Source: a virus. From it: 33,015 bases of DNA. The notes under the pieces were generated by a model that saw only the letters and a program-made list of their open reading frames with translations, was not told the origin of the DNA and did no database searches. The stretch is taken from the IMG/VR virus record IMGVR_UViG_3300034061_003140, positions 1-33,015 of that record; one strand, written 5' to 3'. The position numbers and the translations under genes were made by a program. Of the stretch, positions 1 to 33,015 are shown in pieces (positions within the stretch are counted from its first letter, which is position 1; every line of letters begins with the position of its first letter).

Positions 1-2
1 TC

Positions 3-242
3 GGCATCCCGCTGCCCGATACCTACGCCTGCATCACCCTGCTGCGGTGTGACAAGGAGCATATGCTCATGCAGGTGTCGCATTACGCCAGCGCTGAGGC
101 ACGGCACGCCAATGCTCAGCCGGTCTACGACCGCACCTTCATGGCGCCCACCGCTGAACTGCAGCCCGGCACCAATCCCTTGGCCATCGCCTACGTCTGG
201 CTCAAGGCTCAGCCCGAATACGCCGAAGCGGTGGATAGCTGA
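3..242 (+). CDS. C-terminal part of an unrecognised phage protein (5' truncated)
   Basis: The frame is open from the window edge and gives 79 residues (ending YAEAVDS) before a TGA. The start codon lies outside the window. The composition is protein-like, with mixed hydrophobic and polar residues and no low complexity, and it continues the packed + strand arrangement leading into the large terminase gene. I do not recognise the family. In T7-like phages the small terminase or small late proteins often sit just before the large terminase, but nothing in these residues identifies a small terminase. The stop overlaps an ATG (TGATG at 240-244), but that ATG opens only a 14-codon frame. Confidence 0.6.
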   Translation, partial: GIPLPDTYACITLLRCDKEHMLMQVSHYASAEARHANAQPVYDRTFMAPTAELQPGTNPLAIAYVWLKAQPEYAEAVDS

Positions 243-360
243 TGACCAACGGTCGCAGCCAGATCCGCAAGCTCTTTGTCGAGTAGATCGCGGACGCCCC
301 TTGGCGCAGCCGGCGCTAACACTTCCGTGGGACCATGGGCGTAGTAATGCTGTTGCAAGC

Positions 361-2091
361 ATGAAATGGGAGCAACTTCCCGAACCTTTCGCGTCTGATT
401 TTCGCTATTTCCTTTGCATCGTCTGGAAGCATCTTCAGCTGCCTGATCCAACACCGATCCAGCTGGACATTGCTGAATACATGCAGCACGGTCCCAAGCG
501 GCGCATCATCGAGGGCTACCGAGGCGTAGGCAAATCGTGGATGGCCGCGGCCTTTGTGCTGTGGAAGTTGCGCCTGGATCCGCAGCTGAAGATCATGGTC
601 AACTCGGCCTCGGGAGCAGAGGCCAAGAACTTCACGACCTTCTGCCTGCAGCTGATCCGGGACATGGCGATCCTCAAATGCCTGGAGCCCAGGCGCGAGG
701 AGCAGCGATCGGCAGTTCACTCCTTTGACGTGGGGCCGGCCAGGCCAGACAAGAGCCCCTCGGTCAAGTCGGTGGGCATCTTCGGCCAGATCACTGGTTC
801 CCGTGCCGACCTGATCATCCCTGACGACATCGAAACCCCGACGACGTCGTGGTCCGTCGGCATGCGGGAGAAGCTGCTGTCAGCTGTCGGCGAATACAAC
901 GCCATCCTCAAGCCAGGCGGGCAGGTGCTGTACCTGGGCACTCCCCAGACCGAGGAATCGATCTACAACAAGCTGCTGCACAAGGGCTTCACGGCCCGGA
1001 TCTGGCCAGCTCGCTACCCAGAGAAGCCTGAGAAGTACGGCGAGCTGCTGGCTCCCATCGTCTTGGAAGGTTGCCTTGAGTTGAAAGGCAAGCCAGTCGA
1101 CCCGGGTCGCTTCTCGGAGATGGATCTCCTCGAGCGGGAGGTCAGCTACGGCCGGTCAGCCTTCGCATTGCAGTTCCAGCTGGACACGTCGTTGTCCGAC
1201 CTGGAGCGGTTCCCGCTGCGCCTTTCGGACCTCATGGTCATGGAGGTCAGTGATCACGCCCCAGAGAAGCTGGTGTGGTCCTCTGGCGCAGAGTTCCGCA
1301 TCACCGACCTGCCCGCTGTCGGTTTCAGCGGGGACTATTACCACCGCCCGGCCTACATCCACGGTGAATGGCTGCCTTTCCAGGGCTGCGTCATGTTCAT
1401 CGATCCCTCTGGTCGCGGTGCTGACGAGACGGCCTACGCCATCGTGGCCCACCTCAACGGCAATCTCTTCGTCTTGGAGGTGGGTGCTTACCGGGAGGGC
1501 TACACCGACGTCGTCCTGGAAGGCCTGGCCAAGGCCGCCAAGCGACACAACGTGAACCTGCTCCTGCTCGAAGACCAGTTCGGCCAGGGCATGCTCGAGT
1601 CCTTGCTCAAGCCACACCTGCAGGTGCATCACCCCTGCACCATCGAGCCGGTGCGGTCGAACATCCAGAAGGAACGGCGTATCATCTCGGCCTTGGAGCC
1701 CGTCCTGAACCAGCACCGGCTGATCGTCAACCGCTCTGTGGTGGAAGGCGACAGCCGCGGCCGGGATGAGGATGCAGCCGAGATCAAGCTGGGCTACCAG
1801 CTGTTCCACCAGCTGACCCACATCACCGTCGAGAAGAACTGCCTCCAACATGACGACCGCCTGGACGCCTTGGCGGGGGCCATTCAGTATTGGAATGAGT
1901 CCCTTGCAATCGACAAAGACCGTGCCATCGCCGAACGGAAGGCCGAACTCTGGGATTTGGAGCTGGAGGCCTTCATGGGGAACCTTGATGGGGCCCTTGA
2001 TGCGCGGTTTCTTGGCTTTGCTCTTACTGACCTACCGAAAGCCAATGGAGGAGGGAGCTGGATCCCACAGCGAACCACCCAATCGGCTTAG
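361..2091 (+). CDS. terL: Terminase large subunit (T7 gp19-like)
   Basis: This is the DNA-packaging motor ATPase and headful/concatemer nuclease, which docks on the portal. From the ATG at 361 the protein is 576 aa, close to T7 gp19 (586 aa). Visible motifs are Walker A GYRGVGKSW at about residues 52-60, the conserved FDVGPARPDKSPSVKSVG stretch, Walker B LIIPDDIE around residues 151-158, the ATPase-coupling segment YLGTPQTEE, and the nuclease-domain motif FIDPSGRGADETAY with Asp348. A late HDDRLDAL motif carries further metal-binding acidic residues. The frame is open back to position 49, but upstream residues look like out-of-frame translation, while the T7-like N-terminus begins just after Met361 (LPEPFASDFRYFL). 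No clear Shine-Dalgarno precedes 361. Identification is secure; the start is likely. Confidence 0.96.
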   Translation: MKWEQLPEPFASDFRYFLCIVWKHLQLPDPTPIQLDIAEYMQHGPKRRIIEGYRGVGKSWMAAAFVLWKLRLDPQLKIMVNSASGAEAKNFTTFCLQLIRDMAILKCLEPRREEQRSAVHSFDVGPARPDKSPSVKSVGIFGQITGSRADLIIPDDIETPTTSWSVGMREKLLSAVGEYNAILKPGGQVLYLGTPQTEESIYNKLLHKGFTARIWPARYPEKPEKYGELLAPIVLEGCLELKGKPVDPGRFSEMDLLEREVSYGRSAFALQFQLDTSLSDLERFPLRLSDLMVMEVSDHAPEKLVWSSGAEFRITDLPAVGFSGDYYHRPAYIHGEWLPFQGCVMFIDPSGRGADETAYAIVAHLNGNLFVLEVGAYREGYTDVVLEGLAKAAKRHNVNLLLLEDQFGQGMLESLLKPHLQVHHPCTIEPVRSNIQKERRIISALEPVLNQHRLIVNRSVVEGDSRGRDEDAAEIKLGYQLFHQLTHITVEKNCLQHDDRLDALAGAIQYWNESLAIDKDRAIAERKAELWDLELEAFMGNLDGALDARFLGFALTDLPKANGGGSWIPQRTTQSA

Positions 2092-2098
2092 GGCCTGG

Positions 2099-2305
2099 GT
2101 GATTCGGCTACCTGGCGCCTTTGTTGGACCCAATGGCACCATCGCCAAGGGGTCATTTCAGACCATCGTCATGGCCCAGACCGAGGAAATGGCCTGGGAG
2201 GTGGCCATGGGCTGTGATGTGTGGGAGGAGTTGCCTTTCCAGGTCGACAATGTTCAGATCTTCCCCAAGGAACCAGTGACCAATGGCAGCAATCCAGCTC
2301 ACTAG
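2099..2305 (+). CDS. Small phage protein of unknown function
   Basis: A 68-residue protein with a GTG start at 2099, eight bases after the terminase stop, ending inside the start of the M15 peptidase gene (23-bp overlap). The reading frame, beginning VIRLPGAFVGPNG, has balanced composition with Trp, Met and charged residues and fills the gap between two secure genes, which supports it as real. Alternative in-frame starts are ATG 2045, inside terL, and ATG 2171. None has a convincing Shine-Dalgarno. I do not recognise a domain, and the location between packaging and lysis genes does not define a role. Confidence 0.55.
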   Translation: MIRLPGAFVGPNGTIAKGSFQTIVMAQTEEMAWEVAMGCDVWEELPFQVDNVQIFPKEPVTNGSNPAH

Positions 2306-2852
2306 CGCCGCAGAGCACACCGAAGGCCTTAGCCATCAGCTCGCGGCATGGAATTACCTGCAGTCGCAGCTCACCGATGAGCAGCTGGAGGCCTTTGCCG
2401 AGCTGTTTCGGGCAGGCCCAGCCCCCAAGCCGGGGCAATTCAAGCCAGGATCGCCCTTCTCCTACAAGATCACCCCCAACATCACCTATGGGGAGCTCGC
2501 ACTGCAGTCGGAATCCAGGCGATTCACTGCTCAGCACCAGTGCGACACCGCCCTGCTGATCTGTCAGTTCGCTCAGAAGGCCAGGGACCGGTTCAACAAG
2601 CCTGTGGTCATCACCAGTGGCTACCGGCCCGCCAAGATCAACGCCATGGTGGGCGGCGCCAGCCGTTCGGAGCACCTCTACGACGCACCTGACACCGGTG
2701 CGCTGGACTTCTATGTCGATGGGGTGTCCGTCTACACCCTTCAGGAGTGGGCGGACGGCGCTTGGCCATACTCTTTGGGCTACGGCGCACCCAAGGGCTT
2801 TATCCACGTCGGTATTCGCCCAGGCCGGCCTCGCATTCGCTGGGATTACTGA
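2283..2852 (+). CDS. M15-type zinc D,D/L,D-peptidase (probable endolysin)
   Basis: This is a 189-aa protein whose C-terminal half matches the peptidase M15 fold used by phage endolysins and carboxypeptidases that cut peptide cross-links of peptidoglycan. The core runs from TSGYRPAKINAMVGG (residues 111-125) through SEH131, a variant of the SxHxxGxAxD zinc motif with Asp142 (GALDFYV), to the last ligand His175 in GFIHVGIR. The spacing between His131 and Asp142 is longer than in classical members because of a short insert (YDAPDT). There is no signal peptide or membrane segment, so release would need a holin; holin-like candidates lie at 23286-23670. A weak AAGGA precedes the ATG. Its separation from the other lysis genes leaves a structural role possible. 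Confidence 0.85.
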   Translation: MAAIQLTSAAEHTEGLSHQLAAWNYLQSQLTDEQLEAFAELFRAGPAPKPGQFKPGSPFSYKITPNITYGELALQSESRRFTAQHQCDTALLICQFAQKARDRFNKPVVITSGYRPAKINAMVGGASRSEHLYDAPDTGALDFYVDGVSVYTLQEWADGAWPYSLGYGAPKGFIHVGIRPGRPRIRWDY

Positions 2853-3037
2853 TGATTTCCGACGACTACCCCTGGCCTCCAATTGACGAGGCCCTTCTCA
2901 AGCGACTGGATGAAGTCGTACCCGAGAAATGTCCCCATCCGGGTGATTCCGATCGCCAGATTTGGATGGATGTTGGGCGCCGGTCCGTGGTCTGCATGTT
3001 GCGGTCCGTTTATCTTGAGCAGCAAGAGGAGGCTTGA
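2852..3037 (+). CDS. Small conserved phage protein of unknown function
   Basis: A 61-aa protein whose ATG overlaps the stop of the M15 gene (TGATG), suggesting translational coupling. It starts MISDDYPWPPIDEALLKRL and has the segment DRQIWMDVGRRSVVCML. Small proteins with a leading 'leucine-rich helix then D-RQ-x-W-x-D/G-x-RSVV' pattern are common just ahead of the portal gene in T7-like phages of marine and freshwater bacteria, from my recollection of such genomes. No enzymatic motif is visible, although two cysteines are present. The function is unknown; a virion-assembly role is only a guess from its position. Confidence 0.75.
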   Translation: MISDDYPWPPIDEALLKRLDEVVPEKCPHPGDSDRQIWMDVGRRSVVCMLRSVYLEQQEEA

Positions 3038-3040
3038 CCT

Positions 3041-3391
3041 ATGTGCGGTGGTGGTGGACGTGGCGGCGGCGACAACGGGGCTTCAGCCCGCCAGGAAGCG
3101 CTTCAGCGTGAGCAGATGGACCAGCAGCGCCGCCAGTTTGAAGAGCAGATGGCTTTTCAGCGAGCGCAGCAGGCGGAGCAGCAGGCCATCGCCATGGCAG
3201 CCCCTCCCCCTGCCCCTGAGAAGGTGGCAACAGCCGCCATGTCAGCGATCGAGTCGCCAACTGCAGCTGGCTCACCTACTGCCGGCGCAACTGCAGCCGG
3301 TGAGTTGGCCATCCGCGCTGGCACCGGCCGGCGCAAGCTGCGCTCTGACGTGGCTGGCGGCACTGGTGGCTTGAGCATCCCAGGTATTTGA
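3041..3391 (+). CDS. Small virion/tail assembly protein, gp7.3-like
   Basis: A 116-aa protein preceded by a good Shine-Dalgarno (GAGGAGG, about 3027-3033). It begins MCGGGGRGGG, has a Gln/Arg/Glu-rich predicted coiled coil at residues 17-50, an Ala/Pro/Thr-rich middle, and ends GRRKLRSDVAGGTGGLSIPGI. The T7 tail-assembly protein gp7.3 sits in the same place before the portal gene and ends with a similar basic 'GRKKAR' stretch and a Gly-rich hydrophobic tail. On position and this C-terminal resemblance I infer a gp7.3-like role in adsorption or tail maturation. Similarity is short, so the assignment is moderate; the alternative is an unrelated small structural protein. Confidence 0.65.
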   Translation: MCGGGGRGGGDNGASARQEALQREQMDQQRRQFEEQMAFQRAQQAEQQAIAMAAPPPAPEKVATAAMSAIESPTAAGSPTAGATAAGELAIRAGTGRRKLRSDVAGGTGGLSIPGI

Positions 3392-3395
3392 GCCA

Positions 3396-5144
3396 ATGGA
3401 ACTGAACCTGACTGGCAGCGTTGATCGCCAAGCCAAGCCCTACTCAAACGAGGACGAGCCCGGTACGGCTGCTGCTCGCTACGGCCAGCTGGTCAGCAAC
3501 CGCGATGCCTTCCTGGAGCGAGCCAGGGATTGCAGCAAGGTCACGATCCCTGGCCTGATTCCCGACGCAGGCTTCAACGACAGGGGTCGACTCAAGACCC
3601 CGTACCAGTCCCTGGGCGCCAGGGGCGTCAACTACCTGGCCAGCAAGCTGCTGATCAGCTTGTTCCCGCCCAACTCCAGCTTCTTCAAGCTGGAGATCGA
3701 CGACCTGGCCCTGCGGGTCGCCGAAGCCGGGCCTGAGATCAAGACCGAGCTCGACACAGCCCTGGTCAAGGTGGAGCGGGCGGTCATGTCCGTCTTCGAG
3801 ACGGCAGGTGGCAGGGCCGCCATGCACGAAGCCTTCAAGCATCTGCTGGTCGGGGGCAACATCCTGCTCTATGTCGGCGAAGAAGGCCTGCGGGTCATCC
3901 ACTTCAACCAGTTCGTGGTGTGCCGAGATCCCATCGGCAACGTCGTGGAGATCCTGGTCGAGGAGGAGGTCTATCCAGACGCCCTGCCGCCGGCCCTGTA
4001 CGCAGAGCTCGACGAAGAGGAAGACGCTGACCAGTACACGGGACGGTCGTCCAAGAAGACGGTGCGGATCGTCACCCACGTCGAGTTTGAGAACGACAAG
4101 TGCCACTGGTGGCAAGAGGTGAAGGGGAAGGAGGTGCCCGGCACCCACGGCATGTGCGACAAGGACGTGTCTCCCTGGATCCCGCTGCGCTTCAACCGCG
4201 TGGATGGTGAGGAGTACGGCCGCTCCTACATCGAGGAGTATTACGGCGACCTGCTGGCCCTTGAATCGCTGTATCAGTCGGTGCTGGAAGGCGCTGCAGC
4301 CGCGGCCAAGCTCCTGTTTCTGGTCAACCCCAACGGCACCACGCGCGCCAGGACCCTGGCCAATGCACCCAACGGGGCCATCGTCCAAGGCAACGCCAAC
4401 GATGTCACCGTCATCCAGAGCCAGAAGGCACAGGATCTGGGCATTGCGCAGAACACCATCGATCGGATCGAGGGTCGACTGCAGTTCGCCTTCCTGCTGA
4501 ACACAGCCATCCAGCGCCCGGGGGAGAGGGTGACGGCGGAAGAGATCCGCTACATGTCACAGGAGCTGGAGGCCGGCATCGGCGGCCTGTACAGCATCCT
4601 CACGCAAGAGCTGCAGCTGCCCCTGGTGCGTCGACTGATGCACATCCTGCGCAAGCAGCGCAAGCTGGCCCCCTTCCCGAAGGGCCAGGGCGGCACCCCT
4701 CTGGTGAATCCCAAGCCTGTGACCGGCCTCGAGGCCATCGGCCGCGGCGACGATCGCAACAAGCTGGTGCAGTTCATCACCACTGCTACTCAGACCTTGG
4801 GGCCTGAGATCGCGCAGAAGTATTTGAACCTGGATGAAGCTCTCCGCAGACTTGCGGCCGCTGAATCCATCGACACCACTAACTTGGTGAAGACCCAGGA
4901 ACAACTGGATCAAGAAACTCAGGCTGCCAATGACTTGCGTCAGCAAGACATGCAGCGTGAACTGATCATGACCGGCCTCAAGTCTCCAGCAATGGGGCAG
5001 GTGGCCGCCAATTACACCCAGCCAGGAGCCCCCTATGGCCCGCAGTTCCCAGAAGGAAGTGACCCCACAGTCCCAGGAGCAGTGCCCAATGCCCTCCCCG
5101 CAGCCCAGTCCGAACCAGGCCTCCCTGCAGGGCCAACTGGCTGA
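3396..5144 (+). CDS. Portal (head-tail connector) protein, T7 gp8-like
   Basis: This 582-aa protein forms the dodecameric portal through which DNA is packaged and ejected (T7 gp8 is 536 aa). Family features include the N-terminal RYGQLVSNRDAFLERARDCSKVTIPGL segment, LGARGVNYLASKLLISLFPPNSSFFKL, the FNQFVVCRDPIGNVVEILVEEE strand region, GRSYIEEYYGDLLALESL, and the RVTAEEIRYMSQELEAGIGGLYSILTQELQLPLVRR helix near the C-terminus. The tail beyond about residue 530 is a Pro/Gly/Gln-rich extension that overlaps the start of the next small gene. The start at 3396 follows directly on the gp7.3-like gene and is supported by residue conservation, not by a strong ribosome-binding site. Confidence 0.96.
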   Translation: MELNLTGSVDRQAKPYSNEDEPGTAAARYGQLVSNRDAFLERARDCSKVTIPGLIPDAGFNDRGRLKTPYQSLGARGVNYLASKLLISLFPPNSSFFKLEIDDLALRVAEAGPEIKTELDTALVKVERAVMSVFETAGGRAAMHEAFKHLLVGGNILLYVGEEGLRVIHFNQFVVCRDPIGNVVEILVEEEVYPDALPPALYAELDEEEDADQYTGRSSKKTVRIVTHVEFENDKCHWWQEVKGKEVPGTHGMCDKDVSPWIPLRFNRVDGEEYGRSYIEEYYGDLLALESLYQSVLEGAAAAAKLLFLVNPNGTTRARTLANAPNGAIVQGNANDVTVIQSQKAQDLGIAQNTIDRIEGRLQFAFLLNTAIQRPGERVTAEEIRYMSQELEAGIGGLYSILTQELQLPLVRRLMHILRKQRKLAPFPKGQGGTPLVNPKPVTGLEAIGRGDDRNKLVQFITTATQTLGPEIAQKYLNLDEALRRLAAAESIDTTNLVKTQEQLDQETQAANDLRQQDMQRELIMTGLKSPAMGQVAANYTQPGAPYGPQFPEGSDPTVPGAVPNALPAAQSEPGLPAGPTG

Positions 5145-5268
5145 CGTGCCCCAGCCGGGCCCATCGGTGGAGATCGTGATTCACGAGATCGAAGCCCGCC
5201 CGGCTCCTGGCACCGCACCCGCACCCGTCGCTGAGTTCGGCGAAGACGGCTCCATCACCATCCGCTGA
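5035..5268 (+). CDS. Small Pro-rich acidic protein overlapping the portal gene
   Basis: A 77-aa frame in +1 relative to the portal gene, overlapping its last 110 bp and continuing to 5268, just before the scaffold gene. A strong Shine-Dalgarno (AGGAG at 5024-5028) lies six bases before ATG 5035; ATG 5089 also has AGGAG nearby (5075-5079), so the shorter 59-aa form is possible. The unshared C-terminal part reads as a real protein (VEIVIHEIEARPAPGTAP..., ending FGEDGSITIR). It is not a known family to me. It fills what would otherwise be a 130-bp gap, which favours a genuine small gene, perhaps a head accessory factor. Confidence 0.55.
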   Translation: MARSSQKEVTPQSQEQCPMPSPQPSPNQASLQGQLADVPQPGPSVEIVIHEIEARPAPGTAPAPVAEFGEDGSITIR

Positions 5269-5276
5269 GCGCTTCC

Positions 5277-6107
5277 ATGCCTGACGCCATCACCATCACA
5301 GAGCAATCGACACCAGCCCTTTCCCCAGAGAATGAGCAGATGCTCCAAGCCCTCCAGCAGGGCGAGGAGCAAGAACAGGAGCAAGGCGAGCAACAGCTCT
5401 TGGCCGGCAAATACAAGTCGGTCGAGGAGCTGGAGAAGGCATACCAGGAAGCCCAGCGCAAGCTGAGCCAAGGCTCCACGTCGGAGCCAGAAGAGGCCGA
5501 CGAGGTCGAGGACCAAGAGGAAGAAGCGCCTCAGTCCGGCGATGCCAAGGAGATCTACGGCGAGTTCATCGGATCTCGCTTGGAGGAGTCCGGCATCGAC
5601 TTCTCCGACATGAACACCCGCTGGCAGCAGTCGGGTGAGTTGACCGGCGAGGACTACGAGCAGCTTCAGGAAGCTGGCTTCAGCCGCGACATGGTCGATG
5701 CGTACCTGTCCGGGCTGCAGTACAAGGCGGCCCAGGACACCGCGTTGACGGTCAAGGAGATCAACTCCATCAAGACCGAGTACGGCGGCGAGAAGGGTTA
5801 CGCAGAGATGCTGCAGTGGGCAGCCGAGAACCTCAGCCAGGAGGAGATCAAAGGCTTCAACGAGATCGTCACCGGCAACAGCAGCATGTCTGCCGTGCGG
5901 ATGGCCATCTCTGGCTTGCATGCCAAGTACGCAGGCACTGCTGGTCGTGAACCCAAGCTGATCGGTGGCCGTTCCCCCAAGGGCGATGTCGACAAGTTCG
6001 AGTCGACTGCCCAGCTGGTGACCGCCATGCAGGACCCTCGCTACCACGACGATCCTGCATACAGACGGAAGATTCAGGCCAAGCTCTCCAGAAGCTCTAT
6101 TTTCTGA
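5277..6107 (+). CDS. Capsid assembly scaffolding protein, T7 gp9-like
   Basis: A 276-aa, strongly acidic, helical protein (T7 gp9 is 307 aa) that directs procapsid assembly and leaves before maturation. It shows the typical scaffold layout: a Gln/Glu-rich N-terminus, the conserved LAGKYKSVEELEKAYQEAQRKL segment (residues 42-63) common in podovirus scaffolds, an acidic linker rich in E/D, and a C-terminal basic helix (DDPAYRRKIQAKLSRS) that would contact capsid subunits. It lies directly before the major capsid gene, from which it is separated by a terminator, so scaffold and capsid output can be set independently. Confidence 0.93.
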   Translation: MPDAITITEQSTPALSPENEQMLQALQQGEEQEQEQGEQQLLAGKYKSVEELEKAYQEAQRKLSQGSTSEPEEADEVEDQEEEAPQSGDAKEIYGEFIGSRLEESGIDFSDMNTRWQQSGELTGEDYEQLQEAGFSRDMVDAYLSGLQYKAAQDTALTVKEINSIKTEYGGEKGYAEMLQWAAENLSQEEIKGFNEIVTGNSSMSAVRMAISGLHAKYAGTAGREPKLIGGRSPKGDVDKFESTAQLVTAMQDPRYHDDPAYRRKIQAKLSRSSIF

Positions 6108-6121
6108 TTGCAGAGGACCCC

Positions 6122-6150
6122 AAAGCCCCCTTGACCAGGGGGCTTTTTCT
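6122..6150 (+). terminator. Strong intrinsic terminator between scaffold and capsid genes
   Basis: A perfect 9-bp stem, AAAGCCCCC (6122-6130) pairing with GGGGGCTTT (6138-6146), closes a 7-base loop (TTGACCA) and is followed by a T-rich tract. An outer pair, GGACC (6115-6119) with GGTCC (6153-6157), could extend or compete with the hairpin. It would attenuate transcripts coming from the upstream packaging genes before the capsid gene. T7 has its major terminator just after the capsid gene, so the placement here is different. Confidence 0.88.
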
Positions 6151-6222
6151 TTGGTCCAGAGTGTGTCTACACTTCCACTACCTAGACCCGCTCACGGAAG
6201 CGACGGCCCTCTGCGGAGGACA

Positions 6223-6240
6223 CCCTGAGTGAAAGGGAGA
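6223..6240 (+). promoter_or_regulatory. Candidate phage RNA polymerase promoter ahead of the capsid gene
   Basis: The 133-bp leader between the terminator and the capsid gene contains CCCTGAGTGAAAGGGAGA at 6223-6240. Its GGGAGA end equals the initiating bases of T7-family promoters, and a capsid gene placed after a strong terminator needs its own promoter. The upstream part matches the T7 consensus poorly, and I found no second clear copy in the window, so this is a guess. CCCT and AGGG in the same stretch can also pair as a small hairpin. Confidence 0.3.
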
Positions 6241-6283
6241 TAGAGGTCGGGGAAATCAACCCAACTTCTCTAGGAGACCAGCA

Positions 6284-7267
6284 ATGGCTGCCCCTAATTT
6301 TGACGCCTCTCGTCTTGGCGTCGTCAACACGACCACTGACGGCTCTTGGGCACAGGACAACAACCTGTTCCTCCAAGTGTTCGCTGGCGAGGTGCTGACC
6401 GCCTTCCGCAAGGCCACCATCTTCGAGCCCCTGCACACCGTTCGCACCATTGCGTCCGGCAAAAGTGCATCCTTCCCGATCATCGGCCTGAACAGTGCTG
6501 CGTACCACACGCCTGGCACCATGATGATCGGTAGCCGCGTGAAGCACGCTGAAGCTGTCATCAAGATCGACGACAAGCTGACCAGCAACGTCTTCATCGC
6601 GGACATCGACGAAGCCAAGAACCACTACGACGTCCGGGCGCCCTACTCCGCCGAGATGGGCAACGCTCTGGCCTACACCTATGACCGCAACATTGCGGCC
6701 ATGGTGGCCAAGGCTGCCCGTACCGCCACCAACTTCAACACCGACCTGCCTGGCGGCACTCGCATCAAGATTGTCGCCACCTCCAAGGCTGCGATCACCG
6801 GTGCTCAGCTGGCCACTGCGCTCTTCAGCGCAGCTCAGCGCATGGACGAGAACAACCTCCCCGAGAACGACCGCTACTGCGTGCTCGCTCCCGCCGAGTA
6901 TTACAAGCTCGTCCAGACCACCGACGTGATCAACCGCGACTGGGGCGGTGCTGGCGCCTACTCCGACGGCACCGTGCTGAAGGTGGCTGGCATCACCATC
7001 CTGAAGTCGAACCACCTGCCCACCACCAACCGTTCCACGGCCAGCGGTGAGCAGAACGACTACTCCGCCAACTTCACCGACTCCGTCGCCCTTGCCTTCA
7101 ACAAGCAAGCCGTCGGCACCGTGAAGCTGATGGATCTCAAGATGGAGCAGACCGGTTCCGACGTCCACGCCCTCTGGCAAGGCACCTTCATGGTTGCCTC
7201 CATGGCTCTCGGTACCAACATCCTGCGTCCCGACTGCGCCGTGGAGATCTACACCGCCACCAGCTGA
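6284..7267 (+). CDS. Major capsid protein, T7 gp10-like
   Basis: A 327-aa HK97-fold capsid protein of the T7 gp10 family (345 aa in T7). Recognisable segments are the N-terminal NNLFLQVFAGEVLTAFRKA, the FEPLHTVRTIASGKSASFPIIG strand region, HTPGTMMIGSRVKHAEAVIKIDD, and the late ADYSAN/SVALAFNKQAVGTVKLMDLKME region. A good Shine-Dalgarno (AGGAG, 6272-6276) is seven bases before ATG 6284. The gene has its own terminator upstream and a GC-rich hairpin downstream, which marks it as a separately controlled, highly expressed unit. No slippery sequence for a gp10B-like frameshift product is visible near its end. Confidence 0.97.
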   Translation: MAAPNFDASRLGVVNTTTDGSWAQDNNLFLQVFAGEVLTAFRKATIFEPLHTVRTIASGKSASFPIIGLNSAAYHTPGTMMIGSRVKHAEAVIKIDDKLTSNVFIADIDEAKNHYDVRAPYSAEMGNALAYTYDRNIAAMVAKAARTATNFNTDLPGGTRIKIVATSKAAITGAQLATALFSAAQRMDENNLPENDRYCVLAPAEYYKLVQTTDVINRDWGGAGAYSDGTVLKVAGITILKSNHLPTTNRSTASGEQNDYSANFTDSVALAFNKQAVGTVKLMDLKMEQTGSDVHALWQGTFMVASMALGTNILRPDCAVEIYTATS

Positions 7268-7275
7268 GCGGTTTC

Positions 7276-7306
7276 AATGGGGCCCTACGGGGCCCCTCCC
7301 CATTTC
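7276..7306 (+). terminator. GC-rich hairpin after the capsid gene
   Basis: AATGGGG (7276-7282) can pair with CCCCATT (7298-7304), with a nested GGGGCCC/GGGCCCC helix inside. It sits nine bases after the capsid stop. A T-tract is almost absent (TTTC), so it may act as a weak terminator, an RNase-processing site or a 3'-end stabiliser for capsid mRNA; sequence alone cannot separate these. Confidence 0.55.
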
Positions 7307-7317
7307 TGAGCTGATCG

Positions 7318-7926
7318 ATGGCACTTGCTCGCACCACCTTCCTGGAAGCGGTCAACCGCGTCCTCCAGATGATGGGCGAGGCGCCCGTCAACAGCCTCAA
7401 TGGCCAGTTCGGCCTGGCGCAGCAGGCCCAGGACATGCTCAACGACATCAGCCGCAAGGTCCAGGTGGACGGCTGGTCGTTCAACACCGATTACGAGCGG
7501 GAGATGCTGCCCGACGCGGTGACTCAAGAGGTGGCAGTGGCCCCCAACGTCAGCCGTGTCGTGGTCGATCCCTACAGCTATCCATCACTGGACGTCGTCC
7601 AGCGCGGCGACAAGCTCTACGACCGCCGGTCCAAGACGTACCAGTTCACTGACGCCTTCAACGCGGACGTCACGTACTTCCTCGAGTGGGAGGAGCTCCC
7701 CGAGCACGCCCGGCAGTACATCACCATCAAGGCTGGCCGGCATCTGCAGGAAGCGATCCTGGGCAGCGCAGACCTCAGCAAGATCAACATCACAGCTGAG
7801 GCCGAGGCTCGAGCCTTGTTCATGGAGGAGGAGGGGGCCGTCAGCCAAACCAACATGCTGCGTGGCAACCCGAATCACACCGGTGTATTCATGACCTTCA
7901 TGCCCAGCCGGGCCCTGCAACGTTGA
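7318..7926 (+). CDS. Tail tubular protein A, T7 gp11-like
   Basis: A 202-aa protein (T7 gp11 is 196 aa) that forms the adaptor ring between portal and tail nozzle. Family features are the N-terminal FLEAVNRVLQMMGEAPVNSL, the helix LAQQAQDMLNDISRKVQVDGWSFNTD, the GDKLYDRRSKTYQF strand region and the C-terminal helix HARQYITIKAGRHLQEAILGS. The stop is three bases before the tail tube B start, consistent with a single tail operon. The start at 7318 agrees with the family length. Confidence 0.95.
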   Translation: MALARTTFLEAVNRVLQMMGEAPVNSLNGQFGLAQQAQDMLNDISRKVQVDGWSFNTDYEREMLPDAVTQEVAVAPNVSRVVVDPYSYPSLDVVQRGDKLYDRRSKTYQFTDAFNADVTYFLEWEELPEHARQYITIKAGRHLQEAILGSADLSKINITAEAEARALFMEEEGAVSQTNMLRGNPNHTGVFMTFMPSRALQR

Positions 7927-7929
7927 GCC

Positions 7930-10359
7930 ATGCCACTCGTCAGCAGCTCCATCCCCAACCTGATCAATGGAATCAGCCAGCAGCCAGCTGCGCTGCGCCT
8001 GGCATCCCAGGCCGAGCAGGTCGTCAACTGCATGTCGTCCCCGGTTGAGGGACTGAAGAAGCGTCCTCCCTGCTACAACCTCGGCAAGTTGTTCAATGGC
8101 TCAGCTGGAGCTGGCCGGCCGTTCACAACCATCGTCGACCGTGACGCGACCATCAGGTACCTGGTGCTGATCCAGGACAACGCCATCAAGGTGTTCGGGC
8201 TGGATGGCAGCGTCAAGACCGTGACCACGCCAAACGGCACTGGGTACCTGGACATCACTGGCGAGCCCAGCAATGTGTTCAGGGTTGCGTCAGTCGCTGA
8301 TTACACATTCATCGTCAATCGCGAGAAGACGGTTTCAATGCTCACTGGAGGCGGTGACTTGTCGCCGACCTGGGGCACCAAGTCGATGGTGTTTGTGAAA
8401 TCAGCTGATTACGCAACGACGTACACAATTACAGTCAACAGCACCACTGTTACTCACACGACTGCAAACTCTGGTGGCGCAGTTCCTAATGTTGTCACCG
8501 TTGCGTCAGCGCTGGCGACAAGCCTTTCGACTGCGCTTGGCACCGGCTGGACTGTCACAAGCTACGAAAGCAACGTGATGATCACCAGGACCAGCGGCGC
8601 TGATTACACGCTCGCGACCCTTGACAGCAGAAGTGGCGAGATGATCGTCGGCGTCAAGGGAACTGTGGACAGCTTGAGCGACCTCCCGACCAGGGCGGAG
8701 CACGGTTTCATCGTCAAGATCCAAGGCTCCGCTGTGACCAGGACCGACGATTACTACGTCAGATTTGTTGCGAATACTGGCAGCGGCACTGGCCATGGCG
8801 TCTGGAAGGAGACAGTCGCGCCTGGCGTTGTCTACAAGTTTGACCCGGCAACAATGCCGCATGTGCTGGTTCGCAACAATGACGGCACATTTACATTTAA
8901 GCAATTTGATTGGTCGGGTCGTGTCGCCGGTGATCTGGCCACAGCGCCAGAGCCCACCTTTGTCGGCAGCAAGATCCAGAACGTCAATTTGTTCCGCAAC
9001 CGGCTGGCCTTCCTGGCCGACGAAAACATCATCCTGTCTGCTGCTGACAGCTACGACCGTTTCTGGCCCGAGACCGTGCAGACCGTCGTCGACAGCGACC
9101 CGATCGATCTCACGACAGGCGGCCGGCAGATCAACTTCCTGGTCAGCAGCCTGGCCTTTGCCAATGTCCTGCTGCTCTTCAGCCGCCACGGCCAGTTCCG
9201 GCTCGACTCGGGCTCAAACATCGGCACGTCCCTGACGCCCAAGACAGCGACGATCACGCCTGTTACCACGTTCGAGATGCTGCCGGAGGTCGACCCAGTG
9301 GGTGTCGGCCGGACGATTTACTTCTCTGTGCCCAAGGGCGATTTCTCCGGCCTGCGGGAGTTCTTCCTGCCGGACGCCAGCGGCCCGGTACCACTGTCGG
9401 AAGAGGTGACGGCATCAGTGCCGAGGCTCATCCCAGGCAACCTCTGCACGCTGATTGCGTCTGCCTCGGAGGAGAGCATCCTGCTGATCAGCAAGGACCA
9501 GCCCAAGCGGATCTACCTCTACAAGTTCCTGTTCCAGCAGGACACCAAGCTGCAGTCGTCCTGGTCCTACTGGGAGGCGAAGGGCGCCAAGTCGATCATC
9601 GGCGCGAGCATGGTCGACAGCGAGCTGTACCTGGTCGTCGAATACAGCAATGGTGTCTACCTGGAGAAGGTGATCCTGCGGCCGGAGAACGTCGACACGG
9701 GCACCGAGGTCGAGATTCTCCTGGATCGCAAGACCACTGAGGCCAGCTGCTCCGTGGCGCTGACCAACCCGGCGGGCCTCGATGTCCAGAGCACCATCAC
9801 GCTGCCCTATCCGATTGCCGCCGACAGCACCATGGTCGTCGTCGGCCGGTCATTCGCAGGAAACACCCTGCAGCATGGGCAGTTGGTGGTACCTATCAGC
9901 CAGACGCTGACAGGCGGGACAGGCGGCAACGGCACCCTGGTGGTCCGCGGGGACCTGACTGCCTCCAAGTTCTATGTGGGTGAGCTCTACGACATGCTCT
10001 ACGAGTTCAGCACCCAGTACCTGAAGGAGCAGCCGCCTGGCGGTGGCCTGGCTGTTGTGGCCGGCCCCAAGCTGCAGCTGCGCACCTGGACGGTGATCTT
10101 CGACCAGACGTCGCACTTCGAGCTGAAGGTCACCCCCCGGGGCAGGACGACTTACACCTACCCCTACAACGGTCTCGAGCTCGGAGATTCCGAGATCAGC
10201 ATTGGCGAGCTCCCTTTGCGCACTGGCAAGTTCAGGGTTCCGGTCATGACGCAGAACATCGACGCCAAGATTCAGATTGCAAGCAGCAGCGCCCTACCCT
10301 GCAGGTTGCAGTCAGCCGAATGGGAAGGGTGGTATCACACCAGGGCGGGGCGGATGTAA
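7930..10359 (+). CDS. Tail tubular protein B (nozzle), T7 gp12-like
   Basis: An 809-aa protein (T7 gp12 is 794 aa) that builds the hexameric tail nozzle. The N-terminus SSSIPNLINGISQQPAALRLASQAE is diagnostic for the family, followed by NCMSSPVEGLKKRPP. Further matches are FRNRLAFLADENIILSAADSYDRFWP, the LLLFSRHGQFRLDSG segment, and the RTTYTYPYNGLELGD region close to the C-terminus. A stretch at about 8390-8720 (residues 155-264) is richer in Thr/Ser and AT than its flanks and probably corresponds to a variable nozzle domain. The gene overlaps the possible early start of the gp13-like gene but not its preferred one. Confidence 0.96.
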   Translation: MPLVSSSIPNLINGISQQPAALRLASQAEQVVNCMSSPVEGLKKRPPCYNLGKLFNGSAGAGRPFTTIVDRDATIRYLVLIQDNAIKVFGLDGSVKTVTTPNGTGYLDITGEPSNVFRVASVADYTFIVNREKTVSMLTGGGDLSPTWGTKSMVFVKSADYATTYTITVNSTTVTHTTANSGGAVPNVVTVASALATSLSTALGTGWTVTSYESNVMITRTSGADYTLATLDSRSGEMIVGVKGTVDSLSDLPTRAEHGFIVKIQGSAVTRTDDYYVRFVANTGSGTGHGVWKETVAPGVVYKFDPATMPHVLVRNNDGTFTFKQFDWSGRVAGDLATAPEPTFVGSKIQNVNLFRNRLAFLADENIILSAADSYDRFWPETVQTVVDSDPIDLTTGGRQINFLVSSLAFANVLLLFSRHGQFRLDSGSNIGTSLTPKTATITPVTTFEMLPEVDPVGVGRTIYFSVPKGDFSGLREFFLPDASGPVPLSEEVTASVPRLIPGNLCTLIASASEESILLISKDQPKRIYLYKFLFQQDTKLQSSWSYWEAKGAKSIIGASMVDSELYLVVEYSNGVYLEKVILRPENVDTGTEVEILLDRKTTEASCSVALTNPAGLDVQSTITLPYPIAADSTMVVVGRSFAGNTLQHGQLVVPISQTLTGGTGGNGTLVVRGDLTASKFYVGELYDMLYEFSTQYLKEQPPGGGLAVVAGPKLQLRTWTVIFDQTSHFELKVTPRGRTTYTYPYNGLELGDSEISIGELPLRTGKFRVPVMTQNIDAKIQIASSSALPCRLQSAEWEGWYHTRAGRM

Positions 10360-10379
10360 GACCACACACCCGACGGTCT

Positions 10380-10829
10380 GTGGTGAAGGACATCCTGCCT
10401 GTCGCCAACAACATGCGACAGGAGGATGCCGACGAGGTCCGCGCTGGCTGTGGCCAAACGCCTGCCGAGGCGTTGATGTACTGCTTCTTCAAGGGTGATC
10501 CCTGCATGACCATGGTCGGCCGTAGCGGCCGGCCCATGGGCATGTGGGGCGTGGTGCCGCAAGAGGAAGGCTTGGGGCGGATCTGGCTGTTGGGAACCGA
10601 CGAGATGGTCGACGACCCAGCCAACCGGCTGCGGTTCCTGCGCGAAGCCAAGGGATACTTGGATGAAGTGGGAGGGCGTTACAAGGTGCTGTTCAACTAC
10701 GCGGATGCCCGCAACGCGATTCACGTCAAATGGCTTCGGTGGATGGGCTTTACCTTTATCGCCGAGCATTCAAACTATGGAGCAGAAGGTCGAGCGTTTC
10801 TGGAGTTTGTGAGGATGAGCCATGTGTGA
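10380..10829 (+). CDS. Internal virion protein A, T7 gp13-like (GNAT-like fold)
   Basis: A 149-aa protein (T7 gp13 is 138 aa). The order is that of gp13: a short N-terminal helix, EALMYCFFKGDPCMTMVGRSGRPMGMWGVVP, IWLLGTDEM, a helix RLRFLREAKGYLDEV, then NYADARNAIHVKWLRWMGFTFI. The last pattern is typical of GNAT acetyltransferase-like proteins found at this place in T7-like phages. Whether it binds acetyl-CoA is unknown; in T7 gp13 is needed for infective virions. I chose GTG 10380 (10383 is equivalent), because the ATG at 10320 would overlap tail tube B by 40 bp and its extra residues look random. The stop overlaps the next gene by 8 bp. Confidence 0.87.
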   Translation: MVKDILPVANNMRQEDADEVRAGCGQTPAEALMYCFFKGDPCMTMVGRSGRPMGMWGVVPQEEGLGRIWLLGTDEMVDDPANRLRFLREAKGYLDEVGGRYKVLFNYADARNAIHVKWLRWMGFTFIAEHSNYGAEGRAFLEFVRMSHV

Positions 10830-11589
10830 GCCCGTATCGATCACGCTGGGCGTCCTGTCCGCTGGCCTTGGCATCGCTCAAGGCGTTGCCGGGTACCAGC
10901 AGGCCCAGGCCAACACCGCCCAAGCCAACGCCCAAGCGGAGCAGGCTTTCCGCTTCCAGCAGATGCAGGCTTCATCGGCCCGCGGCTTTGAGCAGCTGAA
11001 GCAGCAGCAGCAGGCGTCGGTGATGGAGCAGAACCGGCTGTTGGCGGACACGGCCTACGCCAATGACATCGCCCAACTGAACTTGCGGCTGATGCAGGAG
11101 CAGGAGGCCGCGGCCCAGCAGCAGCGCAAGGCAGCCCTATCGGCCCAAGAAGCTCGAGGGGAGGTCAGGGCGACAGGTCGTCTTGGCTCGTCTGTCGATG
11201 CCCTGATCGCCGATTACTACAGGCAGCAGGCGGCATTTGACTTTGCCACCGAGCGCAACCTGGCGTTCACGACGGCGCAGACGCAACAGCAGAAGGTCGG
11301 GGCCGCGGCGACTAGGGGCAGTCGGCTGGCCAGCCAGCAGCCGTACCTGATGCAGCCGATCCTCGATCCACTGGAACCGATCTACGCCCAGGCTCCCAGT
11401 GCTGCCCCTTACGTCCTGCAGGGTGCGGCAGCCGTGGTGGGAGGAGTGCAGACAGGCATGGCTTCCGCAGCGCAAATCAAAAATCTCAAACTGGGGCAGC
11501 CTCCCAAGTTGCCTCCCGTTTCGGGAACGCAAAACGCTGGCGCGTTCAAGATGGACGCCCTCTATACGCCAACCATCAAGCCGTACTAA
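10822..11589 (+). CDS. Internal virion protein B, T7 gp14-like
   Basis: A 255-aa protein (T7 gp14 is 196 aa), expected to be ejected and to form an outer-membrane channel. The N-terminal hydrophobic segment PVSITLGVLSAGLGIAQGVAGYQ is a likely membrane or pore helix. It is followed by a long Ala/Gln-rich helical region (residues 25-150) with VRATGRLGSSVDALIADYYRQQ, a stretch typical of the gp14 family, and a C-terminal AAAVVGGVQTGMASA hydrophobic helix. A Shine-Dalgarno-like AGGA precedes ATG 10822. Position between gp13-like and gp15-like genes supports the call. Confidence 0.9.
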   Translation: MCEPVSITLGVLSAGLGIAQGVAGYQQAQANTAQANAQAEQAFRFQQMQASSARGFEQLKQQQQASVMEQNRLLADTAYANDIAQLNLRLMQEQEAAAQQQRKAALSAQEARGEVRATGRLGSSVDALIADYYRQQAAFDFATERNLAFTTAQTQQQKVGAAATRGSRLASQQPYLMQPILDPLEPIYAQAPSAAPYVLQGAAAVVGGVQTGMASAAQIKNLKLGQPPKLPPVSGTQNAGAFKMDALYTPTIKPY

Positions 11590-11592
11590 GCC

Positions 11593-14373
11593 ATGGCCAA
11601 GCTCTCTACCGGTCAGACCTACGGCGAAACAGGCCGTGCCACGTCGCAGCGGCTCCTGGGTGGCGCAGAGCAGATGGCGTCAGGCGGAGCCCTGGCCCAG
11701 CAGTCGCTGGGGGTTCCGACACTGCAGCCGCAGGCGGCGCCAGTGAACACATTCCAGCAGGTGGGAGCTCCCACCCTGGGCGGCCCGGTCCGCACTTTTG
11801 CGCCGCCAGAGCTGCCTGCTGCCAGCCAAGACATGGCCAACCTGGCCAGGGCACTGGGCAGCTTCAGCCCTGTCCTTGAAACCTTCGGCCAGCAGTACGT
11901 CGAGAAGCTGAAGGTTGACGACCGGCGTGCCGAGCTGGTCGGCCAGCAGCTTGCGCAAGACCTGCAGGTCAAGTATCCAGGCCAGCAGTTGGCGGAGCTG
12001 CGAGACCAGCTGTACCGCCAAGCCCAGGCAGGCGATGAAGGGGCGGCCAGGGCCTATGCCAAGGTCCAGTCGTTGAGCCCGCTGCAACTGGCTTACGCCA
12101 ATAGATTCACTCAGCGAGCCAATGTCCAGTTTGATCTAGCTAAAGCTGCCGATGAATACAATCGGCTTACTGAAGTAGAGGGCCCCTCTGGGGCCAAGAT
12201 TCCCAAGGAGTGGTTGCAGCCTGGAGATCCACGGCTGCAGGCGGCGAAGACTTCACTGATTAGGATGCCCAGTGACCCAGTAATTTTTGCTGAGGCTCAA
12301 TCGCAGATCTACGCCAAGTACGCAGAGCTTGATTCAGCTCAAACCAAGATTCATAATTCGTGGAAGGAGCGCGAGTTTGGTGCTGCAACCAACCAACTGA
12401 TTGGCAGCTTGGTCCAGTCAGGAGCAAGTGTCGCTGATGCACAGTTAGCAATTAGCGAGATGGCGACGTCTGCTCGCATTGTGCTTGGGGCGGAGGGTTA
12501 TCCGAGGTGGATGGAAGCCCTTGAGCCGTCCTTCCAGGCGGCAATCAATGTGGCCAGTTTGAACGCGCAGGGTGGCATTGACTATGAGAAGCAGCAGTAC
12601 CTGTCGGGACAGAAGCAGGTCATCCTCGCTGGAGTCATCGCCGGCCCCAACGGCGAGACCTACCTGCAGCGCCTTGGGGCGAAGGGTGGCGCTGTTGCCC
12701 AGCTGGAAGGGCTGCAGCGCAGCCTGAGCAGCCTGAAGGAGATCAAGCAAGCAACCGACACGGTGCTTGGCTACCAAGGCGAGAAGATTGCTCCACAGGT
12801 GATCGCTCAGTTCAGGCTCAACGATCCAGCACTGGTCGGTCGTGACCGCGAAAAGGCGGCTGCGGAAGCGAGGGCTTACGTGATGCAGATGCCACCGGGC
12901 CCAGCCCAGGTGGAGGCCAGTCAGCAGGTAGAGCGAGCTATCAACTCAGGCGGACGGGTCGATGAGTTCTTCCGCAATGAGGCCGAGCGCAGGGCATATG
13001 AGATTGATCGATCTGGCATGGCGCCTGAGCAAAAGCTAAATGAATACGATCGATTGAACAAGGAAGGGTTAATCGACCCAGGCAAGCTAAAAGGCTTGGT
13101 GTCTGATGCAAAGCGCGAGCAGTCGCAGCGCGATAGACCGGCGCAAAACGCCATCGAGGAAGGCATCAAGCAGCTACTGAAGAAGGAGCAGGGCTTCCTG
13201 GTTTTACCGGGGCAGGGGCAAGGTTTGCAGCAAAGCGAGTCCAACTACTTGATTAACCGCAACGCACAAATCAGGGACGAGTTAAACCAGATTCGCCGCA
13301 GTGGTTACGCCAATAATGCAAGTCCGCAGCAAATCTTTCAAGAACAAAAGAAGTATCTGGATGGTTTGGGCAAGGAGCTGCAGGGACGCATCGACACGCG
13401 CGCTCCATTGAGCGCACGGCCCGTCATTCAAGACGTCAACAGCTACTACGACCAGCGTGGTGGGTTCCTTGGCCTTGGCCGCGGCGGTCGTGCCCCACAG
13501 GCGACACAGCTCAACCGGGCTGTCGACGCAGGCTTGGTCATGCCGGAAGCTGCATTCCGAAATGCCCTAACCGAATGGGCGGAGAAGAATACCCTGACGG
13601 ACCAGACGCGCCAGATCATCAAGGACTCCGGCTATGGCACCAAGGCTGACGATTTCTTCCGCAAGCAATGGAAAAATCACTATCCCGGTGTGCCATTCCC
13701 CGAGCAGTACGACGGTCGTATGAATGACCTCAAGGGTCAGAAGGTGAGTTACGTGCCGCCGGCAGGTGGCAGCGGGGGGCTTGCCATGGTCAATCCCAGC
13801 CAGATGACAGCGATGCGACTGGCGTCGTTCTTGCAGAACACGGGGAATGCGGCCATGAATGCGCTGGTGCCACCAGCTGCAGCTGAACCCATGCCGCTGG
13901 CAATGGCCGCCATTGGCCCGGTCGGTGCCGGCTCGGCCAGCCTGCTGGATGTGATCAAAAAACTGCGTGGCGCCAACCAGTTTCGTGGCACCAGCCTTGT
14001 CAAAAACAAGAGGCCAGGGGACTACCAAAGCGACCCGCGAGAGAACTGGTTTTTTGACTTCAACCCGCAGGTTGTTCCCAAAGCCATTGCTCGAGCTCGT
14101 CGGTTAAGCGAACAGGACATCAACGCGCTGGCATTTACTGCGTTGACCGAGGCTGGTCCCACGACGATGGGCAAGCTAGAAGTGGCCGCCAACTTGATCA
14201 ATCGCTCGGCCATTGCGGGCAACAAGCCGATTGTCGACATCGCCAAGGCTCCTGGCCAATACGAAGGGGTGTTTGGTTACACGAAGCAGCAGGTAGTGAG
14301 CGCCGCAGAGGGCAGACGAATCTTTGGCAGCCGATACGATCAGGTCAAGCGACTGCTGCGGCAGGGGATCTGA
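11593..14373 (+). CDS. Internal virion protein C, gp15-like, with C-terminal SleB-type hydrolase-like domain
   Basis: A 926-aa protein (T7 gp15 is 747 aa) in the gp15 slot, expected to form part of the ejected core and periplasmic conduit. Residues 1-780 are mainly helical and Gln/Ala/Arg-rich, starting with STGQTYGETGRATSQRLL. The last 90 residues differ. From R837 the pattern LSEQDINALAFTALTEAGP, then GKLEVAANLINRSAIAG and DIAKAPGQYEGVFGY, resembles SleB/CwlJ-type cell-wall hydrolases, which have a catalytic Glu in an 'AxAEA' context, a VAxVxxNR helix and a 'xxPGQF' loop; the matching Glu here is E853. In T7 the murein transglycosylase is at the gp16 N-terminus, so this would be a relocated wall-opening activity. 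Positions 12961-13380 have about 52% GC by hand count, below the flanks. The N-terminal role is inferred from position. Confidence 0.85.
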   Translation: MAKLSTGQTYGETGRATSQRLLGGAEQMASGGALAQQSLGVPTLQPQAAPVNTFQQVGAPTLGGPVRTFAPPELPAASQDMANLARALGSFSPVLETFGQQYVEKLKVDDRRAELVGQQLAQDLQVKYPGQQLAELRDQLYRQAQAGDEGAARAYAKVQSLSPLQLAYANRFTQRANVQFDLAKAADEYNRLTEVEGPSGAKIPKEWLQPGDPRLQAAKTSLIRMPSDPVIFAEAQSQIYAKYAELDSAQTKIHNSWKEREFGAATNQLIGSLVQSGASVADAQLAISEMATSARIVLGAEGYPRWMEALEPSFQAAINVASLNAQGGIDYEKQQYLSGQKQVILAGVIAGPNGETYLQRLGAKGGAVAQLEGLQRSLSSLKEIKQATDTVLGYQGEKIAPQVIAQFRLNDPALVGRDREKAAAEARAYVMQMPPGPAQVEASQQVERAINSGGRVDEFFRNEAERRAYEIDRSGMAPEQKLNEYDRLNKEGLIDPGKLKGLVSDAKREQSQRDRPAQNAIEEGIKQLLKKEQGFLVLPGQGQGLQQSESNYLINRNAQIRDELNQIRRSGYANNASPQQIFQEQKKYLDGLGKELQGRIDTRAPLSARPVIQDVNSYYDQRGGFLGLGRGGRAPQATQLNRAVDAGLVMPEAAFRNALTEWAEKNTLTDQTRQIIKDSGYGTKADDFFRKQWKNHYPGVPFPEQYDGRMNDLKGQKVSYVPPAGGSGGLAMVNPSQMTAMRLASFLQNTGNAAMNALVPPAAAEPMPLAMAAIGPVGAGSASLLDVIKKLRGANQFRGTSLVKNKRPGDYQSDPRENWFFDFNPQVVPKAIARARRLSEQDINALAFTALTEAGPTTMGKLEVAANLINRSAIAGNKPIVDIAKAPGQYEGVFGYTKQQVVSAAEGRRIFGSRYDQVKRLLRQGI

Positions 14374-14376
14374 TCG

Positions 14377-17300
14377 ATGCCTTACGAAATCGTTGTCGAC
14401 GAGAAGACCGGCGAGCGTCGGGCGGTGGTCACCGGTGCCGTCTACAAGCCCAAGGCAGGCGAACAGCCCAAGGGTGCAGGGCCCACGCTGCCCAGCCCGA
14501 TGGATCTGTACGAGGCCACTCGAGGTCTGGGCCCGCAAGGGATGCTGGAGAGCGGCGTCAAGATGGGCGCCCAAGTGGTCGGCCGCGGCGTCCAAGAGCT
14601 GCAGCGGACTGGCGACCTAGGCAAAGCTGTCACGGCTGCCGGCTCTGAGGTCGGGCGGCAGATGCAGGCCCCATCAATGATTGGTGCCCGGGTCGGCTAC
14701 AACGCCGCCCGTGACCTGGCGCAGAGCGTGCTGGGCAACTTGCCAGCTGCTGGTAGCCGCAAGCCAGGCCAAGCCGACTCTCCCATCTTGGGCGTGATGC
14801 CTCCTCTGCCGCGGATCAAGAGCACGGGCGCAGGGGAGGACTTGGTCACTGGTTTCATGCAGGGCGCCATGGCATGGATCCTTGCCGCCCGTGGCGGCAG
14901 CCTTGCTGCCAAGGGTCTGACTGCAATCCCAGGTGTCGGAACAGCCGCCCAAGCCACTCGCACTGCCGCGGCCTTTGCGCAGGGCGGCGGCGCCGTTCCT
15001 CGGCTTGCCATCGGAGCGACCAAGGCCGTGGTCAAAGGTGCTCCCACGGGCTTGGTGGTGGATGCGTTGGCGTTCACGCCAGGCGAGCAGACCATGGTCG
15101 GTCAGATCCTCGACTGGGCGGAGAAGCAGTCAGGCACGCCACTGCATGGCCCTTTGGTGGACTTGTTCCGCACCAAGCCTGGCGACACAGAAGCCGACGC
15201 TCGGTGGAAGGAAGGCGTGGGCGGGCTTGCTGTGGTCGGCCCCGGGGCGGAGGCTGTCATTCGCACGACAGGTCTTGCTGCTCGAGCACTGTTCAACCTG
15301 GCGAAGGTGAGGCAGGCGGCAGCAGCCTCTCCTGCTCCTACCCCTGCTCCCGCCCCAACTCCGACTCCTGCTGCTCCTACCCCTGCTCCTACTGCCGCTG
15401 CTCCCGCGGCCGTACCGACGCCCGCTGCTGCCACTGCTCCGGCTGCTCCGACCGCTGTCGTGCCTGCTCCTGTGGCTGTGGCGGCACCACAACGGCAAGC
15501 CAAGATCGACGTCGCACAGCAGCAATACGACGCAGCCAAGGCCAAGCTGGACGCCATCGGTCCCGAGCCCAGCAAGCCCAGTAGCGAGAAGAAGCGTTTT
15601 GGGGCCAACGGCATTGCCGGGGCGAAGCCAGCGGATGTTGCCCAGTGGAAGGCTGAGACCAGCACGTACAACAGCTGGCGTCGTCAGTACCTCAAGCTGA
15701 AGCGGGAAGAGGTTGCGGCTGCCAACCAACTGGTTGCTGCGAAGCAGGAATCACAGGCCCCTGTCGCACCGACTGCTGCGCAGACGGAGGTTGAGGAAGC
15801 GGCAGCACAAGCCGTAAAGGCCGTCGCGGACATGGAAGCTGCCATGCAGGCGGCAGTGGAGCGTGGCCAGCAAGTGGCCCAGCAAGTCACGACGCCACCT
15901 GTCGCACCTGAAGTTCCCGCAGTTGGGACACCTGCAGTCCCAAGCGCAGGGCCTCCGGTCGCGACTGCGCCCGCTGGCGGCCTTGACCCCGCCGACATCG
16001 CAAGCCTGCGTGACACCACGGGCCTGTCGCCCGAGGAAGCAGCGCTCTTCAGGGAAGCTGCTGATCTGTTGGAAAGTATGGATGCGACAACGACCAAAGG
16101 CATCCAGGACGCACGAAACGTCCTGGATCGGGTCGCAGCTTCTGAGCGGCAGTTCCTCCTTGAGGGCGCTGCTCCGACCCCAAGGGATGCAGCTATCGAG
16201 CGATTGAACAAGGCGTTAGAGATGCCGGCTGTTGAGCGGCCGCCTGCCCCTGCTGCTGCGCCAGCCCCCCAGCCCCAGGCCGCTGCCCAAGCACCCGCTG
16301 CACCCATCGACATTCCGCCTGGCGCCAGCCGCAAGATCACAGAGCGGACTAACGAAAACCGAATCCAAGTCGCAGCAGAGAGTCTCGCTTCGTGGCTGGC
16401 TCCCATCAATGGCGGCAAGCCGCTGCCCTTGGATCGCGCGTTGGATCTGGTGCGGGCGAAAGGCGCGATCCTTGACCCTGATGCCATCCCCAACTTGGAC
16501 ATGGAGGCGGCGCGATCCGACATGACCAAATGGAAGGCCGTGTCCAATACCGCTGCCATTGATCCAGTTGCCAATGCCTACAAGCAGTTCTATGGAGCCC
16601 GCACGTCAGGGGCAAAATCCTTCGATGGACTCGAGTCGCCCACCTTGGCACCTGAGCAGCCGCCTGCCCCTGCTGCTGTGCCGGCTGCTCAGCCCCAAGC
16701 CGCGCCCACTGCCACTGCTGTCGCGCCTGGCCAAGCGGGCCTCCCAGACACCCGCGGTCAAGGGCAGTTCTTCCATGGTGCGGCACAAGAGTTCAAGCTG
16801 ACCGAAGGCGGTGAGTATGCCGGCGATGGGATGAACATCTACGGCAATGGCTTCTATGCCACCGAAGATCTTCAAACTGCTGCTGCCTACCAGAAGAAAA
16901 ACATCAAAGCCAAACCCGTCGTCACCATGTATGCGGCGTCGAATGAATTGAGCGGTGCTGGCGCCACACCGGCAGAAATCAACTGGCTTGAGGGCCGCGG
17001 CCGCAGGAACGCGCCAGCCCTTACCCAGGAGCGGATGCAAGAGATTGCAGCCAACTTGCGGAAAGAAGCGTCCCAGTATCCCGCCAACAATATAACGCAG
17101 CGGCAGCTGAAGCTGGCGGAAACTCTGGAGGATTACAAGCCTGTTGATCTAAACGCTCAGAAGGTTGTTTACCAAATTACCGAAAACCAGCCAATCAAGT
17201 TCTTTGATCTCGACGCGCCCATCAGCGCTGAAATGCGAGATCGCATTAGTGCGATTCCTGGATACGGCGCCGCTCGCGAATTAGTCGATTCGTCGCTTGA

Positions 17301-20300
17301 CGAGGTGCCAGCTAACGCTTCGTTGGCGCAGGTCATGGATGAAATCCGAGGCGCATCAAAATCATTTGAAGTACCTGCTTATGACGTCCAGGAGATCTTT
17401 GATGCGTTGATTGATTCGCTCAAGGCTGAGGGCTATGGCGGGTTCTCCCACGAGGGCGGCCGGCTGGCCGGCGGTGGCAAGCGACTGCACACAGTGCGGA
17501 TCTATTGGGATCCAGCAACCAGCATCAGCCTGGAGAAGGTTGACCTAGGCGCCAAGTCCCCGACCCTGGCATCGGAACAGCTTGGTGGCTTGGATCCCGA
17601 TGCAGTGCGCAAGGCTGGCGAGATCCTTCCCGACGAGTTGCCTGAGTCGTATCGCGTCGACCCAGACGTTGCTGCAGCCGTCAAGGACAGCATGGTCAAT
17701 GCGGTGCGCCGCATCGCTGGCGACGACGTCGTCGTGCGCTTTCAAGAGGGCATGGTGTTCCGGCCAGGAACTGCTGCCCATGGGACTCAGGGCAAGATGC
17801 GTCGCATTGGCGGCGGCTACACCCTCGACGTGGAATCAAGCATTCAAGGCGATCCAATCAGGGAAGTAATCGACTTCCATGAAATGTCATTGCTGCCATT
17901 CAAGGGAGCGAAGGTTGTTGACTACGAAAAGCTCAAGCTGAATGTCGCGGCGCACGAAGCGTTCCACGTTCTGCAGCTCAGAAGCATGACTGCTGATCAG
18001 CTGAAGGTCATGGACACCATGTTCGCAAAACTGAAGCTGTACTTTGCTGCCAAGAATCAAATGGGGCGGCGGTCTGGACGAAAAGACAAACCCATTGAGC
18101 TGGGTGCGCAGGCGTTCGAAAGCTACGACGAGGCCGATCGAGCTGGTGTCACGCCAGCGGCAGTCATGCTTGGTGTCACGCCAGACGACATCAAGTTTTT
18201 CGATGGCCTCGAAAAAGATGATGTCCTTACGAAAGTTGTTGGGACTGCTGGCAAAGCCATTCTTGATGGCATTGCTTTGGTCGACGACATGTTCGACTAT
18301 GCCGAGAAGCTATACAACGCCTTCCGAGGCCGCGGATGGACATCTGTTCGGGACATCTTTGCGCAAGCATCTGCCGGTCAGCTGAAAAAGCAGACTGACG
18401 AACTTGGCAATGTCCTCGACGTCATCGGGATTGGCGAAGGACAGGAGAAGGAATGGGCGGCTCGGATTCGAGAGCTCGACAAGCAGGGCGCCCCTGCCAT
18501 GAAAGGCCTGCTTGAGGTGGCCAAAGACGAAGGCCTGCTGTCGGAGCAACTCCCTCAGCTGACCAGCGAGATGCCAGGGGCCCCCCGCCCCGCTGATCTG
18601 CCTCCTGGCCCCGAGGATCCCGACTGGGTGACGTCGTTCGCGCGACTGTTGCAGGACAACCGCGACCGTCTGCTGAGCGGCGAGATCACCATGGAGGATC
18701 TCTACAAGCTGAACAGCTTCCAGAAGGCTGAGAGCCCCAGCGGAGAGCAGGTTTACACGGCTCAGTCGGAAGACCTGATCCCTGGTTTGAATGCCATGTC
18801 GCAGGTGCTGCCTGATCGCGCTACGCAGTCAGGTATCCCGTCGTTCACGGCAGCCGAGACCGTCAGGCTCAACCAGCAATGGTTCGACCGTCGCGGTGAG
18901 GATGGTGCTGCCATCTTGCGTGGCCTGGACGCCATCACTCAGGGCTTCAGCGCCTACGAACATGGCGCGCTGAACCGTGCCATGGCGCTGGCTGACCTGA
19001 AGCAGGTGGAAGCGCAGATGGAAGCAGCCAAGTGGCTGAACAGCGTGGGCGAACCAGGCGCCAATGCGTCAGAGCGGCTGGCGAAGTTGATGACCGCGGC
19101 CGACTCAGCCCGTCGCATGCACCTGGCCATCATGAAGGTCACTCGGCCTTGGGGCCAACTGGGTGCTGAGATGCAGCTGCCCAGGAACTACGACATCCCG
19201 ACCGCGACAGGTGTCGTAGACGAAGGCATGGCAGCCCCTGCTGCCGGCGTGGTGGAGGAGCCAGCTGTGCCTCCCGCTCCAGGCGCTGCGGCAGAAGCCG
19301 TGGCACCTCCGGCCCCGGGCGTCAGCGTGGTGGATCAGGGCATCAAGCAGGAGCTCGAGCAGTCCGACACGGTGTACGACGGCCTGACATCGAAGGTGTC
19401 GCCCGAGCTGACCGAAGCGGCTCAGGGTGGAGAGATCACTCCGAAGGCCGAGGCTGATGCCGACGCCATTGCTCAGGCCATCGTGAGCATGGGGGCTGAG
19501 CCCAAGATCAGGACCAAGACCTGGCGCAAGCTGGACGAGGTCAATCAGATGGACGCCAATGCGCTGCTGATGCTGCGCACCAACAACCTGATCAGCAGTG
19601 GCGTCACGATGATGACCAACCTGACCAACGGCATCGTCAACCTTGGAAGGTTGGGGATGGCGCAGACGTCGGGCGCCGTGCTGTCTGGCGATTTCGACCG
19701 GGCCATGTACAGCATCCAGATGCTGGGTAGCTACTTGTCGAATCTGCAAAACGGTTTCCGTGTTGCAGGCCATGCGTTCAAGGCAGGGCAGCCGTTGTTC
19801 AACATGGAAGCCAGCTCACTGGATTACCTGGAACGCTTGGCCAAGCGTGATGCGCAGGGTGACCTGCTGCAGGACGACCCCAATGCGATGACCGGGTGGA
19901 CCTTGAACACCATGAACATGAGCCAGGCATGGGCGGAGACTCGCCCTGGGCAGGCACTGAACATGCTGTGGAAGGTGGTGGGGACTGGCGCCAGCCGAGT
20001 GGCGGTCAGCATCGATGCTTTCAACAGCACCGTCGCCGGCTATTCCTATGAGCACTTCCGACACATGCCGCGTGGCATGGAGTTGGCAGTGGAGCGTGGC
20101 TTGAAGAAGCACAGCGCCGAGGCTTGGGATTACGCCCAGCAGTACGCCGCGGCCAGGACAGACCAGGCGATCAAGGACGCCGTGATCAACGGCAAGACCT
20201 TGGCCGACGTGGCCATGGAGAGCCCGCATGCGCAGAAGTTCATGGATGCAGTGAACTTCACCGACAAGATTTGGGCCGAGCTCGAGCCTCGCACCTTGGA

Positions 20301-21870
20301 CGAGGGCATGAGGATCGGTGCGACTCGTGACCTGAAGGGTGACGAGCTGATGGACTTTGCCAAGAAATACGTGGATGAAGGGTTCTTCATGCACAAGCTG
20401 GCTGACGGGATGCTCAATGGTCCGGTGCCGTTGGGTCGCATTGGATCGCTGCCCGGGGAAGCGCTTCAGACCCTGTCCAGTGCGCGGATGATCGGACCGG
20501 TGTTCAAGTTCATCCAGCCGTTCCAGCGGGTGCCAAGCAACATCATCAAGTCAGCCATGCGCAGCACTCCTGCTGCCGTCTTTGTGGACTCGTTCTGGCG
20601 TGACATCACCAGCTCCGACGCTGGCACCCGCCAACGTGCCGTTGGCGAGATCGCTGTTGGCTCTGGCGTCATGACCATGCTGACCTTGGCGACCACCATG
20701 GGGCACCTGCGGATCAATGGCGCAGGGCCACAGGATCCATTGGCCCGCGAGAAGTGGATGAGGGATCGGCAGATGCCGTACTCCATCCAGTTCTGGGACC
20801 AGGACAACGCTCGATGGAATGCCCCAGTGTCCCTGGCGGCAATGGAACCATTCGCCACGCTGTTCGGCGCAGTGGGCGATTACACCGACGTGGCAGCCAG
20901 CCTGCCGACGGAGTCACGCAACCGGCTTGGCAGTGCGCTGGTGCTGTCCTTGGTGCGGATGCAGACCAGCGGCATCCTGAACAAGACCTACTTCCAAGGC
21001 ATCAACGAGCTGTACGAAGCAGCGTTTGATCCTGCGAAGACCTTCGTCGGCGCTGCGCAGCGGGATCCCTTCGCCCGGTACCTGCAGCGGATCACCGCCA
21101 GCATGGTGCCGTACAGCTCCGCGCTGCGTGCCGCTCGACGTCAGGTCGATCCGATCGCTCGGAGTGTGGACCCCAGTGAGGCCGGCGGCCTTTGGGGTTT
21201 CTGGCAGGAGACCTGGGACGAGATTCGGAATGCCGTGCCTGGGTACTCGCAAGGCCTGCCTGCACGTCGTGACTGGACGCTGCCTGGAGCTCCACCCATG
21301 GTGCTGCCTCAGGTCATTGGCACTGGGATGATCGACGAGGATGCCCCGTTCCTGGCAGCCATGATGCAGTTCGTGCCGTGGTCTGCATTCCGGGAGGGCC
21401 GCCCGATTGACGACCCAGTGCAACGGGAGATGGCAGAGATCCATGGCAAGGGGTCCACATTCAGCGGGCCGCGCGCTTCGGACTTCGGACCTGAGATGCG
21501 ACTGACCCCAAGCCAGTTGGCTCAGTACCAAGAGGTCTTCGCTTCGGTGAAGGATGAGTTCGGCCGGACATGGCACCAGGCGGTGACCGAGCTGATCACT
21601 TCAGCCGATTACCAAGCCCTGCCCATCGAGCCACCTTCCACCCAGCAGGTGAGCTACCGGGCCGCGTTCATCCAGCAGGAGATCCAGAAGTACAAGGAGC
21701 TGGCCAAGCAGGTCTTTGGGAGCGCCACCGCCAAGGGCGCAGAGATCGAGCGGAACAAGGTGATGCAGCAAGGGCGGCGAGATGAAATGAACTTCTTGCG
21801 CCGGTACGGTGGAGCCACTACCTCAGAGCCAGCAGGCGCCCAGCCCTGGTCGATCACCCCCAACCGCTGA
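14377..21870 (+). CDS. Giant gp16-position internal virion protein with polyvalent ART-like and metallopeptidase-like domains
   Basis: At 2497 aa this is nearly twice T7 gp16 (1318 aa). Order: residues 1-305, an N-terminal region with hydrophobic helices and VDALAFTPGEQTMVGQILDW... TEADARWKEGVGGLAVVG; 317-372, a Pro/Ala/Thr linker; 373-470, a coiled coil; more Pro/Ala linkers near 507-535, 616-648 and 760-787. Next is an ADP-ribosyltransferase-like domain, about 797-1055 (FFHGAAQEF with H800, GNGFYATED with Y827, VVTMYAASN, and RIYWDPATSISLEK). A zincin-like domain follows, about 1085-1340, with HEAFH (H1193, E1194, H1197), a possible third ligand E1241 or E1248, and the tail LYNAFRGRGWTSVRDIF. 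After a linker near 1617-1650, residues 1725-2497 (LMLRTNNLISSGVTMMTNLTNG...) match the conserved region of large polyvalent proteins. I infer ejection into the host with DNA. Both enzyme activities are unproven, and no transglycosylase motif was seen. Confidence 0.88.
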   Translation: MPYEIVVDEKTGERRAVVTGAVYKPKAGEQPKGAGPTLPSPMDLYEATRGLGPQGMLESGVKMGAQVVGRGVQELQRTGDLGKAVTAAGSEVGRQMQAPSMIGARVGYNAARDLAQSVLGNLPAAGSRKPGQADSPILGVMPPLPRIKSTGAGEDLVTGFMQGAMAWILAARGGSLAAKGLTAIPGVGTAAQATRTAAAFAQGGGAVPRLAIGATKAVVKGAPTGLVVDALAFTPGEQTMVGQILDWAEKQSGTPLHGPLVDLFRTKPGDTEADARWKEGVGGLAVVGPGAEAVIRTTGLAARALFNLAKVRQAAAASPAPTPAPAPTPTPAAPTPAPTAAAPAAVPTPAAATAPAAPTAVVPAPVAVAAPQRQAKIDVAQQQYDAAKAKLDAIGPEPSKPSSEKKRFGANGIAGAKPADVAQWKAETSTYNSWRRQYLKLKREEVAAANQLVAAKQESQAPVAPTAAQTEVEEAAAQAVKAVADMEAAMQAAVERGQQVAQQVTTPPVAPEVPAVGTPAVPSAGPPVATAPAGGLDPADIASLRDTTGLSPEEAALFREAADLLESMDATTTKGIQDARNVLDRVAASERQFLLEGAAPTPRDAAIERLNKALEMPAVERPPAPAAAPAPQPQAAAQAPAAPIDIPPGASRKITERTNENRIQVAAESLASWLAPINGGKPLPLDRALDLVRAKGAILDPDAIPNLDMEAARSDMTKWKAVSNTAAIDPVANAYKQFYGARTSGAKSFDGLESPTLAPEQPPAPAAVPAAQPQAAPTATAVAPGQAGLPDTRGQGQFFHGAAQEFKLTEGGEYAGDGMNIYGNGFYATEDLQTAAAYQKKNIKAKPVVTMYAASNELSGAGATPAEINWLEGRGRRNAPALTQERMQEIAANLRKEASQYPANNITQRQLKLAETLEDYKPVDLNAQKVVYQITENQPIKFFDLDAPISAEMRDRISAIPGYGAARELVDSSLDEVPANASLAQVMDEIRGASKSFEVPAYDVQEIFDALIDSLKAEGYGGFSHEGGRLAGGGKRLHTVRIYWDPATSISLEKVDLGAKSPTLASEQLGGLDPDAVRKAGEILPDELPESYRVDPDVAAAVKDSMVNAVRRIAGDDVVVRFQEGMVFRPGTAAHGTQGKMRRIGGGYTLDVESSIQGDPIREVIDFHEMSLLPFKGAKVVDYEKLKLNVAAHEAFHVLQLRSMTADQLKVMDTMFAKLKLYFAAKNQMGRRSGRKDKPIELGAQAFESYDEADRAGVTPAAVMLGVTPDDIKFFDGLEKDDVLTKVVGTAGKAILDGIALVDDMFDYAEKLYNAFRGRGWTSVRDIFAQASAGQLKKQTDELGNVLDVIGIGEGQEKEWAARIRELDKQGAPAMKGLLEVAKDEGLLSEQLPQLTSEMPGAPRPADLPPGPEDPDWVTSFARLLQDNRDRLLSGEITMEDLYKLNSFQKAESPSGEQVYTAQSEDLIPGLNAMSQVLPDRATQSGIPSFTAAETVRLNQQWFDRRGEDGAAILRGLDAITQGFSAYEHGALNRAMALADLKQVEAQMEAAKWLNSVGEPGANASERLAKLMTAADSARRMHLAIMKVTRPWGQLGAEMQLPRNYDIPTATGVVDEGMAAPAAGVVEEPAVPPAPGAAAEAVAPPAPGVSVVDQGIKQELEQSDTVYDGLTSKVSPELTEAAQGGEITPKAEADADAIAQAIVSMGAEPKIRTKTWRKLDEVNQMDANALLMLRTNNLISSGVTMMTNLTNGIVNLGRLGMAQTSGAVLSGDFDRAMYSIQMLGSYLSNLQNGFRVAGHAFKAGQPLFNMEASSLDYLERLAKRDAQGDLLQDDPNAMTGWTLNTMNMSQAWAETRPGQALNMLWKVVGTGASRVAVSIDAFNSTVAGYSYEHFRHMPRGMELAVERGLKKHSAEAWDYAQQYAAARTDQAIKDAVINGKTLADVAMESPHAQKFMDAVNFTDKIWAELEPRTLDEGMRIGATRDLKGDELMDFAKKYVDEGFFMHKLADGMLNGPVPLGRIGSLPGEALQTLSSARMIGPVFKFIQPFQRVPSNIIKSAMRSTPAAVFVDSFWRDITSSDAGTRQRAVGEIAVGSGVMTMLTLATTMGHLRINGAGPQDPLAREKWMRDRQMPYSIQFWDQDNARWNAPVSLAAMEPFATLFGAVGDYTDVAASLPTESRNRLGSALVLSLVRMQTSGILNKTYFQGINELYEAAFDPAKTFVGAAQRDPFARYLQRITASMVPYSSALRAARRQVDPIARSVDPSEAGGLWGFWQETWDEIRNAVPGYSQGLPARRDWTLPGAPPMVLPQVIGTGMIDEDAPFLAAMMQFVPWSAFREGRPIDDPVQREMAEIHGKGSTFSGPRASDFGPEMRLTPSQLAQYQEVFASVKDEFGRTWHQAVTELITSADYQALPIEPPSTQQVSYRAAFIQQEIQKYKELAKQVFGSATAKGAEIERNKVMQQGRRDEMNFLRRYGGATTSEPAGAQPWSITPNR
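16239..16678 (+). repeat. In-frame direct repeat in the linkers of the giant core protein
   Basis: The same 20 bases (GCCGCCTGCCCCTGCTGCTG) occur at 16239-16258 and 16659-16678, 420 bp (140 codons) apart and in the same frame; both encode PPAPAA, and flanking codons are also similar (PQPQAA / QPQAAP). Recombination between them would remove or duplicate residues about 628-767 without breaking the frame, so they could drive domain shuffling. Confidence 0.8.
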
Positions 21871-22928
21871 TGGCTTACTCCTACGTCCTGTATACCGGCA
21901 ACGGATCAAATAGGCAGTTCGCGGTGCCGTTTGGCTATATCAGCCAAGAGCATGTGCGGGCCCTTGTAAATGGTTCGCCGGTTACATTTACCTGGATCAA
22001 CAGCGGTTTGATCCAGTTAGACGTGGCGCCGGCTAACGGCGCTGCCGTCCGCGTCTACCGGCAGACGCCACTGACGGAGCCTCTCGTCGACTTCACCGAT
22101 GGGTCGACGCCTGTCGCCGCTGACTTCGACACAAATGCAAAGCAGTCGATTTATACCCAGCAGGAGCTAGACGACAGCCTGGTCGAGGGACTGGCAGGTG
22201 TCATTCCCAACGGGGACAAGGGCGACATCACGACGTCTGTCGGTGGAACGGTTTGGACGATCGACAACCAAGCTGTCACCAGCGCCAAGATCGCGGATGG
22301 GACCATCGTCGACGGGGACATCAGCGCAACTGCTGCAATTGCAGGTACCAAGGTTGCGTTCGCCCCCTACGGCACCGTCGCCTCAACCAATGTCCAGGCG
22401 GCCATCCAGGAGCTGGACGACACCATCACCGCCCTGCCACCCCCCGTTGACCCAACCCCCGCGGGGACGGTGACATGGACGGCACGCACCACGGCGCCAA
22501 CCGGGTACCTCAAGGCCAACGGCGCAGCCGTCAGCCGCACAACCTACTCCGCATTGTTTGCTGCCATCGGCACCACTTATGGCGTCGGCGATAACAGCAC
22601 CACGTTCAACTTGCCTGATTTGCGGGGTGAGTTTGCGCGGGGTTGGGACGACGGCCGTGGCATTGACACTGGCCGCGCCATGGGTTCAAGCCAAGCGCAA
22701 AACTATCAGAGCCACACTCACTCTGTTAGCGACCCCGGCCACACACACGGCCAGACTGGCGAGTTTATTGTGAACGGCGGAGGCATCCAAGTTAGTGGTC
22801 CGGCCGGTCACTATATCGGCGGTGGCGGCTATATCTATAGCAACACCACTGGCATCAGCATTGCTGCCAATGGTGGCACGGAGACGCGCCCCCGCAACAT
22901 TGCCCTTCTTGTTTGCATCAAGCACTGA
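21870..22928 (+). CDS. Tail fibre protein (T7 gp17-like N-terminus plus tail-collar domain)
   Basis: A 352-aa fibre whose ATG overlaps the stop of the giant core gene (TGATG). Residues 1-100 match the T7 tail-fibre N-terminal domain that anchors the fibre to the tail: LYTGNGSNRQFAVPFGYIS..., TPLTEPLVDFTDGSTPVAADFD, and the following helix. The centre has repeated collagen- or beta-like motifs (TSAKIADGTIVDGDISATAAIAG). Residues about 197-280 are a phage tail-collar domain (GTVTWTARTTAPTGYLKANGAAVSRTTYSALFAAIG, then FNLPDLRGEFARGWDDG). A His-rich HTHSVSDPGHTHG segment typical of such fibres follows. It is the probable receptor-binding protein and therefore a host-range determinant. It is shorter than T7 gp17 (553 aa), so a partner protein may complete the tip. 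Confidence 0.93.
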   Translation: MAYSYVLYTGNGSNRQFAVPFGYISQEHVRALVNGSPVTFTWINSGLIQLDVAPANGAAVRVYRQTPLTEPLVDFTDGSTPVAADFDTNAKQSIYTQQELDDSLVEGLAGVIPNGDKGDITTSVGGTVWTIDNQAVTSAKIADGTIVDGDISATAAIAGTKVAFAPYGTVASTNVQAAIQELDDTITALPPPVDPTPAGTVTWTARTTAPTGYLKANGAAVSRTTYSALFAAIGTTYGVGDNSTTFNLPDLRGEFARGWDDGRGIDTGRAMGSSQAQNYQSHTHSVSDPGHTHGQTGEFIVNGGGIQVSGPAGHYIGGGGYIYSNTTGISIAANGGTETRPRNIALLVCIKH

Positions 22929-22931
22929 GCC

Positions 22932-23261
22932 ATGAACATCTATCACTTCCACCCTGACACCGGCGTTTACCTAAGCTCCGGCCAGGCCGACGAGAGCCCC
23001 CTGGAACCTGGCGTGTGGCTGCTGCCGGCCCACTCCACCACTCAGCAACCGCCACAGCCTGGGACTGGTGAGCAAGCGGTCTGGGTTGACAGCGCATGGC
23101 AGGTGCAGCCAATCCCTGAACCGACGCCTGAGCCGACGCCTGATCCAGTGCCGCCGCTTGTCCCGATCATCGAGCCAGGCGTCGTGCTCACCACCGAAGA
23201 GAAGCTGGCGACCTTTGGGTTGACAGTCGTCGAGCTGAAGGAATTGTTCGGGCTGACCTGA
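22932..23261 (+). CDS. Fibre-associated/tail-fibre assembly-like protein
   Basis: A 109-aa protein starting MNIYHFHPDTGVYLSSGQADESPLEPGVWLLPAHST, then GEQAVWVDSAWQV. This 'YxFxPxTGxxLxxGxADxxPLEPGxWLxPAxxT...xxVWxxxxWxV' arrangement is a beta-rich module found in small proteins coded just after phage fibre genes. After it comes a PEPTPEPTPDPVPP linker and a short C-terminal helix (TTEEKLATFGLTVVELKELFGL). Likely roles are fibre chaperone or a small receptor-binding accessory. It follows the fibre gene by only three bases. Function is inferred from architecture and neighbour. Confidence 0.75.
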   Translation: MNIYHFHPDTGVYLSSGQADESPLEPGVWLLPAHSTTQQPPQPGTGEQAVWVDSAWQVQPIPEPTPEPTPDPVPPLVPIIEPGVVLTTEEKLATFGLTVVELKELFGLT

Positions 23262-23285
23262 TCTGGAGCTCTTGTTACTCTGCAG

Positions 23286-23489
23286 GTGCGCAGCCGATCA
23301 GTGGTGGATCCAGCCTCGATTCTTGCTCTGATCGGCCTGGGTGGATCCGGCGTTGCGGCGCTATGGAAGATCGCCAACGGCCTCGGCAAGTTCGAGGCCA
23401 AGACCACGACCATCCTGGGCGCCATGCAGGTGATGCTGCAGGACCACGAGGAACGGCTCAGAATTATCGAGAGAAAGACCTATGACTGA
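23286..23489 (+). CDS. Small one-helix membrane protein, holin-like
   Basis: A 67-aa protein starting at GTG 23286 (GTG 23301 or 23304 would give VVDPAS... or VDPAS... and are equally possible). A single hydrophobic helix, ASILALIGLGGSGVAALW, is followed by an amphipathic, charged C-terminal region with MLQDHEERLRIIERKTYD. This is the size and layout of T7 gp17.5-type class II holins and XhlA-like phage membrane proteins, and the location after the fibre gene agrees with T7, where the holin follows gp17. No biochemical motif can confirm it. Confidence 0.65.
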   Translation: MRSRSVVDPASILALIGLGGSGVAALWKIANGLGKFEAKTTTILGAMQVMLQDHEERLRIIERKTYD

Positions 23490-23670
23490 ACGCATCGCTG
23501 ACTACGTGGCCTTGGCCGTGGCCATTCACGGGGCGGCCGTGGTCTGGGTAAACATGACACCAACACCAAAGGACAACCAGCAGCTGGACAAGTACAGCCG
23601 CCTTATCGTGAAGACTTACCGGGTCGTCGAGATCCTGGCTGGTGTCATCTCGAAGAGGGTCAAGCAATGA
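23482..23670 (+). CDS. Small membrane-associated phage protein, possible lysis accessory
   Basis: A 62-aa protein whose ATG lies eight bases inside the previous gene. It has an N-terminal hydrophobic helix (YVALAVAIHGAAVVWVN) followed by TPTPKDNQQLDKYSRLIVKTYRVVEILAGVI. I recall small proteins with a membrane helix, the NxTPTPKD motif and a YRxxExxAG end as frequent in the lysis region of many phages of aquatic bacteria. Together with the previous gene it could form a two-component holin or holin/antiholin pair. That is inference; the family function is not known to me. Confidence 0.7.
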   Translation: MTERIADYVALAVAIHGAAVVWVNMTPTPKDNQQLDKYSRLIVKTYRVVEILAGVISKRVKQ

Positions 23671-23825
23671 AGGGCAAGGGCGAGAAGAAGGTGGGCAAGG
23701 TGCTCCGCGAGTTCAAGAAGGGTGAGCTCCACAGCGGCAAGGGTGGTCCTGTTGTGAAGAACCCCCGCCAGGCCCTGGCCATCGCCCTGAGCGAGGCCGG
23801 CATGTCTCGTCGGCGGAGAGGCTGA
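23667..23825 (+). CDS. Small basic DUF6496-like protein
   Basis: A 52-aa protein reading MKGKGEKKVGKVLREFKKG, then ELHSGKGGPVVKNPRQALAIALSEAGMSRRR. The 'V-x-REFKKGxLHSGK-x-G-PVVKNxxQAxAIALSEAG' pattern is that of DUF6496, a small basic protein of unknown function found in phages and bacteria. The ATG overlaps the previous stop (ATGA). It is highly basic and could bind nucleic acid, but no function is established. Confidence 0.85.
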   Translation: MKGKGEKKVGKVLREFKKGELHSGKGGPVVKNPRQALAIALSEAGMSRRRRG

Positions 23826-23826
23826 G

Positions 23827-24006
23827 GTGTGCAGCCCAGCGATGATGAATGCAGGTGGCGTCGGCGCAGGGCTTGGTGCTGGGATGACCAACGCCATGGC
23901 TGCCATGCGTGACGCCAAGCAAGACATCCAGGCGGGCACACCTGTGAACAGGGATGCCCGCGTCAATGCGATGTATCAGGGCCTGGGGGTCAAGCCGCCT
24001 TCATAG
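23827..24006 (+). CDS. Small Ala/Gly/Met-rich late protein
   Basis: A 59-aa frame from GTG 23827, one base after the DUF6496-like stop, to TAG 24006. It begins (V/M)CSPAMMNAGGVGAGLGAGMTNAM, like the N-termini of small phage structural proteins such as the gp14-like protein here (MCEPVSI...), and ends VNAMYQGLGVKPPS. Its last 17 bases overlap the end of the convergent exonuclease gene. It is the last + strand gene. The family is not recognised; a small virion or membrane protein is possible. Confidence 0.6.
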   Translation: MCSPAMMNAGGVGAGLGAGMTNAMAAMRDAKQDIQAGTPVNRDARVNAMYQGLGVKPPS

Positions 24007-24745
24007 AAGGATCGACGTCTGGGTCCCAGAGCTTGATGTCACCGGAGGCGAAGTCGTAGTCGCCGTGGCGAAGGATGCGAGCCAGCCTGGCGTTGAGCAG
24101 GGCGTCCTTGAAGGTCATGCCCTCTTTCCGATAGGCCGCCACCACCTTCTCCCACATGTCCGGCAGGGTGCCAGCTTCACCCAAGAGCTTGGCTGCCTTG
24201 GCCGGCCCTACACCCTTGATGCCGGGGTAGTTGTCAGTCGAGTCGCCGGTGAGTGACTGCATCATCCAGATCCGGTTGGCCTGGGCAGGATGGATCGTCT
24301 CGACATCGTCGCCGGCCAGCAACTGGCAGGGCAGGGTACGCATGTCCTTGTCGATGCTGACGATGATCGGGTCGGGGTAGTAGCCGCCGGTGGCGAGCAC
24401 ACCCATGACGTCGTCAGCCTCGAGGCCGATGCAGGTGCGAGTGGCATAGGACTGCTCGATCCACAGCCGGATGTCACGCAGGCCCAAGGGCTTGCGCTTG
24501 CCGATGCGGTTGGCCTTGTACTCGCTGTGGATCTCGTGTCGGAAGGTCGGGTAGTCCGACAGGCACATGACCACTTCCTTGTGGCCGGAGATGTCCCTCC
24601 AGTAGGACAGGCGGGAGGAGACGTAATCCTTGACGTCAGCCTGCTCGAGGTGCAGGGTGTTGATCCATTCATCCCAGCGGATGTCGGTCTCGCAGGCGGC
24701 ACAGGCCGAATAGATCAGCCAGTCAGCATCAATCAGCAGTGTCAT
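23990..24745 (-). CDS. 5'-3' exonuclease, T7 gp6-like (FEN family)
   Basis: A 251-aa 5'-nuclease of the FEN/PIN family (T7 gp6 is 300 aa) that removes RNA primers, degrades host DNA and supports recombination. Metal-binding acidic motifs are visible in order: LLIDADW (residues 3-9), GLEADDVMG (107-115), SIDKDM (130-135) and TGDSTDNYPGIKGVGPAKAAKLL (166-188), the last including the helix-hairpin-helix DNA clamp. It is the last gene of the replication arm and overlaps the last late gene tail-to-tail. ATG 24745 lies one base after the thyX stop. Confidence 0.94.
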   Translation of the reverse strand: MTLLIDADWLIYSACAACETDIRWDEWINTLHLEQADVKDYVSSRLSYWRDISGHKEVVMCLSDYPTFRHEIHSEYKANRIGKRKPLGLRDIRLWIEQSYATRTCIGLEADDVMGVLATGGYYPDPIIVSIDKDMRTLPCQLLAGDDVETIHPAQANRIWMMQSLTGDSTDNYPGIKGVGPAKAAKLLGEAGTLPDMWEKVVAAYRKEGMTFKDALLNARLARILRHGDYDFASGDIKLWDPDVDPSMKAA

Positions 24746-24746
24746 G

Positions 24747-25376
24747 TCAGATAGTCCAGTTCAGGGCGGTGGCAATGGCAGGGAACTTGGCGACAAAGAT
24801 CGCCTTGCATGATTCGGCGACTCGCCGGTGCTCGAGCTGAGTCTCTGAGCCACAGCGGATCTCGAGATAGTGAATCCAGGAACGCAGCGTGCCGTGCATG
24901 TAGATGGTGGTGGGGGTGCAGAGGGGCAGGATCCGCCGTGCCGTCTCCTTGGCCATGCCATTGCGGAGCAGCTCGTCGTACAGGCGCCAGCCCTCAGTGA
25001 TGACAGCGCCAGTGCGCTCCGCCCAATACGCCTGGCTGACGTCGTCGACAGCGTCGATGCTGTTCTGCCTGTTCATCGGATCCTGGAAACGCTGGGCCGG
25101 GCACTCGGAAAGCAGGGTGGCTGCATACCTGGTGCTGTACTCCTGGAAAGAGAACGACCGGTGCCGAATGATCTGGGCAGAGATGTCCCGTTCGGTTTCG
25201 ATCTTGAGGCACAGGCCCGCCATCTCAAAGGGAGACCAATGCTTGTGCTTGATGAGATAGGCGATCAGTCGTGGGGCAGTGCCGCGGTTGGCCTGGTTGG
25301 TTGGGTTGCTGACCCTGGCCATGTCGACGATCAGGCCTTCTGCATCTGGGGTGCAGTGAACAAAGGAGACGGTCAT
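24747..25376 (-). CDS. thyX: Flavin-dependent thymidylate synthase (ThyX)
   Basis: A 209-aa protein that methylates dUMP to dTMP with methylene-tetrahydrofolate, FAD and NADPH. The ThyX signature RHRxxSxxExSxRY is perfect: RHRSFSFQEYSTRY at residues 71-84. C-terminal landmarks of substrate binding are present (TLRSWIHYLEIRCGSETQLEHR). The frame is open further upstream to 25514, but those residues (MQGLRQRLVHGRG...) are out-of-frame translation of the neighbouring zinc-ribbon gene, so ATG 25376 is chosen; its ATGA overlaps the upstream stop by four bases. Viral ThyX is known from cyanophages and replaces limiting host dTMP supply during replication. Confidence 0.96.
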   Translation of the reverse strand: MTVSFVHCTPDAEGLIVDMARVSNPTNQANRGTAPRLIAYLIKHKHWSPFEMAGLCLKIETERDISAQIIRHRSFSFQEYSTRYAATLLSECPAQRFQDPMNRQNSIDAVDDVSQAYWAERTGAVITEGWRLYDELLRNGMAKETARRILPLCTPTTIYMHGTLRSWIHYLEIRCGSETQLEHRRVAESCKAIFVAKFPAIATALNWTI

Positions 25377-25600
25377 GGGTTGAAGGTGATGTTCCGGTAC
25401 TGGCTGTGCAGGGCGAGGTCTCGCCTGTCGGTGATGCTGTCCCTGGTGTGGACGATGGCCTTGTCGGGGAGCAGTACCTCGGCCGTGTACCAGCCTTTGC
25501 CGCAGGCCTTGCATTTGCGTCGCCTGATCTTGGCCTTTTTCGGAACAGTGCGAGTCATGACGACCCGGTTGACGGGGCAGTCGCAGTGTGGGCAGTTCAT
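25373..25600 (-). CDS. Small zinc-ribbon protein, NrdR-like N-terminus
   Basis: A 75-aa protein with CPHC (residues 3-6) and CKAC (about 30-33) flanking a basic segment, in the form MNCPHCDCPVNRVVMTRTV... IRRRKCKACGKGWYTAE. This is close to the zinc ribbon of the ribonucleotide-reductase regulator NrdR (C-P-x-C ... IRRRRxCxxCxxRFTTxE), but the ATP-cone domain of NrdR is missing. It is coupled to thyX by an ATGA overlap, so a role in nucleotide-gene regulation or in DNA replication is plausible. It could also be a transcription factor of the phage. Function unproven. Confidence 0.8.
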   Translation of the reverse strand: MNCPHCDCPVNRVVMTRTVPKKAKIRRRKCKACGKGWYTAEVLLPDKAIVHTRDSITDRRDLALHSQYRNITFNP

Positions 25601-25609
25601 CTGTGGTGG

Positions 25610-27220
25610 CTAGGACCCGAAGTAATGGGACATGGGGACGACCAGTCGCCCTGTCAGCTGGTCGTAGAGGAGCTTGTCGCAGGGGCCTGTCTGCCCGGAG
25701 AACCGGTTCTTCAGGACCCGAAGCTGTAGCTCGTTGCGCTCAGCGACGTCGCCTTGCTGGTTGCGCTCAGCGCCAATGACCATGTCACTGAGCTGGGCGA
25801 TGGCATGGCTGCCTCTGAGCTGGGAGAGGGAGGTCTGGGCCCCCTCCTCATGGCCGCGGCCCTCCGGCCGCTTGAGGTGGGATACCAGGATCAGGCCAAT
25901 GCCGGTCTGTTCCACCACCTGGCGGAGCTTGGTGCAGGTGACGTCGATGGCTCGCCGTTCGTCAAGGTCCGCCAAGCCACTGATCACGATGGTGAGGTGA
26001 TCAAGGACGACGAGGTCAGCCTGCTCTGCATCGGCCAGGTACCTGATTTTGTTGATCAGGTGATCGGGATCCATCGATCCGAAATGGTCGTACAGGTAGC
26101 AGCGGCCGGAGCCGAACACCCGATCGAAGCCATCACGGAGCTCCTCCTCGCTGGCGAGAGAGGGATCCAGGTGGATGGGCTTGCCGAGCTCGATGCCAAC
26201 AATGCCCTGCATGGTGCGCTTGACGCTCTCCTCGAGGGCGATGTAGCCCACCCTGAGGCCCTGCCGTAGGAAGTGGTGAGCCACCTCCCGGCAGACGGAC
26301 GACTTACCCACGCCAGAGCCAGCGCAGATGGTCGTCATCTCACCCTTGCGGAAGCCATGGGTCATGGCATTCAGCTGTGGCCAGGGGTACTGACAGACCG
26401 AGGAGGCCCCCGGTTTGATCAGTTCCTCCCACAGCTCGCTGGCATTGACGATGCCGTCAGGCCTGGATGGCGTGGCCTTCCAGAGAAGGTCGCGCAGCTG
26501 CTCACCTTCGCCGGCCAGCAGCATGTCATTGGCGTCCTTGCGAGGCAGCCGGCAGATGGCCACCTTGCCCAAGGGCAGGACGGTCAGTGCCTCGTTGGCT
26601 GCCTTCTCGCCCGGGTCGTCGCTGTCGAAACACAGCACGATCCGCTGGAACTGTGACAGCCAGGGTGCGTTGGCAGCCAGGTACTTCTTGGCTGACTGCG
26701 CACCATTGGGCAGGGATACCACTGGGTAGCGGTTGCCCTGCACCTGGCTGACCGACATGGCATCGATCTCACCTTCGGTGACGACAACGAAGGCGCCGCC
26801 ACTGCCGCCAATCCCTTGGCGCCAGAGGTGCTGACCCCACAGCTGCATGTTGCTGGTGTCGCCCAGCCAGCGGAACCGCTTGTCTGGACTGCGCACATGC
26901 TGCGCAACCACCTTGCCTTGCTGGTCCCTGTAGGCAGCGATCTGGACCGGCTGCCCGTTGTGACTGGAACAGCCATAGCCGAACAGCTTGCACGTCTCTT
27001 CGAGGATCCCTCGCTTGCCGAGTGGCTTGATGTTGACGAACTCGATCAGTGGTGTGGTGGGTGGTGGCATTGGCTCGATGGGGCGGAGCTTCTCACCCTT
27101 GGGTGGTTGCTCTTGGTAGCCACAGCCAAAGCAGGTGGCGTGACCGTCGTCGTATCTGGCCAGGTTGTTCTTGCTGTTGCACTGAGGACAGGCCTCATGC
27201 TTCAGGAACTTGGACGGCAT
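25610..27220 (-). CDS. Primase-helicase, T7 gp4-like
   Basis: A 536-aa bifunctional protein (T7 gp4A is 566 aa). The N-terminal zinc-binding domain has CPQC (11-14) and CFGC (30-33), which reads the primer site. A TOPRIM primase core follows, with VTEGEIDAMS and CFDSDDPGEKAANEA, then the DnaB-like helicase with Walker A GSGVGKSS (Lys306), LVVLDHLTIV as Walker B, ILVSHLKRPEGRGHEEG, LRGSHAIAQLSDMVIGAERN and the C-terminal arginine-rich LRVLKNRFSGQTG motif. The start ATG 27220 lies inside the endonuclease gene's end (26-bp overlap). It unwinds and primes the fork; no DNA polymerase partner gene is present in this window. Confidence 0.96.
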   Translation of the reverse strand: MPSKFLKHEACPQCNSKNNLARYDDGHATCFGCGYQEQPPKGEKLRPIEPMPPPTTPLIEFVNIKPLGKRGILEETCKLFGYGCSSHNGQPVQIAAYRDQQGKVVAQHVRSPDKRFRWLGDTSNMQLWGQHLWRQGIGGSGGAFVVVTEGEIDAMSVSQVQGNRYPVVSLPNGAQSAKKYLAANAPWLSQFQRIVLCFDSDDPGEKAANEALTVLPLGKVAICRLPRKDANDMLLAGEGEQLRDLLWKATPSRPDGIVNASELWEELIKPGASSVCQYPWPQLNAMTHGFRKGEMTTICAGSGVGKSSVCREVAHHFLRQGLRVGYIALEESVKRTMQGIVGIELGKPIHLDPSLASEEELRDGFDRVFGSGRCYLYDHFGSMDPDHLINKIRYLADAEQADLVVLDHLTIVISGLADLDERRAIDVTCTKLRQVVEQTGIGLILVSHLKRPEGRGHEEGAQTSLSQLRGSHAIAQLSDMVIGAERNQQGDVAERNELQLRVLKNRFSGQTGPCDKLLYDQLTGRLVVPMSHYFGS

Positions 27221-27557
27221 GGGCGTACCAGGTGGTGGGGATGTGGCCTTCGCACCAGAGAAAGCCGTGTCGCTCTGCCCACTGCCAGTAGGCCAGGGCG
27301 CCAGGTCGACGGGAAAGCTTGGCGTCAGCCCGCATGAAGCAGAACCTGATGTCCTTGTCAGGGTGCGCTGCCTTGACGGCGATCATCTTGCGTCTGTCTT
27401 CAGGCGTCAGCAGGCCCTTGGTCTCCACCATCACCCCATTGGGGAGGATGAAGTCAGGGGTGTAGCTGGCGTGGATGACGTAGGGCAGGGCCTGGGTTTC
27501 GTAGTCGTAGTCCAGGCCCCGTAGTTCAAGGCCAGCGGCGACGCCAGCCTCAAACAT
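27195..27557 (-). CDS. Endonuclease I (Holliday-junction resolvase), T7 gp3-like
   Basis: A 120-aa protein from ATG 27557 (T7 gp3 is 149 aa). The T7 catalytic set is present: a Glu in the 'FRSxxE' context (MFEAG, Glu3), Asp in YTPDFILPNG, and Glu/Lys in VETKG. The order PYVIHASYTPDFILPNGVMVETKGLLTPEDRRK follows gp3 closely. It resolves branched DNA and helps degrade host DNA. In T7 the FRS triplet and a further N-terminal tail precede the catalytic Glu; here FRS is encoded just upstream of the ATG without a nearby start codon, and the frame stays open to 27689 inside the SSB gene, so a longer N-terminus is possible. The chosen ATG lies ten bases after the SSB stop. Confidence 0.92.
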   Translation of the reverse strand: MFEAGVAAGLELRGLDYDYETQALPYVIHASYTPDFILPNGVMVETKGLLTPEDRRKMIAVKAAHPDKDIRFCFMRADAKLSRRPGALAYWQWAERHGFLWCEGHIPTTWYAHAVQVPEA

Positions 27558-27567
27558 GGATCGGAAC

Positions 27568-28200
27568 TCAGAAGTCCGAGTCGATCTCCGGGATGCTGCT
27601 CGAGCTGTCGAACGGCGTGGCTTCAGCGGAGCTGGTCCAGCCGTCGCTTTCCTCGAACCCGAAGCTCTCGGCATTACCACCACCCTCAATCAGGCTGATG
27701 ATCTGGACAGCCTTGAGCCTGAGGGTAATGCCAGCACCCAGGGCTGCTTGGTAAAAGGGGCAGGCCTCAAAGGACACGCGGCCGACGGTGCCGCCCCACA
27801 TGCCACGCAGGCTTTCGCGGTCACGGACAGGCTGACCCTTGGCGTCAAACAGGGCAGGCGCTGCAGTCCAGGCACGACCGTCGCGGTCAACACCCTTGGC
27901 CTTCATCTTGGGTTTGACCAAGAAGCAAGGCTTGCCGTCCACCTCCTCGAACCCAAAGGGCGGTTGCACCAGCTTCCAGTCCTTCTTGCTTGGGTCCTGT
28001 GCCTTGAGCGATGCCTTGTGCCGGAGGAGCAGGTCATCAAGGGCATCGGAGATGACGGACGCATCCGCTGCATCGATCGCAGCTGTCACCTTGTAGACAC
28101 CCTCAGGGTTGAACTTGGTTTCAGGTTCGATCAGCTTCGGATATTGGAAGCGAGCGATGGGGGTGGTCAGTTTGATCTTGTCGATGAAGGTGTAGTTCAT
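27568..28200 (-). CDS. Single-stranded DNA-binding protein, T7 gp2.5-like
   Basis: A 210-aa OB-fold protein (T7 gp2.5 is 232 aa). It shows the gp2.5 N-terminus TTPIARFQYPKLIEPETKFNPEGVYKV, a central PPFGFEEVDGKPCFLVKPKMKAKG strand region, and GGTVGRVSFEACPFYQAALGAGITLRLKAVQIISLI. Above all it has the acidic tail ending PEIDSDF, where the terminal Phe and acidic residues in gp2.5 contact DNA polymerase and helicase. That tail suggests that a T7-type polymerase partner exists even though its gene is not in this window. The gene lies two bases after the RNA polymerase stop. Confidence 0.95.
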   Translation of the reverse strand: MNYTFIDKIKLTTPIARFQYPKLIEPETKFNPEGVYKVTAAIDAADASVISDALDDLLLRHKASLKAQDPSKKDWKLVQPPFGFEEVDGKPCFLVKPKMKAKGVDRDGRAWTAAPALFDAKGQPVRDRESLRGMWGGTVGRVSFEACPFYQAALGAGITLRLKAVQIISLIEGGGNAESFGFEESDGWTSSAEATPFDSSSSIPEIDSDF

Positions 28201-28202
28201 GT

Positions 28203-30626
28203 TCAGGTGATGAAGTACGTCGCGTTGCGAACGGTGTTGATGTCCAGCCCACCAGAGGCTGGGAGTTTGGGCAGGCCCTGGCGCAGGTCCTCTGGGATCT
28301 GAGCCAGGAGCTCCGAGGCTATGGCAGTGAGCCAGTCTTCGGAGTACATGGAGGCAAAGGCGTTGCGAACTGAATCGCGAACCTGCCCCATCTCAGCGGG
28401 CGTCGTGGCAAAGCAGTCGTGGATCCCGCCGAGGTTGGTCACCCCATTGGCAAAGGCGTCGATGGTCGACAGTGCCATGTGGCTGGCATCCATGGAGTGG
28501 ATGACGTTGGGGCTGAGGCCATTGCCCATGCGCATGGCACTCAACCCATTGGGCTGGTGGTTGGAGCGGAAGGTCATCCGCACCGGTGACAGGTGGTGCA
28601 GCACGATCTGCACCCCTCTCATGTCCACGTAGGACTGGTTGACCAGCAGCCCTGACGGCGACGTCCACTGAAGGGGGATGTCGTGTTCGCCAGCCAGCTT
28701 GCCCAGTCTTTTGAACCAGTGCATGGCGTGCTTGGCAGGGCCGATGATCTTGGCCGTCTCCCGGCTGAGGATGGTGGTCATGTAGTGCATGGCGGCGATG
28801 GCGCCACGCTTGAAGCACCACCCGTCGGTGCCGTAGAGCTCGAGCGTCCGCTCGAATGCCCATCGCTGACAGTGCTGGAAGATCGCCTGCCTGGTGGCAG
28901 AGTACGGCGTGGTCATGACCACTGCCTTGGTCAGCGACCTGTCGGGCTGCAACTCCAGCCATGACTTGGCGTGCATCCGATCGGCTTGATCGCCGTTCAT
29001 CGCATCGCCACGCACCCGGTCAAGGACAGCAGCAAGGACACGGGAGTAGATGTCCTGCGGCTTCTCGCTTGGCATCAGGTTCACCAGCTCAGCCATGTGC
29101 TCGTTGCGGAGCAGGGCCGAATAGTGCTGGATGCCAGAGCAGGTGCAGTCCAGAACGACAGGCAGCTGACACACGAAGTGGTGCCGATGCGTGACGTACT
29201 GGTAGGCGGCACGACAAAAGGCAAGGAACTGCCAGGGGTCGTCGGCCTTGGCCCAGAACTCCGCATGCTGCCAAGGGTCCATGCCTGATCGGCAGATGGC
29301 CTCCTTGTTCTGGTGAGCCCAAGCAAGGCGGGCCGACCAGCTGAGCTTGCCATGACCGTAGAGGTTGGCGCCATGCACCCACAGCCATTCGGCCTGGTGC
29401 TCATCGGTGATCGGCCTGCCGTTGCTGAACTGCAACAGTGACCGGCCGATGTCGTTGGCCTGCGGATTGAGGAACGGGGGTCGGTAGTAATACCTACCCC
29501 TGAAGTCCAGCTGCATTGGGAAGTACAGCTCGGGCTCATCGACCAGGCGTCGTGCAATCCACAGCTGTTTGGCTGTGGCGATGCGTCGGTTCCTGGTCTT
29601 GTCGTTCTTCTCGTGGATCTGGCGGGCGTTGAACTTCCATTGGGTCACGTCAGGGTGATCCTCTGGCAGGTGCTTGGGGTAGGGCGGCACAGCCCACCCT
29701 TCCCGGGGCATGAGGTTGCCGATGGCAATGCTCTTGTCCCATGCGTGCTCAACCTGCTCGAGCATCCAGCTGTTGATCTGCCATGCCACCCCCTGCTGCA
29801 GGTTGGCTGCCTGGATGAAGGGCTCATCACCCTTGCAGTGCTGCGCCACCAGCTCTGCCCCATCCTTCAGCAGCCAGTTGTTGGGGATGTCCGTCAGGTA
29901 CCCACCCTCAAGCGGTGAGGACCAGGGCCGCGGCGTCACGACCATTGGCAGGGAGAAGGGGCACAGCAGCATGCCTGCCTCATGCACCTTGCTGACAAAG
30001 GCAAGGCACTCAGGCGTGGCTCGCACCATGTAGGGGGTGCGCATGCCGACCCGCTCTTGCCTGACCTTGATCAGCCCGGTCTCGCTGGCCACCAGGCACA
30101 CGAGGAACGCACCGGTGGCAGCACGTTCCTTGGGTGACCACTGCTCAGTGCCACGCATCCCGTTGATGTCGCGCACCTTCTGCTTGAAGCGACCACGCAC
30201 ACGCTTGTGGTTCTGCCTCTCCCACCTGCTGGCCCTGGCCAGCATCGTCTCAACCCACAGCTTGTCGGCCACCTCATGCGCAAGGGCAGAGAGGCGACAC
30301 GTCGAGCTGATCTGGTCGACGACCACACGCAGGGCACAGGCAGCGATCTTGTGCGGCGCCATCTGGGTCAAGGGACCCAGGCCGGCGTAGTTGGTACCGG
30401 CCTGGCCTTCCTTGATCCGCTTGCGATGGTGCCTGATTGCTTGGGTCAATCGTTCAACGCCAAGCTGAACAAGCGTGTCCCCGTAGTCAGATAGGGATTC
30501 CATGCGCAATAGCTTGCGCCGGTTGCCCATCAGCTGACGACGGTCGGCGCCAAGCTGGAACATCTCACGCTCCAGCTCAATCTGATCCTGTTCAGACCGC
30601 ACGTTTCCAGGCAGCATTCCAACCAA
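28203..30626 (-). CDS. Single-subunit DNA-directed RNA polymerase, T7 gp1-like
   Basis: An 807-aa phage RNA polymerase (T7 gp1 is 883 aa) that transcribes replication and virion genes. Catalytic residues match T7: Asp493 in LDCTCSGIQHYSALLRN (T7 D537), Lys567 and Tyr575 in LTKAVVMTTPYSATR (T7 K631 and Y639, same 8-residue spacing), and Asp737 in GIHDCFATTP (T7 D812). NVIHSMDASHMALS is the motif around T7 H784. LDFRGRYYYRPPFLNPQ corresponds to the DWRGRVY region. The start used, ATG 30626, overlaps the previous gene by 35 bp, but the IELEREMFQLGADRR segment just after it is conserved in cyanophage polymerases, so a start after Met22 is unlikely. ATG 30617 is an alternative. It is slightly smaller than T7's enzyme. 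Confidence 0.97.
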   Translation of the reverse strand: MVGMLPGNVRSEQDQIELEREMFQLGADRRQLMGNRRKLLRMESLSDYGDTLVQLGVERLTQAIRHHRKRIKEGQAGTNYAGLGPLTQMAPHKIAACALRVVVDQISSTCRLSALAHEVADKLWVETMLARASRWERQNHKRVRGRFKQKVRDINGMRGTEQWSPKERAATGAFLVCLVASETGLIKVRQERVGMRTPYMVRATPECLAFVSKVHEAGMLLCPFSLPMVVTPRPWSSPLEGGYLTDIPNNWLLKDGAELVAQHCKGDEPFIQAANLQQGVAWQINSWMLEQVEHAWDKSIAIGNLMPREGWAVPPYPKHLPEDHPDVTQWKFNARQIHEKNDKTRNRRIATAKQLWIARRLVDEPELYFPMQLDFRGRYYYRPPFLNPQANDIGRSLLQFSNGRPITDEHQAEWLWVHGANLYGHGKLSWSARLAWAHQNKEAICRSGMDPWQHAEFWAKADDPWQFLAFCRAAYQYVTHRHHFVCQLPVVLDCTCSGIQHYSALLRNEHMAELVNLMPSEKPQDIYSRVLAAVLDRVRGDAMNGDQADRMHAKSWLELQPDRSLTKAVVMTTPYSATRQAIFQHCQRWAFERTLELYGTDGWCFKRGAIAAMHYMTTILSRETAKIIGPAKHAMHWFKRLGKLAGEHDIPLQWTSPSGLLVNQSYVDMRGVQIVLHHLSPVRMTFRSNHQPNGLSAMRMGNGLSPNVIHSMDASHMALSTIDAFANGVTNLGGIHDCFATTPAEMGQVRDSVRNAFASMYSEDWLTAIASELLAQIPEDLRQGLPKLPASGGLDINTVRNATYFIT

Positions 30627-30915
30627 GGCGGATCAATGCAGTAGCTGGCTCGCTGAACTTATCGGGGAACGACGCAGTCCACTTCTCGAACGCAGCATCA
30701 CGAGTGATGTCGGGATCGGGCAGTGCTGGCGGGGTTTCTGGCAGGTAGGTCCAGTGCGTCACGCCCTCTAGGTAAGGCGCCTGCCAATAGCCGGCGAACC
30801 AGCCATGACTTGGCTTGTAGTACAACACATAGCCCTTGCTGTCGCTGTCCTCCTTGGTTGGAGGTATGGCCTTCAGGCTGTAAACATTCTCGGCTGGCTT
30901 AGATGATTGGGCCAT
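30592..30915 (-). CDS. Small early protein, DUF551-like
   Basis: A 107-aa protein from ATG 30915 (MAQSSKPAENVYSLKA). Two modules are visible: GYVLYYKPSHGWFAGYWQ... EGVTHWTYLPETPP, which resembles the HWMPLPxPP signature of DUF551 phage proteins, and a C-terminal AFEKWTASF... ALIRLGWNAAWKRA helix seen in many phage early proteins. It overlaps the RNA polymerase start by 35 bp and the next upstream gene by 17 bp. The function is unknown; its place at the head of the operon suggests host takeover or early regulation, which is inference. Confidence 0.75.
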   Translation of the reverse strand: MAQSSKPAENVYSLKAIPPTKEDSDSKGYVLYYKPSHGWFAGYWQAPYLEGVTHWTYLPETPPALPDPDITRDAAFEKWTASFPDKFSEPATALIRLGWNAAWKRAV

Positions 30916-31156
30916 TTTGTTTTCCGATGACGGTGATTGTTGTTGCAGATGGGTGACGGTTGCGGGCAAACTTGCGGGCCTGCCCATGGTTCATCGCCCG
31001 GAGCCATTCCTTCATTGGCCTCGAAGATCCAAAGCCAATGTGCACTTCCCAAAGGGAGGCGGCTGCCTTGCTTGTGCGACTGACGCCTTCGCCCAGGTTG
31101 GGGGCCTGGTCGTCAGCCCAGTGCAGGGTGAACTTGCGATCGATCCCCCTTCTCAC
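30899..31156 (-). CDS. Small early protein of unknown function
   Basis: An 85-aa protein with a GTG start at 31156 that overlaps the upstream stop by four bases (GTGA), which supports both genes through coupling. It reads (V/M)RRGIDRKFTLHWADDQAP, then SLWEVHIGFGSSRPMKEWLRAMNHGQARKFARNRHPSATTITVI. The 'xxLRxMxxxQARxFxxNRHPxAxxIxV' pattern looks like a compact basic fold and recurs in small phage proteins as far as I recall. No function known. Confidence 0.7.
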   Translation of the reverse strand: MRRGIDRKFTLHWADDQAPNLGEGVSRTSKAAASLWEVHIGFGSSRPMKEWLRAMNHGQARKFARNRHPSATTITVIGKQNGPII

Positions 31157-31311
31157 CAGCCCCGCTCCTGGTACTTCTGGTGCAGCCCGGTGTAGGTGCC
31201 CTTCAGTGGGTGCCCATTGGGCAGGTGCTTGCGTCCATCGAGGAAGTACAGGCGCTCGAGACGGGCCATGCGCGCCTCGTCATCCTCTCTCCATTCAGGT
31301 TGGTAAGTCAT
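31153..31311 (-). CDS. Small early protein of unknown function
   Basis: A 52-aa protein: MTYQPEWREDDEARMARLER, then LYFLDGRKHLPNGHPLKGTYTGLHQKYQERGW. It has an ATG start, balanced charged composition, and a four-base overlap with the next gene, typical of the tightly coupled early operon. The 'YxxDGR...HPxxGxYTGLxxKY' wording is protein-like, not random. I do not know the family. Confidence 0.75.
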   Translation of the reverse strand: MTYQPEWREDDEARMARLERLYFLDGRKHLPNGHPLKGTYTGLHQKYQERGW

Positions 31312-31320
31312 GGCAAAACC

Positions 31321-31380
31321 TCAAGTTTCGGCGTCGGCAGCGCACAGCGCTCGCCAGTCGGTGGGGGTGGGGTCAGTCAT
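31321..31380 (-). CDS. 19-codon early mini-ORF, possible truncated gene
   Basis: ATG 31380 to TGA 31321 encodes MTDPTPTDWRALCAADAET. Phage and picocyanobacterial proteins that begin M(T/S)DPTPxDWRALCAEL are frequent in my recollection, but they continue for many more residues. The frame here stops after 19, so this looks like the stump of a longer gene or a leader peptide. Its ATG overlaps the stop of the membrane-protein gene (ATGA). Whether it is translated is open. Confidence 0.35.
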   Translation of the reverse strand: MTDPTPTDWRALCAADAET

Positions 31381-31535
31381 TTAGCTCCAAGGCAGAATAT
31401 TTGGGCCGGACGGTTGTCATACAGTTCTTGGCAGGCTTGCCACTTTTGCGGCAACCACCACCAAGTAACCGCAAACATAATCAGAAGAATTGCTACTGCG
31501 GCAATCGCGGTGAGCGTGTCATCGAGGTCAGACAT
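31377..31535 (-). CDS. Small single-pass membrane protein, early gene
   Basis: A 52-aa protein: MSDLDDTLTAIAAVAILLIM, FAVTWWWLPQKWQACQEL, ending FCLGAK. There is one strong transmembrane helix (about residues 8-28) with a short acidic N-terminus and a cysteine-containing C-terminal tail. Being in the early operon, it is unlikely to be the lysis holin and might act on the host membrane or exclude other phages; that is speculation. It overlaps the neighbours by 4 bp at its end and 8 bp at its start. Confidence 0.7.
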   Translation of the reverse strand: MSDLDDTLTAIAAVAILLIMFAVTWWWLPQKWQACQELYDNRPAQIFCLGAK

Positions 31536-31806
31536 CAAACGGCTCCATTAGCTGCGCAGAGATGAGCAGTGCGTACCCGGCGATGTCGTCCCAGTGATCG
31601 ACGTGGTTGGGGTTCCCAGCCACCACTCGCCCGATCTTATGGAGGATCATGTCAATCGATTCCTGCATGGAGGCGTTCAGCTCACGGCCCTGGTCCAGCA
31701 TGTGCTGGTTCACCACAGCCTTCAACTGTTGGGTAACAGTGGCGTGGATCTCAAATGCGCCATGCGTTTTCTCGCGCTGGGCCAGGACTTCTTTAATGTC
31801 AGTCAT
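31528..31806 (-). CDS. DUF6378-like early protein
   Basis: A 92-aa protein: MTDIKEVLAQREKTHGAFEI, then ASMQESIDMILHKIGRVVAGNPNHVDHWDDIAGYALL. The LxxREKTHGxF ... QExxDMIxHKIxRxxxGxxxHxDHWDDIAGYA pattern is that of phage DUF6378 proteins, which resemble MazG/dUTPase-type helical proteins with conserved Glu/His/Asp residues. A role in nucleotide hydrolysis is possible but not shown. ATG 31806 overlaps the upstream stop by four bases. Confidence 0.85.
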   Translation of the reverse strand: MTDIKEVLAQREKTHGAFEIHATVTQQLKAVVNQHMLDQGRELNASMQESIDMILHKIGRVVAGNPNHVDHWDDIAGYALLISAQLMEPFDV

Positions 31807-32093
31807 GCTGCATCCTGTGGTTGTTGTTTGATGAATCGTGCTGCTTGTTGCCTGTCCTTCTTCCCCCTCTCAGTGAGGATAAATCCTCCATTGAAGGGGC
31901 GGATGAGAGAAGCTTGATGCAACACCTTCAGCTGTTCGGTGACAGCATCGGCGTACCATGTCCGGTCTCGAGTCAAGAACTTAGTGCGACACAGCTCCAT
32001 CAGCTGGTCACGGTTCAACGGACTAGGCGTCTTCTTGTATAGCGCAGTCAGCAGATCGCTGCGCAACTGTGCCATTGCGTGTGTGTCAGTCAT
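31803..32093 (-). CDS. Small early protein, possible winged-helix DNA-binding fold
   Basis: A 96-aa protein from ATG 32093 (MTDTHAMAQLRSDLLTALYK). The part DLLTALYKKTPSPLNRDQLMELCRTKF, then EQLKVLHQASLIRPFNGGFILTERGKKD, has the helix-helix-wing order of winged-helix regulators, with a final TERGKK wing. Its first eight residues (MTDTHAMA) are nearly the same as those of the next upstream gene (MSDTHAMA) although the proteins are otherwise unrelated. Starts further upstream (to 32129) would run deep into that gene and are rejected. Fold assignment is tentative. Confidence 0.7.
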   Translation of the reverse strand: MTDTHAMAQLRSDLLTALYKKTPSPLNRDQLMELCRTKFLTRDRTWYADAVTEQLKVLHQASLIRPFNGGFILTERGKKDRQQAARFIKQQPQDAA

Positions 32094-32436
32094 TGGGCAG
32101 AGCCTCCAGCGCGCGACGGATGGTGTCAAGATCGCTGCGTTTCGGTATAAATCCTGCGCTCATGCAGTCAGACATTTCGTCAACTGTTTTAAGCGCCTGC
32201 TCCTTCAAGCTCGGTGGCTTGGGGCGGCGGTCTTCACGCAAGGTGATAAACCTGGAGTAACCACGGTTGCGGTGCCATTCACAACACGCATCCAACTCCC
32301 TGTCAGCACCCCACTGGGCGGCTTTGCTGGCGATCCACTGATCTTTCGGTCCCCACGCTTCTGGACAGTCAAAAGAAGTAGTCCATTGGCGCACCAGCTC
32401 CGGCGGTGGTGCCATTGCGTGCGTGTCACTCATTGG
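32069..32436 (-). repeat. Duplicated gene-junction sequence in the early operon
   Basis: 28 bp at 32069-32096 and at 32409-32436 differ at only two positions. Each copy covers the stop-start overlap of two consecutive genes and encodes the first residues M(S/T)DTHAMA of the downstream protein. Outside the block the genes share no similarity. It is 340 bp apart, direct in orientation. Confidence 0.85.
32086..32433 (-). CDS. Early protein of a family common in picocyanobacteria and cyanophages
   Basis: A 115-aa protein from ATG 32433. Its pattern is 'PPPELVRQW ... QWIASKAAQWGADRELDACCEWH ... RRPKPPSLKEQALKTVDEMS ... DLDTIRRALEALPND'. From memory, small proteins with 'AAxWGADxELxACCEW' and a C-terminal 'SLKEQALxxL...DTIRRALExLPxD' are widespread in Synechococcus/Cyanobium genomes and their phages; this is the best host clue in the window. 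The function is unknown. It overlaps both neighbours by 8 bp. Met residues further upstream belong to the other frame and are not used. Confidence 0.85.
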   Translation of the reverse strand: MSDTHAMAPPPELVRQWTTSFDCPEAWGPKDQWIASKAAQWGADRELDACCEWHRNRGYSRFITLREDRRPKPPSLKEQALKTVDEMSDCMSAGFIPKRSDLDTIRRALEALPND

Positions 32437-32581
32437 TTTCTTGTTTCTCGAGCGTGGCCAACACATGGCTGGCAAAGGCCGCGGCGACCACCGTCGCCTG
32501 GCTGTTGGGTGTGGTGCCATAGCTGTCCTTCCACCAATCCCGGTAGAGCTGGCACAGCTGCAGTTCAGTTGGCTTGATCAT
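32426..32581 (-). CDS. Small early protein of unknown function
   Basis: A 51-aa protein from ATG 32581: MIKPTELQLCQLYRDWWKDS, then YGTTPNSQATVVAAAFASHVLATLEKQETNE. The 'ELxLCxLYxxWWxDSYGxxPxxQAxxxxxxFAxxxL' pattern is protein-like and helical; I believe similar small proteins occur in cyanophage early regions. No function is known. Overlaps: 8 bp with the next gene and 17 bp with the previous one. Confidence 0.7.
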   Translation of the reverse strand: MIKPTELQLCQLYRDWWKDSYGTTPNSQATVVAAAFASHVLATLEKQETNE

Positions 32582-32744
32582 CTGTTTGCTCGAGGTCGAA
32601 AGGTTCTGTGCCTGAGATGAGGGCTTTTTCGGATTCAGGTGTCCACTTGTTGGCGAGCTGCCGGATATCGGCAGAGAGATCGACGTGTCCGTCAGCAGCA
32701 AGGCGTGCCGCTGTCTGAATCAATAGCTGGTGTGGTGCTCGCAT
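32565..32744 (-). CDS. First small early gene, unknown function
   Basis: A 59-aa protein from ATG 32744 (MRAPHQLLIQTAARLAADGH), continuing VDLSADIRQLANKWTPESEK and ending LEQTDDQAN. Short alpha-helical, acidic. ATG 32774 (MPSLPPFLSHMRAP...) is an alternative; neither has a clear Shine-Dalgarno. It is the first gene of the - strand arm in the window and lies downstream of the repeat-rich control region. The family is not recognised. Confidence 0.6.
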   Translation of the reverse strand: MRAPHQLLIQTAARLAADGHVDLSADIRQLANKWTPESEKALISGTEPFDLEQTDDQAN

Positions 32745-32783
32745 GTGTGAAAGGAACGGAGGTAGTGACGGCATGAGTGTGAG

Positions 32784-32815
32784 TGCTTGGCCAACGCAGA
32801 ACTTGCTTGGCCAAC
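32784..32815. promoter_or_regulatory. Two TTGGCCAA palindromes spaced 20 bp, candidate operator
   Basis: TGCTTGGCCAAC occurs at 32784-32795 and again at 32804-32815. Each copy holds the perfect palindrome TTGGCCAA, and the 20-bp spacing is about two helical turns, the pattern of a dimer-binding operator pair. It lies 40-70 bp upstream of the first early gene. No convincing sigma-70 -10/-35 pair accompanies it; the factor is unknown. Confidence 0.45.
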
Positions 32816-32846
32816 ACAGGGCCGGCCAGGCCACCCCCACCCTGGC

Positions 32847-32860
32847 GCCCCTGGCGGGGC
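32847..32860. other. Perfect GCCCC/GGGGC hairpin in CTGGCG-rich leader
   Basis: GCCCC (32847-32851) and GGGGC (32856-32860) frame the loop TGGC, within a stretch containing four CTGGCG words (32842-32876). There is no T-tract on either strand, so a terminator is unlikely. It is part of the 144-bp non-coding region (32745-32888) between the first early gene and the tandem array; otherwise that region holds only the TTGGCCAA boxes. Confidence 0.5.
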
Positions 32861-32888
32861 TGGCGGGGGCTGGCGTCGCATTGCTTAA

Positions 32889-33015
32889 CCGGTGACCCGG
32901 TGACCCGGTGACCCGGTGACCCGGTGACCCGGTGACCCGGTGACCCGGTGACCCGGTGACCCGGTGACCCGGTGACCCGGTGACCCGGTGACCCGGTGAC
33001 CCGGTGACCCGGTGA
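32889..33015. repeat. 8-bp tandem repeat (CCGGTGAC), about 15.9 copies, running off the window end
   Basis: From 32889 the unit CCGGTGAC is repeated without a single mismatch to the last base (127 bp, 15 full units plus 7 bases). Each unit contains GGTGACC, a pseudo-palindrome. T7 has arrays of short 7-bp repeats (SRL and SRR) flanking its terminal repeat, implicated in concatemer processing; a similar role is my inference. Perfect copies at a sequence end can also be an assembly artefact, since repeats stop assemblers. Confidence 0.9.

What the first reader, a model, noticed from the sequence alone, without database searches (positions are those of the whole stretch)
14377..21870. 2497-aa polyvalent ejection protein in the gp16 slot of a T7-like phage
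The protein in the position of T7 gp16 is about twice the usual size. It carries the architecture of 'polyvalent proteins' (Iyer and colleagues' concept: large, multi-domain proteins of phages and conjugative elements that are delivered with DNA and act against host defence). N- and C-terminal conserved segments (DALAFTPGEQTMVGQILDW; NAFRGRGWTSVRDIF; LMLRTNNLISSGVTMMTNLTNG) enclose two enzyme-like modules joined by Pro/Ala linkers. Internal core proteins of T7 enter the cell with the genome, so this would place polyvalent enzymes in the ejectosome and deliver them before any gene is transcribed.
Basis: partly seen in the sequence, partly recalled or inferred. Interest (0 to 1): 0.85.

Follow-up and report, generated by a model that had tools for sequence, protein, structure and literature searches.

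The report
Phage injection protein with swappable enzymes
A T7-like virus of bacteria carries, in the slot of the protein that it pushes into the cell ahead of its DNA, a double-size protein whose middle is a set of interchangeable enzyme-like modules that related viruses swap with each other, so the injection machine may double as a delivery vehicle for effectors.

Summary
The ORF is real: 14377-21870, 2497 aa, between a gp15-slot gene and the tail fibre of a T7-like structural operon. N (1-305) and C (1411-2480) segments belong to the gp16 / internal virion protein D family of marine T7-like phages. A giants-only C-terminal HMM finds P-SSP7 gp16 at 1.6e-10 and CRP-114 at 3e-33; T7 gp16 is not detected. 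In ordinary ~1.3-kaa members nothing large lies between N and C. Here about 1100 residues do: P/A linkers, small helical modules, an ADP-ribosyltransferase-like domain (ART, 788-1058) and a zincin-type metallopeptidase domain (MPT, HExxH 1193-1197 plus E1241). At least 35 IMG/VR contigs and 17 cultured Prochlorococcus P-SCSP1 phages carry the same chassis with other module sets: ParB-fold+MPT, ParB+ART, ParB+ART+MPT, ART alone, MPT alone. Near-identical proteins differ by clean replacement of one module (L002/L031: ParB 99%, C 97%, MPT 25%; L051/L056: ART replaced between copies of a 19-aa linker). Not shown: packaging, ejection, catalysis, any anti-defence role, sequence homology to T7 gp16. 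No description found in the papers held. New variant of a known kind.

The parts
14377..21870 (+). Giant gp16-slot internal virion (ejection) protein, 2497 aa
   Evidence: Open frame, ATG start; PHROG 6651 internal virion protein E 1.8e-19 at 2039-2265; between gp15 slot and tail fibre
14377..15291 (+). N-terminal conserved segment, residues 1-305
   Evidence: Aligned in relatives; HMM also finds it in ordinary gp16s HTVC025P (6.9e-18) and CRP-114 (1e-23)
15490..15756 (+). Small helical module, residues 372-460
   Evidence: 71% identical to L039 410-498
15964..16239 (+). Small helical module, residues 530-621
   Evidence: 78% identical to L004 165-253, where it lies just before the metallopeptidase module
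16233..16300 (+). P/A-rich linker, copy 1 of a 68-nt direct repeat
   Evidence: 78% identical to copy 2; 53/68 matches against at most 40/68 in 200 codon shuffles
16354..16638 (+). Small module, residues 660-754, bracketed by the repeated linkers
   Evidence: Homologous to L005 908-986 (52%), L039, L040, L051 783-858, at other positions in the chain
16653..16720 (+). P/A-rich linker, copy 2 of the 68-nt direct repeat
16738..17550 (+). ADP-ribosyltransferase-like domain, residues 788-1058; motifs FFHG at 798, GFYAT at 825, HTVRIYWD at 1038
   Evidence: HMM family with L013, L014, L016, L043, L049, L051; Pfam DUF3990 0.054 in window, 9.8e-7 in L016; ART-PolyVal 7e-4 in L049; BFVD ART-PolyVal matches
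17623..18477 (+). Zincin-like metallopeptidase domain, residues 1083-1367; HEAFH 1193-1197 and Glu1241
   Evidence: HExxH and the later Glu in all aligned members that cover them; AF2 fold order helix, sheet, HExxH helix, Glu helix; dN/dS about 0.1
18607..21816 (+). C-terminal conserved gp16 segment, residues 1411-2480, with a hydrophobic stretch at 2088-2106
   Evidence: HMM built from giants only finds P-SSP7 gp16 1.6e-10, S-TIP28 2e-29, CRP-804 4.5e-34, CRP-114 3e-33
11593..14373 (+). gp15-slot internal virion protein, 926 aa
   Evidence: Position; no family match beyond weak phrog_16633
10822..11589 (+). gp14-like internal virion protein
   Evidence: Pfam T7_gp14 1.4e-12
21870..22928 (+). 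Tail fibre, T7 gp17 N-terminal domain plus collar
   Evidence: Pfam Phage_T7_tail 3e-23

Best explanation
This is the gp16-type ejection protein of a T7-like phage used as a chassis for an exchangeable effector cassette. The N- and C-terminal parts do the usual gp16 job. Between them a cassette is carried: here an ART-like domain and a zincin metallopeptidase, in relatives also a ParB-fold DNA-binding module, joined by P/A linkers. Most likely the protein is packed in the head and ejected first. The cassette reaches the cytoplasm with gp16-C, the metallopeptidase frees or processes domains, and the ART-like domain modifies a host target. Cassettes change quickly, by recombination in the linkers. 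Shown by sequence: chassis, modules, module exchange, purifying selection. Inferred: virion location, ejection, processing, target, anti-defence role, and the recombination route.
For: Operon context of a T7-like phage: terL, portal, scaffold, MCP, gp11/gp12, gp14, gp15 slot, gp16 slot, tail fibre. N and C segments homologous to ordinary 1.2-1.3-kaa internal virion protein D / gp16 of marine T7-like phages. ART and MPT modules. ParB module of relatives: 28 PDB structure matches at E<=1e-3, all ParB/Noc/KorB/Spo0J; TIGR00180 0.0038 in P-SCSP1c. Module sets vary: at least 5 changes of ART, 4 of ParB, 3 of MPT on the C-domain tree. Clean swaps in near-identical proteins and a shared 19-aa linker at module joints in 10 of 35 proteins. 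MPT and ART as typical polyvalent domains, and packaged polyvalent proteins of N4 and P1: PMC5512222.
Against: No virion proteomics for this phage or any cassette-bearing relative; the P-SCSP1u cryo-EM paper gave no hit for mass spectrometry or internal core. No sequence homology to T7 gp16 detected (hhalign E 0.014, probability 3; HMM E 31). ART match in the window itself is weak (0.054), and the third catalytic position lacks the usual Glu (Thr here; Gln or Ser in relatives). MPT against the N4 MPTase profile gave only 11 columns at the HExxH motif. PDB structure matches of the ART+MPT model were all above E 0.1.
Confidence: 0.62

Rival explanations
1. The cassette works inside the phage or in the periplasm, not as a host-directed effector: the metallopeptidase matures or unfolds the ejection proteins or cuts envelope proteins, and the other modules are structural or bind the phage's own DNA.
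For: MPT is the module present in nearly all giants; prepackaging processing by MPTases is one of the roles considered in PMC5512222; the ParB fold with helix-turn-helix would suit phage-DNA binding; ART third position is non-canonical.
Against: L016 and L049 lack MPT yet keep the chassis, so it is not essential for assembly; ordinary gp16s work without any cassette; fast exchange of modules fits conflict rather than a fixed structural job.
Confidence: 0.25
2. The modules are inert remnants that enlarge gp16 without function.
For: Module loss and gain is frequent; the third ART catalytic residue is not Glu.
Against: dN/dS about 0.1 in ART (L016/L049) and MPT (window/L002); HExxH and Glu kept in all members aligned over them.
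Confidence: 0.06
3. Assembly chimera or artificial gene fusion.
For: The window is a metagenomic virus record of 33 kb.
Against: Same architecture in many independent contigs and in 17 cultured Prochlorococcus phage genomes; L006 is 100% identical over 2050-2497.
Confidence: 0.01

Closest known systems
gp16 / internal virion protein D of marine T7-like phages (P-SSP7 gp16, CRP-114 gp40, S-TIP28 48, HTVC025P gp39, P60 gp34)
   Same: Same gene slot; homologous C segment, and N segment in CRP-114 and HTVC025P
   Different: 1.2-1.6 kaa and none of the ParB, ART or MPT modules
Prochlorococcus phage P-SCSP1 g21 (2571 aa, hypothetical protein; MPP-C clade)
   Same: Same chassis with N, MPT and C segments; authors guess internal virion protein from size and position only (PMC9860041)
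   Different: ParB-fold module instead of the window's ART type
N4 virion RNA polymerase and other phage polyvalent proteins (Iyer et al. 2017, PMC5512222)
   Same: Giant virion-module protein combining MPTase, ART or ParB-type domains; N4 vRNAP always fused to MPTase and sometimes to ART
   Different: No RNA polymerase here; chassis is a T7-type ejection protein; T7-like phages get no mention by that name in the paper's main text; profile link to the N4 MPTase not shown
Uncultured phage MedDCM-OCT-S31-C1 (Nohivirus) 1484-aa ORF
   Same: ParB + MPT; best BFVD structure match to the window's ART+MPT model (8.8e-9)
   Different: Cassette is a separate ORF followed by a 1145-aa gene; the C-segment HMM does not find that gene (E 2.9)
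T7 gp16
   Same: Gene slot, large ejection protein, hydrophobic C-terminal stretch
   Different: No sequence homology detected; N-terminal transglycosylase not found here by Pfam

Membership tests
gp16 / internal virion protein D (T7-like ejection protein) | Gene slot between gp15 and the tail fibre in a T7-like structural operon | tested here: met
gp16 / internal virion protein D (T7-like ejection protein) | Sequence homology to annotated gp16 / IVP-D of T7-like phages | tested here: met
   Giants-only HMM: CRP-804 4.5e-34, S-TIP28 2e-29, P-SSP7 gp16 1.6e-10; best shuffled 2.2
gp16 / internal virion protein D (T7-like ejection protein) | Sequence homology to T7 gp16 itself | tested here: inconclusive
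   hhalign against a 90-sequence profile E 0.014, probability 3; HMM E 31; window scan no better at the matching position
gp16 / internal virion protein D (T7-like ejection protein) | N-terminal transglycosylase (not universal) | tested here: not met
   No Pfam match; the domain is also absent from P22-like gp16s (PMC8954989), so it does not define the family
gp16 / internal virion protein D (T7-like ejection protein) | Present in virion and ejected | not testable with these tools
   needs proteomics
Polyvalent proteins (Iyer et al. 2017) | Unrelated enzymatic domains combined in one polypeptide | tested here: met
   ART-like + zincin in window; ParB-fold too in relatives
Polyvalent proteins (Iyer et al. 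2017) | Variable architectures over shared domains | tested here: met
Polyvalent proteins (Iyer et al. 2017) | Encoded among virion genes of an invasive element | tested here: met
Polyvalent proteins (Iyer et al. 2017) | Delivered into the host with DNA | not testable with these tools
   inferred only
Zincin MPTase of polyvalent proteins | HExxH helix and a following helix with Glu, after an N-terminal helix and a beta sheet | tested here: met
   H1193, E1194, H1197, E1241; AF2 element order
Zincin MPTase of polyvalent proteins | Profile match to a known polyvalent MPTase (N4) | tested here: inconclusive
   11 columns, E 0.0023, probability 12.7
ART superfamily | Sequence or fold match | tested here: met
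   DUF3990 and ART-PolyVal in relatives, below Pfam's own cut-offs; BFVD ART-PolyVal matches
ART superfamily | Canonical H-Y-E catalytic triad | tested here: not met
   FHG and GFY motifs kept; Thr (Gln or Ser in relatives) where Glu is expected; so it is called ART-like and activity is open

The most novel reading that the evidence does not exclude
A lineage of T7-like phages has made its ejectosome protein into a delivery chassis with exchangeable effectors (ART types, ParB-fold, divergent zincins), replaced by recombination at conserved linker sequences, so that each phage injects its own enzyme set before any gene is expressed.
Probability: 0.5. Interest if true: 0.8.

Novelty: new variant of a known kind. 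Interest (0 to 1): 0.64.

Why it matters
Injected effectors are well known from T4-like, N4-like and P1-like phages; podoviruses were thought poor in them (3% encode ARTs, PMC9503650). If right, a common T7-like group delivers them through the DNA ejection machine itself, which gives an annotation and a testable function to proteins that authors of the cultured P-SCSP1 genomes could not annotate (PMC9860041). The module swaps between near-identical genes suggest a natural modular injection chassis for proteins.

Tried and rejected
Pfam, NCBIfam and PHROGs on the window protein: one weak DUF3990 hit and PHROG 6651. PDB sequence search with C, ART+MPT and ParB profiles: nothing convincing. LPD38 in the C segment: considered; Pfam gave no hit in 20 members. 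T7 gp16 homology by iterated HMM, hhalign and sub-windows: not found. N4 MPTase profile link: motif only. Prophages in 84,980 genomes: none encodes a relative of the C segment. Assembly artefact: rejected. An extra ART-like stretch in P-SCSP1c near 1605-1745, read by eye, had no Pfam support.

Full report
Observation. The frame 14377-21870 (+) is open over 2497 codons. The surroundings are a T7-like structural operon: terminase large subunit (1-2091), M15 endolysin (2283-2852), head-tail connector (3396-5144), scaffold (5277-6107), capsid (6284-7267), tube protein (7318-7926), nozzle (7930-10359), a phrog_308 internal virion protein (10320-10829), gp14 family protein (10822-11589), a 926-aa gp15-slot protein (11593-14373), the giant, and the tail fibre (21870-22928). 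On the right, on the minus strand, are a T7-type helicase-primase (25610-27220) and a T7-type RNA polymerase (28203-30626). The window is a 33,015-base virus record, probably incomplete.

Chassis. PHROG 6651, internal virion protein, matches 2039-2265 at 1.8e-19. tblastn finds P-SCSP1 phages and internal virion protein D of Roseobacter and Pelagibacter phages. A scan with the C-terminal alignment gave 43 viral loci. An HMM built from the giants only finds CRP-804 (4.5e-34), CRP-114 (3.2e-33), S-TIP28 (2e-29), HTVC025P (2.2e-14), P60 (1.1e-10) and P-SSP7 gp16 (1.6e-10); the best shuffled sequence scored 2.2 and T7 gp16 31. The N-terminal HMM finds HTVC025P and CRP-114. In CRP-114 the two matches are 173 residues apart, in the window about 1100. 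So the cassette sits between the two halves of an otherwise ordinary gp16 of this lineage.

Modules. The ART-like domain (788-1058) is shared with L013, L014, L016, L043, L049, L051. In L016 and L049 Pfam gives DUF3990 at 9.8e-7 and 7.1e-6, and ART-PolyVal at 1.3e-3 and 7.2e-4, below Pfam's own cut-offs. The AF2 model of 780-1410 (mean pLDDT 78.6) matches BFVD entries named large polyvalent protein associated (8.8e-9) and ART-PolyVal-like (2.9e-4); PDB matches were weak, including the RES toxin 9r35 (probability 0.77) and several zincins such as M32 carboxypeptidase and DPP III. Where the third ART catalytic Glu is expected the alignment has Thr (window), Gln or Ser (which residue is expected is my knowledge of the family). 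The metallopeptidase has HExxH at 1193-1197 and Glu1241, kept in all aligned members that cover them, including very divergent ones. Its predicted element order matches the description in Iyer et al. (PMC5512222).

Relatives. In the variable zone most relatives carry a ParB-fold module with an invariant NGHN motif. Its AF2 model (pLDDT 63.5) matches ParB, Noc, KorB and Spo0J structures, 28 at E<=1e-3, the best 3.8e-7. Module sets among complete proteins: ParB+MPT (most), ART+MPT (window, L051), ParB+ART+MPT (L043), ParB+ART (L049), ART only (L016), MPT only (L056). On the C-segment tree ART changes state at least 5 times, ParB 4, MPT 3 (a quick tree with several long branches, so the counts are rough).

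Exchange. L002 and L031 are 99% identical in ParB and 97% in C, but 25% in MPT. L051 and L056 share N (93% DNA) and C (94% aa); between them L051 has the ART module and L056 another module, each between two copies of the linker TAVQPMGNVAAAAIEPP or a close variant; in L056 the two DNA copies are 93% identical over 58 nt. The linker occurs in 10 of 35 proteins, always between modules. L002 and L012 differ by a clean loss of about 107 residues. In the window a 68-nt P/A linker repeat brackets a small module (660-754); its 53/68 matches exceed all 200 codon shuffles (maximum 40). Small modules of the window occur at other positions in relatives. Window MPT is 78% identical to that of L002 while C is 60%, which suggests that MPT modules move between lineages. 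Selection on ART and MPT is purifying (dN/dS about 0.1; window/L051 ART is saturated at synonymous sites). That the exchange runs by homologous recombination in the linkers is inference from their repetition and position.

Function. In T7, gp16 is ejected and its C-terminal part is presumed to reach the cytoplasm (PMC8954989). By analogy the cassette would be delivered with it. Polyvalent proteins of other phages are packaged and their MPTase is proposed to process them (PMC5512222). Applying this here is inference: no proteomics exists in what I read, and the P-SCSP1u cryo-EM paper gave no hit for mass spectrometry or an internal core.

Literature. Searches for internal virion protein with polyvalent or with ADP-ribosyltransferase, LPD38, T7-like with ejection protein and polyvalent, and large polyvalent protein with Autographiviridae found no paper describing polyvalent modules in a T7-like gp16. 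Only open-licence PMC papers are held, so this is not proof of absence. UniProt names for related proteins already contain polyvalent terms, so databases hold the domain hint.

Verdict. Delivery, activity and anti-defence role stay inferred. The added finding is the exchangeable cassette with repeated linkers and its presence in culturable Prochlorococcus phages.

Noticed in passing
window 25610-30626 (-): T7-type helicase-primase and RNA polymerase genes lie on the strand opposite to the structural operon, unlike T7 where all genes point one way.
   Followed up: no
L057 841-8556 (P-SCSP1c g21) and its homologues: A 2571-aa hypothetical protein of cultured Prochlorococcus phages can be annotated as a gp16-type protein with ParB-fold and metallopeptidase modules; a stretch near 1605-1745 reads like a further ART by eye, without Pfam support.
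   Followed up: partly
L056 7379-8167: The module that replaces ART (residues about 417-679) has no Pfam match; by eye it has a GRY..YG / GHDGLVI / QVIAYN pattern that might be another ART type.
   Followed up: partly
L014 5842-11094, L064 14417-18871: In these phages the ParB/ART/MPT or ParB/MPT cassette is a separate ORF followed by a large gene (1166 and 1145 aa) whose product the gp16 C-segment HMM does not find.
   Followed up: partly
L035, residues about 1331-1434: About 20 tandem copies of the tetrapeptide PGAG inside the gp16-type protein.
   Followed up: no
Ruegeria phage 45A6 (KT820175) 33179-33709; Salisaeta icosahedral phage 1 32311-32592: Encode relatives of the ParB-fold module; in the second the feature is annotated as a DNA methyltransferase.
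   Followed up: no
L041 3-2087 and 1541-3715: The gp16-type gene is split over two overlapping frames, a frameshift or sequencing error.
   Followed up: no
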